Assembly (NCBI RefSeq): GCF_001695835.1
Contig: NZ_MBSO01000034.1
Location: forward strand, 62,001 to 126,000
From: Ensifer sp. LC11
Lineage (GTDB): Bacteria; Pseudomonadota; Alphaproteobacteria; Rhizobiales; Rhizobiaceae
Length of the DNA: 64,000 bases
Direction: 5' to 3'
Positions within the stretch are counted from its first letter, which is position 1; each line of letters starts with the position of its first letter. The notes under the pieces were generated by a model. The model was not told the origin of the DNA. It made no database searches and worked only from the letters and a program-made list of their open reading frames with translations. Below are positions 1-64,000 of the stretch, in pieces. Made by a program: the position numbers and the translations under genes.

Positions 1-210
1 AATTGTCAACGGGAATATTTTACCCGACTGTAGCAAAAATGCAAAAAAACAGGATGACAGCGCCCAATGTTTGGGCTAATTTCGGCTCACAAAACAGGCA
101 TGAAGACTAAATTCTTGCCGACTTTCGCGGTCAAGTCTTGGGAGGATAAGATCTTAGGCGCGCCTGGTCGCTGCCGCCGGAAACGGATTAAAGATCACGC
201 GAAACTTGAA

Positions 211-233
211 AAACAAGGCTTTCAGCCTTGTTT
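211..233. terminator. Rho-independent terminator-like hairpin
   Basis: A 10-bp perfect stem (AAACAAGGCT / AGCCTTGTTT) with a 3-nt loop is followed by a T run on the plus strand and preceded by an A run, so it could work in both directions. On the minus strand it would end the transcript of the DUF1467 gene and the long operon before it. Confidence 0.7.
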
Positions 234-274
234 TTTTTTGCTTTTCTCAAACTCCCGCAGCGACGAAGCAGCAT

Positions 275-300
275 CCAAAATTGAACTATGTCAATTTTGG
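275..300. repeat. Perfect 10-bp inverted repeat, function unknown
   Basis: CCAAAATTGA and TCAATTTTGG are exact reverse complements separated by 6 nt. No T tract follows directly on either strand, so it is a poor terminator. It could be an operator or a processing hairpin at the operon end. Confidence 0.45.
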
Positions 301-444
301 GTCCGTCAATACTACAATTTCTCTGGTTCTGTCTGAAGGTCGATGTCGGGGCGCCAATTCCGGCGGGCAATGCCCCTGAAATCCATGGGGACAAGATCTG
401 ATCGGCACACGGGCCCGTTCGACCGGTCCGGCGCGACCAAAATC

Positions 445-714
445 TCAGTAAAACTTCGGGTAGAAGCGCGGAAGGGAATCGATGCCGTAGCCAAGCCTCA
501 CAGACACGACGTACCAAGCGAGCTGGATCGCGGCTGCAATGATCGTCGTCAACAGCACGACCCGCTTCGCGTTGAACTTGGCCGGTGCGCTTTCGACGCT
601 CCCCGGCACGACGTTATTTTCTTCGGCCTGCGTGCGCACTCCCAAGGGCAGAACCGCAAAGAGCGTGATCCACCAGATGATGAAGTAGATGGCAAAGGTC
701 GAAAAAAGCGGCAT
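445..714 (-). CDS. DUF1467 family small membrane protein
   Basis: This 89-aa protein has two hydrophobic segments (about residues 4-22 and 52-70) and a conserved-looking proline/valine-rich stretch after the first helix. It matches the two-helix DUF1467 family, which in Rhizobiales follows the nuo/birA/rnj/mce cluster. Function is unknown. The ATG has a purine-rich AGGGA immediately upstream. It is the last gene of the minus-strand block, 128 bp after mce, and a terminator-like hairpin lies further downstream. Family assignment is from memory of sequence and context; the membrane topology is visible. Confidence 0.8.
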   Translation of the reverse strand: MPLFSTFAIYFIIWWITLFAVLPLGVRTQAEENNVVPGSVESAPAKFNAKRVVLLTTIIAAAIQLAWYVVSVRLGYGIDSLPRFYPKFY

Positions 715-842
715 TCCCTGCTCCCGTTGAAGACGACCGGCAAAACGGCAGAAAGCGCATTTCGCCGCGACTTCCGCGACATTCTGTCCGCCTTATAGCG
801 CCGCCGGTCGCATCACACAAACGGCCTTCGCGCGGTCAACTG

Positions 843-1247
843 TCACACCTCTTCGAGTTCGATCAACGTACCCTGGAAATCCTTGGGGTGAAGGAAGAGC
901 ACGGGCTTTCCGTGCGCGCCGATCTTCGGCTCGCCATCACCCAGCACACGCGCTCCCGCGGCACGCAGTGCATCGCGCGCCGACAGGATGTTTTCGACCT
1001 CGTAGCAGATGTGGTGCATTCCGCCTGAAGGGTTCTTTGCCAGGAAAGCCGCGATCGGCGAGGTCTCGCCCAGAGGCTCAAGGAGCTCCACCTTGGTGTT
1101 GGCAAGCGTGACGAACACGACGGTCACGCCATGCTCCGGCAGGGCCTGCGGCTCGGTCACCGAAGCGCCGAGCATCGAACGATAGCTTTCGGCGGCCGAG
1201 GCAAGATCCGGTACGGCAATGGCGATGTGGTTCACTCTTCCAAGCAT
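843..1247 (-). CDS. mce: Methylmalonyl-CoA epimerase
   Basis: This 134-aa VOC-fold enzyme interconverts (2R)- and (2S)-methylmalonyl-CoA, linking propionyl-CoA catabolism to succinyl-CoA. The visible metal-binding pattern is VNHIAIAV near residue 7, GGMHHICYEV in the middle and a C-terminal GTLIELEE. Its length is typical for the family. It lies 68 bp downstream of the RNase J gene on the same strand, an arrangement common in Rhizobiales. Neighbouring enzymes of the pathway are not in the window, so the grouping looks historical rather than functional. Confidence 0.93.
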   Translation of the reverse strand: MLGRVNHIAIAVPDLASAAESYRSMLGASVTEPQALPEHGVTVVFVTLANTKVELLEPLGETSPIAAFLAKNPSGGMHHICYEVENILSARDALRAAGARVLGDGEPKIGAHGKPVLFLHPKDFQGTLIELEEV

Positions 1248-1315
1248 TGCAATCCTCCCGCTACGGGCGATGTCCCGTAGCCATACCGCTTATAGAGCCG
1301 AGCGCCGGCAGCCAA

Positions 1316-2983
1316 TCAGACTTTGGTGACAAATGCCGTCACGATCGGCTTCTTGCCCCAGATCTGGTTGGCGGTGCTGCGAACGGCGCGGCGGACGGCC
1401 TCCTGCAGCATCGCCAGATCCTTGCGTTTCGCGCGCGGAATGCTCTCGACGGCGCCGAGGACGGCGTCATAGAGCGTGTCCTCCATGTCCTCGCCCTCAT
1501 CATCGAACTCCGGCAGGCCGATCGCAACGATGTCCGGATCGCCAAGGAAATCGTAACGGCTGTCGAGCACGACATTGACGGCAACATGGCCGGCAAAGGA
1601 GAGCTTGCGACGCTCGCCGATGCCCATTTCCTCGAAATCGCCGATGAGGCTGCCGTCCTTGTAGATCCGGCCATGCGGGGCTTCGTCGATCACCTCGGCC
1701 GGCCCCGGGGCAAGGCGCAGCATTTCACCGTTCCGCAGACGCGGGACGTTTGCGATGCCCGATTGCCGGCCAAGCTCCCCATGCGCCGTCAGATGCGCCG
1801 CCTCGCCATGAACAGGCACGAGGATCTGCGGGCGCAGCCACTGATACATCTGCTGCAGCTCGGTGCGACGCGGGTGGCCCGACACGTGCACAAGCGCCTC
1901 GCTGTCGGTGATGATGTGGATGCCCTGCTCGACCAGGCCGTTCTTGATGTCGTTGATCGCCTTTTCGTTGCCCGGGATCGTACGCGAGGAAAACACGACC
2001 GTATCACCGGCGGAGAAGGCGACGTTGCGCATCTCGTCGCGAGCGATCTTGGCGAGTGCCGCACGAGGTTCGCCCTGACTGCCGGTGAGGATGACCACGA
2101 CCTTGTCGCGCGGCACATAGCCGAACTCGTCTTCGGCAAGGAACGGTTTGATGCCTTCCATCAATCCGAGATCCGCAGCGACAGCGACGACCCGCTTCAT
2201 CGAACTGCCGAGCAGCAGCACATCCCTGCCCGCCTCTTCCGCCGCCTCGGCGATCGAGCGGATGCGCCCGACATTCGAGGAGAACGTCGTGATCGCGACC
2301 CGGCCCTCGGCGTTCGCAATGATCTTCATCAGGCTCTCGGAAACTTCCTGCTCCGACGGCGAAACGCCGTCGCGCATCGCGTTGGTAGAATCGCAGACGA
2401 GCGCCAGCACACCGTCGTCGCCGATCTGACGGAAGCGCGTCTCGTCGGTCAGCGGACCAAGCGACGGATGCAGATCGATCTTCCAGTCGCCGGTGTGGAC
2501 GACGGTGCCAAGCGGCGTGCGAATGATCAGCGACATCGGCTCGGGGATCGAGTGGTTGACGCCAACTGCCTCGATCTCGAAGGGACCGACATTGATGCGG
2601 TCGCCCTGCTTGAAGATCGTGACAGGGATCTCACCCCGGCTCTTTTCGAAATCGCGCTTGGCCTCCAGCATGCCCGCCGTAAACGGCGAGGCATAGACCG
2701 GAACGTTGAGACCGGGCCAGAGATCGTTCAAGCCGCCATAGTGGTCCTCATGCGCATGGGTGATGATGATCGCCTTGAGATTGCGGCGCTCCTCAGCCAG
2801 AAAGCCGATATCGGGCAACACCAGGTCAACGCCCGGAAGCTCCGGCCCTGGGAACGTCACGCCGCAATCGACCATGATCCACTGGCGGCTGCCCGGCCGC
2901 CCGTAGCCGTAAAGGCCGAGATTCATACCAATTTCGCCGACGCCGCCGAGCGGCAAGAACACCAGTTCTTCTTCTTGCGCCAT
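1316..2983 (-). CDS. rnj: Ribonuclease J
   Basis: This 555-aa metallo-beta-lactamase/beta-CASP ribonuclease has 5'-3' exonuclease and endonuclease activity in rRNA maturation and mRNA turnover in the cytoplasm. The signature THAHEDHYGG gives H76, H78, D80 and H81; a second metal ligand region is VVHTGDWKID; PVHGEAAHL near residue 390 fits the beta-CASP histidine motif. It is followed by mce and preceded by birA with a 27-bp gap, so it is probably co-transcribed with the tail of the nuo block. Length and motifs are complete. Confidence 0.95.
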   Translation of the reverse strand: MAQEEELVFLPLGGVGEIGMNLGLYGYGRPGSRQWIMVDCGVTFPGPELPGVDLVLPDIGFLAEERRNLKAIIITHAHEDHYGGLNDLWPGLNVPVYASPFTAGMLEAKRDFEKSRGEIPVTIFKQGDRINVGPFEIEAVGVNHSIPEPMSLIIRTPLGTVVHTGDWKIDLHPSLGPLTDETRFRQIGDDGVLALVCDSTNAMRDGVSPSEQEVSESLMKIIANAEGRVAITTFSSNVGRIRSIAEAAEEAGRDVLLLGSSMKRVVAVAADLGLMEGIKPFLAEDEFGYVPRDKVVVILTGSQGEPRAALAKIARDEMRNVAFSAGDTVVFSSRTIPGNEKAINDIKNGLVEQGIHIITDSEALVHVSGHPRRTELQQMYQWLRPQILVPVHGEAAHLTAHGELGRQSGIANVPRLRNGEMLRLAPGPAEVIDEAPHGRIYKDGSLIGDFEEMGIGERRKLSFAGHVAVNVVLDSRYDFLGDPDIVAIGLPEFDDEGEDMEDTLYDAVLGAVESIPRAKRKDLAMLQEAVRRAVRSTANQIWGKKPIVTAFVTKV

Positions 2984-3010
2984 ATCGTGATGCGCCCTTG
3001 TTTCTAAGAA

Positions 3011-3778
3011 TTATCCGAAAAATACGTCGCCGGCGGCAATCGCCTGCATCGTGCCCGTGCCGGTATCGAGCATCAATCGCCCGGCGCCATCAATACCGGC
3101 AAAGCGACCGGAAAGCGACCGGTCGGGCAGATTTACCGTGATCGTCTCGCCGATACCGCGGGCCGCCGCACGCCATTGTTCGATTGTATTGGCGATACCC
3201 GCCCCACGATCCCAGACCGACAAGGTCTCTGCCATCGTCATAAACAGCCGGGCAAACAACTCATCCGGCGAGACCGATGAACCCTCTTTCTGGAGCGATG
3301 TCACCGGATAGAGCGCTTCGTCGGGCTGGACAGCGATGTTGACGCCGCAGCCGATCACCAGCGCCTGGCGTCCATCCGGGAGCAACTCGCCTTCAAGAAG
3401 GATGCCGCAGGTTTTCTTGCCGTCGATCAGGATGTCGTTTGGCCACTTGATCTCCACCGGAGCCGAACCCGGTGCCATCACCTGGCGGATCGCCCGATGC
3501 ACCGCCACTGCAACGGCAAGCGGCAGAGAATGCAGGTGCTCGACCGGAGCCGGATCAATAAGAAGGAGCGATGCGTAGAGGTTGCCCGGTTCCGAGAACC
3601 ACGCGCGCCCGCGTCTGCCGCGGCCGCCCGTCTGGCGCACGGCCGTCACCCAGAGATTGCCTAGGTCGCCCTGGCGCGCGCGCGCCAGGCATTCACTGTT
3701 GGTCGACCCGACCGCATCGAGCGCGACGTGCCGGAAATCGTCGAGCGAAATCCGGCCGCCGCTTTCAAGGGCGATCAA
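3011..3778 (-). CDS. birA: Biotin-[acetyl-CoA carboxylase] ligase
   Basis: This 255-aa enzyme attaches biotin to the carrier protein of acetyl-CoA carboxylase and other biotin enzymes. The biotin/ATP-binding loop [16 protein letters not shown] and the catalytic region [20 protein letters not shown] are intact. There is no N-terminal helix-turn-helix domain, so it is a monofunctional ligase without the repressor activity of E. coli BirA. The start ATG overlaps the nuoN stop by 4 bp (ATGA), pointing to translational coupling with the nuo operon. Confidence 0.95.
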
Positions 3779-5223
3779 AAGAAGGTCCGCGCCGCAACTT
3801 CGGCGGCGTTTCCAAGCGGTCCGCCGATCAGGACGTATCCGAGAACGAACAGGCCCGAGAGACCGAACACCAGGCGCAGCTCGCCTGCCGTGCGGGCAAA
3901 CTCACCCTTGGCGTCGTCGAACCACATCACCTTGATGACGCGCAGATAGTAGTAGGCGCCGACGACGGATGCGAGAACGCCGATGATGGCAAGCGCATAG
4001 AGCTGGGCTTCGATTGCCGCCATGAAGACGAAGTACTTCCCGAAGAAGCCCGCCATGGGGGGAATGCCGGCCAGCGAGAACATCAGAATGGTGAGAACGG
4101 TCGCCATGAAGGGGTTGGTCTGCGAGAGACCAGCCAGATCGTCGACATTCTCGACGTTTTCGCCCTCCTTGCGTCGCATCGCCAGGATGCAGGCGAAGGT
4201 GCCGAGCGTCATCACCATGTAGATGAGCATGTAGAGCAGAACGCCGCGAACACCCGCCATCGAGCCGGCCGCCAGACCCACAAGCGCGTAGCCCATGTGA
4301 CCGATCGAGGAATAGGCCATCAGGCGCTTGATGTTCTTCTGGCCGATGGCCGCGAAGGAACCGAGCAGCATCGAGGCGATCGAGATGAAGACGATGATCT
4401 GCTGCCAGTCGGCAACGACGGGCTCGAAGGCGTTGATGACGATGCGTACGAGGATCGCCATGGCCGCAACCTTCGGCGCTGCCGCGAAGAAGGCGGTGAC
4501 CGGCGTCGGCGCACCTTCATAAACATCGGGCGTCCACATATGGAACGGCACGGCCGAGATCTTGAAGGCGAGACCGGCCAGCACGAAGACGAGGCCGAAG
4601 ATCAGGCCGAGCGAACGGCCTTCGGCGGTCAGCGCGGCGGCGATCTCGGTGAAACCGGTGTGGCCGGTAAAGCCGTAGATCAGCGACATGCCGTAGAGCA
4701 GCATGCCCGAAGACAGTGCGCCGAGCACGAAGTACTTGAGGCCAGCTTCGGTCGAGCGAATGCTGTCGCGATTGATGGCAGCGACGACGTAGAGCGCCAG
4801 CGACTGCAGTTCCAGCGAGAGATAGAGCGAGATCAGGTCGTTGGCCGAGATCATCAGCAGCATGCCGAGCGTCGCCAGTACCAGAAGCACCGGGAACTCG
4901 AAGCGATCGATCTGGGCGGAGCGCGCATGGCCGACGGTCATCACCAGGGCGGTGATCGATCCGATCAGTGCCAACACCTTCATGAACTTGGCGAAGGGGT
5001 CGGACAGGAAGGCGCCGCCATAGGCCGAGCCTTCCCCGGTCTTCAGCACGAGCCAGAGCCCGGCAATGATCAGAAGGGCAACAGCAAGGCCGGTGACGGT
5101 CGACGCCGATTTTTCGCCGGCAAACACGCCGATCATCAGCAATGCCATCGCGCCGACCGCGAGGATCAACTCGGGGATCGAGAGTTGCAGGCTTGCAAGG
5201 AGGGTTTCAGCAGTCATGTCCAA
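3775..5223 (-). CDS. nuoN: NADH-quinone oxidoreductase subunit N
   Basis: This 482-aa polytopic membrane protein is one of the three antiporter-like proton-pumping subunits of complex I. It is hydrophobic throughout, about 14 helices. Typical blocks are the loop lysine region [16 protein letters not shown] and the [17 protein letters not shown] segment. The stop codon overlaps the birA start by 4 bp, and nuoM ends 13 bp upstream. It is the last nuo gene of the operon, as in other alphaproteobacteria. Confidence 0.97.
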
Positions 5224-5236
5224 TCACGTCCTGTGG

Positions 5237-6748
5237 TCATTGCACCGAAAGCGCAACGTTTTGCGCTGCCTGCAGGGCTGCGGAGTAGTTGTTGACGAGC
5301 AGATCCACGGAGGCCGCGGTCGCATCGAAGATCGGCGCCGGATAGACACCGAAGAAGATCGTCAGGATCACCAGCGGATAAAGGATCGCCTTCTCACGAC
5401 CCGAGAGATCGAGCAGAGCCTTCAGGCTTTCCTTTTCCAGTGCGCCGAAGATCACTCGCCGGTAGAGCCAGAGCGCGTATGCAGCCGAGAGGATAACGCC
5501 GCTCGTTGCAAAGAACGCAACCCAGGTATTGACGCGGAAGACGCCGACGAGGGTCAGCACTTCGCCGACGAAGCCGGACGTACCGGGCAGGCCGACGTTC
5601 GCCATGGTGAAGACCATGAAGGCGACGGCATATTTCGGCATGTTGTTGACGAGACCGCCATAGGCCGAGATCTCGCGGGTGTGCAGACGGTCATAGACGA
5701 CGCCGACGCAAAGGAAGAGTGCACCCGAGACGATGCCGTGCGACAGCATCTGGAAGATCGCACCCTGCACGCCTTGAGTGTTGGCGGCAAAGATACCCAT
5801 GGTCACGTAGCCCATGTGAGCGACCGACGAATAGGCGATCAGCTTCTTGATGTCGGTCTGCATCATCGCCACCAGCGAGGTGTAGATGATGGCGACGACC
5901 GACAGCGTGAAGACGAACGGCGCAAAATAGTCGGATGCCAGCGGGAACATCGGCAGCGAGAAGCGCACGAAACCGTAGCCGCCAAGCTTCAGGAGGATCG
6001 CGGCCAGGATGACCGAACCCGCCGTCGGCGCCTGAACGTGCGCGTCGGGAAGCCAGGTGTGCACCGGCCACATCGGCATCTTCACCGCGAAGGAGGCGAA
6101 GAAGGCGAGCCACAGCCAGGTCTGCATCTGCCGTGGGAAGTTGTAGGCAAGCAGCTGCGTGATGTCGGTCGTACCGGCCTGCCAGTACATCGCCATGATC
6201 GCGAGCAGCATCAGCACCGAGCCGAGCAGCGTATAGAGGAAGAACTTGTAGCTGGCGTAGACGCGATCCTTGCCGCCCCAGACACCGATGATGAGGAACA
6301 TCGGAATGAGGCCGGCTTCGAAGAACACGTAGAACAGCACGATGTCGAGCGACACGAAAACGCCGATCATGAACGTTTCCAGGATCAGGAACGCGATCAT
6401 GTAGGCCTTGAGCCGCTTCTCGACCGACTGCCAGCTTGCGAGCACGCAGAACGGCATGAGGAAGGCCGAGAGCACGACGAAAAGCACCGAGATGCCATCG
6501 ACGCCGAGATGGTAGGAAATGCCGGTGCCGAGCCACTCGTGCTTTTCGAGCATCTGGAAGCCAGGGTTCGAGGCATCGAACTGGTACCAGATGTAGACCG
6601 ACACGGCGAAGGTGAAGATCGTCGTCAGCAGCGAAACGTTCAGGATGTTCCGGCGGCCGTAGGCGCTGTCTTCCCTTGTGAGCAAGAGAAGCAGGACGCC
6701 GACGAGCGGCATGAAGGTGACCGCGGAAAGTACGGGCCAATCGGTCAT
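5237..6748 (-). CDS. nuoM: NADH-quinone oxidoreductase subunit M
   Basis: This 503-aa proton-pumping subunit of complex I lies in the inner membrane. It carries the antiporter-family loop [20 protein letters not shown] and the downstream [17 protein letters not shown] motif. The start was placed at the ATG at 6748: it begins MTDWPVLSA, has CAGGAG 9 nt upstream, and its A is the last base of the nuoL TGA stop (TGATG), a typical coupled junction. An in-frame upstream ATG at 6775 would add nine residues inside nuoL and looks less likely. Confidence 0.96.
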
Positions 6749-8742
6749 CAGAAGGAACTCCTGAACATCATCCAAGTAACGAGCGCGGCAATGCCGATGA
6801 GCATCGCGAACGCGTAGTGATAGAGGTAACCAGTCTGCAGGCGGACAACGCGGTCAGTGACGTTGAGCACACGTGCGGCAATGCCGTTGGGGCCGTAGCC
6901 ATCGATCACGCGGCCGTCGCCTTCCTTCCACAGGAAAGTGCCGAGCCACTTGGCCGAGCGCACGAACAGGACGTCGTAGAGCTCGTCGAAGTACCACTTG
7001 TTGAGCAGGAACTGGTAGAGGCTGCGATGTTGCTCTGCCAGATACTTCGGCAGTTCCGGCCGGCGGATATACATGTACCAGGCGGTGAAGAGACCGAGCG
7101 CCATGGCGCAGAACGGGCTCCACTTAACCCAGAGCGGTACGTGGTGGTACTCCTCGAGGATCTCGTTTTCCGCCGAGGTGAACAGCGCGCCCTTCCAGAA
7201 TTCGGCATAGTGATGGCCGAAGAAGTAGTCGTGGAACAGGAAACCGGCGACCAGCGCGCCAGCGGCCAGGATATAGAGCGGCACCAGCATGACCTGCGGC
7301 GATTCATGGACGTGATGCATGACGTCCGACGACGCGCGCGGCTTGCCATGGAAGGTCATGAAGGCCAGGCGCCAGGAATAGAAGCTCGTGAAGAGCGCGG
7401 CGATCACCAGCAACGCGAAGGCGAAGCCGGAAACGGTGCTGTGCGACGCAAAGGTCGATTCGATGATCGCATCCTTCGAGAAGAAGCCAGCCGTGCCGAA
7501 GAGCGTGCCCGGAATGCCGACACCCGTCAGGGCGATCGTGCCGATGAACATCATCCAGTAGGTGACCGGGATGTGCTTCCTGAGACCGCCCATATAGCGC
7601 ATGTCCTGTTCACCATCGACGGCGTGGATGACCGAACCGGCACCCAAGAACAGCAGAGCCTTGAAAAAGGCGTGCGTGAACAGGTGGAAGATCGCCGCGC
7701 CATAGGCGCCGACGCCGAGCGCCACGAACATGTAGCCGAGCTGCGAGCAGGTCGAATAGGCGATGACGCGCTTGATATCGTTCTGGACGAGACCGACGGT
7801 TGCGGCGAAGAAGGCGGTGATCGCACCGATGATGGTGACGACGGTCAGTGCATCCGGCGACAGTTCGAAGAGTGGCGACATGCGGGCGACGAGGAAGACG
7901 CCGGCGGTAACCATCGTTGCGGCATGAATAAGAGCCGAAACCGGGGTCGGGCCTTCCATGGCGTCCGGAAGCCAGGTGTGCAGCAGGAACTGCGCCGACT
8001 TGCCCATCGCGCCCATGAAGAGCAGCAGGCAGGCAGCGGTCAGCGCATGACCCTTGTCGAGCTGCATGCCGAAGAGGTTCACAACCACCTCCCCTGCTGC
8101 AGCGCCCTCGGCCGGCAGATAGGTCTGTGCCGCGGCAAAGATCGTCTCGAAGTTGACCGAGCCGAACAGCACGAAGACGAGGAAGATGCCGAGCGAGAAG
8201 CCGAAGTCGCCGACGCGGTTGACAATGAAGGCTTTAATCGCGGCAGCGTTGGCCGACGGCTTCTTGTACCAGAAGCCGATGAGCAGGTAGGACGCGAGAC
8301 CCACGCCTTCCCAGCCGAAGAACATCTGCACGAGGTTGTCCGACGTGATGAGCATGAGCATCGCGAAGGTGAAGAGCGACAGATAGGCAAAGAAGCGCGG
8401 ACGATGCGGATCGTGGTGCATGTATCCGATCGAATAGACATGCACGAGCGTCGACACCGTGTTGACGACGACGAACATGACAGCGGTCAGCGGGTCGACG
8501 CGGAACGCCCATTCGACATCGAAGGTGCCGGACTGGATCCAGCGCAGCACCGAAACCTTGATCATCTCCTGATGGCCCAAGGCAACGTCGAAGAAGACGT
8601 ACCAGGAGAGCGCAGCGGCGATGATCATCAAACCGCTGGTGACATATTCCGATGCCTTGGCGCCGATCGAATTCCCGAAGAGGCCGGCGATCAGAAAGCC
8701 GATCAAAGGCAGGAAGACGATAGCCTTGATGATGGTATCCAT
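6748..8742 (-). CDS. nuoL: NADH-quinone oxidoreductase subunit L
   Basis: This 664-aa protein is the distal proton-pumping subunit of complex I, with the long lateral helix expected in its C-terminal part. Visible family motifs are [20 protein letters not shown] and [20 protein letters not shown]. It overlaps the nuoM start by one base and starts 7 bp after nuoK. It is slightly longer than the E. coli subunit, as usual for rhizobia. Confidence 0.97.
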
Positions 8743-8749
8743 AGCCCAA

Positions 8750-9058
8750 TCAGCCCTTCATCATGTTGACGTCTTCAACAGCGATCGAGCCGCGGTTGCG
8801 GTAGAAGACGACGAGAATTGCAAGTCCGATGGCCGCTTCCGCAGCCGCGACGGTCAGGATGAACAGAGCAAAGACCTGGCCCGTGATGTCGTTCAGGAAC
8901 GCCGAGAAGGCGACCATGTTGATGTTGACCGCGAGCAGAATGAGTTCGACCGACATCAGGATGACGATGACGTTCTTCCGGTTGAGGAAGATGCCGAAGA
9001 CGCCCAGCGTGAACAGGATGGCGCTAACGGTGAGATAGTGGGAAATTCCGATTTCCAT
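8750..9058 (-). CDS. nuoK: NADH-quinone oxidoreductase subunit K
   Basis: This 102-aa protein has three transmembrane helices. The two membrane glutamates essential for proton transfer in the family fall in [11 protein letters not shown] and [12 protein letters not shown]. Length is standard. It sits between nuoJ (27 bp upstream) and nuoL (7 bp downstream) in the membrane-arm part of the operon. Confidence 0.97.
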
Positions 9059-9085
9059 TTTTTGTTCCTCGATCTCGCGTCCGAC

Positions 9086-9700
9086 TTAGATGCCCTGGCC
9101 CGGCTTGACCGTGACCACCTCGACGGCGGTCTCGGGCGTGCGGGCAACCTGCTGCGGGATGTTCTGGCGCTTGATGTTTTCGCGGTGGCGCAAGGTCAGC
9201 ACGATGGCGCCGATCATGGCGACGAGCAGCACAAGGCCAGCGATCTGGAAGAAGTAGATGTAGTGGGTATAGAGCACGTCGCCGAGCGCTGCCGTATTCG
9301 TCCGTTCGGTGATCGCCGGGATCGGCATCGAGACCGCCTTGGCAATTTCCGGCGAGAAGGTCGCGCCACCAACGACGATGATGAGCTCGGCCGCCAGGAT
9401 CAGGCCGATCAATGCTCCGACCGGCGCATATTCGAGCACGCCTGCGCGCAATTCCGCGAAGTCGACGTCAAGCATCATGACGACGAACAGGAAGAGCACC
9501 GCGACCGCACCGACATAGACGACCAGCAGGATCATCGCGAGGAATTCGGCGCCGGTCAGCAGGAACAGGCCCGCTGCGTTAAAGAAGGTCAGGATCAGGA
9601 ACAGAACCGAATAAACGGGGTTCCTGGCAGCAATGACCATAAATGCCGACGCCACCGCGATGAAGGCAAAGAGATAGAAAAAAAGAACCTGCAGACCCAT
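9086..9700 (-). CDS. nuoJ: NADH-quinone oxidoreductase subunit J
   Basis: This 204-aa membrane-arm subunit has five hydrophobic helices, including the conserved VYVGAVAVLFLFVVMML region. I start it at the ATG at 9700 (MGLQVLFFYLFAF), which gives the family length and a helix-first N-terminus. The frame is open 20 codons further upstream, but that extension is polar and cysteine-containing and does not look like NuoJ. A GAAGAAGG-type ribosome-binding stretch precedes 9700. The C-terminal tail (from about residue 175) is polar, as is common in rhizobia. Confidence 0.95.
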   Translation of the reverse strand: MGLQVLFFYLFAFIAVASAFMVIAARNPVYSVLFLILTFFNAAGLFLLTGAEFLAMILLVVYVGAVAVLFLFVVMMLDVDFAELRAGVLEYAPVGALIGLILAAELIIVVGGATFSPEIAKAVSMPIPAITERTNTAALGDVLYTHYIYFFQIAGLVLLVAMIGAIVLTLRHRENIKRQNIPQQVARTPETAVEVVTVKPGQGI

Positions 9701-9838
9701 GATCGGTGCCTTCTTCGTCTTGCACGGCGTGAGGCACCTTTGGCCCCACTCCACAGGCAAAGCCGGACACGCGTCCGGCCGTTGCCCAAACCTATGTCAC
9801 ATGCACCGCCCTCCCCGGGGCGGCGCTACGCAATTGCC

Positions 9839-10330
9839 TCAGCGATAGGGCGAGTCCATTGCGATGTTGCGTGCGATTTCCCGTTCCCAGCGATCGCCGT
9901 TCGCGAGCAGCTTGTCCTTGTCGTAGTAAAGCTCTTCGCGTGTCTCGGTGGCGAACTCGAAGTTCGGACCTTCGACGATCGCGTCCACCGGACATGCTTC
10001 CTGGCAGAAACCGCAATAGATGCACTTCACCATGTCGATGTCATAGCGAACCGTGCGGCGGGTGCCGTCGTTGCGGCGCGGACCGGCTTCGATGGTGATG
10101 GCCTGTGCAGGACAGATCGCCTCGCACAGCTTGCAGGCGATGCAACGCTCTTCACCGTTCGGATAGCGGCGTAGCGCATGCTCGCCACGGAAGCGCGGGC
10201 TGACCGGCCCCTTTTCAAAGGGGTAGTTCAACGTCGCCTTCGGCTTGAAGAAATAGCGCATCGACAGAAAGAACGCGCCGACGAATTCCTTCAGGAACAG
10301 CGAGCTGACGGCTTGCGAAAGACCGGCCAT
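9839..10330 (-). CDS. nuoI: NADH-quinone oxidoreductase subunit I
   Basis: This 163-aa iron-sulfur subunit of the connecting module carries the two [4Fe-4S] clusters N6a and N6b. Both ferredoxin motifs are complete: [12 protein letters not shown] and [12 protein letters not shown]. Two ATG codons are adjacent (10333 and 10330); the second is preferred because GGAGG lies 6 nt before it but only 3 nt before the first. A 138-bp gap separates it from nuoJ, larger than elsewhere in the operon. Confidence 0.96.
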
Positions 10331-10394
10331 CATTTACCTCCAGAGTTGCCGGCCTGGGAGAGACCGGCGGTATGCTGCCAAACGTGAGCCATCG

Positions 10395-11438
10395 TCATGC
10401 GGCTCCCGTCAGCTTGAGAACGAATGCAGTGATCACGACCATTGCGAGAGAGATCGGCAGGAAGACCTTCCAGCCGAGACGCATCAGCTGATCGTAGCGG
10501 TAACGCGGAACGAAAGCCTTCACCATCGCGAACATGAAGAACACGAAGGATGCTTTCAGAACGAACCAGATGATGCCTGGGACCCAGTTCAGGAACCAGA
10601 CGTCGACCGGAGGCAGCCAGCCGCCGAGGAAGAGGATCGTCGTCAGCGCGCACATCAGGCAGATGGCCGCGTATTCGCCGAGCATGAACATCATGTACGG
10701 CGTGGAGCCGTACTCGACCATGAAGCCGGCGACGAGTTCGGATTCAGCTTCCGGAAGATCGAAAGGCGGGCGGTTCGTTTCGGCAAGCGCCGAAATGAAG
10801 AACACGATGAACATCGGGAACAGCGCCAGCCAGTGCCAGTCGAGGAACGACGCCGGCAGACCGAGGTTCGTGCCGATGCCGCTGGACTGCGCGGTGACGA
10901 TGTCCGTCAGGTTGAGCGAGCCGACGCAAAGGAGAACGGTCACGATGACGAAGCCGATCGAGACTTCGTAGGAGACCATCTGCGCTGCGGAGCGGAGCGC
11001 ACCGAGGAACGGATATTTGGAGTTCGACGCCCAGCCGCCCATGATGATGCCATAAACTTCAAGAGAAGATATGGCGAAGACGAAGAGGATGCCGACGTTG
11101 ACGTTCGCGATCACCCAGCCGGCGTTAAGCGGGATCACCGCCCAGGCGGCAAGCGCGAGCGTTACCGAGACGAGCGGGGCGAGCAGGAAGATCGCCTTGT
11201 TGGCACCCGCCGGGATCACCGGCTCCTTGAAGACGAACTTCAAAAGGTCGGCGAAGGACTGGAAAAGTCCCCACGGGCCTACCACATTCGGACCACGGCG
11301 CAGCTGGACGGCGGCCCAGATCTTGCGGTCGGCGAGCAGAACGTAGGCGATGAAAAGCAGCAGCGCGACCAGGAGCAGCAGCGACTGGGCGACCATGATG
11401 ATCGCGGGCCAGACATAGGTCGAAACGAAAGCGTCCAT
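10395..11438 (-). CDS. nuoH: NADH-quinone oxidoreductase subunit H
   Basis: This 347-aa membrane subunit forms much of the quinone-binding chamber. Diagnostic segments are [20 protein letters not shown] near residue 40 and [18 protein letters not shown] in the middle of the protein. Eight to nine hydrophobic helices are visible. It lies between nuoG (20 bp) and nuoI (64 bp). Length and motifs are typical of alphaproteobacterial NuoH. Confidence 0.97.
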
Positions 11439-11458
11439 GATACTCTATTCCCTCGCGC

Positions 11459-13540
11459 TCATTCCGCCGCAGCTTTGAAGTTGTTGCGTGCCAATGCCGA
11501 GCATTCGGCCATGACGGCGGATGCGCGCGCTATCGGGTTCGTCAAATAGAAGTCTTTGACCGGAGACGCAAACACGGATTTGCCCATCTCACCGGCTTTT
11601 TGGCCAAGTGCGGCAATTTCGTCGCCGTTGCCGGTCGCGATCGCGTCGACGTCAGCGAAATGCGGGTGGGCCGCATAGAGCTTCGAGCGCAATTCGCCAA
11701 GCGAATCAAAGGGCAGCTTCTTGCCGAGCACGTCGGAGAGAGCGCGGATGATCGCCCAGTCCTCGCGTGCGTCGCCCGGTGCGAAGCCGGCACGGTTGCC
11801 GATCTGGACGCGGCCCTCGGTGTTGACCCAGGTGCCAGACTTTTCGGTGTAGGTGGCGCCCGGCAGGATGACGTCGGCAGCATGCGCGCCGTTGTCGCCG
11901 TGCGAACCGACATAAACGGTAAAGCCGGACTTGCGCGAGGCAAGATCGATCTCGTCGGCGCCGAGCAGGAAGAGAACGTCAGTACCGGAAACCATCTCGG
12001 CGGCCGACTTGCCGTTCGCACCCGGAACGAAGCCGAGGTCGAGGCCACCGACGCGAGAAGCGGCGGTGTGAAGAACGGCAAAGCCGTTCCACTCGGCGGT
12101 CACTGCACCGACAGCACCCGCTAGCTTGGCGGCTGCAGAAAGAACGGCAGCGCCGCCCTCCCCTGCGATCGCGCCCTGGCCGACGAGGATCATCGGGCGC
12201 TGCGCCTTCTTCAGCGTCGCGGCAAACTTGCCCTTACCGGAGACGAGCTCGGCAAGCGTTTCGGTGCCGGCGCCGAGATACTCATACTCGTAGCGCAGTT
12301 CGCCGGGCTCACCGATGACTGCGATCGGGAAGTTGCCCATGCGGTAGCGCTTGCGGATACGGGCGTTGAGAACCGAGGCTTCGAAGCGCGGGTTCGAGCC
12401 GATGATCAGCAGCGCGTCAGCGCTTTCGATGCCTGCGATCGTCGGGTTGAACAGGTAGCTGGCGCGGCCGAGCGACGGATCGAGTGCGGCGCCATCCTGG
12501 CGGCAATCGATGTTTTCCGAACCAAGCGCTGCGATCAGCTGCTTCAGCGCGTACATTTCCTCAACCGAAGCGAGGTCGCCGGCAATGGCGCCGATCTTGT
12601 CGCCGGAGGTCTTGGCAACGGCAGCCTTGACCGCCTGGAAGGCTTCGCCCCAGGTCGCGGGCTGCAACCTGCCGTCCTTCTTGACGTAAGGACGATCGAG
12701 GCGCTGCGTCTTCAGGCCATCCCAGATGAAGCGGCTCTTGTCGGAGATCCACTCTTCGTTGATCTCTTCATTGACGCGCGGCATGATGCGCATGACTTCG
12801 CGGCCGCGGGTGTCGACGCGGATTGCCGAACCGAGCGCGTCCATTACGTCGATGGATTCGGTCTTGTTCAGCTCCCACGGACGGGCGGTAAACGCGAAGG
12901 GCTTCGAGGTCAGCGCGCCGACCGGGCAGAGATCAACGACGTTGCCCTGCAGTTCGGACGTCATCGCCTGTTCGAGATAGGTGGTGATTTCTGCGTCTTC
13001 GCCACGGCCGATCAGGCCGAGCTCGGCAATGCCGGCCACTTCGGTGGTGAAGCGAACACAGCGCGTGCAGTGAATGCAGCGGTTCATCACGGTCTTGACG
13101 AGCGGGCCGATATACTTGTCTTCGACAGCGCGCTTGTTTTCCTGATAGCGCGAACTGTCGATGCCGAAGGCCATTGCCTGGTCCTGCAGGTCGCATTCGC
13201 CGCCCTGATCGCAGATCGGGCAGTCGAGCGGATGGTTGATCAGCAGGAATTCCATCACGCCTTCGCGTGCCTTCTTGACCATCGGCGTGGTCGTGAAGAC
13301 TTCCGGCGCCTCGCCGTTCGGGCCGGGACGGAGGTCGCGCACGCCCATGGCGCAGGAAGCGGCGGGCTTGGGCGGCCCTCCCTTTACCTCGATCAGACAC
13401 ATACGGCAGTTGCCGGCGACCGAAAGCCGCTCATGGAAACAGAAGCGCGGCACCTCGGCTCCGGCCTCTTCGCACGCCTGAAGCAGCGTGAAATGATCCG
13501 GTACCTCGATCTCTTTTCCGTCGACTTTCAGCTTTGCCAT
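11459..13540 (-). CDS. nuoG: NADH-quinone oxidoreductase subunit G
   Basis: This 693-aa protein is the largest peripheral-arm subunit, carrying Fe-S clusters that pass electrons from NADH to quinone. In order: an N-terminal [2Fe-2S] ferredoxin domain (FCFHERLSVAGNCRMCLIEV), a His-Cys [4Fe-4S] motif (HPLDCPICDQGGECDLQ), a [4Fe-4S] motif (CIHCTRCVRF), then a molybdopterin-oxidoreductase-like domain lacking cofactor function. I start at the ATG at 13540 (MAKLKVDGKEIEV); a TTG four codons upstream is open but not needed for the family N-terminus. Confidence 0.96.
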   Translation of the reverse strand: MAKLKVDGKEIEVPDHFTLLQACEEAGAEVPRFCFHERLSVAGNCRMCLIEVKGGPPKPAASCAMGVRDLRPGPNGEAPEVFTTTPMVKKAREGVMEFLLINHPLDCPICDQGGECDLQDQAMAFGIDSSRYQENKRAVEDKYIGPLVKTVMNRCIHCTRCVRFTTEVAGIAELGLIGRGEDAEITTYLEQAMTSELQGNVVDLCPVGALTSKPFAFTARPWELNKTESIDVMDALGSAIRVDTRGREVMRIMPRVNEEINEEWISDKSRFIWDGLKTQRLDRPYVKKDGRLQPATWGEAFQAVKAAVAKTSGDKIGAIAGDLASVEEMYALKQLIAALGSENIDCRQDGAALDPSLGRASYLFNPTIAGIESADALLIIGSNPRFEASVLNARIRKRYRMGNFPIAVIGEPGELRYEYEYLGAGTETLAELVSGKGKFAATLKKAQRPMILVGQGAIAGEGGAAVLSAAAKLAGAVGAVTAEWNGFAVLHTAASRVGGLDLGFVPGANGKSAAEMVSGTDVLFLLGADEIDLASRKSGFTVYVGSHGDNGAHAADVILPGATYTEKSGTWVNTEGRVQIGNRAGFAPGDAREDWAIIRALSDVLGKKLPFDSLGELRSKLYAAHPHFADVDAIATGNGDEIAALGQKAGEMGKSVFASPVKDFYLTNPIARASAVMAECSALARNNFKAAAE

Positions 13541-13650
13541 CTTCGTACTCAATCCTGTCTTCCGTCCGTCGGCCTTTAGGCGACGGACAATTCCAACACA
13601 GCCTTGCTGCTTGCGGGCGATGACCGTTTCAGATCCCCGCCCCTATTGTC

Positions 13651-14301
13651 TCACGCGCCTTTCAGCGCCTTGGCCTGTCCAACCCAATCGTCCCGGCTGA
13701 TCCGGCCACCGAAACCGAGCTCTTCGTCGAAGCGGGCGACATCCGCCTCGCTCCAGCCGGCGATGTCGGCAAAGCCACGGACGCCCTTGGCGTTCAGCAC
13801 CTGCTCCAGCTTCGGGCCGATGCCGGAGATCCGCTTGAGGTCGTCGGCGGCTTTCGCCTTGACGCGCGTGGCGCGAGCCTTGACCACCTTTTCAGCGGCA
13901 ACCTTTTCAACCACCGGCTTTGCTACTGCGCGCTTGGCAGACGCGGACGGCCTGGCGACCGGTTCCGGCTTTGCCTCGGCTTGCACCGCCTCTGCGACAA
14001 CGGCAGTCGTCGCGTCAGGCACAACGGGCTCCGCCCGCTTCTGTGCGGCCTCGACCGCACCCTGCATCGCGCCGAGCATAGCGCCTGCAAAGTGGCTGGT
14101 GAGGCCGAAACCGATAGCGGTCGCCGCAGCAACTGCGGCCGCCGGGTGAACCATCAGCGGGTGCAGCGGCATCTGCGGCAGGCCTTTCATCCATTCGGCC
14201 ATGCCGAAGGGATCGGCCGGGTCGCTGCCAAGCGGACCTGCGAATGGAATGCCTGCTTCGGCCTGTCCCTTCATCTGTCCCTCTCCGCGTGCGCCGGCCA
14301 T
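13651..14301 (-). CDS. Nuo-operon helix-hairpin-helix protein of unknown role
   Basis: This 216-aa protein is not a canonical complex I subunit. Its last ~65 residues (DLKRISGIGPKLEQVLNAKG, then GRISRDDWVGQAKAL) are clearly homologous to the C-terminal extension of NuoE in the same operon. The motif ISGIGPKLE is a helix-hairpin-helix-like fold. The N-terminal half has a hydrophobic, alanine-rich segment around residues 47-75 that may be a membrane helix, followed by an Ala/Lys/Val-rich linker. It sits 6 bp after nuoF and 110 bp before nuoG. Rhizobial genomes carry it at this site; I know of no defined function. Confidence 0.85.
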   Translation of the reverse strand: MAGARGEGQMKGQAEAGIPFAGPLGSDPADPFGMAEWMKGLPQMPLHPLMVHPAAAVAAATAIGFGLTSHFAGAMLGAMQGAVEAAQKRAEPVVPDATTAVVAEAVQAEAKPEPVARPSASAKRAVAKPVVEKVAAEKVVKARATRVKAKAADDLKRISGIGPKLEQVLNAKGVRGFADIAGWSEADVARFDEELGFGGRISRDDWVGQAKALKGA

Positions 14302-14307
14302 CGCCCG

Positions 14308-15612
<1,305 letters not shown>

Positions 15613-15623
15613 AATTCACCTCT

Positions 15624-16751
15624 TTACCGCGGCTTCTTGCCGAAGACCTTGATGTATTCGGCTTCGCCGCCCTTGGCGAGCGCCTTGGCCTGCTTGACCC
15701 AGTCGTCGCGTTCGATGCGGCCCTTGAAATTCAGGTATCCGTCGACCCACTCGCGCTCCGCCTTCTTCCACGAAGCAACTTGCGCGTAGGTGTAGATGCC
15801 CAGTTCGTTGAGCGTGCCCTCGATCTTCGGACCGACGCCCGAGATCAGCTTGAGGTCTTCGACAGCCGCCGGCTTTTCGATGCCGGCAGGACGGTTCTTG
15901 TCCTCGAGCGACGGCTTGCCGGAAACGGCGGCGGCCTTCGCCGGCTTCGACTTGTCGACCGTGTCGCCTTCGACCTTGGCGTTGGCAGCGGCTTCCGCCT
16001 TTGCCGTCGCCGGCGTCTTCAGGGAGGCATTGGTCTCGCTGGCAGCGGTCTTGACGCGGCCGGCATTCGACGGCGGAACGGAAACGGCAGGCTCAGCACT
16101 CGCCTTCTTTGCAGTGGTCGCAGCCTTGGCTGGAGCCGCTTCCGTGGTCAGCAGCGACGTCAGGCCGCCTTCCGGCGCAGAATAGATACGGTCGATCTGC
16201 GGACCGGGCGTGACTTCGGCACCCTTGCCTGCTTCGAAACGGTCGATGATCTGCTCGAGTTGCTCGGGCGTCAGGTCCTCGAAGGTATCCTTGAAGATCA
16301 TGACCATCGGCGCGTTGACGCAGGCGCCCTGACATTCGACTTCTTCCCAGGAGAGCGTGCCGCCCTCGTTGAGCGTGAAGGGATCGTGGGCGATCTTCTT
16401 CTTGCAGACCTTGATCAGGTCTTCGGCGCCACGCAACATGCAAGGCGTCGTGCCGCAAACCTGGATGTGCGCGCGCGTACCAACGGGCTTCAGCTGGAAC
16501 TGGGTATAGAAGGTCGCGACTTCGAGCGCGCGGATATAGGGCATGCCGAGCATGTCGGCGATCGACTCGATGGCGGCCTTCGTCACCCAGCCGTCCTGGT
16601 CCTGAGCGCGCATCAACAGCGGGATGACGGCGGACTGCTCACGACCCTTGGGGTATTTCTTGATCGTTTCCTTCGCCCAGGCGGCGTTGTCCTTGCTGAA
16701 GGCAAAGCTTGGCGGCTGGACAGTGTCTTCGGCTAGTCGACGAACGGACAT
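15624..16751 (-). CDS. nuoE: NADH-quinone oxidoreductase subunit E with C-terminal extension
   Basis: This 375-aa protein has about 200 N-terminal residues forming the thioredoxin-like 24-kDa subunit with the [2Fe-2S] cluster N1a ([10 protein letters not shown] and [11 protein letters not shown] supply the cysteines). The remainder is an Ala/Lys/Thr-rich linker ending in a helix-hairpin-helix-like domain ([19 protein letters not shown]), absent from the ~166-aa E. coli subunit. The ATG at 16751 has AAGGTG 9 nt upstream and is preferred over the GTG at 16763. The extra domain is shared with the gene at 13651-14301. Confidence 0.95.
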
Positions 16752-16767
16752 TCTAGTGGACACCTTA

Positions 16768-17025
16768 TCAGTTAATCGAACCGCACCGCGATTTCGTCAC
16801 CGAGACAAATTCGCAGGCATAGGCTGACTGGTCTTTCTGCAAAAATACGATGTAGCGCGTGCCATTGGCGACCGCGGCCTTGATCTCGTAGCCCTTGGCC
16901 ACGAGGTCGGCCATCGAGCCCCCGCGCATGCCGCCCGACGTCGCGCCGCTATCGACCGATTCCTGTGCGGAAACGGTCGATGCAAGCGCGAGAAAGGCAA
17001 GCGTGGCCAGGGGCGCGAGACGCAT
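16768..17025 (-). CDS. Small predicted secreted protein inside the nuo operon
   Basis: This 85-aa protein has a clear signal peptide (positively charged MRLAP start, hydrophobic core, cleavage probably after VSAQ near residue 21). The mature part is about 64 residues with two cysteines near the C-terminus (ACEF and SRCGS) that could form a disulfide in the periplasm. Its ATG shares one base with the nuoD stop (TGATG), so it is translationally coupled, and nuoE starts 16 bp later. I do not recognise a family beyond rhizobial conserved hypothetical. It is not a known complex I subunit. Confidence 0.82.
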
Positions 17026-18215
17026 CAGCGGTCCACCTCACCGAACACAATATCGAGGGAGCCCAGCACGGCCGAAACGTCGGCAAGCTGGTGTCCCCGA
17101 CAGAGGAAATCCATCGCCTGGAGGTGCGCGTAACCCGGCGCACGGATCTTGCAGCGATAGGGCTTGTTGGTGCCGTCGGAGACGAGATAGACGCCGAACT
17201 CGCCCTTGGGCGCTTCGACGGCCGCGTAAACTTCGCCGGCCGGCACGTGATAGCCTTCGGTGTAGAGCTTGAAGTGGTGGATGAGCGCTTCCATCGAACG
17301 CTTCATCTCGCCGCGCTTCGGCGGAACGATCTTGCCGTCGAGCGACGAAACCGGACCGACCTTGGCGTCGCCGAGCAGGCGATCGACGCACTGACGCATG
17401 ATACGCGCCGACTGGCGCATCTCGATCATGCGGATCAGGTACCGGTCGAAGCAGTCGCCGTTCTTGCCGATCGGGATGTCGAATTCCATATCCGAATAGC
17501 ACTCGTAGGGCTGCGAACGACGCAGATCCCATGCAGCGCCCGAACCGCGCACCATGACGCCCGAGAAGCCCCAGGCCCAGGCGTCGTCGAGCTTGACGAC
17601 GCCGATGTCGACGTTGCGCTGCTTGAAGATGCGGTTACCGGTCAAGAGCTCGTCGATGTCGTCGACGGTCTTCAGGAACGGATCGATCCACTTGCCGATG
17701 TCTTCGACCAGCTCGTGCGGCAGGTCCTGGTGGACGCCGCCCGGACGGAAATAGGCCGAGTGCATGCGCGCGCCGCAGGCACGCTCATAGAAGACCATCA
17801 GCTTTTCGCGCTCTTCGAAACCCCAGAGCGGCGGCGTCAGCGCGCCGACGTCCATCGCCTGCGTCGTGACGTTCAGCAGGTGCGACAGGATACGGCCGAT
17901 TTCCGAATAGAGGACGCGGATGAGCTGGCCGCGGATCGGAACTTCCGTAGCCGTCAGCTTCTCGATCGCCAGCGCAAAGGCGTGTTCCTGGTTCATCGGC
18001 GCCACGTAGTCGAGGCGGTCGAAATAGGGCACGGCCTGCAGGTAGGTCTTAGTCTCGATCAGCTTTTCGGTGCCGCGATGCAGCAGGCCGATATGCGGAT
18101 CCACGCGCTCGACGATTTCGCCATCAAGCTCGAGCACCAGACGAAGAACGCCGTGCGCCGCCGGATGCTGCGGACCAAAGTTGATGTTGAAATTGCGGAC
18201 GTTATGTTCGGTCAT
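17025..18215 (-). CDS. nuoD: NADH-quinone oxidoreductase subunit D
   Basis: This 396-aa 49-kDa subunit forms the quinone-binding site together with NuoB. It begins with the family signature [15 protein letters not shown] and contains the hydrogenase-like fold without nickel ligands. I start at the ATG at 18215 (MTEHNVRNF); the open frame extends 17 codons upstream, but those codons lack family similarity. The stop overlaps the start of the 85-aa secreted protein by one base. nuoC lies 57 bp upstream. Confidence 0.97.
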
Positions 18216-18272
18216 ACCGATTGCTCCAGGCCGGACGGCAGCCGCTTGGCGGCTACCGCGGGCCACTTAGTC

Positions 18273-18878
18273 TCACCGTGCTTTCGCCTTCTCATCGCCA
18301 GGCAGCACGTAATCCGTGCCTTCCCAGGGAGAGAGGAAGTCGAAGTTGCGGAATTCCTGCTTCAGTTCGACGGGCTCATAGACGACGCGCTTGGCTTCGT
18401 CATCGTAACGTACCTCGACAAATCCGGTGACCGGGAAGTCCTTGCGCAGCGGATGTCCTTCGAAACCATAGTCCGTCAGGATGCGGCGCAGGTCCGGGTG
18501 GCCGGTAAACAGGATGCCGTACATGTCGTAGGCTTCACGCTCGAACCAGTCGGCGCCGGGATAAACCGGCGTTGCCGACGGAACCGGCTCGTTCTCGCCG
18601 GTCGAAACCTTGACGCGCACGCGCAGGTTCTGGCGTGGCGACAGCAGGTGATAGACGACATCGAAACGGTCCGGGCGCTGCGGCCAGTCGACGCCACAAA
18701 CATCGACGAAGTTGACGAAGGCGCATTGCACGTCATCGCGCAGGAAAGTCAGAAGCGCGATGAGGTTCGCCGACGTCGTCGTCAGCGTCAGCTCGCCGTA
18801 GTTCAGCGATGCGTCGGAAATCAGAGCTCCGCGCGTTTCGCGCAGGTAGGACGCAAGCTCGTTCAGGGCTTCACTCAT
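18273..18878 (-). CDS. nuoC: NADH-quinone oxidoreductase subunit C
   Basis: This 201-aa 30-kDa subunit of the peripheral arm contains the signature [17 protein letters not shown] and [19 protein letters not shown] near residues 130-160. In alphaproteobacteria it is separate from nuoD, unlike the fused NuoCD of E. coli, and that is seen here. It lies 18 bp after nuoB. Confidence 0.97.
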
Positions 18879-18896
18879 ATCAAAGACCCCCTGCCC

Positions 18897-19475
18897 TTAG
18901 CGCTCGATCGTGCCGGTCCGGCGGATCTTCTTCTGCAGCAGGAGCACGCCGTAAAGCAGCGCTTCTGCCGTGGGAGGACAGCCTGGCACGTAGATGTCGA
19001 CGGGAACGACGCGGTCACAGCCGCGAACAACCGAATAGGAATAGTGGTAGTAGCCGCCGCCGTTGGCGCAGGAGCCCATCGAGATGACGTAACGCGGCTC
19101 CGGCATCTGGTCATAGACCTTGCGGAGCGCGGGCGCCATCTTGTTGGTCAGCGTGCCGGCGACGATCATGACGTCGGACTGACGCGGTGACGCGCGCGGC
19201 GCAAAGCCGAAGCGCTCGGCATCGTAACGCGGCATCGACATCTGCATCATCTCGACCGCGCAGCAGGCGAGACCGAACGTCATCCACATCAGCGAACCGG
19301 TACGAGCCCAATTGATGAGCTCGTCGGTCGAAGTGACCAGAAAACCCTTGTCGGCGAGCTCATTGTTGATCTCGCCGAAGAATGCGTCATTGCTGCCGAT
19401 CGGCTTGCCGGTCGAGGGATCGATGATCCCCTTCGGCTTGGGCGCAACGAGCGTGGTGCCGGATGCTAGTTCCAT
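18897..19475 (-). CDS. nuoB: NADH-quinone oxidoreductase subunit B
   Basis: This 192-aa subunit carries the terminal [4Fe-4S] cluster N2 that reduces quinone. The ligands lie in [22 protein letters not shown] and [12 protein letters not shown]. The start at 19475 (MELASGTTL) has GGGAG 7 nt upstream and overlaps the 3' end of nuoA by 10 bp. An in-frame upstream ATG at 19496 is possible but would lie deeper inside nuoA. Confidence 0.97.
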
Positions 19476-19831
19476 TCCAGCGCTCCCTTTTTCCATTCAT
19501 AGATAAAGCCGATCGTCAGCACGCCGAGGAAGACCATCATCGACCAGAACCCGAACCAGCCCAGCTCATGGAACGAGACCGCCCAGGGGAAGAGGAAGGC
19601 AACTTCGAGGTCGAAGATGATGAAGAGGATCGACACGAGATAGAAGCGGATGTCGAACTTCATGCGGGCGTCGTCGAACGCATTGAAGCCGCACTCGTAG
19701 GCCGACAGCTTTTCCGAATCAGGAGCCTTGAAGGCGACGGCGAAGGGAGCAATCAGAAGCGCCACACCGATCACCAAGGCGATTCCAATGAAAATCGCGA
19801 TCGGAACGTAGGAACCGAGAAGTTCAGTCAT
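19466..19831 (-). CDS. nuoA: NADH-quinone oxidoreductase subunit A
   Basis: This 121-aa protein is the first gene of the nuo operon, a three-helix membrane subunit next to NuoH. The conserved loop [20 protein letters not shown] holds the family's cysteine and acidic residues. The start at 19831 ([14 protein letters not shown]) gives the normal length; the open frame continues 27 codons upstream without family similarity. The 3' end overlaps nuoB by 10 bp. The operon promoter should lie in the roughly 300 bp between this start and the tRNA genes; I could not assign -35/-10 boxes with confidence. Confidence 0.96.
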
Positions 19832-20130
19832 TGTTATCCGTCCCTGCCTGCGGGAAGGCGCATGGGAGAGCGCCAGAACAACAAATCTCGCAGGCCGAAA
19901 AATATGTTGCAACGCCGGAGTGGTTAGCGCAGCCCGCGCCCGCGCGCAAGCCTTGACGGGCCATTTAAACCGGTTCGCGACACAGGATCAAACGGGCAGT
20001 GCCGACAAAGCTCGGATTTGCAGGCCGGCGCCGACTTTACCGTAAAACAAACCAACGCGAGACAGATTGCCGCAGCGCACAATTCGGCCTTACGGCCGAC
20101 GCAATAGGGAGGGAGGCAGAGAGAAGAAAA

Positions 20131-20207
20131 TGGCGCGAGTGACGGGGCTCGAACCCGCGACCTCCGGCGTGACAGGCCGGCACTCTAACCGACTGAGCTA
20201 CACCCGC
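20131..20207 (-). tRNA. tRNA-Asp (GTC)
   Basis: A 77-nt cloverleaf on the minus strand starts GCGGGTG, pairs with CACTCGC at the acceptor end, and has CCA encoded. The anticodon loop CTGTCAC gives GTC (Asp). The T-loop GGTTCGAGCC is standard. An identical copy follows at 20284-20360. Confidence 0.97.
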
Positions 20208-20283
20208 GCATGATGACCGCGAACGATCATTCTTACCACCATCGGCGCTTCGTGAGAATGCCTAGGCAAATCCAGATCAAGAG

Positions 20284-20360
20284 TGGCGCGAGTGACGGGG
20301 CTCGAACCCGCGACCTCCGGCGTGACAGGCCGGCACTCTAACCGACTGAGCTACACCCGC
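20284..20360 (-). tRNA. tRNA-Asp (GTC), second copy
   Basis: This 77-nt gene is identical in sequence to the tRNA-Asp at 20131-20207 and lies upstream of it on the same strand, 76 bp away. Anticodon GTC, CCA encoded. The two are probably co-transcribed and arose by tandem duplication. Confidence 0.97.
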
Positions 20361-20817
20361 ATCATCTTGACTTGGTTGAGGCGTTTCCGCCCCGCATCGA
20401 GCAGCAGCGCCGTTCGATGAGCGGCTAACTAAGCGGTTCGCCTTGGGGTGTCAAGCGTGTTTGAAGACAAATCCGTGACGGAATGAAAATTGATCCACAG
20501 GGCAATAAATCGATCGAAATCGGAATGGCGCAATGACGCCCGCCCGCATCTGCATTTCACCCTTCCCCGCCGCACGTGTCGCCAGCACACGCACTCGTGC
20601 GATGATTCTGGATCTTCTCACTCCCCTCACCCGATCACCGGCGCTCGCGCCTGATCCGCTCATTTTGTCCACAAGCGTCAACCCCGGAGTTTCAGGGCAT
20701 CGCGCGATCGCCAATAAAAAAAATCATAAAAACGATACAAATGCTCTTGCGGTTTTTTTCGGTTACGCCTAGATCACGGCCACCGACGCGGCGGACTGAT
20801 CCGGTCCAAACGCGGAA
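20361..20817. other. Intergenic region between divergent tRNA genes; no gene seen
   Basis: About 450 bp lie between the minus-strand tRNA-Asp pair and the plus-strand tRNA-Val. Open frames here are short and without protein character. An A-rich stretch at about 20715-20740 and the TTGCGG...TTACGCCTA region just before the tRNA-Val probably hold the tRNA promoters, but I could not fix boxes. Confidence 0.5.
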
Positions 20818-20893
20818 GGGCGATTAGCTCAGTTGGTAGAGCGCCTCGTTTACACCGAGGATGTCGGGAGTTCGAGTCTCTCATCGCCCACCA
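20818..20893 (+). tRNA. tRNA-Val (TAC)
   Basis: A 76-nt cloverleaf has acceptor stem GGGCGAT/ATCGCCC and an encoded CCA. The anticodon stem-loop CCTCGTTTACACCGAGG gives TAC (Val). The D-loop AGCTCAGTTGGTAGAGC and T-loop TTCGAGT are normal. Confidence 0.97.
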
Positions 20894-21131
20894 TTTTCCT
20901 TCTTCTCCCGATCCATCGATTAAGACAGCGATCTCACGTCGTTAGAACTTGCGTCGTGTCTGGTCATACGTTCGGTCCGGCCTACGGTCATCGCGCATAG
21001 ACAGCGCCAATGTTGAACATCGCCTGTCGGGGACAGGAAGCAGCTCCGCCTCGCAACCGCCATCAGCCGTGGGCTCCCATCATCAACAGGGCCGGCCGTT
21101 CCCGTCGGTCAGCTGATTTTATCGCGCGGCC

Positions 21132-21530
<399 letters not shown>

Positions 21531-21604
21531 CTCACGTTCCTCCGGTTTTCGTTTACGGCGCCTCTGTTCCGCGTCAGTCCGTCACTAGGTCGCTCGCGAG
21601 CCTA

Positions 21605-24600
21605 TCATAACCTGTGGATCGTCACAGTCGGGCAGACGCTGCGGGCAATCTCGCAAAGATGTTCGTGGTGCGTCAGATAAATCACCTCACCGACCCGCGC
21701 CATTTCGGCCATCTGCTCGAAGGCACGGGCCGCGCGCCCGTCGTCGAAGGTTTCCATGATGTCGTCGGCGATGAAGGGCAGCGATTCGCGCGCTGCCGCA
21801 ATCTCGTGATAGCCGGCTATTCTCAGCGCCAGATAGAGCTGGAAACGCGTGCCCTTGGAGAGATCCTTGGCAAGTTTCGATCCGCCGGCCGCCGCATTGG
21901 CGATCAGGAACTCCTGCCCCTTGTCGGACTGGGCCGACAGGCCGGAATATTCATCGCCGCTGATCCGGCGGAAGGTTTCCGAGGCCCGGCGCATCATGGC
22001 GCTGCGGTGCCGCTCGCGGAAGAGCCGAAGGGCCGTCTCCGCGGCGATGACGCCTGCCCGCAGCCGCAGATAGGCAAGCGCCTTGCTCTCGATGTCGAGA
22101 AGCAGCGTTCGCCGTTTCTGATCGAGCTCTGCGACCGTATCGCCGCCTTCGACATCTGCGAGCGCTTTTTCCCTCTCTCGCATGTCCGTATGCAACTCGC
22201 TGACGTCGCGGTCGCTTACTTCGAGCGCCGCATCGAGCCGCGCCAGTTCCAACCGTGCCGCGGCGTCGTCGAGCACGGCAAGCAATGCTTCGGCCTCTTC
22301 GCTCGTTGCGACACCGAGGCGAGAGGCAAGATCGGCCTCCGATTCGGCAATGCGTTGACGCAGACGTTGCTGCTCCCGGGCGACCTCAAAATGCTGTGAT
22401 GCCTCATCGAGCGTATCGCAATCGAAGAACTCAAGGATCAAGCGTCTGCGCACCGCATGGAGCTCCCGCTCGGAGCTCGTGGTGCGCCATTCGTCTTCCA
22501 GCCGGGCGAGTTCCGACAGCAGGGTCGCCCGGCGATCGGCCAACCTTTGCGCTGCGCTGACACGCGCCTTCAGCGAGGCGAAGATGGCAAGCGGCTCACC
22601 CGTCACCGATGGTTCTGCAAGATCGGCTACGGCGCGCCCGAACGCCGCCTGGTCCTTGCGCATACCGGCGATACGATAGTCGAGATCGGACTTCCGCTGC
22701 GTCAGCTTGTCGAGTTCCTGCAGGACAGCCAGCATCGGGGCAACCCCTTCCGGGGACAGCGGGTCGTCGCGCTCTGCGAACCAGCGCTTGGCGAGAAGAT
22801 CGCTCCATTGGGCTTGCCACGCCGCCATTTCGCTCTCGGCAATTTCGAGGGCTCGGCGCCGGCTTTCAAGGACGTCCGCAGCCCGCTTGGCGACATCGCG
22901 CGCAGCGTTTTGCGCCCCTAACGCGATTTGCGCCCGCGATATCGTCTGTTCGGCGACGAACAGAAGCCCATCCAGCCGCTTCGGCAATCCCTCGGTGGCG
23001 CCGAGGCTCGCGAGTTCGTGCTGCAGCATCCGGATCGCTTCTGCTTCCTCGGCTTGCGCCTGATCAAGCTCCAGCCGCGCGGAGCGCAGCTGCGCGCGCA
23101 GGTCGAGAGCAGTCAAACGAGTGGAAAGCCACGCCTCCAGCTGCGGCAGCGTCGTAACGCGAGGTAAGCCACAGCTGGCAGCGGCCGTTGCGAGCGTGTG
23201 AGCCTGCGTTTGCGCATCGTCGCGCAGTTGGTTCTCCTGCTCGCGGAGCACGCCGAGGCGCGCGCGTCGTTCGGCTATCGAAAGCGCCAGACCTCGCATT
23301 TCGGCCAGCCGCGCGGCTTCGACGAGACGTAGCGCGGTAACGTCATCATCCTCTCCCATCACCCTTTCGAAGGCGACGGCCGTCGCTTCGGTAAGCTCGG
23401 CCTTGTGCCGTTGCCATGCGCCATCTCGCGCGCGCCGTAAAGCGAGCGACGAGACGTCGTCCAGGACGCCACTGACGGCAGACAATTCGGAAAGCCGCGC
23501 CTGCTCGCCAGCCAGAAGTTCCTGCTCGCCCACTATACGATCCGAAAGGCGCGCCCGGCGCTCCTCCTGCGCTGCGATCGACAGGCGCAAGGCATCAAGC
23601 GTTCCCGTCGTCGGCACGCTGAGCTCAAGCAGGTCGTCGGCGCTGCCGGAAAAGGGCTTCAACACCACGAGCTTGTCGACGAGGTCCGCTTCCAGTCGAG
23701 CGATGGACTGGGACGCTGCCTGCTGGCGCAGCAGACAATCGCTGCGCCGCCAGACTGGCAGTTGCTCTGCAAGCGCCCGGACGTCTGCGGCGCCGTCTTT
23801 GCCCTGCAATTCTGCCATCTCGCGCTCAGCCGCCCGCATTGCCTCCATCGCGCTCGAGACCTCCTGATGCGCTGAGGCGAGACGCTCGGCCAAGGCGGAG
23901 TGCCGCCGAGCGAGATCCTGGAGTTGGGCGCCGGTGCCGGCAGGCAACAACAACGCGGCGGGATCACGGTCCGGCGGCTCCCCTAGCCGCAGCAGGCAGG
24001 CGCTAATTTCCGTCGTGGCTTTCACAAGCTCTTCCTCGCGCGAGGGCATGTCGCGCGCCGCGGTCACGTAGCGGGCATCAAGCGCGGTCTCCTCTATCGC
24101 TGCCAGGCGTTCGGCCAGGCACAAAGCCGCCTTATCTTCCGGCAATTCGTCCAGCGCGTCGCGATGGTGCTGCGTTTCGCTTTCGACTTGCCGGAGCTTG
24201 ACCTCGATCTCGCCCTCCTCGCGCCGAAGCTTGGGCAGGTCACTCGCCCATTCGGCCGGCGGCACCGGCAACAGAGGAGCGCTCGCCAGCTCCCCCCGGA
24301 GCGCATAGAGCCGAGCATGATACGGCAGGGCCTCGATCTCAGCCTTCAGACGATCGCGCGCGACCCTGAGCGCAGCCCGGCGTGCGATCGCTTCATCGTG
24401 GCGTTCGCGTGCTTGCGTCAGCGTCTTGCGCAGAGCCGCATATTCGCGGGCGTTGATATCGAGCGCATTTCGTTCGACCCTCAGGGTTTCCAACTCACCC
24501 TTCAGTTCCGCAAGCTGATGTTTGCGCCCCTGCGGACGGTAGAAGGCGTCAGCCTGTCCGCGCAGGGCCGAAAGGATTGCCGTGCTGTCCGGTAGGCCCG

Positions 24601-25063
24601 AGCTTGCGGAAAACAGCAGCGACCCGAGCTCGCCCTCGCTCTTCAAGATCGCCTCGCCACCCTTTTCTATGCTCTCGTCATCGAGCGAAAACATCATCTG
24701 GTAGGTGTCGCGATCAATCGCGCCGAGCACGCCAGAAAAGAGGTTGTCGGGCAAAGCCTGCTCGTCGGCGCCGACCAACGAATTCGTCTTTCGCTTGATC
24801 CGGAATGCGCGATAGTTCCGGCCGGCCGCTTCGATCGTGCCGCCCACCCGCATCGTCTGGTACGGATGCAGGAAGCCATAGGGGCTTGAATGCTCGATGC
24901 CAAAGAGCAGATCCAGGAAGCCCGAGAACAGTGTCGATTTGCCGGCTTCATTCGGCCCATAGACGATATGCAGGTCGGGTGTGCCGTCTACCCTTTCGCC
25001 GAAGTCGAGACGACGATCGGTAAACTTGCCATAGCGGACAAGATCAAGCGCGCGCAGCCGCAT
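21605..25063 (-). CDS. YhaN-family SMC/Rad50-like ATPase
   Basis: This 1152-aa protein has a split ABC-type ATPase. The N-terminal Walker A VYGPNEAGKSTLFSGF is at about residues 34-49. The C-terminal part carries the Walker B/D-loop region LPFIADDIMETFDDGRA followed by the H-loop YLTHHEH. About 900 residues of Ala/Glu/Arg-rich coiled coil lie between, as in SbcC/Rad50. Its start shares one base with the stop of the upstream phosphoesterase gene (TGATG), so the two form a coupled pair like YhaO-YhaN or SbcD-SbcC. A role in DNA end processing or repair is inferred from that pairing. Confidence 0.88.
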   Translation of the reverse strand: MRLRALDLVRYGKFTDRRLDFGERVDGTPDLHIVYGPNEAGKSTLFSGFLDLLFGIEHSSPYGFLHPYQTMRVGGTIEAAGRNYRAFRIKRKTNSLVGADEQALPDNLFSGVLGAIDRDTYQMMFSLDDESIEKGGEAILKSEGELGSLLFSASSGLPDSTAILSALRGQADAFYRPQGRKHQLAELKGELETLRVERNALDINAREYAALRKTLTQARERHDEAIARRAALRVARDRLKAEIEALPYHARLYALRGELASAPLLPVPPAEWASDLPKLRREEGEIEVKLRQVESETQHHRDALDELPEDKAALCLAERLAAIEETALDARYVTAARDMPSREEELVKATTEISACLLRLGEPPDRDPAALLLPAGTGAQLQDLARRHSALAERLASAHQEVSSAMEAMRAAEREMAELQGKDGAADVRALAEQLPVWRRSDCLLRQQAASQSIARLEADLVDKLVVLKPFSGSADDLLELSVPTTGTLDALRLSIAAQEERRARLSDRIVGEQELLAGEQARLSELSAVSGVLDDVSSLALRRARDGAWQRHKAELTEATAVAFERVMGEDDDVTALRLVEAARLAEMRGLALSIAERRARLGVLREQENQLRDDAQTQAHTLATAAASCGLPRVTTLPQLEAWLSTRLTALDLRAQLRSARLELDQAQAEEAEAIRMLQHELASLGATEGLPKRLDGLLFVAEQTISRAQIALGAQNAARDVAKRAADVLESRRRALEIAESEMAAWQAQWSDLLAKRWFAERDDPLSPEGVAPMLAVLQELDKLTQRKSDLDYRIAGMRKDQAAFGRAVADLAEPSVTGEPLAIFASLKARVSAAQRLADRRATLLSELARLEDEWRTTSSERELHAVRRRLILEFFDCDTLDEASQHFEVAREQQRLRQRIAESEADLASRLGVATSEEAEALLAVLDDAAARLELARLDAALEVSDRDVSELHTDMREREKALADVEGGDTVAELDQKRRTLLLDIESKALAYLRLRAGVIAAETALRLFRERHRSAMMRRASETFRRISGDEYSGLSAQSDKGQEFLIANAAAGGSKLAKDLSKGTRFQLYLALRIAGYHEIAAARESLPFIADDIMETFDDGRAARAFEQMAEMARVGEVIYLTHHEHLCEIARSVCPTVTIHRL

Positions 25064-26343
25064 CAGTGAGTGCCCTCGCCGGCGCCGCCGCCGTGAAGGT
25101 GGGCAAGCACCTCGGCACCTCCCGACGCGCCGGCCTCAAAGGCGAGCCGTTCGACCGCCTCTTCATCCGGCGCCAGCGCTTGGCGCAATTCAGGCGGAAG
25201 TTGCTGTAGCACATCGTCAACGGCTGCACGAACCTCCTGACGAAAACCGTGGGCCGGCAGAACATCGGCCTCGACAAGCGCCGCAAGCTCCTCGACGGGA
25301 TCGAGCACGGAGCCCGTTTTCTCGGTTTGGGCGCTCCTGCTGGTGAGCTCGACCTTTTCGATCCAGCAACCGGCTATTCCGGCAGCGATGTTGTCGATCT
25401 CCGCCCGCAGCAGATCTGCGTCGCGGCGAAGGCGCCATGCCAATGGCGTGACACCGGTCAAAGTCAGACGCAGGATAACGTTTTCCGCAGGCGTATTGCC
25501 ACAGATCCGCAAAAGCGTCTGCCTGATGGCCTCGAGCATATCGCGCCACTCCGACAGGTCAGTGATATCGACCAGCGTGCGCTCGAAACTGGCGATGCCG
25601 ATCGTCTGCTCGGAAAGACTGATGCGGCCGTCGTCACCGACCGTGGCCAGCGTCACCCCCTTCACCCCGGCCTCATTGACGTCACGACCCTGAGGCATGC
25701 CCGGCATCACGACAAAGGGCTCGGTCGCATGAACCTGTCGCTGATGGATGTGACCAAGCGCCCAGTAATCAAATCCATGGGCCAAGAGATCGGCAACGCT
25801 GCAGGGCGCGTACAGATCGTGTCCCGCCGCACCGGCAAGGCTGGTGTGCAGCATGCCGATATTCACCGCGCCGGGCACTGGAGACTGGAACGCCGGTAGC
25901 AAGCTGTCCGGCGCGTGCGGACTGGCGAAGCTTACGCCATGCACGTAGACGTCGCGACCGCTTGCCAGCGTCTTTGCGAGAACGGCTTTTGCCCTGCCTT
26001 TGAAGACATGGGCCGATGGCGGCAAGGTCAGTTCGTTGGTGACCTGTGATTGCGCATCGTGATTGCCGCGAATGATGAAGACGCGCGCACCCGCCTCGTC
26101 CAGACGGCGGAGCTCGCGACCGAGAAACAGAGCCGTGTTCATCGACGTCTGGCTGCCGTCATAGAGGTCGCCGGCGATCAGCAATGCATCGACCTGCTCG
26201 GCGATGCAAAGATCGACGATCTTGACGAAGGCGCGCCGCGACGCTCCCCGTACGATTTCGGCGAGATCGGCGTTTCTAAGGGCAAGGCTGCGGAGCGGCG
26301 AATCGAGATGCAGGTCTGCGGTGTGGACGAAGCGGAAGGGCAT
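25063..26343 (-). CDS. YhaO/SbcD-like DNA-repair metallophosphoesterase
   Basis: This 426-aa calcineurin-like phosphoesterase of the Mre11/SbcD class has its metal motifs in order: FVHTADLHLDSPL (D-x-H) at the N-terminus, LLIAGDLYDG (GD), IRGNHDAQSQ (GNHD), and later WALGHIHQRQ (GHIH). The C-terminal half would be the capping/ATPase-binding domain. The start at 26343 (MPFRFVHTADL) is chosen because family members begin just before the first motif; an ATG at 26430 is in frame but neither has a clear ribosome-binding site. It is the partner of the downstream YhaN-like ATPase. Confidence 0.88.
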   Translation of the reverse strand: MPFRFVHTADLHLDSPLRSLALRNADLAEIVRGASRRAFVKIVDLCIAEQVDALLIAGDLYDGSQTSMNTALFLGRELRRLDEAGARVFIIRGNHDAQSQVTNELTLPPSAHVFKGRAKAVLAKTLASGRDVYVHGVSFASPHAPDSLLPAFQSPVPGAVNIGMLHTSLAGAAGHDLYAPCSVADLLAHGFDYWALGHIHQRQVHATEPFVVMPGMPQGRDVNEAGVKGVTLATVGDDGRISLSEQTIGIASFERTLVDITDLSEWRDMLEAIRQTLLRICGNTPAENVILRLTLTGVTPLAWRLRRDADLLRAEIDNIAAGIAGCWIEKVELTSRSAQTEKTGSVLDPVEELAALVEADVLPAHGFRQEVRAAVDDVLQQLPPELRQALAPDEEAVERLAFEAGASGGAEVLAHLHGGGAGEGTH

Positions 26344-26724
26344 GACCGACCATGGCCCGGCAAACAGGCGCCCGTCAATCGGCGGCTGCGCGTCATCCAC
26401 GTGGGAGATCGGATCGCCGTCGGCAAGCATATTTCAGCCAGACAAAGTAAAGTCACAACTAATACAAATAGGCCCACGGCATTCGTAAAAATGATGGCCT
26501 GAGCGACCGCGGCTTAGTACCTGCAAATATCAGATTATACTCACTTTAATCGATTAGGGCTTTTGTAACATCTTGTTCGATAGGTTTGCGCCGGCTGCGT
26601 TTCCAAGCGCATCCAGGCACCGGAATGATTCCTGCTTCGGCATCCGCTCCGTCATGACGATCAAGAGCCGGAATGACTTAATTCAAGTACAGTTTTACGG
26701 ACGGCCGTCCTTCCGGGGGTACAC
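26344..26724. other. Divergent intergenic region; no gene seen
   Basis: About 380 bp separate the minus-strand phosphoesterase from the plus-strand chemotaxis receptor. The part from 26440 to 26570 is notably AT-rich for this genome and should hold the divergent promoters. No stable hairpin or RNA gene is evident. Confidence 0.5.
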
Positions 26725-28557
26725 ATGTCACGGCTCAAGATTTCGCACACGCTCATTGCCCTTTTCCTCGTGGTGGCCGTTATCGTTACGGCGCTTGCCG
26801 TTTCCTCGCTCGGCGGCATCAAGATGATGAACGATCGCAACAACGAGATCGCCACCACCTGGCTGCCCCGCGTCTCGCTTTCCCGCGCGCTTGAAACGCA
26901 GCTTTCCGATACGCGCATGGCCTTTGCCCGCCATCTGATCTCGCTGACCCCCTTCGAAAAGAAGGCTGCCGAAAAAGTCATCGGCGAGACCGTCGGCGGT
27001 TTTAACAAGCTCGCGGACGAATACTCGAGCCTGATGGTCACCGATGCCGACAAGGCGGCACTGGACAAAGTGCGCACCAGCTACCAGGCCTATCTCTCCG
27101 TCTCGGACGGCATGGTCAAGCTTTCCAACAATCTCGAAAACATGAAGGCGCAGAGCGTCTTCAAGGTCGAGATGCGCGAGACCGAGCAGAAGGTTGACGA
27201 GGCGATCAAGGAAATGCGTGCCCTCAACGTTAAGGGCGCGGATGCCGCCGTTGCCGCAAGCTCGGCAACGCATGATCAGATCCGCATGATCGAGATCGCC
27301 GTCATCGCGCTTGCCACCGTCATCGTGCTCGGCGCGATCCTCTATGCGGTCCGCGGTATTGCCCGTCCGATCCAGATCATTACCCGCTCGATGGCCCGCC
27401 TTGCCGAAGGCGACACGGACAGCAACATCCCCTACGGCGCCCGCAAGGACGAAATCGGTGAGATGGCCCGTGCCGTCGAGGTCTTCCGGCAGGCGGCGAT
27501 CGCCAACAGGCACCTCGAAGCGGATGCCCAGGCGCAGCGCGTCAAGGCGGAAGCCGAACGCCTGCGCGTGACCGAAGAAGCGGAAGCCGCGGCCCAGCGC
27601 CGTCTTCAGGAAGCAACCGCCGGTCTTGCAAGTGGTCTGCGCCGACTTGCCGCCGGCGATCTCGCCTTCCAGCTCAACGAGCCCTTTGCGCCCGACTTCG
27701 AGCAGCTTCGCCACGACCTGAACCAGACCGTCGCCCAACTCGCCGACACGCTCGCCGCGGTTTCGGCCAGCTCCGGCAGCATCGACAGCGGTGCAAGAGA
27801 AGTCAGCCAAAGCGCCGACGACCTTTCGCGCCGGACCGAGCAGCAGGCGGCCTCGCTGGAAGAAACGGCAGCAGCCCTCGACCAGATCACCGTCAATGTC
27901 GGCAATTCGTCGAAGCGCACCCATGAGGCCCGCACTGTGGCCGGCCAGGCGAACGAAAGCGCTCGCAAGTCCGGCGCCATCGTGTCGGGCGCCGTCGATG
28001 CGATGGGCCGCATCGAGCATTCGTCGAGCCAGATCTCCAACATCATCGGCGTCATCGACGAGATCGCCTTCCAGACCAATCTGCTGGCGCTCAATGCCGG
28101 CGTTGAGGCGGCGCGGGCCGGCGATGCCGGCAAGGGTTTTGCCGTCGTCGCCCAGGAAGTGCGCGAGCTTGCTCAGCGCTCGGCCAATGCCGCCAAGGAG
28201 ATCAAGGGTCTGATCCGCAACTCCGCCGTCGAAGTCGAAAGCGGTGTCCGGCTCGTGCGCGAAACCGGCGAGGCTCTCCGCACGATCGAAGGCTTCATCG
28301 TCACGATCAACCAGCACATGGACGCGATTGCCGTCTCGGCCCAGGAACAGTCCGCAGGGCTCTCCGAGGTCAATACCGCCGTAAATCAAATGGACCAGGT
28401 GACCCAGCAGAACGCGGCGATGGTCGAGGAAGCCAATGCGGCAAGCGCGACGCTCGCACAGGAGGCAGGCCGCCTGCGCGACCTGATCGCGCGGTTCACT
28501 CTGGTCGAGGCCACCGGCTATGCGCAGCCGACCGGTTCATCGCGCTGGGCTGCCTGA
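26725..28557 (+). CDS. Methyl-accepting chemotaxis protein
   Basis: This 610-aa transmembrane chemoreceptor has TM1 at about residues 10-32, a periplasmic helical-bundle sensor of about 155 residues with no recognisable ligand motif, and TM2 at about 190-212 (IEIAVIALATVIVLGAIL). HAMP regions follow, then the cytoplasmic signalling hairpin with its conserved tip (DEIAFQTNLLALNAGVEAAR). It signals through CheW/CheA to the flagellar motor. There is no C-terminal NWETF-type CheR tether. A GGGGG stretch 5 nt before the ATG serves as ribosome-binding site. No che genes lie nearby, so it is an orphan receptor. Confidence 0.95.
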   Translation: MSRLKISHTLIALFLVVAVIVTALAVSSLGGIKMMNDRNNEIATTWLPRVSLSRALETQLSDTRMAFARHLISLTPFEKKAAEKVIGETVGGFNKLADEYSSLMVTDADKAALDKVRTSYQAYLSVSDGMVKLSNNLENMKAQSVFKVEMRETEQKVDEAIKEMRALNVKGADAAVAASSATHDQIRMIEIAVIALATVIVLGAILYAVRGIARPIQIITRSMARLAEGDTDSNIPYGARKDEIGEMARAVEVFRQAAIANRHLEADAQAQRVKAEAERLRVTEEAEAAAQRRLQEATAGLASGLRRLAAGDLAFQLNEPFAPDFEQLRHDLNQTVAQLADTLAAVSASSGSIDSGAREVSQSADDLSRRTEQQAASLEETAAALDQITVNVGNSSKRTHEARTVAGQANESARKSGAIVSGAVDAMGRIEHSSSQISNIIGVIDEIAFQTNLLALNAGVEAARAGDAGKGFAVVAQEVRELAQRSANAAKEIKGLIRNSAVEVESGVRLVRETGEALRTIEGFIVTINQHMDAIAVSAQEQSAGLSEVNTAVNQMDQVTQQNAAMVEEANAASATLAQEAGRLRDLIARFTLVEATGYAQPTGSSRWAA

Positions 28558-28673
28558 CGTCGCGACACGCGCAATATCGATCTCGGGGTAAGTACCCCGA
28601 AATGTCGAGCGAAACGGAAATGCCCAGCCGGCAAGAACTCGCTCAGCGCGCGAAGTTCTAGTCACTGCAAGTG

Positions 28674-28701
28674 AAACGGTCGCCGGAGACGGCGGCCGTT
28701 T
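28674..28701 (+). terminator. Terminator after the chemotaxis receptor
   Basis: A 12-bp stem (AAACGGTCGCCG / CGGCGGCCGTTT, one G-T pair) with a GAGA tetraloop is followed by CTTTGTT. It lies about 115 bp after the receptor stop codon. A second perfect 8-bp hairpin TCGGGGTA/TACCCCGA is closer to the stop but lacks a T tract. Confidence 0.65.
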
Positions 28702-28775
28702 CTTTGTTGGCGAGGGACTTACCGTGAAACGGCCGAGGTTTCTGTCGACAAAGACGGCAATTGTAACTATCACTA

Positions 28776-29300
28776 ATGTTACTGCCATTTCACATGGCAC
28801 CTCATGAAATTCCAGCGACGATCATGAAGAAGACATTCGAAGTTTCCGATAGACTGTTCGAGCTTTACCACCGGGTTCACCGGCTGGTGAACGAGTCGAT
28901 GACCGAAGAAGGCGTGTCGCTGGCGCGCAGCAAGTTCCTCTTCTTCCTGAGCAAGCTCGGCCCCTGTCGCTCGACCGACATCGCCTGCGCGCTGAACTTC
29001 GCACCGCGCACGGTCACCGAGGCTATCGACGGCCTGGAACGTGACCGCCTGGTGATGCGCAAGCCCGACCCCGAGGACAGGCGCGCCAAGATCGTCTCGA
29101 TCACGGAAACCGGCCGCATTGTTCTGGAAGCCGCCGAACATCCGCGCAAGCAGTTGCTCGAAGAGATTTTCTCGGCGCTCGACGACGAAGAGCTAGACGC
29201 CCTCTACGACATTGTCGGCAAGCTGGTCGACAGGACGGACGAGATCCGCAAGCGCAAGGATGAAGCCGAAGAGGCAGCGCAGGTCGCGATCGCCCGCTAG
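28776..29300 (+). CDS. MarR-family transcriptional regulator
   Basis: The frame codes up to 174 aa. From the third in-frame ATG at 28824 (MKKTFEVSDRLFELYHRV) the protein is 158 aa, nearer the family length and possibly the true start; none of the three ATGs has a strong ribosome-binding site. The winged helix-turn-helix is visible as CRSTDIACALNFAPRTVTEA with the wing RKPDPEDRRAKIVSITETG, the MarR DxR signature. The flanking helices are dimerisation segments. It stands alone and points towards a convergent gene across a shared terminator. The effector is unknown. Confidence 0.88.
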   Translation: MLLPFHMAPHEIPATIMKKTFEVSDRLFELYHRVHRLVNESMTEEGVSLARSKFLFFLSKLGPCRSTDIACALNFAPRTVTEAIDGLERDRLVMRKPDPEDRRAKIVSITETGRIVLEAAEHPRKQLLEEIFSALDDEELDALYDIVGKLVDRTDEIRKRKDEAEEAAQVAIAR

Positions 29301-29343
29301 GAGCAGCGCCGCCTGCCGCAATTCGCAAATGCCGAAACAGAAA

Positions 29344-29370
29344 GAGGCCGGGACGTCATGTCCCGGCCTC
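29344..29370. terminator. Bidirectional terminator between convergent genes
   Basis: A perfect 11-bp stem (GAGGCCGGGAC / GTCCCGGCCTC) with a 5-nt loop is followed by TTCCGTTTTT on the plus strand and by TTTCTGTTTC on the minus strand. It lies between the stops of the MarR gene (+) and the phytase-like gene (-). Confidence 0.85.
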
Positions 29371-29395
29371 TTCCGTTTTTCTCCGGGCGTAACGC

Positions 29396-31591
29396 TTACA
29401 TCGCGTTGATGGCGCCAATGGAGAAGAACAGGGTTTCGCCGGAGGAATCGTCAACACCGTCATTGTCGGTGATGACGTAGCCGTTACCGGCGGCGTCAAC
29501 GGTGAAGCCCTCGACCTTGTCGACGACGTAGCCGCTGAGCGCCTTCAGATCCGGCATGAGGTCACGGACCTCCTCCTTCTTGACGACGGGCAGTTCCCCG
29601 CCAAGCGCTGCCGGCTTCAGCTCCGAGAGAGCAACGCGATAGATCTTCTTGAGCTTGGCTGCCTGGCCGATCAGGTTGTCGCGCTCGATGATATAGGCGT
29701 AGTCGCCGTTAACGGAAATTTCCGATAGGCCGACCCAGCCGTCGCCGGCCTTCTCCAGCGGGTAGCGCACGGCGCCCCACTCTTCGCTCTTCAGGTTGTA
29801 AGAAACGAGCTTGGCGAAGCCCTTCTCGTCGTCTTTCCATTCGCGCTGGACGGCCATCCACAGTGTCTGGTCGTCGCCTTCGCCAACCACGGTGATGCCT
29901 TCGAAGCCGAAGCGGGTTTCGCCGGCACGCAGTGCTTCCGGCAGGGCGATTTCCTTCTTGATCTCGCCCTTCTTGTTCGCGTGGAGGATCGCGTGGCTGT
30001 AGAGCTTGTCGGAGTTGCCTTCCGAAACAAGCCAGAAGCCCCCGTCCCCGTCATTGGCGATACCCTCGATGTCGAGCTTCTGAGCCGGTGCGCCGTCACG
30101 GGTGATGGCCAGCGCTTCGGTGATCAGCGCCGGCTTCTGCGTGGCGTCGATGGTGAAGATCGTCGGCTGCGACGAGAAGACCGAGTCGCTGACGGCGCGC
30201 AGGAAGCCCGGCTTGTCGGCAACAGTGGCCAAACCGGACAGGGCGCCGAAGCCGATCGGCAGGCCGTCCTTCCCGACGGAGCGGATCTGCGGATAGGCGG
30301 CTTCACCCTCGCCACGCTCATAGATCATCACGTGCGAGCGCGCGCCGCCGTCTTCGCCGAGGTCGACCTCGTTGGCGGTCGCAAGCAAGTTGCGCGCGGG
30401 GATGGCGACGGCACCTTCCGGCGAAATGCCCGACGGCAGGAGTTGCAGCAGTTCAGGCTCAGCGCCCGTGTCCTTGTAGACGCCGACGATCGAGGCGCGT
30501 TCGGCAAGCAGGAAGAACAGGTTGTCGTCGCCGAACTTGGCGGCCTCCAGGCCCTCAGGCTCGACACCCTTTGCCGACGAGCGCTTCTCGGGGTAGTGGC
30601 CGATCGCGGCAACGGCATGTTCGAAGGTCGCGCCTGCTTCGTAGAGGACCTTGCCGGTCGTATCGAAGATGGTGAAGCCACGCGAACCGCCTTCGTAGTC
30701 GCCTTCATTGGCGACCACGATCCGGTTGTCGTCCAGCCACTTTACGGCGTCGGGTTCGCGCTTGCGCGCCGGCTGTTCGTCCTTGAAGGCGATCGCACCG
30801 TTGCGCTTGGCGTCGATGTTCTTAAGATCCACGGCACCCGCAGAGAAATGTGTCTTCACCGTCGCCGTCTTGCCGTCGATGATGACGATGTGATTGTTCT
30901 CCTGCAGCGTCAGCGCGATCTCGTCCTTGCCGTTGAAGGCGACGAATTCCGGTTCCGGGTCCTCGCCGGCAATTTCGGCAAGGCCGGTCAGCGTCACACG
31001 CTTCAGCGAACCGCAATCGGCAACGCCGTCTTTGAGCGACAGGATCACCAGATCACCGGCCGGCATCTGCGGGATCTTGCCGTCGTTCACCTCTTCGTCG
31101 CGCTCGTTCTCGATCGCGATGGCGGCAAGCGTGCGGTCCTTGTTGACTGCAACCGAATCCGGTTGGCCACCGAGGTCGCACGTGGCGTCCACCTTCTTCG
31201 ACGCAAGGTCGACCACTGCGAGGAAGCCCGAAGGCTTGACGAAGCTCTCGCGGGTGTTGACCGCGACGAGCGCCTTGGCGCCGGCAACGGTGACGGATGT
31301 CGGCTCGCCATCAAAGGCAACAACGCCGGCTGCCTTCGGCGCCTTCGCGTCGGTGATGTCGATGAGGCCAATGCGTTTGCCCGGGCTGTCGGAATAAACA
31401 AGCGTGTTGCCGTCTTCACTGGCCGTAATGATCTCGGCGGATGTCGGCGCCTTGCGGGCATCGCCTTCGGGCAGATTGTCGGCAACGGCGAAGGACGCGA
31501 TGCGGTTGAAGACGGGCTCGGCTGCCGCGGGAAATGCGGCTGAAGCCAAGAGGACGGCCGTGAGCGCCGTCATGCGCGATACAATGGTCAT
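29396..31591 (-). CDS. Secreted esterase-like/phytase-domain protein
   Basis: This 731-aa protein begins with a signal peptide (cleavage probably after AFPAAAEP near residue 25). The N-terminal half has YVTN-like beta-propeller repeats (GEPTSVTV, GQPDSVAV). The C-terminal third carries the esterase-like phytase domain (DIEGIANDGDGGFWLVSEGN, then RFGFEGITVVGEGDD). Related proteins are annotated as esterase-like activity of phytase; the substrate is not established. The ATG at 31591 has GGGGGA 5 nt upstream, better than the ATG four codons earlier. It is probably periplasmic or extracellular. Confidence 0.86.
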   Translation of the reverse strand: MTIVSRMTALTAVLLASAAFPAAAEPVFNRIASFAVADNLPEGDARKAPTSAEIITASEDGNTLVYSDSPGKRIGLIDITDAKAPKAAGVVAFDGEPTSVTVAGAKALVAVNTRESFVKPSGFLAVVDLASKKVDATCDLGGQPDSVAVNKDRTLAAIAIENERDEEVNDGKIPQMPAGDLVILSLKDGVADCGSLKRVTLTGLAEIAGEDPEPEFVAFNGKDEIALTLQENNHIVIIDGKTATVKTHFSAGAVDLKNIDAKRNGAIAFKDEQPARKREPDAVKWLDDNRIVVANEGDYEGGSRGFTIFDTTGKVLYEAGATFEHAVAAIGHYPEKRSSAKGVEPEGLEAAKFGDDNLFFLLAERASIVGVYKDTGAEPELLQLLPSGISPEGAVAIPARNLLATANEVDLGEDGGARSHVMIYERGEGEAAYPQIRSVGKDGLPIGFGALSGLATVADKPGFLRAVSDSVFSSQPTIFTIDATQKPALITEALAITRDGAPAQKLDIEGIANDGDGGFWLVSEGNSDKLYSHAILHANKKGEIKKEIALPEALRAGETRFGFEGITVVGEGDDQTLWMAVQREWKDDEKGFAKLVSYNLKSEEWGAVRYPLEKAGDGWVGLSEISVNGDYAYIIERDNLIGQAAKLKKIYRVALSELKPAALGGELPVVKKEEVRDLMPDLKALSGYVVDKVEGFTVDAAGNGYVITDNDGVDDSSGETLFFSIGAINAM

Positions 31592-31680
31592 GAAATCCCC
31601 CATGTGCGAACACTGAAAAACATGGGGGTTCTGCGCGATCGCGATGACAGCCGAATGACAGCGGCCGAGTTTTGCACCGT

Positions 31681-32586
31681 TCAGGTTGTGGCAGGCTCCC
31701 GTTCGCGCTGGATCTCGTTGCGCATGATGAACAGTGACGCGCCAAGGATCAGAGCGGCACCGAGCCAGAGGAGACCTGTCGGTGCATAACCGAAGACCAG
31801 CCAGCCTGCCAAGACATTGAGCGGAAGCTTCAAATCGTCAAAGGGCTGCACATAGGCGGCGTCGGCGACCGTATAGGCGAGCGTCAGCAGGTACTGCGCG
31901 AAAACGGTCAAGACACCGGCGAGCACGAGAAGCCAGAGCGTCGGGCCAGTGGGTATCACGAAGCCTGCCGAAAGCGCGATTGCTCCGTTGATCGGCGTCA
32001 GCAGCACCAGCAGCCAGATGGTAATCGTCTCGGGGCGCTCACGTCCGGTCAAGTTCTTGGTGATCAGCGACGATGCGCCCCAAAGCAGCGCCGAGACGAT
32101 CGGCAGCAGGGCGGCCCAAGTGAAGCCATCGGCCCAGGGTTCGAGAATGATCATGGCACCGGCAAAGCCAACCGCAGTCGCAGCCCAGCGCGCCGCGCCG
32201 ACACGTTCGCCGAGAAAGAGGCGTGCGCCCAGGATGATGAAGAACGGCGAGGTCATGACCAGAGCGATCGCCTGCCAGATCGGCACGTGCGCAAGGCCGG
32301 AGACCCAGGCTCCGACACCGAAGGCGGCGAGCGCCACGCGCACGACGTGGCGCCAGGGGTAATCGGTCCGCATCGCCGAAAGCCCTACCCGCCAAAGGAA
32401 CGGCAAGGAAAAGAAAAAGGCAAAGGCATATTGCCAGAAGGCCGTCGAGGCTGCGGGAAAGCCGAGCTTCATCGTCAGCCATTGGGTGGCCACGTTGAGG
32501 CCGGCGAACGCAACACCGGCGAGCACCATGAAGCCGGCTCCGGCCAAGGCGCGCGAGGAAGAAAAACCGAGGGAAGTCTGATTCAT
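31681..32586 (-). CDS. ribN: DMT/EamA-family transporter, probable riboflavin importer RibN
   Basis: This 301-aa inner-membrane protein has about ten hydrophobic helices in two EamA-type halves. The family alone would leave the substrate open, but the gene is preceded on the same strand by a full FMN riboswitch (32671-32856). In rhizobia the riboswitch-linked DMT transporter is RibN, a riboflavin uptake protein, so that is the likely function. The ATG at 32586 has AGGA 8 nt upstream; GTG and ATG codons further up are open but less well placed. High FMN should reduce its expression. Confidence 0.85.
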   Translation of the reverse strand: MNQTSLGFSSSRALAGAGFMVLAGVAFAGLNVATQWLTMKLGFPAASTAFWQYAFAFFFSLPFLWRVGLSAMRTDYPWRHVVRVALAAFGVGAWVSGLAHVPIWQAIALVMTSPFFIILGARLFLGERVGAARWAATAVGFAGAMIILEPWADGFTWAALLPIVSALLWGASSLITKNLTGRERPETITIWLLVLLTPINGAIALSAGFVIPTGPTLWLLVLAGVLTVFAQYLLTLAYTVADAAYVQPFDDLKLPLNVLAGWLVFGYAPTGLLWLGAALILGASLFIMRNEIQREREPATT

Positions 32587-32670
32587 GTCATGCATCCTAT
32601 GGACCAACACAAATCAGGACGCATGAGCGCAACGCACGACGCCGGGCAGCCCTGCCCTTCGTGCCAGCGA

Positions 32671-32856
32671 CCATTCTCTTTCATCCGGACTGTAACCGTC
32701 GGCTCCGGGATTGCACCGGATCTGCTGACCCTTTCCCCTGCTCCAGAAGAAAGGCGCTCGCGGGCTTGAGCCGCCGCATGAGCGCGTCTTTAAAGACGCG
32801 CGCCGCGGTCATGCCCTTACCGCCGGTGGGGACTTTCACCCCGCCCTGAGAATGGG
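32671..32856 (-). promoter_or_regulatory. FMN riboswitch (RFN element)
   Basis: On the minus strand the element is closed by P1 CCATTCTC (32856-32849) with GAGAATGG (32678-32671). Conserved blocks are present in order: AGGGCGGGGTGAAAGTCCCC, ACCGGCGGTA, AGCCCGCGAGCG, GGTCAGCAGATCCGGTG, CCGGAGCCGACGGTTACAGT and CCGGATGAAAGAGAA. The variable P3 arm includes the self-complementary GCGCGTCTTTAAAGACGCGC. It ends about 85 nt before the transporter start, room for a translation or termination switch. Binding FMN should turn the downstream gene off. Confidence 0.96.
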
Positions 32857-32908
32857 CAAGCCGTAGAGCAAATGGCGGGAGCCCGCAAGAGCCGCCTCAA
32901 AATGCGAA

Positions 32909-32932
32909 AGGGTCCGGCTTTCGCCGAACCCT
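32909..32932 (-). terminator. Terminator after hupB
   Basis: On the minus strand AGGGTTCGGC-GAAA-GCCGGACCCT forms a 10-bp stem with one G-T pair and a GNRA-type tetraloop, followed by TTCGCATTTT. It lies about 50 bp after the HU stop codon. Confidence 0.7.
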
Positions 32933-32980
32933 CGAATACCTGGACTGCCGGCCTCGTGTCCGGCCGCCAAGCAAATCTGA

Positions 32981-33256
32981 TCAGCCGTTGACGGCATCCT
33001 TCAGGCCCTTGCCGGCCGTGAACTTCGGCACGTTGCGCGCCGGGATGTCAACTTCCGCACCCGTGGACGGGTTGCGACCCTTCGAGGCTTCGCGGCGCGA
33101 AACCGAGAAGTTGCCGAAGCCGACGAGGCGAATGTCGCCGCCGTTCTTCAGCTCGCCCTGGATGGTCTCGAAAACTGCATCAACTGCAGAAGATGCGTCG
33201 GTCTTGGAAAGTCCGGCCTTCTCAGCAACGGCAGACACGAGCTCATTTTTGTTCAT
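32981..33256 (-). CDS. hupB: DNA-binding protein HU
   Basis: This 91-aa histone-like protein bends and compacts DNA. It starts MNKNELVSAVAEKAGLSK, contains the core GFGNFSVSRREASKGRNP, and has the minor-groove arm with the RNPSTG proline motif and the terminal FTAGKGLKDAV. Length and sequence are standard. AAGGGG lies before the ATG. It follows lon on the same strand, separated by the lon terminator, an order shared by many alphaproteobacteria. Confidence 0.97.
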   Translation of the reverse strand: MNKNELVSAVAEKAGLSKTDASSAVDAVFETIQGELKNGGDIRLVGFGNFSVSRREASKGRNPSTGAEVDIPARNVPKFTAGKGLKDAVNG

Positions 33257-33393
33257 GTTTCCACCCCTTTCAGATTGGTTCGAAACGACTGTGTTTTAAG
33301 GCGCGGCGGCTTGCGCATCGCCCGCGTCTTGCCTTTCCCAATTGCGCCTAATCCCTTGGAATGCAAGGCTTGTGGGGTGCTTTTACAACAAAA

Positions 33394-33416
33394 AAGACCG
33401 GCCAGAGGCCGGTCTT
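33394..33416 (-). terminator. Terminator after lon
   Basis: A perfect 10-bp stem (AAGACCGGCC / GGCCGGTCTT) with a 3-nt loop is followed on the minus strand by TTTTTGTTG. It is 60 bp downstream of the lon stop. Confidence 0.85.
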
Positions 33417-33476
33417 CCCAATTTTTCTGCAAAATGGGCGCCGCGCGAGCCGGCTGCACCCATTTCCTGGCACCCG

Positions 33477-35897
33477 TTAGTGAGCGATCGAGGAGCCCGC
33501 TTCGTCCTGCGAATCAACCGGTGTTACGGTCGCAGGCTCGTTTGCCGGATCCCATTCGATCGGTTCCGGCATGCGCACCAGCGCGTGCACAAGCACCTCG
33601 CCCATCCGCGAAACCGGGATGATCTCGAGCGCGTTCTTCACGTTGTCCGGGATCTCGGCGAGATCCTTGGCGTTCTCTTCAGGGATCAGCACCTTCTTGA
33701 TGCCGCCTCTGAGAGCCGCCAAGAGCTTCTCCTTGAGACCGCCGATCGGCAGCACCCGGCCGCGCAGCGTGATTTCGCCGGTCATTGCGACATCCTTCGA
33801 GATCGGGATGCCCGTCATGATCGACACGATCGCGGTTGCCATGGCGACACCGGCCGAAGGGCCGTCCTTGGGCGTCGCACCTTCCGGCAGGTGCACGTGG
33901 ATGTCGCGCTTGTCGAACAGCGGCGGCTCGATGCCGAAATCGATCGCCCGCGAGCGGACATAAGACGCCGCCGCCGAAATCGATTCCTTCATCACGTCGC
34001 GCAGGTTACCCGTGACCGTCATGCGACCCTTGCCAGGCATCATGACGCCCTCGATCGTCAGCAACTCGCCGCCGACCTCAGTCCAGGCAAGCCCGGTCAC
34101 AACACCGACCTGATCGTCGCGTTCGGCTTCGCCGTGGCGGAAGCGCGGCACGCCCAGGTAGTCGTTGATGTTGTGCGCAGTAACCTCGACCTTCTTGGCC
34201 TTGCCTTTGATGATCTCGGTCACGGCCTTGCGGGCGAGCTTCATCAGCTCACGTTCGAAGTTACGGACGCCGGCTTCGCGGGTGTAGGTCTGGATGACGG
34301 CCATCAGCGCCCCGTCGGTCACGGAGAACTCCTTCGGCTGCAGCGCGTGGTCGCGGATCGCCTTCGGCAGCAGGTGCCGCTTGGCGATTTCCAGCTTTTC
34401 CTCTTCGGTGTAGCCAGCGATGCGGATCACTTCCATGCGGTCCATCAACGGCGGCGGAATGTTCAGCGTGTTGGCTGTGGTGATGAACATCACGTTGGAC
34501 AGGTCGTATTCGACTTCCAGGTAGTGGTCCATGAAGGTCGAGTTCTGTTCCGGATCCAGCACCTCGAGCAGTGCCGACGACGGATCGCCGCGGAAGTCCT
34601 GGCCCATCTTGTCGATTTCGTCGAGCAAGAACAGCGGGTTCGACCGCTTCGCCTTCTTCATCGACTGCACGACCTTGCCGGGCATGGAGCCGATATAGGT
34701 GCGGCGGTGGCCACGAATTTCGGCTTCGTCACGGACGCCGCCAAGCGCCATGCGCACGTATTCACGGCCGGTCGCCTTGGCGATCGACTTGGCGAGCGAG
34801 GTCTTGCCGACGCCCGGAGGGCCGACAAGGCACAGGATCGGGCCTTTGATCTTCGACGAACGCGCCTGCACGGCGAGATACTCGACGATGCGCTCCTTGA
34901 CCTTGTCGAGACCGAAGTGATCCGTGTTCAAAACTTCCTCGGCATGGTTGAGGTCGGTCTTGATCTTCGACTTCTTGCCCCACGGCAGACCGAGCAGCCA
35001 ATCGAGATAGTTGCGAACCACGGTCGCTTCCGCCGACATCGGGCTCATCTGGCGCAGCTTCTTCAGCTCGGCGTCGGCCTTCTCGCGGGCTTCCTTGGAG
35101 AGTTTCGTCTTGGCGATGCGCTCCTCGATCTCGGCCATTTCGTCACGGCCGTCTTCGCCGTCGCCGAGTTCCTTCTGGATCGCCTTCATCTGTTCGTTGA
35201 GGTAGTACTCGCGCTGGGTCTTCTCCATCTGGCGCTTGACGCGCGAGCGGATGCGCTTTTCAACCTGCAGGACGGAGATTTCGCCTTCCATGAAGCCGAG
35301 CGCCTTTTCGAGACGCATCTTCACGCTGGTGGTTTCCAGCATCTCCTGCTTTTCGACGATCTTGATCGACAGGTGCGAGGCAACCGTGTCGGCCAGCTTC
35401 GAATAATCCTCGATCTGGCTGGCAACGCCGACGACCTCGGGGGAAATCTTCTTGTTGAGCTTCACATAGCTTTCGAACTCGGAGACGACCGAGCGGCTCA
35501 GCGCCTCGATCTCGACCGGATCCTCAGTCGGCTCGTCCAGCGTCTGCGCCCCAGCCTCGTAGAACTCTTCGCGAACCGTGTAGCCATCAATCTTGGCGCG
35601 CGCGCGGCCTTCGACCAGCACCTTGACCGTGCCGTCGGGAAGCTTCAGCAATTGCAGGACATTGGCGATGGTGCCGACCTGGTAGATCGCGGAGGGTTCC
35701 GGATCGTCATCGGTGGCATTGATCTGGGTGGCAAGCATGATCTGCTTGTCGGTGCCCATGACTTCTTCGAGCGCTCGGATCGATTTCTCGCGGCCGACGA
35801 AGAGCGGCACGATCATGTGCGGGAAGACTACGATGTCGCGGAGCGGCAGGACCGGGTAGGTCGCGCTTTCAGTCGCCGGTGACGTTTTGTTCGTCAT
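33477..35897 (-). CDS. lon: ATP-dependent protease Lon
   Basis: This 806-aa cytoplasmic serine protease degrades misfolded and regulatory proteins. It has an N-terminal substrate-binding domain ([20 protein letters not shown]), an AAA+ module with Walker [11 protein letters not shown] and Walker [11 protein letters not shown], and the peptidase domain with catalytic Ser in [13 protein letters not shown] and the Lys further on. I start at the ATG at 35897 (MTNKTSP) with AAGGAAA upstream; the frame stays open 18 codons further but without family similarity. A CTTGAA heat-shock-like -35 box lies about 105 bp upstream. Confidence 0.97.
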
Positions 35898-36226
35898 GTC
35901 ATTTCCTTTCCGTCCCGATTTCGGGCCCGTTTCCGGGAGCCCTTCAGGCACTCCCGGCTGTCATGTTTTCCACATGAAGGTGGAGTGCAACCGCGTCCAT
36001 TTCAAGGCTCGACGCGACATCCACCAACCGTGGCCGGGTCCTTATGACTACGCATCAATGCTGTTGCGGACCTTGCGACGGATAACAAAGCTCTTGGACC
36101 GCAACCAATAAGGTCCTTCACTGAATCGTCACATCATTGCGTTGTTTGAGACACTTTAGCAACAATCGAATTGTGAAATCTGCGCACTGGCGCGCCTGTC
36201 TCAACAGCTAAGTGCGCGAAACGAAA
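35898..36226. other. lon upstream region; possible RpoH -35 box, no gene
   Basis: This roughly 330-bp gap between lon and clpX holds no gene. On the minus strand CTTGAA at 36006-36001 matches the -35 of alphaproteobacterial heat-shock (RpoH) promoters, but I do not see a convincing -10 at the right distance. A short inverted repeat (CGGGAG...CTCCCG at about 35934-35956) lies in the leader. Confidence 0.35.
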
Positions 36227-36247
36227 AAGCCCGCACGAGGCGGGCTT
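36227..36247 (-). terminator. Terminator after clpX
   Basis: An 8-bp stem AAGCCCGC / GCGGGCTT with a 5-nt loop is followed on the minus strand by TTTTCG. It lies 22 bp after the clpX stop codon. Confidence 0.8.
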
Positions 36248-36269
36248 CTCAAGCGATAATTTGACGCTG

Positions 36270-37547
36270 TCAGGCCGAAACGTTGGCCTTCTCGTCCGAC
36301 CGCTCTGAGTAGATGTAGAGCGGCCGTGCTGCGCCCTTGACCACCTCGTCAGAGATGACCACTTCGCGCACGCCTTCGAGCGTCGGCAACTCGAACATGG
36401 TGTCGAGCAGAATCTTTTCCATGATCGAGCGAAGACCACGGGCACCGGTCTTGCGTACGATTGCGCGGCGGGCAATCTCGCGCAGCGCGTCCTCGTGGAA
36501 GGTGAGTTCCACGTCTTCCATCTCGAACAGGCGCTGATACTGCTTGACCAGCGCGTTCTTCGGTTCCGAAAGGATCTGGATCAGCGCGTCCTCATCGAGA
36601 TCTTCGAGCGTCGCCAGGACCGGCAGACGACCGATGAATTCCGGGATCAGGCCAAACTTGACGAGATCCTCCGGCTCCAGCTCGCGCAGCACTTCGCCAA
36701 CGCGGCGGTCTTCCGGGGCACGAACCGTAGCGCCAAAGCCGATCGAGGTCTTCTCGCCACGGGCCGAGATGATCTTGTCGAGACCGGCAAACGCGCCACC
36801 GCAGATGAACAGGATGTTCGTCGTATCGACCTGCAGGAACTCCTGCTGCGGATGCTTGCGGCCACCTTGCGGCGGCACCGAAGCGACCGTGCCTTCCATG
36901 ATCTTCAGAAGCGCCTGCTGAACGCCCTCGCCCGACACGTCGCGCGTGATCGACGGATTGTCGGACTTGCGCGAAATCTTGTCGACTTCGTCGATGTAGA
37001 CAATGCCGCGCTGTGCGCGCTCGACGTTGTAGTCGGCAGCCTGCAGCAGCTTCAGAATGATGTTTTCAACGTCCTCGCCAACGTAACCGGCTTCGGTCAG
37101 CGTTGTGGCATCGGCCATGGTGAACGGCACGTCGATGATGCGGGCGAGCGTCTGGGCGAGATAGGTCTTGCCGCAACCGGTCGGACCGACGAGCATGATG
37201 TTTGACTTCGCCAGTTCGACGTCGCTGCCCTTGGCGGCATGCGCCAGGCGCTTGTAGTGGTTGTGCACGGCAACCGACAGGATGCGCTTGGCCTGTTGCT
37301 GACCGATGACGTATTCGTCGAGAACCTTGATGATTTCCTGAGGGGTCGGCACGCCATCGCGGGACTTGACCATCGAGGTCTTGTTCTCTTCGCGAATGAT
37401 GTCCATGCACAGTTCGACGCATTCATCGCAGATGAAGACAGTCGGTCCGGCAATCAGCTTGCGGACTTCGTGCTGGCTCTTGCCGCAGAACGAACAATAA
37501 AGTGTATTCTTCGAGTCACCGCCGTTGCTTCCGCTGACCTTGCTCAT
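36270..37547 (-). CDS. clpX: ATP-dependent Clp protease ATP-binding subunit ClpX
   Basis: This 425-aa AAA+ unfoldase delivers substrates to ClpP. The N-terminal zinc-binding domain has four cysteines (YCSFCGKS and [10 protein letters not shown]). Walker A is [12 protein letters not shown], Walker [11 protein letters not shown], and the pore and sensor regions follow. The ATG at 37547 has AAGGA 6 nt upstream; a GTG two codons earlier is also open. It lies 283 bp downstream of clpP on the same strand with no terminator visible between them, so some read-through is possible. Confidence 0.97.
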
Positions 37548-37830
37548 TTCCACTTCCTTCCAGCACGCCGGACACTTCAGACAAAGTATCGCGGACCACT
37601 CAATTCGCCCTGCATCTCAACCTCACGCAGAGCTTCCGGGAGTACTTACCGTACCAGGCAAATACGCCCGACGCGGCCGCAACGGCTCTCCCAACTCAAA
37701 CCGGACACTACGTCGTCAGAATCCAACATAGCATTAACGGTTCATATTACCGGCTTTACCCTGTCGATAAAGCCCTTCAGCCAATACAATTGTGTCACAA
37801 TTACATCTATCGCGACACAAAAGCGCGTTA

Positions 37831-38463
37831 TCAGGCCTGCTCCGCACCTTCGATCTCTTCGCGCGAAGTCAGCACCTTGTCGACGATGCCCCAGCTCAGA
37901 GCCTCGTCCGCGTTCATGAAATGATCGCGATCGAGCGTCTGCTCGACCTCTTCGTAAGTCCGGCCGCAATGCTTGACGTAGACCTCGTTGAGGCGGCGCT
38001 TCATCTTGAGAATGTCCTTGGCGTGGCGCTCGATATCGGAGGCCTGCCCCTGGAAACCGCCCGAGGGCTGGTGAACCATGATGCGTGCATTCGGCGTGGC
38101 GAAGCGCATGTCCTTATGGCCAGCGGCCAGAAGCAGCGACCCCATCGAGGCGGCCTGACCGACGCAAAGCGTGGAGACGGCCGGCTTGATGAACTGCATC
38201 GTGTCGTAAATCGCCATGCCCGACGTGACGACGCCGCCGGGCGAATTGATATAGAGCGCGATTTCCTTCTTCGGGTTTTCCGCTTCGAGGAAAAGAAGCT
38301 GGGCGCAGACGAGCGTGGCCATCTGATCTTCGACCGGGCCGGTGACGAAGATGATGCGCTCCTTCAGAAGGCGCGAAAAGATATCGTAGGAACGTTCACC
38401 GCGGTTGGTCTGTTCCACAACCATCGGCACCAGTGCCAGGGCGGTATCAACGGGATTTCTCAT
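37831..38463 (-). CDS. clpP: ATP-dependent Clp protease proteolytic subunit ClpP
   Basis: This 210-aa serine peptidase forms the tetradecameric barrel that works with ClpX and ClpA. The catalytic triad is visible: S106 in [13 protein letters not shown]131 in IMVHQPSGG and D180 in TLDRDHFM. The gene precedes clpX, the usual order. A heat-shock-type promoter is suggested at 38535-38564. Rhizobia often have several clpP copies; this is the one linked to clpX and lon. Confidence 0.97.
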
Positions 38464-38534
38464 ATCGAACCTTCATCAATCGGGCTCGCAAAACCTTTGC
38501 GAACCGGGAATCACGGGATTTACCTTCTGTCCCT

Positions 38535-38564
38535 ACATAGAGTGTCAACACCCTTCACTTCAAG
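38535..38564 (-). promoter_or_regulatory. Possible RpoH-type heat-shock promoter of clpP
   Basis: On the minus strand CTTGAA (38564-38559) and CTATGT (38540-38535) are separated by 18 nt, resembling the CTTGAA / CYTATNT boxes of alphaproteobacterial RpoH promoters. It lies about 70 nt upstream of the clpP start. A TTGACA just inside the spacer could alternatively be a housekeeping -35. Confidence 0.4.
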
Positions 38565-38746
38565 TCGCGAAGCTTCGATAACCTTAATCGAAGCCCCCTT
38601 CGCTACGAAGTTTAGCAGTCCTCCACACATGGTTGGCGATAGAACATTTTTCCACCAATATCCTCAGTTGAGACCGCATGCCCAAATACTACGCACAGGC
38701 ATCGGCGATATCGGTAAATGAAGCACAAATCATGCGACGTTGCCCG

Positions 38747-40306
38747 CTAAAGCTGGGACTCGATCGGCAGGATGCGGATCAGGCCGGCAATCATGCGCCG
38801 GGCAAGGCTCGCATCCGGTTCGTGGCGCAACAGTCGCTCGGAGCCGTTGCTGCGGTCTCGCCAGACAAGGCGCGAGCCGTCGATCCCGAGCTGATAGCTG
38901 ATCGAAGGCGACGTCTCCTGCTCGAACATTTCAGCCAGTTCGCCGGCAAGCGCGGCATCCGCAAAAACGACGCCCATTTCCGTGTTGAGCGAGGCCGAGC
39001 GCGGATCGAAGTTCATCGAGCCGACGAAGCCGTTCAAGCCATCGACCACGAAGGCCTTGCTGTGCAGGCTCGCATTGCGGCGCCCAAACAATGTCATGCG
39101 GTGCCCGTCGGCGACATCCCCCTGCTCCTTCAATTCAAACAGCGCGACACCGGCCCGGATGAGCTTTCGCCGATATTTGACATAGCCGCCATGAACGGCC
39201 GCGACGTCGGTTGCCGCGAGCGAATTGGTCAGCACCGCAACCCGCGCTCCGCGCGCGACGATGGCGGCAAGCTCCCGCGTGCCGGCAACACCGGGGATGA
39301 AATAGGGCGAGATGATCCTGAGATCGCGTGTCGCCGCTTCGATCAAGGGAAAAAGCTCGCGCAGCAACCAGTTCTGGCGCCGCTGCATCAGCGCCTTTTC
39401 CGGCGGATCCGATGCCAGGCGCACGTCCGTGCTCCAATGCAGCTGCCGCGCGCCGTGATAGATGTCGGCCTCGTGAGCTGCCTTGTCGATGCGCTCGAGG
39501 TAGAAGCGCCCCGCGGGCGTCCGGGCAAACCCATCGACGGCATCGCGCAGCGCCGGCAGGTATTGCTTGCGCGGGGTGCGCAGGGCGGCGATCGGAAGAA
39601 CCGAGGCGCTGTTCCAATAGCGGTCGAACATTGCCGATGCCTGTTCCAGCACCGGGCCCACCATCCAGACGTCGAGGTCGCGAAAGTTGGATAGCTCGGC
39701 CGCATCAAAATAGGCATCGCCGATGTTGCGGCCGCCGGCGATCGCCACACGGCCGTCGGCCACCCACAGCTTGTTGTGCATGCGGCGGGTCGCGCTGAAG
39801 GCGCGGATCGCCATTTCGAAGCCACGACGAAAGCGATCGGTGCGGGCGCGGCTCGGGTTGAAGAGCCGCACGTCGATATTGGCGTGAGCGTCAAGCGCAA
39901 TGCACATGCGATCGTGAATGCCAGCGTTGATATCGTCGAGCAGCAGCCGGACGCGCACCCCGCGGTCGGCGGCCGCAAGGATCTCGCGCGCGAGCAAAAG
40001 GCCGGTCAGATCATCCTTCCAGTAGTAATACTGCAGATCGAGGCTGCGACCGGCGCGCCGCGCCGCATGCGCCCGCACCACCAGAGCCTCGATATTGTCG
40101 GAGACGAGCGCCACGCCATTCGCGTCCGGATGGGCGGCAAGAATTGGCGCCAGATAGCGATCGAGTTCCGTGCCGGCGTCGTCCACCGGAAGTGCTGCGG
40201 ACGGCGGGCCGTGCGGTCGCCGTCCGAACCGGCCGTAAACATATAGGATCGTCGCCACGACCATGCCGACGATGGCGGCAACTGCGATCAGGACGGAGGA
40301 CAACAT
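38747..40306 (-). CDS. Phospholipase D-family / cardiolipin synthase-like protein
   Basis: This 519-aa membrane-anchored protein has one N-terminal transmembrane helix (residues 4-26). The two HKD catalytic motifs are MHNKLWVADGRVAIAGGRN and SLHSKAFVVDGLNGFVGSMN. The arrangement is that of bacterial cardiolipin synthases and related PLD phosphatidyltransferases, though some members are nucleases. The gene upstream on the same strand, an endonuclease/exonuclease/phosphatase protein, ends 24 bp before, so they form a likely two-gene operon. Confidence 0.88.
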   Translation of the reverse strand: MLSSVLIAVAAIVGMVVATILYVYGRFGRRPHGPPSAALPVDDAGTELDRYLAPILAAHPDANGVALVSDNIEALVVRAHAARRAGRSLDLQYYYWKDDLTGLLLAREILAAADRGVRVRLLLDDINAGIHDRMCIALDAHANIDVRLFNPSRARTDRFRRGFEMAIRAFSATRRMHNKLWVADGRVAIAGGRNIGDAYFDAAELSNFRDLDVWMVGPVLEQASAMFDRYWNSASVLPIAALRTPRKQYLPALRDAVDGFARTPAGRFYLERIDKAAHEADIYHGARQLHWSTDVRLASDPPEKALMQRRQNWLLRELFPLIEAATRDLRIISPYFIPGVAGTRELAAIVARGARVAVLTNSLAATDVAAVHGGYVKYRRKLIRAGVALFELKEQGDVADGHRMTLFGRRNASLHSKAFVVDGLNGFVGSMNFDPRSASLNTEMGVVFADAALAGELAEMFEQETSPSISYQLGIDGSRLVWRDRSNGSERLLRHEPDASLARRMIAGLIRILPIESQL

Positions 40307-40330
40307 CGAAAGCTCGCCCCGCGCCCGCCG

Positions 40331-41194
40331 TCAGACCGACCCGATGCGACCGGCCTTGCTCCGCATGCTCTCCCTGTGGTCTTGGCGCTGTTGAGCCATC
40401 TTCAGGTCGATCGAGGCCTTGACCGGCAAGTGGTCTGAAGCAACCCGCGCAAGCGGGGAGTCATGCACGGCCACCGACGTCACCAGATTGTGCGGGTTGC
40501 CGAGCACGCGGTCGAGCGGCAGCAGGGGAAAGCGCGAGGGGAAGCTCGCGACCGTGGCATGCGACGGGTCGAATACAGGGCTCAGGAAGGACAGGGACGA
40601 TCGCCTCCCCATCCGCCATTCGTTGAGATCACCGATGAGCAAGGTCGGACGCCCGTTTGCGTCGGCCGCCGCCTCCAGGATCGCCTCCGCCTGCTGGGCG
40701 CGCGAGTGCCTGAGAAGACCGAGATGAGCGGCGATGATGCGCAACGGGCCGACCTTCAGGTCGAGATCGACAACGAGCGCGCCACGCGGCTCAACGCCGG
40801 GCAGCTTCAATTGCCGCACATCCGAAACCGCACCTTCGCGCAGCAGCAGGACATTGCCGTGCCAGCCATGCCCCTTGGTCGAAAAGCCTGAGATCGGCAC
40901 CGAAACGAGGTGCGCCTCCCGGCGCAGGTGGTCCAGGTCAAGCAGCCCGGCGCGCTCGCCAAACCGCTGGTCAGCCTCCTGCAGCGCAACGATGTCGGCG
41001 CCGAGTTCACTGATCACATTGGCCGTGCGCCCAGGATCGAAACGGCCGTCCGTGCCGACACATTTGTGGATGTTGTAGGAGGCGATGACGATGTCGCCGC
41101 GACTGACTGCGGCTTCGCGATGCACGACCGTGGGGCGCCTCTTGCGGATCGCTGCCACGATCCCCGCCGATAGACTGGACTGGTTTTTTGCCAT
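40331..41194 (-). CDS. Endonuclease/exonuclease/phosphatase-family protein
   Basis: This 287-aa protein of the EEP fold has the visible blocks IASYNIHKCVGTDG (Asn), DIVALQEAD (Glu), LLIGDLNEW (D-x-N) and VASDHLPVKASI (SDH). These are the metal and catalytic residues of the family. The frame is open far upstream, but the ATG at 41194 (MAKNQSSLS) has AGGGAG just before it. It is co-oriented with the PLD gene, which suggests a joint role in lipid head-group or nucleic-acid hydrolysis; the substrate cannot be told. Confidence 0.87.
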   Translation of the reverse strand: MAKNQSSLSAGIVAAIRKRRPTVVHREAAVSRGDIVIASYNIHKCVGTDGRFDPGRTANVISELGADIVALQEADQRFGERAGLLDLDHLRREAHLVSVPISGFSTKGHGWHGNVLLLREGAVSDVRQLKLPGVEPRGALVVDLDLKVGPLRIIAAHLGLLRHSRAQQAEAILEAAADANGRPTLLIGDLNEWRMGRRSSLSFLSPVFDPSHATVASFPSRFPLLPLDRVLGNPHNLVTSVAVHDSPLARVASDHLPVKASIDLKMAQQRQDHRESMRSKAGRIGSV

Positions 41195-41354
41195 GCCGCT
41201 CCCTGCTTGCTGCCGCATCATGCGCAAATAGGTCGCGTGGTGCCACAGAAAAAGGGAGAGAAAGGGAAGTTTGTTTTTCGCAGCCGCAGCGTTGCGCAGA
41301 CAGCGATGTCGGCATCGCGCAAGCCGCGCCAGCATCCTTCGTCCCTTACCACCC

Positions 41355-42002
41355 TCAGTCGGCAGGCCCCGCGAAGAGGAGCAGATTGCCGTCCGGATCG
41401 AGCACGATGAAGGTGCGTGCGCCCCAGGGTTCCGTGCGCAATGACTGATGAAAGCGCACCCCGGCAGACTGAAAGCCCAGGAACAATTGCTTGATGTCAC
41501 TGGCGGTGTCCAGAGTGATCGCTGCCGAGAGCAGATCCTCGCGCTCGCGGATGTCGCCGACGAAAACCGGCTCGCAGACAAGCCGCAGAGCAAGGATCGC
41601 ATTGTCGCGGATCACCTGCCCGTAAAACGGCGGATCGCCATAGATGAAGTCGATGGCGAAGCCCAGCTTGTCCCGGTAGAAGGCGCATGAGGCCTTGATA
41701 TCGGCTACGTACAATTGTGCGGCAGTTGATCGCAGCATCGGCCGCGACGTGTCTGGCGTTGCTTGGGTGGTCATTGTCAGGGCTCCTGATTTGAGCGCCT
41801 GCCAACTGTCGAATCCCATTTGGCGCGCAACCAGTTCCTGCGCGTCGGCGAGCTTGAAGTCCGCTGCCAGCACTTCGTTGTCATCGAAGTTCCGGAAATG
41901 CGGCAAGAGGGCCCTGATCTCGGCGGCAACGGGATGATACCGTCCGCGATGCCATTTGAGATATTGTTTGGCCTGCTTCCTGAGGTTTTCTAGGTTCGGC
42001 AT
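41355..42002 (-). CDS. Glyoxalase/VOC-family protein with helical N-terminal domain
   Basis: This 215-aa protein (from the ATG at 42002, MPNLENLRKQAK) has about 70 N-terminal residues forming a small helical domain of the type LRKQAKQYL...ELVARQMGFDSWQALK. Then a VOC/bleomycin-resistance fold follows (QLYVADIKASCAFYRDKLGF ... RTFIVLDPDGNLLLFAG). It may bind metal and a small toxic compound. A GTG 18 codons upstream is open, but that N-terminus looks unlike the family. It is divergent from the P450 gene. Confidence 0.82.
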   Translation of the reverse strand: MPNLENLRKQAKQYLKWHRGRYHPVAAEIRALLPHFRNFDDNEVLAADFKLADAQELVARQMGFDSWQALKSGALTMTTQATPDTSRPMLRSTAAQLYVADIKASCAFYRDKLGFAIDFIYGDPPFYGQVIRDNAILALRLVCEPVFVGDIREREDLLSAAITLDTASDIKQLFLGFQSAGVRFHQSLRTEPWGARTFIVLDPDGNLLLFAGPAD

Positions 42003-42187
42003 GGGCGCAGCTTTGGTCTCTCTACCGTAGGTGGGCGTTGCCCTTTCGACCTTCACCGATGCGCCCTACGCAGCCAGGGGAGATTGACCACCGACGGCGC
42101 CCCTGTCAATGCTCGCCCGGAACCCGGCAACCAGGTCGCTGACCGTGGCGTCTTGCGCACTCGCCCGCTCGGTCCTGTCGCCCATGA

Positions 42188-43462
42188 ATGAGCATTGTTC
42201 AAGTCCTGCAAAGAGCCCCTGCCATGCCTGCCATTTCAATCGACCGCGGCCAAAGGCGCGTCTCCATCGATGCGCGCGATCCCGCATTCTTCCGCGATCC
42301 ACTCGCGGCCTATGCCGAGATCCACGCGCAATGCCCGGCCTTCTTCTGGGAAGAGCGACAGCAGTGGTATTTCGCAGGTTATGACGACGTAAACGCGCTT
42401 CTGCGCGACAGGCGTTTCGGCCGACAGATCCTGCACGTGGCGACCCGCGAGGAGCTCGGCCTGCCATCACCAAAGCCGCATTTGAAGGATTTCGACGCGC
42501 TCGAAGAGTATTCGTTGCTGGAACTTGAGCCGCCGGCGCACACGCGCCTGCGCACGCTCGTCAATCGCGCCTTCGTCTCGCGACAGATCGAGCAGCTGAG
42601 ACCGGATATCGAGCGACTGTCTCATGGGTTGATCGACGGTTTCGCCGATGACGGCGAGGTCGAACTGCTGAAGACTTTTGCCGAAGTGCTTCCCGTGACG
42701 ATCATCGCCCGCATGCTCGGCATCCCAGTCGAGGCGGCACCCGATCTCCTCGACTGGTCGCATCGCATGGTCAGGATGTATGTCTTCAACCCGAGCTACG
42801 AGACCGAGCTCGACGCCAACCGGGCCTCGGCCGATTTTGCCACCTATCTCAGAGGCGTCATCGCGGAGAAACGCCGCAAGCCCGGCGACGATCTGCTGAC
42901 GCACATGATCACCTCGGAAAAGGATGGCGAGAGATTGTCGGAGGCGGAACTGGCTTCAACCGCCGCCCTGCTCCTCAATGCCGGCCACGAAGCGACGGTG
43001 CACCAGATCGGCAATGCGGTGAAAACGATCCTGCAGTCCAGGCTTTCTGCGAACGAACTGTTTGTCACGGAAGCGGCCACACAGCTGACTGTCGAGGAAT
43101 GCCTGCGCTTTGCCGCGCCTTTGCACATTTTCCAGCGCTACGCACTTTCGGATGTCGAGCTCGATGGCGGCATCACGCTTCGAAAGGGCGACAAGATCGG
43201 CCTGCTGCTCGGGGCGGCGAATGTCGATCCCAAAAAATTCGCGACGCCCAACGTGTTCCAGCCGACGCGAGACGAAGGCGCCAACGTCTCCTTCGGTGCC
43301 GGCCTGCATTTCTGCATCGGCGCGCCGCTGGCCCGGCTCGAGCTCAAACTGTCCCTGCCGATCCTGTTTGAACGCCTGCCGAACATGCGGTTAAAGTGCG
43401 AGCCCGACGTGAAGGACGCGTTTCACTTCCACGGTCTCGAACGCCTCGACCTCATCTGGTGA
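42188..43462 (+). CDS. Cytochrome P450
   Basis: This 424-aa soluble bacterial P450 monooxygenase has the heme-binding loop VSFGAGLHFCIGAPLARLEL with the cysteine ligand at about residue 376, the I-helix oxygen-activation motif LLLNAGHEATVHQ and the K-helix E-x-x-R in VEECLRFAAP. The I-helix has AGHEA in place of the commoner AGxET. The ATG at 42224 (MPAISIDRG) is an alternative start. No ferredoxin or ferredoxin reductase gene is adjacent, so redox partners come from elsewhere. Substrate unknown. Confidence 0.93.
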   Translation: MSIVQVLQRAPAMPAISIDRGQRRVSIDARDPAFFRDPLAAYAEIHAQCPAFFWEERQQWYFAGYDDVNALLRDRRFGRQILHVATREELGLPSPKPHLKDFDALEEYSLLELEPPAHTRLRTLVNRAFVSRQIEQLRPDIERLSHGLIDGFADDGEVELLKTFAEVLPVTIIARMLGIPVEAAPDLLDWSHRMVRMYVFNPSYETELDANRASADFATYLRGVIAEKRRKPGDDLLTHMITSEKDGERLSEAELASTAALLLNAGHEATVHQIGNAVKTILQSRLSANELFVTEAATQLTVEECLRFAAPLHIFQRYALSDVELDGGITLRKGDKIGLLLGAANVDPKKFATPNVFQPTRDEGANVSFGAGLHFCIGAPLARLELKLSLPILFERLPNMRLKCEPDVKDAFHFHGLERLDLIW

Positions 43463-43507
43463 GCGCTTGAGAGGCGCCGAACATCGTTGGTCTTCGGCAT
43501 CGGCAAG

Positions 43508-43852
43508 TCAAAGGCGGATCACGTAGTCCTTGCGGGTCGTCTCGACGACCTCCCAGGTTCCTTCGAAGCCCGGGCGCAGGATCATGCTGTCGCCGGCCTT
43601 AAGATGCGCCGCCTCGCCCCCATCCTGCGTGACGATCGAATAGCCGGATATGATGTGGAAATATTCCCACTCTTCATAGACGATCCGCCACTTGCCGGGC
43701 GTCGATTCCCATACGCCGGCATAGAGGCCGCCGTCGGCTTCCTCCAGGTTCCAGGTCCGAAACTGCGGTGCCCCGGAGATCAGCCGGTCGGCAGCGGGAG
43801 TACCGGTTTCCGGTTCGACGGACGACAGATCGAACTTCTGCATATTCGTCAT
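43508..43852 (-). CDS. Cupin-domain protein (DUF861/EutQ-like)
   Basis: This 114-aa single cupin fold has the features YAGVWESTPGKWRIVYEEWE, YFHIISGYSIVTQDGG and AGDSMILRPGFEGTWEV, typical of the (S)-ureidoglycine aminohydrolase/DUF861 cupin group. The classical histidine pair is mostly missing, as in many DUF861 members. The ATG at 43852 (MTNMQKFDL) has AAGGTG 4 nt upstream. It converges with the P450 gene, 45 bp between stops. It is the last gene before the accessory island. Confidence 0.82.
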   Translation of the reverse strand: MTNMQKFDLSSVEPETGTPAADRLISGAPQFRTWNLEEADGGLYAGVWESTPGKWRIVYEEWEYFHIISGYSIVTQDGGEAAHLKAGDSMILRPGFEGTWEVVETTRKDYVIRL

Positions 43853-44630
43853 TGGGCACCTTTGTGGGGAGACCTGCATCTCCCTTTTTTGTTTCAGATG
43901 TAATTCGCCAGGTACATCCGTGCAGCGTGGTGTTGATTCCGTTAAATAATACGGCGCACCTCGCCGGATAAGTCCGACGGTATCGACACATTCTTACGTT
44001 CAGAACATATCGCTTCGCCACATTCCACCGACACCACGTTACTACCTGAGGTCGATCCCATTTCCTACCCTAGCGGCCGCACCTTGCACCAGCGTGATCG
44101 GACGAATGCCGATTTCGCGCTGCCAAGCTGGAACAAATTCCGTTGAGGACGGTCCCAAGGCGCTGACACGTATCTTCGCAGGATTGTCAGTGTCGCGAGG
44201 GTTTTCGAGGACGGTTATCCGGCACGAATTCGGATCGAACGAGTAATGGAAGTACGTGAACCTTCTGCTCAGCGGATCGATCCAACCCTTGGCTTTGACG
44301 GCCAGAAATCAAAGGTTCCCCGCGACGCCTCGCATGGACAGCGTGGGAAGGTGACATGGCAACAGTCCTCATCAAACTGGGACTTCAGTGCCTCACTGTG
44401 CAGGCCCACCTTTGAGGCCTAGCCAGTTGATGGCGAACGGAGTTTTTGAAGGGGCAAGGAAGGCAGTCTGCCTCCCTTTCGGAGTCGTTATCCCTCGGAA
44501 TAGGCGGAAGCCGTTAACGTCCTGATCTGCAATTCGGCCTCGTTGAAGCCGGCCGATTTTCAGGCCATCCTCAAAGTGTGATCATTGAAGCGAACTCAAC
44601 TTTAAATGACAATGATGTTCGAATCGCTGG
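43853..44630. other. Non-coding gap at probable island boundary
   Basis: Nearly 780 bp without a credible gene. Frames open here lack protein-like composition and ribosome-binding sites. The sequence is less GC-biased than neighbouring genes. It separates ordinary chromosomal genes from the defence cluster and should contain the druH promoter and possibly a decayed end of the island. No tRNA, integrase fragment or direct repeat was recognised. Confidence 0.5.
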
Positions 44631-44642
44631 GTGGGGACTGCC

Positions 44643-47600
44643 GTGCATTTAAACAGCCTCGATGACGATGGCCTCCGCAAAGAATTCGAGCGGTCCTACC
44701 ATCATCTTTGGACTCTCGAACGGCTCAATGACGTCTTGAAAAAGCGGTACTCTGATGCGGCGAACGAGCTTCAATTGCTGGTAGTCAAGAGACTTCGCGA
44801 GCTACGCGGCGTGTCCGCCCCCGCCTCTGTCCCGGGCGATCCAGCCAGTTTCTGGACGACGGCGTTCCTTAACAGGAGGAACCTGAAGACGCCTAACGGT
44901 CAGCCGTTCCACCGTTACCGGATGACCGATACGGAATTCAGCGAAGCTGGGGTGGTGCTCCGAGGTCTCGCTGCCAGGCGGAAGCTGATACCTGACCAGC
45001 GGACCGCCTGCGGGGTCTTTGCAGCATTCTGCGCTGAGTGGTTCCGACGGGAGGCAACGTCGACCTTCAGGAAATGGGACGCATTGGCACCCGATATCTT
45101 TCCGGCCATTCATGGAAACCAGAAGAGAGAGATGGCCGAAAATGGACTCAGATTCTGGCGACGCCCGCTTCTGGAGATCAACGGCACGAATGAGTACCTC
45201 CTTTCATTGGCGCTAGAGGGCGGTGTTCCCGTCAAGGTCATTGCGGATGAAGGTGCGGGGTGGCTTAGGGACTATCTGAGGCACCTGCTTCGTTTCGCGC
45301 TGGCGGGGCACGAGGTCGCCGCGGTGCGTGGCTATGCCCATGACGAGTCCTATAGGATTAAGCTCAGCTATCGGAACGATGCGTTTGTCGACCTCTGCGC
45401 GGAGCTGGCAGCCGAAGTCGCCAAATGGCGAACCGTTGTGGAAAGCGAGGCTATCGCCGGGATCGATCCTGTTTCCTTTTTGGACGCCAAGTACCCAACC
45501 TGGAAGGACTCCATCCCGGTCTACCTCCCGACAGGCGCGGACTCGGCGGCTCGGGTTCTCCTCACGGGGCTAATCGCGGAGAAGATCGAAGCCTTCTCGA
45601 GCCATGGCCTTGGATGCGAAAGGTTCCTTAGCTTAGAAGGTGGGGTGTGGCAGCCTGCACTTCGGATAAAGGCAACAGGGGACATTCCGATTGGTCGGCT
45701 CCCCGGTGTATCAACGGCGACTCGGTGGCGCGCAACACCATCCGGTATTTTGGCCGACTATCTTCCCAGCCAGTTGGCTTTGTTCGAGCCGCCGTCCGAC
45801 GACCAGCAGTCCTGGCGGGTCCGCCCTTTGGCTGATCTGAGCCGAATGATAGTCGGGTTCCCACTTTCAGCGACCGTCAGCGTGAACATCACGGCTAACA
45901 ACAGTGTTCATGCGTTCGATTGGCCAAACGGCCAGCGAGCTACGTCCGACGTTCTCGTTTTCGATGAAGTAGACCCGTCGGAAACCCCCACCCTACTTCG
46001 ACTGGTCAAAACGGGGTCATCGAGCCTTCCGTCCAAGAAGCTGTTCGTATTGGTGCCTGCGGCATGGACAATAGAAGGCAGCGACGAAGCCGTCGGACGG
46101 ACGTGGCGGGTGGCTGATCGAAAACTGATCGAGGTGACTGGGACCTGTTACTTATCTGAGGCTGTGGTCACCGAAGGTGGTCGATATCGCATTCAAGCGG
46201 GGAGTGAAGAGCGCGACGAAACGATCGAGCTGACCTCACGTTCCTCGCCGGGGATAAGCGCCGCCGGCGATTTCGACGTCATGGAAGCGCCCGTCAGGCT
46301 GGTTATCACCAGGAATGGAGCGCCCCGCCCGATCGAACGGGATGAATTGTTCGTCAGGCAATCCGGAGGACCTTGGAGGACGCTGCCCCGGGGAGAAATT
46401 CCTGACGTCGGCATGATCGAACTTTCGTGGCGCGACCCGAAATCCAATATTTACATAGAAAAGCGGCGCATCGCTGTTGTTCCGGCTGGAGCGTCGGTCA
46501 AAGGCCTCTTGAAGACGCCAACGACCGGGCGGATATCGCTGGCCGAGCTCCCCGGGTGGCAGCTCGCACTTTCCAATGTCGCGAACGCCGTTTCGCGGAA
46601 CGATGCTGGCAACATTCTTATCGAATTCAGCGGCAAACCAAACTACCGTCTACCGGCACTATTGGAGCCTCCCGAGGGCAAACCGATCCCGATCCTGGTC
46701 CCGGTTGCCGCCCGCGATTCAGTTATCGTGAACGGTGATGGCGAGGTGGTTGATGCCGGGCAGCAAATGGACCTGGCATCTCTTCGCGGCTCGCGGGCGA
46801 TTTCCTCTCACAAATCGGTCCTGGTGATCTCGCGCAAGGGTTCCAAGTCGCAGGATATCTCAGTTGAGGTGGACGGAGAGTTTGCGATCTCCACGCTCAA
46901 GTCGACGATCGAACAGATCATGGCAAGCGTCGAGCATCAGGATGTCAAGCTCGATATGCATTTCGTTGGCGATTCCCGGCTGCCCATCCGACTTGCGAGG
47001 TATCGTTGGGATCGCCCGAGGCAAGAACAAGGAGCCGTCATATTTTCCACCGTGGGCGTCGCGGTCTGCCGTCCTGTCCTCGCCCCAGAGGTCGAGCGCA
47101 CGCTGGACCATTTCCAACCTGATCGATTCCGTCTGCCTGAAGATGTGTATGGTCCCTGCCTAGTTTACCTGCGCGACGGGCCTGACATACTGACCCGGCC
47201 ACTGCTCCTCATTGGGGCTGCGGAGGTACCTGCGTTTCCTTCGGGGTCGTTGCGAACTGCGCTCTGCCTGAGGAATTACAGTGAACTTCAAACGGCAATC
47301 GCGGAGCGGCTGGGAAAGCTCTGGTGTGATCCGAACGCAATTGAGGACCTAGCCTACATCAGGTCGCTAGTCGGAAACCTTGACGGCCTGCCGCCGACCG
47401 CGTTCGAAGGCCTCAAGAACCTCCCGCATCATCCTAAGACCTTGGTTCGGTTGCTGCTGGGGGCAGCTGACGACAAAAGCCGTGTAGCGGTGTGGGGATT
47501 GCAGGGACAGTTGCCGTTCATCTGGCTTGGTATCCCCCTTGAGTGCTGGAAATGCGCACTCGACTTTGAGCGGAGCACGATAGAAAATGCGCTGGCGCAG

Positions 47601-48062
47601 GTTCCGGGCACTGACGAGTTTCGACTCGAAATCTTGGTTAAGTACTTCCGGGATAAACTCGCAAGCCTGGTCGACATCGAGCCCTCTCTCGCGGCGATCT
47701 TCTCAGCGCTCGACTTTCCCCTCACGCCCCGCACCAAGCCGCTAGAGAACATTATCGAAGACTTCATCAAAGACCAGCGGTCGCGGGAAACCGAAGACTC
47801 GAGCAGCGTCGTTCGGGCAGCTCCCCTCGCCCGTCGTGTGTCCGAACTCGGGCTTACCGTTCCCAATGGCATAAGTCACCGCTTCAGTCTTGGAGACTTT
47901 GACGCGCTTTACGGGCCCGTCCTTCTTGCTGCGAGCGCGTGCGGGCTTGCGATCATCGACCGCGATCTCGAAGTCCCGCTTCGGGCCGCGCTTCACGAGA
48001 ACGGTGCGTTCGTCTCCGAGGCCTATCCCCATTTCTTCAATTTCTTCAGGACCAAAATATGA
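44643..48062 (+). CDS. druH: Druantia type III-like anti-phage protein DruH
   Basis: This 1139-aa protein has no catalytic motif I can name. The N-terminal region is helical (residues 1-60, Leu/Glu/Arg-rich); the middle is beta-rich with repeated Ig-like stretches; the end is again helical. Identification rests on size, sequence character (the STY4851/ECs_5259-type family) and the 4-bp ATGA overlap with a DUF1998 helicase over 2000 aa, the two-gene make-up of Druantia type III. The GTG at 44643 has GGGGA 5 nt upstream and is preferred over the GTG at 44631. Expected role: phage defence together with DruE, mechanism unknown. Confidence 0.75.
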   Translation: MHLNSLDDDGLRKEFERSYHHLWTLERLNDVLKKRYSDAANELQLLVVKRLRELRGVSAPASVPGDPASFWTTAFLNRRNLKTPNGQPFHRYRMTDTEFSEAGVVLRGLAARRKLIPDQRTACGVFAAFCAEWFRREATSTFRKWDALAPDIFPAIHGNQKREMAENGLRFWRRPLLEINGTNEYLLSLALEGGVPVKVIADEGAGWLRDYLRHLLRFALAGHEVAAVRGYAHDESYRIKLSYRNDAFVDLCAELAAEVAKWRTVVESEAIAGIDPVSFLDAKYPTWKDSIPVYLPTGADSAARVLLTGLIAEKIEAFSSHGLGCERFLSLEGGVWQPALRIKATGDIPIGRLPGVSTATRWRATPSGILADYLPSQLALFEPPSDDQQSWRVRPLADLSRMIVGFPLSATVSVNITANNSVHAFDWPNGQRATSDVLVFDEVDPSETPTLLRLVKTGSSSLPSKKLFVLVPAAWTIEGSDEAVGRTWRVADRKLIEVTGTCYLSEAVVTEGGRYRIQAGSEERDETIELTSRSSPGISAAGDFDVMEAPVRLVITRNGAPRPIERDELFVRQSGGPWRTLPRGEIPDVGMIELSWRDPKSNIYIEKRRIAVVPAGASVKGLLKTPTTGRISLAELPGWQLALSNVANAVSRNDAGNILIEFSGKPNYRLPALLEPPEGKPIPILVPVAARDSVIVNGDGEVVDAGQQMDLASLRGSRAISSHKSVLVISRKGSKSQDISVEVDGEFAISTLKSTIEQIMASVEHQDVKLDMHFVGDSRLPIRLARYRWDRPRQEQGAVIFSTVGVAVCRPVLAPEVERTLDHFQPDRFRLPEDVYGPCLVYLRDGPDILTRPLLLIGAAEVPAFPSGSLRTALCLRNYSELQTAIAERLGKLWCDPNAIEDLAYIRSLVGNLDGLPPTAFEGLKNLPHHPKTLVRLLLGAADDKSRVAVWGLQGQLPFIWLGIPLECWKCALDFERSTIENALAQVPGTDEFRLEILVKYFRDKLASLVDIEPSLAAIFSALDFPLTPRTKPLENIIEDFIKDQRSRETEDSSSVVRAAPLARRVSELGLTVPNGISHRFSLGDFDALYGPVLLAASACGLAIIDRDLEVPLRAALHENGAFVSEAYPHFFNFFRTKI

Positions 48063-51000
48063 AACCCTTTGAAACCCTGGCCGACATCAGACGTCGATCC
48101 GTAGACGCCGTCGTGGCGCAGCTTGGTACCAATAACGAGGCCCTGAACCAGCAACTGCGTTCCATGCTCGGTAGCGAGCGGACCGGGGACGGCTCTCTCA
48201 TTCAAGACCCCGTCATCGAAGGAGCGCACCCTTTCATTACAGCCGCCGAAAGTATGGCTGAAGTCCCGCCAGATGTGCTCCGTCCGCAACTCGTGTCGAT
48301 CCTGGACGGCCTCGATGAGGAAGACGAATATCGGTTTCCAAAATCCAGAAAACCCTTCAGGCATCAGCTGCAGTCCTGGAACAAACTTGCGCAGCCCGGA
48401 ACCCCGCAATCGGTGCTCGTTACGTCGGGGACTGGCTCAGGAAAAACGGAGTGCTTTCTTTTTCCGATCCTCAGTGACCTCATCAGGCAGACCGAGGGCA
48501 ACTCGTCAACATTGGAGGGCGTCCAGGCGATCATGCTGTACCCGCTGAACGCCCTCATCGAAAGTCAGCGGGCGCGTTTGTCCGCGTGGACAAGTCCCCT
48601 GAAGGGCCGCGTCCGGTACTGCCTCTACAACGGCGATCTTCCGCAGCCGGCTCTCCCAGAGAGCGAACGCAAGGCTTCGCCCGAACGCCAAATCGACAGA
48701 CATCAGCTTCGCTCTTCACCAGCCCCAATATTGGTGACGAACATTACAATGCTCGAGTACATGCTGGCTCGAGCTGAAGACCAACCGATCATCGAGAAGT
48801 CAAACGGGAAACTGCGGTGGATCGTATTGGACGAGGCACATTCGCTGGTCGGTGCTGCCGCTGCCGAAACAGCGCTGCTCATCCGACGTGTCCTGCTCGC
48901 ATTCAACACCGCCCCCGAGAACGTTCATTTCGTGGCTACCTCGGCAACGATCGGAGATGACCGGGACACCGATGACAAGCTTCGACAGTTTCTGGCCGAG
49001 GTCGCGGGCATACCTGACGACCAAGTGCATGTGATCAAGGGTGACCGCGCCCTACCCCATCGTCCGAATGCCAAAGCCGACATGCAGATCGATCCATCGG
49101 CAGCGACTCCCGCCGAGCTCTACGATTTTTTCGGAGGAAAGAAACAGGTCTGGGAATTTATCAGAACGCTCAAGGAAAAACCGCAACCGCTAACGGCGCT
49201 GGCAACGGTCGCGAGGTCCGTCGGTATCGAAACCGAAGACTTTATGTCTCTGCTGGCCGCCGCTGAAAAATCGCATCCTGAGACCGGGGAACCGGAGCGC
49301 CTCGCGCCAATGAGGGTGCACAGCTTCGAGCGAGCAATCCCCGGCATCTGGGGATGCGTGAATCCAAACTGCGTAGCCTCACCATCGGGATGGCCGTTTG
49401 GGAAGTTGTTTCCCAGTAAATTCGAGAACTGCGACACATGCGGTTCTCCCGTGGTCGAGCTGATCAGCTGTACCGAGTGCGGAGAGCCAATGCTGGAGGC
49501 GGAAGAAGACAGGTCGGCTGGTAAATTGCGCCCGTCCCCTCGGGGATTGGAGCGAGACGAGTTCCAGTATGAGGCCGAGCGCGACGGAGAACTGGACGCC
49601 GAGGGCGACGAGGACGAAGACCAGGAGGACGGCGACGCGTCGATTGCCCAGAACAAATACATGGCAAAGCAGACCATCCTGTTCGCCGCAACCCCTTCAA
49701 AATCCTCCCGTCCCATCTCCCTATCCACCAAGGATTGGAGCGTGCTGGCGGGTTCGACTGCCGCCTCCGTGACCTTGAGGTACGAGGAAAAGTCGGTCGC
49801 CGACGGCGTCTGCCCTTGCTGTGGCGTCAATGCGCTGCGCGGCATCGACAATCTGCTCCGACCTGTACGTTTCGGCGCGCCGTTCATGGTCACGGCGGCC
49901 GCACCAATACTGCTTGAAGCTGTCGATCCGAAGCCCAACAGCGAACGCACATTGCCCTCCTCTGGGAGGGGGCTCATTTCATTCACTGACAGCCGCCAGG
50001 GAACAGCCCGGATGTCGGCGAAGTTCCAAGCGGAGTCCGAGCGAAATTTCGTGCGGTCGTTCATCTACCATGCAGTGCAAGGCGCGCTTGCGGCCGACGA
50101 GGACACTCCCGAGGTAGCAAACGTTCGCGCGGTTATCGCGCAACTCGAACCCTTGGTTGGCACGAACCCGGGACTACAGCTCTTAATGGACGGACAACGC
50201 GACCAATTGGCGAAGCTCACAAGCGAAAGGGTGATCGGCGTCAACTGGAACGAACTCATTGATCGCCTCGCGAGGAGACCAGAGGTCGAATTCTGGATGA
50301 AGGAGGTCTGGGAACCCCGCGACCCAGATCGCTTCGGTGATGCGCACAAACTGGCGGAGTTCCTGTTGTTGCGCGAGCTGTTCAGACGCCCGCGGCGCGC
50401 GAATTCGCTTGAGACCCTGGCACTGGCATGCCTCAAGTTCCCGTCTGTGGAGCGCGTTGCTTCCATGCCGCCAGCGTTCACACGCCGCGGGAAAACGATA
50501 AATGACTGGCGTTATTTCCTGACCGCCATCATCAATCACTTCATACGCGCGAAATCGGCGGTGGATGTAGATCGTCGCACGATGCGCTGGATCGCACCTC
50601 AGATTAAGTTGCGGCCGCTTCTCGGCCCGGGGCGCTCCAGCGGAGGCGACAAGCGTTATGTGATTTGGCCCAGGGTTCCTCGGAACCTGTCGAGCCTGTC
50701 CACGCCGCAGACCCTCCTCATCATGGGCCTGAAGCTCGACATCGCCGACCCAAGCGATCGTGACGACATGCAGGATTGCCTTCAGATGGCGTGGGATCAG
50801 CTCCAACAGGTGTTGAACGCCGACCGTGACAATCCCGCGCTCGACTTCTCAAAGGCGGTCGTCGCGCCTGTGACCGACGCCTTCCGATGCCCGATCACTC
50901 GCAAGGCAATAGAGATCGCACCTTTCGGCCTCACTCCCTACGTTCGCATCAATTCGGCGGTTTCGGATGCCACTCCGCTCAGGATGCCGGAGATTCCAAT

Positions 51001-54000
51001 CCAGCTCATCGCGTCCGACGATCCAGCATCAGCCAAATCAAAAGTCTCGGACTGGCTGAACACCGACGGACGGGTCGCCGATCTCAAGAAGGCGGGCATT
51101 TGGGTCAACATCTCCGAGCGCATTGCGCTCTTCGTCGACTACGCCCGGTCCGCCGAACACTCCGCGCAACAGGAAAGCCAGCGTCTCCGACAATACGAGA
51201 CGGATTTCAAGGATGGTCGGATAAACATCCTAAACTGCTCCACGACGATGGAAATGGGCGTGGACATCGGCTCCGTTTCCACGGTGATGATGACGAACGT
51301 TCCGCCGTCTATCGCGAACTATCGCCAGAGAGTAGGCCGCGCAGGGCGGCGTAGGCAGCCGTTCTCAATGGCATTCACGTTCTGCCGGGACCGCCCCCTA
51401 GATCGCGAAGCCTTTGGAAACCCCTTGGCATACCTCGATCGAGCAATGTCACCTCCCAAGGTCGCCTTAAACAGCCGGCCAATCGTCCAGCGGCACGTCA
51501 ATGCATATCTTCTCCGCCAATACATGCTGACCAGGGGCGGCGACACTCTGAAGCTGACAATCGGCTCGCTGATGGGTTGCCCGATCAAACTGCTTGAAGG
51601 TCGGGTCGAAAGTCCCCCGGTATCGCAATTCCTTCAATGGCTGGAAGACCCAAGTACCATCCGTGCGACGACCGCGGACTTGAAGACGCTAGTGGCTCGG
51701 TCCGTGTTGGAGCAGGACAACACGCTCGTAGAGGATTGCCGGACGGCAATGCTGGAGGTGGAAGAGGTTTTTGTTCACGAATGGGAAGGCCTTCGTCAAC
51801 TTGCACGCGACGAAAGCGAGAACATGAAGGAAGCTGGCCGAGCTCGAATGTCGCTCGAACTCCAGAGGCTTTGCGGCGAATTCCTCCTTAGCGCTCTCGC
51901 TGACAGAGGTTTCCTACCGGGACATGGTTTCCCGACGAACGTTGTCACGTTCATACCTCACAGGTCGAAGAAGCCAAAGCAAGATGACCCGTCGCTAGAC
52001 GGTCGCAGACACGCGAGGCTGTCCGGCCCCCAACGATCCCTAGACCTAGCGATACGCGACTATGCCCCCGGTTCGGAAGTCGTCCTGGACGGCCTCGTGC
52101 ACCGCTCGGCCGGAGTTCTACTCAATTGGAAACGACCTGCGACCGAAGAAAAGGTCAGAGAGGTCCAAAGCATTCGCCGACACTGGTGCTGCTCGCAATG
52201 CGGAGCGGCCGAGACCACCCTCCAGGATGTGCGTGTGTGCCGCGAATGTGGCGCGCAGGTACTCAGCGTCGAATACCTACGGCCCAGCGGATTTGCTGTC
52301 GACTTCTGGAAAAAGGAACACGCAGATACCGATCGGATCACATACGTTGCGCCCGAGGAACCCATCGTGTCCATCGCAGAGCAACCCTGGATCGCGCTCC
52401 CTATCCCATCTTTGGGGCGCTACCGCGGGAGCGGCGAAGGCACCGTGTACTATTCGAACGCCGGACCGACCAGGAATGGTTACGCGGTATGTTTGCACTG
52501 CGGTCGCGCCGAACCCGAGCTTGATCCCGCCGGCAATTCCGACGATGCCCGTTCGTTATCCCCTCTGGATGGACACCGCCCGCTGAGACGGAAAGCAGCC
52601 GACGGCGACATCATCTGCGAAGGTGTCGAGAAAAAGTGGAAAATCAAACGGAATCTCGCCCTCGGTTACGAGATCACGACTGACGTCTTCGAGCTGCAGC
52701 CTTCAACTCGAATTTCTAAAGCGGCGGCGACCGCATTGGTTATCGCCATGCGTGAAGCTCTTGCACGCTCGCTAGGCGTGGAAGCAGACGAAATGGGTTA
52801 TTCCGTGCATCGCTCCAAGAACGAACTTGGTGGTGACTGCAATTCTCTGCTCGTCTTTGACAAGAACGCCGGCGGCGCTGGATTCTCGATTGCGATGGGC
52901 TACAACATTGCGATGGTACTCAAGGATGCGGAGGGAATCCTAGATTGCAGCAGTCCAGGGTGTGTTAACGGCTGCGCAGCCTGCGTTCTTACCTCGGACG
53001 CTCCGTTCGAGGACGGAGAATTGGACAGGACTTCAGCCCTCGCGTTCGTTCGCGGCCATCTGAGCTTTGGTGCTGCGGTCGAAGTCAGAGACCGTTTCTC
53101 TGATGACACGGTTCTCTCGATCGTGGTCACCGACGAAGTCGATCGCGAACTTAAACGTCGCAATGATCCGCTTCTGAGAATTTACATACCCGAGGATGCC
53201 GATCTCGGGCAGATACCTTCGTGGTCGATTATGCAAGAACTGAGCACCTGGTCATACCGTGGATATCGGATCGCTGTCGTGGTGCCACCCAAGATGGTCG
53301 CACGAGCCGATCAGGCATCGAAGCTCGTTCTTCAGGCGCTGGGACACAGACTATCCGTGGACGACAGGTTCGCGATCCATATCGGCGAGATACCGATATG
53401 CTCAAACGGCGCGAGTGTTCTTGCGACCGTCAGCGGGAATGGCGAGACAATAGCTTGGGCGACACATAGCGCTTCATCTCGCTATCCTGGCATCACGTGG
53501 GGGCAGCCAGTGGAAGGCTCTATCTTCAGGGGGACCATCCAAGACACGGTGCCGACAAACCCGATTTCCCCTTCGGAGCTTCTCCCGCAATCTACTGCGA
53601 AGGTGCTTCTCATCGAGAAGAATCTGGATCGTGCGATGAGCCTCTTCGGAACAGGCATGGCAGGGCTGATCCGCACCAATCTAGCGAACCTCGGATTTGA
53701 AGCGGACACCGCGATATCACGGATTGAATATAAGGACCCGTATGTACGCTCTCCGTTAGTGTCAAAACTGCTTATCGACACGGCAGCGGCATTGTTCAAG
53801 TCCTCGACCGCGCCCATCTTAAAAATCACGACCGCGCCGCCGAAAGTGCCACTTTCACCTCCAAAGCACATCCCGAACGACTGGCCCGACGGCCACTTGG
53901 TTTCCTCGGTGCAAGCAGAATATGGTCGTCTGAAGAACATTGACGTCCAAGTCAGCCTCGGCGACTGCGGTCATGGTCGATTCATGGAGTTGACGTTTAC

Positions 54001-54190
54001 CGATGGGCGCGCGGCCACTGTGATTTTTGACCAAGGCTTCGGTGCTTGGACTCCAACAGTCCGGGACAACCGCACACTGCATGACTTCACGCAGACGCCG
54101 TTCGCACAAGCGACGTCGATGCAGAAAGCCAATCCGATGCTAGCGAGAAAGGGAGTGTGGCCGACATACGTCGTCCTAAGAGCTGAATAG
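48059..54190 (+). CDS. druE: Druantia DruE-like giant DEAD/DEAH helicase with DUF1998 domain
   Basis: This 2043-aa protein has Walker A VTSGTGSGKTECFLFPIL (about residue 120-137), DEAH box IVLDEAHSLVGAA (about 254-266) and motif III FVATSATIGD. A cysteine-rich insertion follows (CVNPNC...CDTCG...CTECGEP, about 433-480), then an acidic stretch at about 501-528. Motifs V-VI are NCSTTMEMGVDIGSVS and YRQRVGRAGRRRQPF near 1090. After a second zinc region (HWCCSQCG...CRECGAQ) comes the DUF1998/MZB domain with CSSPGCVNGCAACVL near 1630. This is the DruE architecture. Its start overlaps the druH stop, so the two are translated together. Confidence 0.85.
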   Translation: MKPFETLADIRRRSVDAVVAQLGTNNEALNQQLRSMLGSERTGDGSLIQDPVIEGAHPFITAAESMAEVPPDVLRPQLVSILDGLDEEDEYRFPKSRKPFRHQLQSWNKLAQPGTPQSVLVTSGTGSGKTECFLFPILSDLIRQTEGNSSTLEGVQAIMLYPLNALIESQRARLSAWTSPLKGRVRYCLYNGDLPQPALPESERKASPERQIDRHQLRSSPAPILVTNITMLEYMLARAEDQPIIEKSNGKLRWIVLDEAHSLVGAAAAETALLIRRVLLAFNTAPENVHFVATSATIGDDRDTDDKLRQFLAEVAGIPDDQVHVIKGDRALPHRPNAKADMQIDPSAATPAELYDFFGGKKQVWEFIRTLKEKPQPLTALATVARSVGIETEDFMSLLAAAEKSHPETGEPERLAPMRVHSFERAIPGIWGCVNPNCVASPSGWPFGKLFPSKFENCDTCGSPVVELISCTECGEPMLEAEEDRSAGKLRPSPRGLERDEFQYEAERDGELDAEGDEDEDQEDGDASIAQNKYMAKQTILFAATPSKSSRPISLSTKDWSVLAGSTAASVTLRYEEKSVADGVCPCCGVNALRGIDNLLRPVRFGAPFMVTAAAPILLEAVDPKPNSERTLPSSGRGLISFTDSRQGTARMSAKFQAESERNFVRSFIYHAVQGALAADEDTPEVANVRAVIAQLEPLVGTNPGLQLLMDGQRDQLAKLTSERVIGVNWNELIDRLARRPEVEFWMKEVWEPRDPDRFGDAHKLAEFLLLRELFRRPRRANSLETLALACLKFPSVERVASMPPAFTRRGKTINDWRYFLTAIINHFIRAKSAVDVDRRTMRWIAPQIKLRPLLGPGRSSGGDKRYVIWPRVPRNLSSLSTPQTLLIMGLKLDIADPSDRDDMQDCLQMAWDQLQQVLNADRDNPALDFSKAVVAPVTDAFRCPITRKAIEIAPFGLTPYVRINSAVSDATPLRMPEIPIQLIASDDPASAKSKVSDWLNTDGRVADLKKAGIWVNISERIALFVDYARSAEHSAQQESQRLRQYETDFKDGRINILNCSTTMEMGVDIGSVSTVMMTNVPPSIANYRQRVGRAGRRRQPFSMAFTFCRDRPLDREAFGNPLAYLDRAMSPPKVALNSRPIVQRHVNAYLLRQYMLTRGGDTLKLTIGSLMGCPIKLLEGRVESPPVSQFLQWLEDPSTIRATTADLKTLVARSVLEQDNTLVEDCRTAMLEVEEVFVHEWEGLRQLARDESENMKEAGRARMSLELQRLCGEFLLSALADRGFLPGHGFPTNVVTFIPHRSKKPKQDDPSLDGRRHARLSGPQRSLDLAIRDYAPGSEVVLDGLVHRSAGVLLNWKRPATEEKVREVQSIRRHWCCSQCGAAETTLQDVRVCRECGAQVLSVEYLRPSGFAVDFWKKEHADTDRITYVAPEEPIVSIAEQPWIALPIPSLGRYRGSGEGTVYYSNAGPTRNGYAVCLHCGRAEPELDPAGNSDDARSLSPLDGHRPLRRKAADGDIICEGVEKKWKIKRNLALGYEITTDVFELQPSTRISKAAATALVIAMREALARSLGVEADEMGYSVHRSKNELGGDCNSLLVFDKNAGGAGFSIAMGYNIAMVLKDAEGILDCSSPGCVNGCAACVLTSDAPFEDGELDRTSALAFVRGHLSFGAAVEVRDRFSDDTVLSIVVTDEVDRELKRRNDPLLRIYIPEDADLGQIPSWSIMQELSTWSYRGYRIAVVVPPKMVARADQASKLVLQALGHRLSVDDRFAIHIGEIPICSNGASVLATVSGNGETIAWATHSASSRYPGITWGQPVEGSIFRGTIQDTVPTNPISPSELLPQSTAKVLLIEKNLDRAMSLFGTGMAGLIRTNLANLGFEADTAISRIEYKDPYVRSPLVSKLLIDTAAALFKSSTAPILKITTAPPKVPLSPPKHIPNDWPDGHLVSSVQAEYGRLKNIDVQVSLGDCGHGRFMELTFTDGRAATVIFDQGFGAWTPTVRDNRTLHDFTQTPFAQATSMQKANPMLARKGVWPTYVVLRAE

Positions 54191-54246
54191 GAGCGTGACT
54201 CAGCACCGGGATTAGGCGGGTGTGTTCATAGTCGGCCACAAAACAC

Positions 54247-54282
54247 AAAGGGCGCTCGATCCATTTCTGGAGAGCGCCCTTT
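54247..54282. terminator. Terminator between druE and the convergent XRE gene
   Basis: A perfect 11-bp stem (AAAGGGCGCTC / GAGCGCCCTTT) with a 14-nt loop is followed on the minus strand by GTGTTTTG. It lies 56 bp after the druE stop and 58 bp after the XRE stop on the other strand. Confidence 0.7.
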
Positions 54283-54340
54283 GAAACCCGGACAGCGTAG
54301 CGCGCGACGAAGTCACTGCGGTGTTGGGCTGATCCCGTTT

Positions 54341-55087
54341 TCAAGGTTCGCCAGCCATAGGCAGAGAGACGTTTCGCTTATCGACGTACACATGGCTTCG
54401 TTTGATTGCGCCCGGGTCGGTAAGCTTCGGTGTGACCGAAACGACTGCGACCTTCCAGTTTGGAAGCGTCGGCTGCGGCGCAGGCATAACGCCGCTGAGT
54501 ACGGTCAGCCCTCGCCTCTCCATCCCCCTGATGTGGTCCAGGATGTCGTTATACAACTTGCGCCGGCGCGGTTCGTCGTCGAAGGAGTTCTCAATCCAAT
54601 CAGCTAAAACGAAGGATGCGAGGTCCAGGTATTCGGCAAGGTTGGCGATGTCTTCATCATACGTTTGCGGGACATCCGGCCTGTGTAGGAGGATGCCATC
54701 GCATTTGGCGGCTTCCCGGATTGCACGGTGGGTTTTCATAGGAGAGACCGCAACCTCTTCGAGATGGCCGTAGGTCTCGACAAGGCTTTCAAACGCCTTC
54801 TCTGGTCCGAGCGGTATCCGGGGTGCGTGATATGCCCCCTTTTCGTAACCGAGCGCGACCGCGATCCTATCGAGGGCCTCTTCGCTTACCCTATCTCCGC
54901 GCTCCACCCTTTCGACAGTGGAGATCGAGACCCGAGCGAAGTCGGCAAGCGTCGATACCTTCCAATTTTTCAGGTTCCGTGACCACCGCACGACGAAAGC
55001 AACGACCTCCACCGGAGGTGGCGTCGGCACATCCGTCCGGCGCTCAGGCAACTGTGCAATCTTTTCAATGATATCTGATACGTTCAT
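54341..55087 (-). CDS. XRE-type helix-turn-helix protein downstream of the retron
   Basis: This 248-aa protein has a lambda-repressor-like helix-turn-helix at about residues 33-75 (RNLKNWKVSTLADFARVSIS, then TVERVERGDRVSEEALDRIA). The remaining ~170 residues have no fold I recognise: a helical middle and a beta-rich end (LPNWKVAVVSVTPK). AGGAG lies 8 nt before the ATG. It follows the RT-protease gene on the same strand by 123 bp, so it may be co-transcribed, either as the island's regulator or as a third retron component. No direct evidence decides between them. Confidence 0.8.
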   Translation of the reverse strand: MNVSDIIEKIAQLPERRTDVPTPPPVEVVAFVVRWSRNLKNWKVSTLADFARVSISTVERVERGDRVSEEALDRIAVALGYEKGAYHAPRIPLGPEKAFESLVETYGHLEEVAVSPMKTHRAIREAAKCDGILLHRPDVPQTYDEDIANLAEYLDLASFVLADWIENSFDDEPRRRKLYNDILDHIRGMERRGLTVLSGVMPAPQPTLPNWKVAVVSVTPKLTDPGAIKRSHVYVDKRNVSLPMAGEP

Positions 55088-55210
55088 CGAGCAATCTCCT
55101 TTCGATGCTCGGAAGATGCCCTGGATGCGTCGAGGAAAAGAGTCTCGAAAATCCTTCAGCTACGCGGGAATTTCAACGCTTGGCGGTTCGCATGCCCCTA
55201 TGCGCGCGGG

Positions 55211-56746
55211 TTAGCGCCCATCGAGCCAAGCTGTCAAAGCATCTATATGAACTGCGAAGTCCCTGCCTTCTTCGGGGCCGCCCTTGTGAATGACACCAGC
55301 TACCTTGTCGTCTTCATCAAGGACTGGCCCTCCTGACATCCCCTGGGTTAGCTTTTGTGTGACCTCGATAAGCGGAACCGCACTCTTTACCGCGAAGCTG
55401 CTGATGTGGCCTGAACGAACATTCAAACTGTCCCCGGGTCCATAACCTGGATATCCGACCGCCGTCAGCGCGTCTCCGAGTGACGGCGCTCTAGTCGCCA
55501 TTTCGAGCTCGAAGAATTCGTGAGCAGGAATCTCGTGGTCCAAGATCGCAAGGTCGCGGACGGTGTGATGCTGTCTGACCCGTGCCTTGAAAACATTCGA
55601 TGGCTTCGAGGGATGATAGACATCGATCTCTTGTCCAAGCGCCTCCTCAATACAGTGAGCGGCGGTAACCAAACCCACGTCTTTCAAAAAGAAAGCACTT
55701 CCCTGGGCAAATTTGCCCTCGAAGTGTTCGATCACCCATACGGCTCGACTCCTGATTTGCGCGCGGGTCGGTGAAACCTTGATGGGCTGCGTAGGAAAAG
55801 AGGAATTAAAGCGGGCAGCGATCGCACGGAAGATTGGGTCGGATTGCCCCTTTACGCTTCCAAGCCATGAAATCTCACCTTTCAGGTGTTGGCTAAGGCG
55901 GCACTTCCCTCCGTATTCGACTTCGAATTTCTTCTGCGCGGTATCTGCGCCCAGGGTCTCGATCGAATACAGAGTGCTCCTGATGTTCCGGACAAAACGC
56001 CTGTCAACGTTCAAACCGGAATTGATTTTGAGCCCGGTCACTATCCGGCGGCTGTGCTTGTCGCCGTAGTGCGATTTGCTCGGGTTGAGCTTGAACCCGT
56101 TGTTCGTGAACGCCCCGATCAGCCTCTGCGAGAGCAGGTCCGGGACAAAATTGCCTGTCGGAGGAACGCCTTCAGCGAACAGGCCTCCAGGTGGCTGATA
56201 GCTCGAAAAGGTGATGTCGTCGGCATACCGTGTGTAGATGCAATGTGCCGCCTTGGCGATCGCCTGAAGTTCCTTGTCGAGTTTGAAGCAAACCATGTTC
56301 GACAAGACCGGGCTGGTCGGCGCACCTTGCGGCAGGACCCCCTGGTTGGTGCACAGACGGGCAACCACGACCGCGACGGACTCGTCGACCCCGATGGCCT
56401 TCAGAAGACCCGCAACACGGTTTTCAGAAATGGACGGAAAGAAGCGTTCGACATCCAAATTTACGACGAACTTGCTTTTCAGGTGTGAGGTCGCGTTAGT
56501 CCTGACGGATCGATCCGGGACAAATCCATGGACTGGATTTCTGGGCGAGTAGATTTGATCGAGAAGTAGCGCGATCGTCCTCTGTAGCATTTTCAGCCGC
56601 CGATCAGGCGCGCTGATAATTCTGGGTTTCCCGGACTTCGAAAGAAGGGGAAAGTCTTTGTACATCCGCCCCCGGAACCACCAAATCTTGCGCAGCTCGG
56701 CTTCGGACAGACAAAGGTGGCCTAAAAACGTGGTGAGGTCCGTCAT
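55211..56746 (-). CDS. Retron reverse transcriptase fused to trypsin-like serine protease
   Basis: This 511-aa protein starts at the ATG at 56746 (MTDLTTFLG). Residues 1-310 are a retron-type RT: NLDVERFFPS with Asp98, VLPQGAPTSPVLSN, the catalytic YADD at 174-177 within TRYADDITFSS, and RIVTGLKIN, the VTG motif of retron RTs. Residues 340-511 are a trypsin-fold protease with a full triad: H364 in LVTAAHC, D398 in VRDLAIL and S471 in TQGMSGGPVLD. There is no signal peptide, so the protease acts in the cytoplasm. The frame is open 25 codons further upstream, but that part overlaps the candidate msr-msd RNA. Only a GGAG directly abutting the ATG is seen. Defence by abortive infection is inferred. 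Confidence 0.9.
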   Translation of the reverse strand: MTDLTTFLGHLCLSEAELRKIWWFRGRMYKDFPLLSKSGKPRIISAPDRRLKMLQRTIALLLDQIYSPRNPVHGFVPDRSVRTNATSHLKSKFVVNLDVERFFPSISENRVAGLLKAIGVDESVAVVVARLCTNQGVLPQGAPTSPVLSNMVCFKLDKELQAIAKAAHCIYTRYADDITFSSYQPPGGLFAEGVPPTGNFVPDLLSQRLIGAFTNNGFKLNPSKSHYGDKHSRRIVTGLKINSGLNVDRRFVRNIRSTLYSIETLGADTAQKKFEVEYGGKCRLSQHLKGEISWLGSVKGQSDPIFRAIAARFNSSFPTQPIKVSPTRAQIRSRAVWVIEHFEGKFAQGSAFFLKDVGLVTAAHCIEEALGQEIDVYHPSKPSNVFKARVRQHHTVRDLAILDHEIPAHEFFELEMATRAPSLGDALTAVGYPGYGPGDSLNVRSGHISSFAVKSAVPLIEVTQKLTQGMSGGPVLDEDDKVAGVIHKGGPEEGRDFAVHIDALTAWLDGR

Positions 56747-56801
56747 CTCCGAAGGTATGCGGACGCGGAAGCTGACGCCGCCGAAAACGCGCAAGGGGTG
56801 T

Positions 56802-56926
56802 GGCACGAGGTCTCCCTCCAATCACGCCATGTGCATTCAGGCATACGTGGCGCGCACGATATTGTAGATACATTCGCTCTTACGCCGCAGTTCCTACAGC
56901 GCGTATGCGAGGGGAGACCTCGTGCC
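56802..56926 (-). ncRNA. Candidate retron msr-msd RNA
   Basis: On the minus strand this 125-nt segment is bounded by a perfect 15-bp inverted repeat, GGCACGAGGTCTCCC (56926-56912) and GGGAGACCTCGTGCC (56816-56802), matching the a1/a2 repeats that define retron RNAs. Inside are a stem-loop CGCTGTAG-GAA-CTGCGGCG as msr candidate and an imperfect hairpin CGCGCCACGTATGC / GCACATGGCG with loop CTGAAT as msd candidate. It lies directly upstream of, and partly within, the extended RT frame, 55 nt before the chosen start. The branching guanosine cannot be assigned by eye. Confidence 0.75.
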
Positions 56927-57213
56927 GAATCCAATACCAACTGGTCAGACAGACGGATAGCGCCTGAACGGCCTTCCGGATTGTTTCAACAGGGTTTTCG
57001 ATCGGAAGTAGAACACGCGGTCGCGTACGTCGTGGTCAGGGCACTTGTAGAAGCGAACTGAGGACACTATTTTGGTGGAGGCTCATGACAGGAGCCTGAC
57101 GCCCGTCAACGCAAAGCTGCTAGCGGCACTGTCGAAATGAACCCTACCCCGTCCATGTCTGGTTCGGGCTCGGGAGTGGAGCGGGCGACACTCGTTGGAG
57201 CTGGAGAATCGGC

Positions 57214-58053
57214 ATGCCGACCCCAAAGGTTCGTCCTTCGTCCATCGACGGAATTAAGAGACTTGCAAAGCGGATAGCGTCCGAGAAGTCGTTGAAGCAC
57301 ACAGCTGCGCTTGATGAGGCAGCCCGCATCGCCGGCTACCAGACTTTTCTCCACGCCAAGCGCAGCCTTTCGCGTGCGAATGAGCCTGCGCCCCCGCCAA
57401 ATGCAAGGACATCAGCAGCTATGAATTCTAGCGACTTTCACACTCGCGCCCGCTCCCTGTGGGTGGACACAATCAATCAGTTTGCATCCGACGGCGATGC
57501 GACAATTTCTTGGGACGACATCGACGATATTGTCCGTGTTATGTCTCCTTTTATGGGCTCAAACAAAAACCACGCCCATCTACCGACTGGTGGCGGTTTC
57601 GACTTCTTGTCTGTCAGAAAGAGTGTCGAACGCGGTTGCATCGAATTCCAGGTCTTCACCGGTTCCGCAATCATCGCTAAACCCCGTCGCCTGGTTCTGG
57701 AGCGGCTCTCTTCCGATCCGGCCCAGTCTTTCCTGATGCTGGAGCTTGGTGACTTGCCGCCTGCTGTCGCGCGTGATGAGGAAAGAACCGAGCGTGCTCG
57801 TGGCCGGCGGCAAGAAGAATTGCTCGATCTTGGAGGTGGCGACTACGTTGAACGCGGAAGTGTCTATGAAGAAGATATTCCGGACACCGCGCGCAACGTG
57901 GTGCGGCTTTTCAACGGCCAGGTGATGCTTGTTGCGAAAGGAAGCATCTGGAACGGCACGTCCGCGACCTACAGCGGTCTTCACGACACCGGAAGCCACT
58001 CGGAAATCAGGAAAGTTATCCAAGAGATTTCGGACAAATTGGCCGAAGCTTAG
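57214..58053 (+). CDS. DUF5623-like protein of unknown function
   Basis: This 279-aa protein has about 55 N-terminal residues (SSIDGIKRLAKRIASEKSLK, then HTAALDEAARIAGYQTFLHA) forming a small helical domain resembling the N-terminus of DUF5623 and glyoxalase-associated proteins. The remainder is a predicted alpha/beta domain with no motif I know. GGAGAA lies before the ATG. It is divergent from the retron RNA and convergent with the CoiA-like gene. The position among defence genes makes an immune or mobile-element role possible but unproven. Confidence 0.75.
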   Translation: MPTPKVRPSSIDGIKRLAKRIASEKSLKHTAALDEAARIAGYQTFLHAKRSLSRANEPAPPPNARTSAAMNSSDFHTRARSLWVDTINQFASDGDATISWDDIDDIVRVMSPFMGSNKNHAHLPTGGGFDFLSVRKSVERGCIEFQVFTGSAIIAKPRRLVLERLSSDPAQSFLMLELGDLPPAVARDEERTERARGRRQEELLDLGGGDYVERGSVYEEDIPDTARNVVRLFNGQVMLVAKGSIWNGTSATYSGLHDTGSHSEIRKVIQEISDKLAEA

Positions 58054-58070
58054 TTGATAGCCACGTAAAC

Positions 58071-58103
58071 GGCATCGCCCTTCTCTCAAGTAAGGGCGAT
58101 GCC
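58071..58103. terminator. Stem-loop between convergent genes
   Basis: A perfect 12-bp inverted repeat (GGCATCGCCCTT / AAGGGCGATGCC) with a 9-nt loop lies between the stops of the DUF5623-like (+) and CoiA-like (-) genes. The T tract is weak on both strands, so it may need Rho or act mainly as a 3'-end stabiliser. Confidence 0.6.
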
Positions 58104-58197
58104 GCAGCTATCGTTGTTCATGATCCCGGTCGTGCTGGGTTTCGGTCACGGCGTCACGTGATTTGTCACACAGGCGACGATCCAACGAGAACTGTGG

Positions 58198-58962
58198 TCA
58201 GAACCTCCACCGACGGCCATCATTCCTCGCGCGATATGCCTCGAAACCTGGCAATGCAAACCGACGAGACGGAGGTGGCGTGGGCTTGGCAAAACCACGT
58301 ATGGGTGCGCCCGAGAGGAAGTGGTCGACGACACTCTGGCGGTGGACAGGCGTCGCGATGACCCGACCGCGGGGAATGTAGGTCAGCCACCAAAGTAATC
58401 CCGTGGAAGGCAGCCAAGGCGACAAAAAATCCGCATCACCAAAATCCAGGAACACGGGGTGACTGCCTCCTCTCCAACGCGCGATGATCGCCGAGGTCTG
58501 ATCCGAGAGAAGCCATGCGCGTGCTTTCGTTTCGGCCGATGGAGCATAGTTCAGCGCCTCGTGGAATGACGGCAAATCGCGTTTAAGCCGATTGCCGTTC
58601 ACGATCCACACCATGCGACCGTAGAACGCCTCGCGAGCCGCCCTCTCCTCGGGGGTGATAGCCGAGTACTGGAACTCAAGCACCGTGCCGCTCGCCGTTT
58701 TGACATCGGCTATGTGTATATCGCCGTTGGACGCGATATGCCTGATCTCCTGCCACTCCGCGGGAAACAGGTTCTTCCAGCCGCGATGCCATTCGGTTTC
58801 CGGCTCCCACCAATGGTCACAGGCGATGGTGCTCCTATGAGCCCAGTGGTGCAGTCGTTTGAGACCGCACTTGGGGATCATGGGCAAGGAGCATCCGGGG
58901 CAAGTTCCGCGAACGCCTGTCGTCGCCTCCAGACGGATTCCTTCTACGAGGGCATACTTCAT
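58198..58962 (-). CDS. Competence protein CoiA-like nuclease
   Basis: This 254-aa protein has an N-terminal zinc-ribbon-like pair TCPGCSLPMIPKCG followed by LKRLHHWAHRS. A PD-(D/E)XK-type nuclease core follows: E-x-EWHRGWKNLFP, then DIHIADVKTASGTVLEFQYS, where D and E-x-Q would hold the metal. This is the CoiA-like pattern. GGAG lies 6 nt before the ATG at 58962 (MKYALVEGI); longer frames upstream lack a ribosome-binding site. CoiA acts on incoming DNA in transformation; relatives in islands may be defence or mobile-element nucleases. Active-site assignment is by eye. Confidence 0.82.
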   Translation of the reverse strand: MKYALVEGIRLEATTGVRGTCPGCSLPMIPKCGLKRLHHWAHRSTIACDHWWEPETEWHRGWKNLFPAEWQEIRHIASNGDIHIADVKTASGTVLEFQYSAITPEERAAREAFYGRMVWIVNGNRLKRDLPSFHEALNYAPSAETKARAWLLSDQTSAIIARWRGGSHPVFLDFGDADFLSPWLPSTGLLWWLTYIPRGRVIATPVHRQSVVDHFLSGAPIRGFAKPTPPPSRRFALPGFEAYRARNDGRRWRF

Positions 58963-59188
58963 TGTCATCTCCAAACAGCCATGAGCCGCGCCAGAAACGA
59001 CGCTTGCTCGGTTCACAAGGAAAAATGGCGGGCGGCTTGGATACCGCTTGGAGGTTCTTCGGGCAGTTTCGGCTGCCTCATCTTCTTAGTCGTCCGGTCC
59101 GCCTGACGACTGGATCGAAGACTAGAGGCATGTTTCTGACAATGCAATGCCACCGCCAGCGAGGTTGATGGGCGGCAGCGGGACATCC

Positions 59189-59233
59189 TACCGATCGGTA
59201 CTGCTTCCTCGTGTGGAGTAGCACCGATCGGTG
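59189..59233. repeat. Paired ACCGATCGGT palindromes forming an imperfect hairpin
   Basis: Two perfect 12-bp palindromes, TACCGATCGGTA (59189-59200) and CACCGATCGGTG (59222-59233), lie 33 bp apart. The segment between them (CTGCTTCC...GGAGTAG) is partly self-complementary, so the whole could fold as one 45-nt hairpin. It sits just past the stop of the glutaredoxin-MauE gene and about 225 bp before the CoiA-like start. It could be a terminator or a double operator. Confidence 0.55.
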
Positions 59234-59249
59234 TTGAGCGCTGGGAGAC

Positions 59250-60037
59250 TTACATGGCGTGCCCGACAGTGATGCCGAGCGAAGCTGCCGCCATCCAGAT
59301 GGCCATGGCAATCATCATCAGGTTTTCCGTGAGCGAGATGAAGCCGAGCGGAACGTTGCTAGACCCGCCGACACAAGCGCACTTCAGCTCCCTCTTGTCG
59401 ATGTAGACTGCCTTGAAGACGGATGCGGCTCCGACCGTGCCGATGAAGAGCGCAACCGGAACCGACAGCCAGTTCAGTGCTCCCGCGATCATCAGAGCTC
59501 CGGCCAGGCCCTCGGCATAGGGGTAGATGTAGCTGTACGGAACCCAGCGCTTCGCCAGCAAGTATAGTTCAGGAACATGGTTGCGAAGCCTTCGACGTTC
59601 TGGAGCTTCAGCAGGGCAAGGACGACCATCGAGAAGGCGATGAACCATTCAGCCGCACGCAGTGTGAACGGGCTGCCGTCAACCGCGTAGCTGGCGGCCG
59701 TTGCCATCAGGGCGGTCAAAGCGAAGAGGACGACGACGGGGCGATAGCTCGTGGCCTTGGGGTCCGCGATGGGCTTGCCGAGGAACCTGCGAAGCTCGTC
59801 GTATCCTCCGACCCTTTGTTCGCCGATGAACACTTGCGGTGTCGTCGCCACTCCGTGCTGTGCCTTGAAGGCGTCTGTCTCCTCGCGGGTCGTCAGGTGT
59901 CGGTCCTCGACTTCATAGCCCGACCGCTTCAGCAAGTCCTTTGCCTTCAGGCCATAGGGGCACGTATGCTCGCCCATCACCATCCGATAGAGTACCGCCT
60001 TCTTTGACAGATATTCCCGGTTCGGCTTGTCCAACAT
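59250..60037 (-). pseudogene. Glutaredoxin-MauE fusion gene with a single-base frameshift
   Basis: Two minus-strand frames read as one protein of about 262 aa broken at about 59563. The first (from the ATG at 60037, AAGGAG upstream) codes a glutaredoxin domain (EHTCPYGLKAKDLLKRSGYE, ATTPQVFIGEQRVGGYDEL) and the first membrane helices. The second continues LLAKRWVPYSYIYPYAEGL with MauE/DoxX-like helices and a CACVGG cysteine pair. Adding one base between TAT and ACTTG (as in AACTATGACTTGCTG) restores the frame. No slippery heptamer is seen. The CPYG active site lacks a second cysteine, so a monothiol type. It is either a real inactivating deletion or a sequencing error. Confidence 0.85.
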
Positions 60038-60074
60038 TTCACGTCTCCTTCAATCTTGTGAAACCGTTGGTAAG

Positions 60075-60106
60075 ACCATACGTTCCGTACCATGGTACGG
60101 AGTCAA
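60075..60106 (-). promoter_or_regulatory. MerR-type promoter/operator
   Basis: On the minus strand TTGACT (60106-60101) and TATGGT (60080-60075) are spaced by 20 bp, too long for normal sigma-70 use but typical of MerR-activated promoters. The spacer holds the perfect 18-bp palindrome TCCGTACCATGGTACGGA (60084-60101), nearly the classical mer operator. It would drive the glutaredoxin-MauE gene and repress or control the divergent regulator. Confidence 0.85.
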
Positions 60107-60112
60107 GAGCCC

Positions 60113-60496
60113 ATGCAGATGACAATTGGAAAACTTGCAGCTGCCGGAAATGTCGGCGTAGAGACGATCCGCTACTATCAGCGGCGGGGGTTGCTGGACA
60201 CGCCCCGACGGTCCGAGGGTGTGCGCCGCTACGGTGACGAGGACGTGCGCCGGCTGTTGTTTATCAGGCAGGCGCAGACGGCTGGTTTCACGCTTGAGGA
60301 GATCAAGGAGCTTCTCGATCTGGATACCGGACAAGACAGGGAGAGAGCGCGAAACCTCGCGAAGAGTCGCATCGACGCCCTGGACACCAGGATCGCCGAA
60401 CTCCAGCGCGCGCGAGCAGCATTGCAACGCCTCGTCGGGGAATGCGCCACGGGCAAGTCAGGTCCTTGTCCGATCCTGGCGTCCTTCGATTTGTAA
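60113..60496 (+). CDS. MerR-family transcriptional regulator (mer-like)
   Basis: This 127-aa protein has the helix-turn-helix and wing at residues 3-70 (TIGKLAAAGNVGVETIRYYQ, EGVRRYGDEDVRRL), then the dimerisation helix and a C-terminal metal loop. Of the three mercury ligands of classical MerR it keeps two positions, Cys111 (GEC) and Cys119 (GPCPILASF); the first, usually before the long helix, is replaced in LDLDTGQDRERA. The ATG at 60113 avoids the operator; an ATG at 60092 would lie inside the palindrome. It is divergent from the glutaredoxin-MauE gene and should activate it. Confidence 0.9.
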   Translation: MQMTIGKLAAAGNVGVETIRYYQRRGLLDTPRRSEGVRRYGDEDVRRLLFIRQAQTAGFTLEEIKELLDLDTGQDRERARNLAKSRIDALDTRIAELQRARAALQRLVGECATGKSGPCPILASFDL

Positions 60497-60559
60497 ACGC
60501 CATCGCGATGAGCAGAATGGGCGGGATCATGACAATGCTGTTTGAAAGGGAACTACTAC

Positions 60560-61300
60560 GTGATTGATGACGGCTTGGAGGCGCTGAGGGCGGAGATTGG
60601 ACTCAGAGAAATAGCCTCGCTGGTGGAGCGGACGGCCAGGTGGGTTGCCCCGGAGACATTCCGATATTTGCCAGTGTGGTACCCGGAGCATGCGAGACGG
60701 AAGCTGTTCTACAATGCGAACTGGTCTGAGCCGCGCATAAACACCAATCGGGCCAGCAAGGTCCAGGTTCACAAGTTCGAAGGGAACATCAACGCGAATG
60801 AGGCGCTGACTAGAGCGCTCGGTCTTCGCAAGAAGAACCGGCCGAATTGGTCGTGCTGCCATCTATGGGGCGTCGACGATGCCAAATATCAGAAGACAAA
60901 CGACGTGGTCGCGGATCACCGCTTTTACTCTTGCATCGCCAACATGGTCCTTTTGCCAACTCCGCTGAAGGCATTTACCGATACTATGCCCGAGGTTAAA
61001 GCAATGCTGCGACTTTGTGCGCGCAACCTTTACGGCTGGCAGTGCGATCACGAGACTCTGGAAGCCACCAATAAGGACCTTGATGCGTGGAGCGACTGGT
61101 CAGCGTGGCCCGATAGCTGGCCGCGGCAGGGCGAGCAGAAGCGCCCGCTTGGCACCATATCATTTTCAGAAGAAATCAAGGCAGACGCAGATCGAAGGCT
61201 GGCAGCGATCCGTCGCGACCTGGTCGAAGCGGGACAATATTATCCACGTGGGGACGTCCGTATCGCGCTCAATTATTGGCGGATTGCGGAGACGGGGTAA
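60560..61300 (+). CDS. Uncharacterised protein, possible HNH-like
   Basis: This 246-aa protein starts at the GTG at 60560 with AAGGGA 9 nt upstream. No family is recognised. Two cysteine-containing segments, WSCCHLWGVDD and ADHRFYSCIANMVLLPTPLK, recall the layout of HNH nucleases, in which an N-x-V-L-L-P segment follows the metal site; this is only a resemblance. The C-terminal part has charged helices. It starts 63 bp after the MerR gene on the same strand. Confidence 0.7.
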   Translation: MIDDGLEALRAEIGLREIASLVERTARWVAPETFRYLPVWYPEHARRKLFYNANWSEPRINTNRASKVQVHKFEGNINANEALTRALGLRKKNRPNWSCCHLWGVDDAKYQKTNDVVADHRFYSCIANMVLLPTPLKAFTDTMPEVKAMLRLCARNLYGWQCDHETLEATNKDLDAWSDWSAWPDSWPRQGEQKRPLGTISFSEEIKADADRRLAAIRRDLVEAGQYYPRGDVRIALNYWRIAETG

Positions 61301-61382
61301 CCACAACATCAAAGCAAGACGATCGCGTCATGTGCAGTGGCCTGCCGAATAACGATGTCCTGCATGTTTCCCCTCGATTGAC

Positions 61383-62543
61383 CTACTGGTTGACGAAGTA
61401 AAATCCGTCTATCCGCTTCTCCCTCACATCGCGAAACGGGTTGTTCGACGCCAAAAGGGCATCGAACTCGGGATCGCGTTCCCAGGGTTCGGCAATCAAG
61501 CACCAGTCCAGATGCAGGAACTCACCATCCTTCGAAACGAGGGCCCCGATACCCCGGCTGGCCTCGCTCATGTACTTTGCGGCTGCAGTCAGGCTCTGGA
61601 GACCCGTGCTCCTTGCCAGTTCCCCTTCAGGTCCTGTCGTCGGTCTCCCAGGAGGGAAAGGCGAAAACATGAAACTGCAATCCGTGGCCGGGAAATAGAA
61701 CCTGTAGGGTTGTTCGAACCGCCCGCCCTTGGCGGCTTCGATCGACAAGTCCAGCCTTTGCTTGGCAGCTCTCCACGCCGACCTCGGAAGCTTCGCGAAC
61801 TCAAGCAGGATGCGGGAGTAGTCGCCGCTGTTGTCAGGCTTTTGAATGTGATCGACGAGACGGTTCATAATCGGAGAAAGGTCGGACTGCTCGGCGTCGT
61901 CCACCAAGCGATCTAGCGCTTTGTGTGATGATGGCGACGGAAGCTCTTCATCGGAAAGGTAAGCTGCCAAGACATCAGCCTCAACAACCGCCACCTTCGC
62001 CTCGGTGAGCGCGAGAAGCGCCTTTTGGCGGTATTCAAGGTAGCGGCGGATTTCCTCGGGAACCGCAAGCGTCTCGACGACCAAGCTGTAGTCGTTCCGC
62101 TCGAAGACGTGGATGAAGCCCGCTGTTTCGCTGACGTGATAGCGGACAGACCTGCATTCCTCAGGCAACGATGGGCCTGCGGCGTAGAGGACGATCTTCT
62201 CAAGGTGCCGGATGTCAGCCCCGCGAATCTCATAGCGACGGCCTCGTCCGTTGGTGATCGAGATGCTTTCCTGTTCCCGAAGAAAGCCGATCGAATCCTT
62301 GATCTGGCTAATCGCCTTCCCGCGGACCTTGTTCTTGAACCAGCGTCGTTCGACCTCCGGGTCGTCGGACGACTGCTCGCGCTCCTTCATCTGGATGACG
62401 AATGCAGTTTCTCCGAGCCAGACAACATTGTCGGCCAACTCCCTTTCGTCGCCAGGTCGCGGCGAAAATTGGTTCTGGGAGAACGTGAACTCCTTCCAGA
62501 AGGTGGAGCCGTTCAGTTGCGCCGTGAATTCCTCGAGGGTCAT
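61383..62543 (-). CDS. Uncharacterised protein with possible PD-(D/E)XK nuclease core
   Basis: This 386-aa protein has RELADNVVWLGETAFVIQMKER near residues 34-55, a pattern (Glu-Leu-Ala-Asp, then V-I-Q-M-K) like the catalytic core of restriction-endonuclease-fold proteins, with a following basic helix (WFKNKVRGKAISQIKDSIGF). The remaining ~280 residues are unfamiliar. It lies 98 bp downstream of the metallophosphoesterase gene on the same strand, so they may share a transcript. A nuclease role in defence is inferred, not shown. Confidence 0.72.
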   Translation of the reverse strand: MTLEEFTAQLNGSTFWKEFTFSQNQFSPRPGDERELADNVVWLGETAFVIQMKEREQSSDDPEVERRWFKNKVRGKAISQIKDSIGFLREQESISITNGRGRRYEIRGADIRHLEKIVLYAAGPSLPEECRSVRYHVSETAGFIHVFERNDYSLVVETLAVPEEIRRYLEYRQKALLALTEAKVAVVEADVLAAYLSDEELPSPSSHKALDRLVDDAEQSDLSPIMNRLVDHIQKPDNSGDYSRILLEFAKLPRSAWRAAKQRLDLSIEAAKGGRFEQPYRFYFPATDCSFMFSPFPPGRPTTGPEGELARSTGLQSLTAAAKYMSEASRGIGALVSKDGEFLHLDWCLIAEPWERDPEFDALLASNNPFRDVREKRIDGFYFVNQ

Positions 62544-62641
62544 GAAGTGCCGTATTCTGGAGATAGGGTCCCCTGCATATAGGTTCGTCGAACACGCAGC
62601 TCAACTCTGCCGCGAGGTAACTCGGGCGGTATCACTATGAC

Positions 62642-63409
62642 CTAGATTTCGATGACGAGTTGCGGATCGAAGCCTGTCCTCTCTCCTGGATAGCCGCGCG
62701 GATTGGCCAGCACTTTCGTCTTCCCGGCACGGTAATCGACCCTCTTGTGGACATGACCATGCACCCACAGCGCAGGCTGCCCCTCGACGAGCAGGTCCTC
62801 CAGATCGGAGGCGTAGCAGGCAGATAGCGGATCACCCTGGAACTCGGGTGGAATTGATCTGGGCGACGGAGCGTGATGGCTTAGGGCGACAGTCTTCCGC
62901 GCCGAGGACTCCGCCAGCGCGGATTTGAGGAATGCTCTGGACTCGTGGTGTTTTCGATAGGCGTGGATCGGCGCGAACTTTCTGTAGGGAAGTTTGGAAA
63001 GCTTGATCTTTTTGTAGTCATTCATACCGCTCTGGGCGGCGGCCATAGCCAACTCGGGATCGCCGCCATTGAGGCGGAAGTCGGTCCACAGGGTTGCCCC
63101 GACAAACCTGACGTCTCCGATATCCACCGTCTCGTTTTCGACAAAATGGATGTTTGGGTAGCGATCACGCAGCAACCGCGCATCGCGAACGCTCTCCTGC
63201 AGGGCGGCTCGATAGTATTCATGGTTCCCTGCGACGAAAACCACGGGCATCGAGGAAGGGATGTTGGTCGCCAACCATTCGATGCTCGGGACAATACCGC
63301 GCGTCAAAAGGTCCCCAGCGCAGACCAGGACGTCGGCGTCAGGAGGCGGCAGCTGAATGAACGGTTGGCCGAATTCCAAATGCAAATCGGAGACGATCCA
63401 GAGTTTCAT
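62642..63409 (-). CDS. Calcineurin-like metallophosphoesterase
   Basis: This 255-aa phosphoesterase has all metal motifs: IVSDLHLEFG (D-x-H), LVCAGDLLTRG (GD), VVFVAGNHEYYRA (GNHE), ALSHHAPSPRS (H) and WVHGHVHKRVD (GHVH). The ATG at 63409 (MKLWIVSDL) has AGGAAGG upstream; an earlier start would add eight unlike residues. Substrate unknown: family members cleave nucleotides, nucleic acids or phosphoproteins. It is the first gene of a likely two-gene unit with the 386-aa nuclease-like protein. Confidence 0.88.
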   Translation of the reverse strand: MKLWIVSDLHLEFGQPFIQLPPPDADVLVCAGDLLTRGIVPSIEWLATNIPSSMPVVFVAGNHEYYRAALQESVRDARLLRDRYPNIHFVENETVDIGDVRFVGATLWTDFRLNGGDPELAMAAAQSGMNDYKKIKLSKLPYRKFAPIHAYRKHHESRAFLKSALAESSARKTVALSHHAPSPRSIPPEFQGDPLSACYASDLEDLLVEGQPALWVHGHVHKRVDYRAGKTKVLANPRGYPGERTGFDPQLVIEI

Positions 63410-63570
63410 GTTGGGCACCTTCCTGAACTCCAAGGGTCATCTTTCTGACCCCGATACAACGATTGAACACCTGAAGCCGATCGGATTTGCTTCGACGAAC
63501 AGGCTTTCTGTCTTGCCGGATAGGCGCGCGGAGCCCAAGGTGCTCCTAATCCAAATTAGAGGAGGCATCG

Positions 63571-63744
63571 ATGGCGCGGCAGTCACGCCGTAAACCAAAG
63601 TCCGCAAAGGAAACCTCGCTCGGCTCTGCTTTGGACGAGATCGGCTTCAAGCCGCTCGGCCGTCGGGTCAAAATCAAGGCTGGCATCAATCAGACGCAAC
63701 TCCGTAAGCCCTTAGCCGATAACGCCTCTGGAGAGCGGCGCTAG
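63571..63744 (+). CDS. Small basic protein of 57 residues
   Basis: A short frame with an excellent ribosome-binding site (AGAGGAGG, 5 nt before the ATG). The product begins MARQSRRKPKSAKETS and is strongly basic, rich in Arg and Lys, with a short hydrophobic segment LGSALDEIGFKPLG. No family is recognised. It could be a small nucleic-acid-binding or regulatory protein, or a spurious frame. It is divergent from the metallophosphoesterase gene, about 160 bp away. Confidence 0.55.
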   Translation: MARQSRRKPKSAKETSLGSALDEIGFKPLGRRVKIKAGINQTQLRKPLADNASGERR

Positions 63745-63807
63745 CAGGTTGCAGGCAATTCATGAGCGGCTCCGCCCCTCTCTCGAGCAAGGAGCGGAGC
63801 CTGACCG

Positions 63808-64000
63808 CTAGCCGTCACGTCCTGACGGATGCGGATTCGTTTTCCCCGACGTCACGGCGACGAGCGCCCGAACGTCGTCGCCGATGACGTGGCCCTTCTC
63901 GACCAGTGCTTGGGTAAGTTGATCGAGTTCCTCGCGACGCTCCGAAAGAAGCACCTTCGCTCGGTCTAACTGGGCCTTTAGCCTTGCATCGACGAGACTG
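63808..64000 (-). CDS. C-terminal fragment of a probable FtsH/M41-type protease
   Basis: A minus-strand frame that enters from the window edge and ends at a TAG. The last 64 residues include RLKAQLDRAKVLLSERREEL and DQLTQALVEKGHVIGDDVRA, the A-x-x-LL-x-x-x-R-x-x-L ... L-x-x-x-G-x-x-I-x-x pattern of the FtsH/M41 peptidase C-terminus. The ATPase and zinc site lie outside the window, so the call is tentative; other helical proteins could show this pattern. Confidence 0.5.
   Translation of the reverse strand, partial: SLVDARLKAQLDRAKVLLSERREELDQLTQALVEKGHVIGDDVRALVAVTSGKTNPHPSGRDG

Follow-up and report, generated by a model that had tools for sequence, protein, structure and literature searches.

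An apparently intact type XI retron in Ensifer sp. LC11 with a covarying template RNA and a probable RT-protease start codon inside its a2 repeat

A 64,000-nucleotide stretch of DNA from Ensifer sp. LC11 (the window) contains on its minus strand what is, judging from its sequence, an apparently intact and well-supported type XI retron. At this level the locus is a reverse transcriptase (RT)-protease fusion with intact catalytic residues, a covarying template RNA and a start codon that lies in the a2 repeat of that RNA; from there on we infer msDNA synthesis, inhibition and release of the protease, abortive defence, translational coupling and a protease target. By analogy, the locus is probably an anti-phage device. 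Type XI is a known, little-studied kind of retron to which the locus adds one member, the class being already known because PADLOC-DB of 2023 has models for it. Among the matches listed in the literature searched, no experiments on type XI or RT-protease retrons were found, and one article (PMC11953036) was discarded, as the matching portion of its text held 'type XI' only as the prefix of 'type XIII'. This analysis contributes an RNA backed by covariation, a correction of the start and the overlap between start and a2.

Comparison with PADLOC gave matches to both RT-Protease_XI models (PDLC02959/PDLC02960), the better at 6.3e-180 (597 bits) and the other at 2.7e-179 (595 bits), in an alignment covering residues 3-508 of the 511 initially annotated and hence nearly the whole protein, which agrees with the label 'type XI' given in the initial annotation. 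Type XII RT-TIR came next with 309 bits and type I-C RT-Toprim after it with 282, and retron RTs made up all of the best 25 of 80 PADLOC families. Identity as a group II intron RT was rejected, with 45.9 bits for the group II intron RT/maturase model against a cut-off of 300, and the group II, Drt2 and Drt3a models scored 28-46 bits, all under their own cut-offs. An NCBIfam search with the RT-protease returned zero models above cut-off, and an Rfam scan of 55000-57600 gave no match up to E 1. Taking identity alone, we consider it almost certain that this is a type XI retron.

The fusion gene occupies 55211..56806 of the minus strand, stop included, and encodes 531 residues from a GTG at 56806, or 511 from the ATG at 56746, on the combined basis of PADLOC, Pfam and a comparison of starts. 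The 511-residue frame is open and carries the motifs NATSH, YADD, VTG, TAAHC, DLAILD and GMSGGP; NAxxH, YADD and VTG are marks of retron RTs. Pfam identified RVT_1 and Trypsin_2 domains, and motifs and Pfam agree on the retron-type RT and full trypsin triad that had been read in one chain (H364, D398 and S471 from ATG 56746, equal to H384, D418 and S491 when numbered from the GTG). NAxxH, YADD and VTG were found in all 26 compared proteins, the window's included, and the protease triad was complete in 23 of them, the exceptions being L004, whose C-terminal part is on a different contig, L047, which has an internal stop, and L051, which has lost the serine block. This last copy, on a Phaeobacter plasmid (L051 5902-7446), has lost its protease end beside an IS3 element and kept its RT motifs. 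Other damaged copies were L005, which is in two frames and lacks the N-terminal half, and L057/L058, interrupted by a frame break and a stop. L055 (1812-1896) has almost nothing between msr and RT coding part: msd, a2 and start are absent, and the remaining frame is open.

An AlphaFold2 model built from 17 sequences had a mean pLDDT of 80.6 and a pTM of 0.46, with the domains usable and the RT/protease arrangement unreliable. Searching solved structures with this model gave retron Eco2 first (E 1.7e-19), followed by the Ec86, Eco7, Ec83 and Ec78 RTs; with the PADLOC scores (597 bits as against 46 for group II), these best structures uphold the earlier choice of a retron RT rather than a group II intron RT. 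The protease part matched Deg2, DegS and MucD in structure, and the strand after the catalytic serine was inspected with no call made on protease specificity.

Upstream of the RT the initial annotation had described a perfect 15-bp repeat framing 125 nt with two stem-loops, and both repeat and fold were found as claimed. On the minus strand, the a1 arm (56912..56926) is a perfect complement of the a2 arm (56802..56816) over 15/15 nt, with 95 nt between them. No other perfect repeat of at least 15 nt at a gap of 60-200 nt occurs in the window, and a first-order Markov simulation of 100 sequences of 64 kb, at the dinucleotide frequencies of the window, produced one such repeat in total. The putative msr-msd template RNA from a1 to a2 (56802..56926, minus strand, 125 nt) passed the suggested folding check at -63.9 kcal/mol compared with a shuffle mean of -40.9 (200 shuffles, none as low; z -6.0), with an a1/a2 closing stem and two main internal stem-loops in the predicted fold. 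Retron templates are laid out as a1, msr loop, hairpin and a2. Here, all on the minus strand, a1 is adjoined by a candidate branching G (56908), which is invariant in 21/21 aligned rows and whose role is assigned from retron biology. The msr stem-loop follows (56882..56902; seven pairs, 100% of cells paired, 5/7 pairs invariant) and then the msd hairpin (56823..56854; five core pairs, three with two-sided changes, and a variable loop), which probably forms part of the msDNA template. A search of 55000-57300 revealed no promoter-like site.

For covariation we cut out 25 upstream regions, the window's included; L034, L041, L048 and L056 equal L031 in this part, which gives 21 distinct rows, and L005 (3' part only), L055 (damaged) and L049-L053 (distant or cut) were left out of the alignment. 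RNAalifold proposed the structure, from which one weak outer pair was dropped to leave 28 pairs, and over these pairs and 21 rows 97.8% of cells were paired. Two-sided changes occurred in 14/28 pairs, compared with a shuffle mean of 3.2 (0/500 shuffles as high), and were divided into 10 in the closing a1/a2 stem, three in the msd hairpin and one in the msr loop, so that the repeat arms do covary in homologous loci; slid control versions had 30-53% of cells paired and at most five two-sided pairs. Because kinship inflates these counts and the structure was derived from the same alignment, a held-out test matters, and the covariance model R1 matched all 139 of its positions in the held-out IMG/VR locus L062 (130.8 bits, E 1e-29). 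Across the window's own genome R1 found the window site, a weaker reverse-strand shadow of it and nothing else. At the distant type XI loci L049-L052 R1 did not detect the RNAs; folded singly, the upstream regions of these four had closing repeats and z values of -2.3, -4.9, -4.9 and -3.5, respectively. A type XII (RT-TIR) locus, L006 1227-1381, gave a weak R1 match (14.3 bits, E 0.17) and has its own closing repeat, and type XI and type XII RNAs perhaps share ancestry.

The initial start at ATG 56746 appears to be 20 codons too late. The frame stays open upstream of it, and the gene probably starts at the GTG at 56804..56806 (minus strand), within a2, giving 531 residues and not 511, a conclusion drawn from the conserved triplet in relatives and the annotation of a plasmid homologue. 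An in-frame start lies within a2 in 20/21 distinct rows (18 GTG, TTG in L043 and ATG in L047; L046 is without one), and in 9/21 (L004, L031, L032, L033, L035, L036, L037, L038 and L054) it is the sole in-frame start upstream of aligned residue 1. In L043 a1 is altered in step with the start triplet in a2, and the GTG in a2 is also where the NCBI annotation begins the Haematobacter plasmid homologue. A Shine-Dalgarno-like GGAGGGAG (56812..56819, minus strand) ends 5 nt before the GTG and lies partly in a2. Codon-position changes in the extension numbered 30, 10 and 39 for positions 1, 2 and 3, a coding-like and weak signal from 11 non-independent pairs. In predicted folds of 20 leaders, calculated without a shuffle control, the mean unpaired fraction was 0.08 for the Shine-Dalgarno-like site and 0.10 for the start with a1, rising to 0.39 and 0.38 without it; the start remained paired (at most 0.15 unpaired) without a1 in 8/20 leaders, and in L003 it was 0.70 unpaired even with a1 present.

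We examined how widely such loci occur, and a search of genome contigs yielded 12. At E 1e-60, whole-genome samples, which overlap and each include the window's own genome, gave 7/394 genomes for the family, 6/397 for the order, 1/385 for the class and 2/299 for the phylum, and two groups chosen around other matches gave 2/111 and 1/20 genomes; a first family search with 61/151 was run at a loose cut-off, and its count also takes in other retron RTs as well as proteases. Where hosts of close relatives are named, they belong mainly to the Hyphomicrobiales and Rhodobacterales. Five plasmid records covered at least 80% of the query, one of them at 62% identity, and one phage record did so at 34% identity. 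A protein search of viral contigs gave no relative, and L062 came to light in IMG/VR through a short msr pattern, an earlier RNA pattern having given no match. This 52,470-base record, filed as viral, has the type XI retron at 1208-2912 and an integrase-like frame ~6 kb further on (9010-10143), and its retron is likely on a mobile carrier.

In the window a second defence system, Druantia type III, adjoins the retron, with DruH3 at 44631-48062 and DruE3 at 47939-54190 (PADLOC E-values 0). No neighbouring gene recurs as a possible substrate or partner across 26 loci, in a comparison of frames of at least 80 codons that took up to 6 kb on each side for 17 loci and ~1.5 kb for eight. The only clusters in at least six of the 26 loci were the RT-protease itself and overlapping shadow frames, the largest other cluster (five loci) contains DUF4365 and SIR2-like genes, and many four-locus clusters trace to one shared context. 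The window also contains a glutaredoxin-domain gene beside a MerR-family regulator (59492-60496), and a PLD-like gene with a weak DrmC-like score adjoining an exo/endonuclease/phosphatase gene (38747-41602).

The likeliest function, by analogy with Eco2, is defence by a caged protease. The transcript would fold as msr-msd RNA with the a1/a2 stem closing, and the RT domain, priming from the G adjoining a1, would make a short msDNA copy of the msd hairpin. The msDNA-RNA complex would then hold the fused HtrA-like protease inactive, as is thought for Toprim in Eco2, until damage to the msDNA by a phage factor, or its binding by one, frees the protease to cleave cell or phage proteins and so stop the infected cell. 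Because the start codon sits in a2, an RNA probably cannot be folded as template and translated at the same time, and folding together with RT binding may hold protease output to what the available RNA can cage. We give this whole mechanism, the coupling through a2 included, a probability of roughly 0.5. Counted for it were the RT-Protease_XI match, motif conservation, covariation, the fit of L062, the Eco2 structural match and Druantia III next door; counted against it were the missing promoter-like site, the failure of R1 at L049-L052, the absence of a start in a2 in L046, the 8/20 leaders paired without a1, the open start of L003 with a1, and the pTM of 0.46.

RT-protease output may thus be coupled to RNA folding via a2, at moderate odds and with some results against it. 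In a more elaborate form a2 would switch between two uses, its 15 nt either closing the template or beginning translation of the toxic fusion: only RNA still unfolded and unbound would yield RT-protease, the binding of RT-protease would shut its own production so that no protease arises without an RNA cage, and the HtrA-like domain would rest on a trimeric complex like that of Eco2 until phage damage to the msDNA set it free. HtrA-like folds often work as trimers. If true, such a switch would give retrons with an RT-fused effector a built-in dosage control; taken whole, with autoregulation and trimer, we think it unlikely. Close to even odds, on the other hand, fall to an overlap that has no regulatory role and reflects a compact gene translated from nascent or unfolded RNA. 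The folding is in keeping with this, removal of a1 freeing the start in only part of the leaders, and so are other retrons. The first genome search had also given 21 other RT loci, of which 12 had a repeat of at least 10 Watson-Crick pairs; the start lies inside the presumed a2 of the non-type XI retrons L013, L014, L016 and possibly L024, and in the type I-C L008-L010 it is 0-6 nt past a2. Ten plasmid retron RTs with annotated starts likewise included L071, with its start in a2, and L072 and L064 (second-ranked repeat), with starts 5-8 nt after it. Yet a gap is kept by type I-C L011 (24 nt) and by 6/10 plasmid retrons (20-42 nt; L068 with weak arms), and the distant type XI L049-L052 start 4-32 nt past a2 where a repeat was found; the region upstream of L070 had no repeat. 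The idea that a start in a2 is peculiar to the type XI group was dropped, as it is seen sporadically in other retrons. The overlap is a recurring layout, nearly fixed in the type XI group here, and possibly a general one among retrons. Against a purely incidental overlap stand the start triplet held in place in 20/21 distinct sequences of this group, whether as GTG, TTG or ATG, and the matching change of a1 in L043.

Two further rivals bear on the caged-protease mechanism itself. The protease could activate another protein or trim the RT-protease itself instead of carrying out general killing cleavage, and according to PMC12799240 the trypsin-like proteases fused to defence proteins in Avs, Lamassu, Hachiman and DRT systems do cleave a pro-nuclease with which they are paired. 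With no gene recurring beside the RT-protease in the 26 loci, a comparison that an unlinked target would escape, we regard this as possible and rather improbable. That the hairpin is solely a translational control element and no msDNA is made would suit a start codon sitting in a stem; we judge it highly improbable, given the msr-like invariant stem-loop, the separate covarying hairpin, the retron RT motifs with all catalytic residues, and an order of elements that is the retron template layout. With the template RNA defined, the start corrected and the catalytic residues complete, this locus and its relatives open the way to a direct test of whether msDNA can gate a protease, and the start in a2 suggests a simple and testable way in which a toxic-fusion retron might balance protein and RNA.

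Compared with known systems, the protease domain shares fold and catalytic triad with the HtrA/Deg proteases DegS, Deg2 and MucD, whereas here it comes after an RT and Pfam matched no PDZ domain. The RT part has type XII (RT-TIR) as its second-best PADLOC family, at 309 bits, with a TIR domain there and a protease here. Eco2/Ec67 (type I-C, RT-Toprim) is likewise a one-chain RT-effector fusion and the best solved-structure match, and several relatives of this type have, as here, a start codon near a2. According to the Eco2 report (PMC12405507), the effector there is a Toprim RNase and not a protease, and Eco2 forms a self-inhibited msDNA complex for which escape mutants implicate phage DenB as the trigger. 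Type XI retrons as modelled in PADLOC have the same RT and trypsin-like protease in one chain, a whole-length HMM match and a single gene, while the locus here belongs to an alphaproteobacterial group with an N-terminal extension of 17-22 residues, the PADLOC models beginning at about that point. More distant type XI proteins have 29-33% identity and begin past a2, whereas those of the group described here begin inside it.
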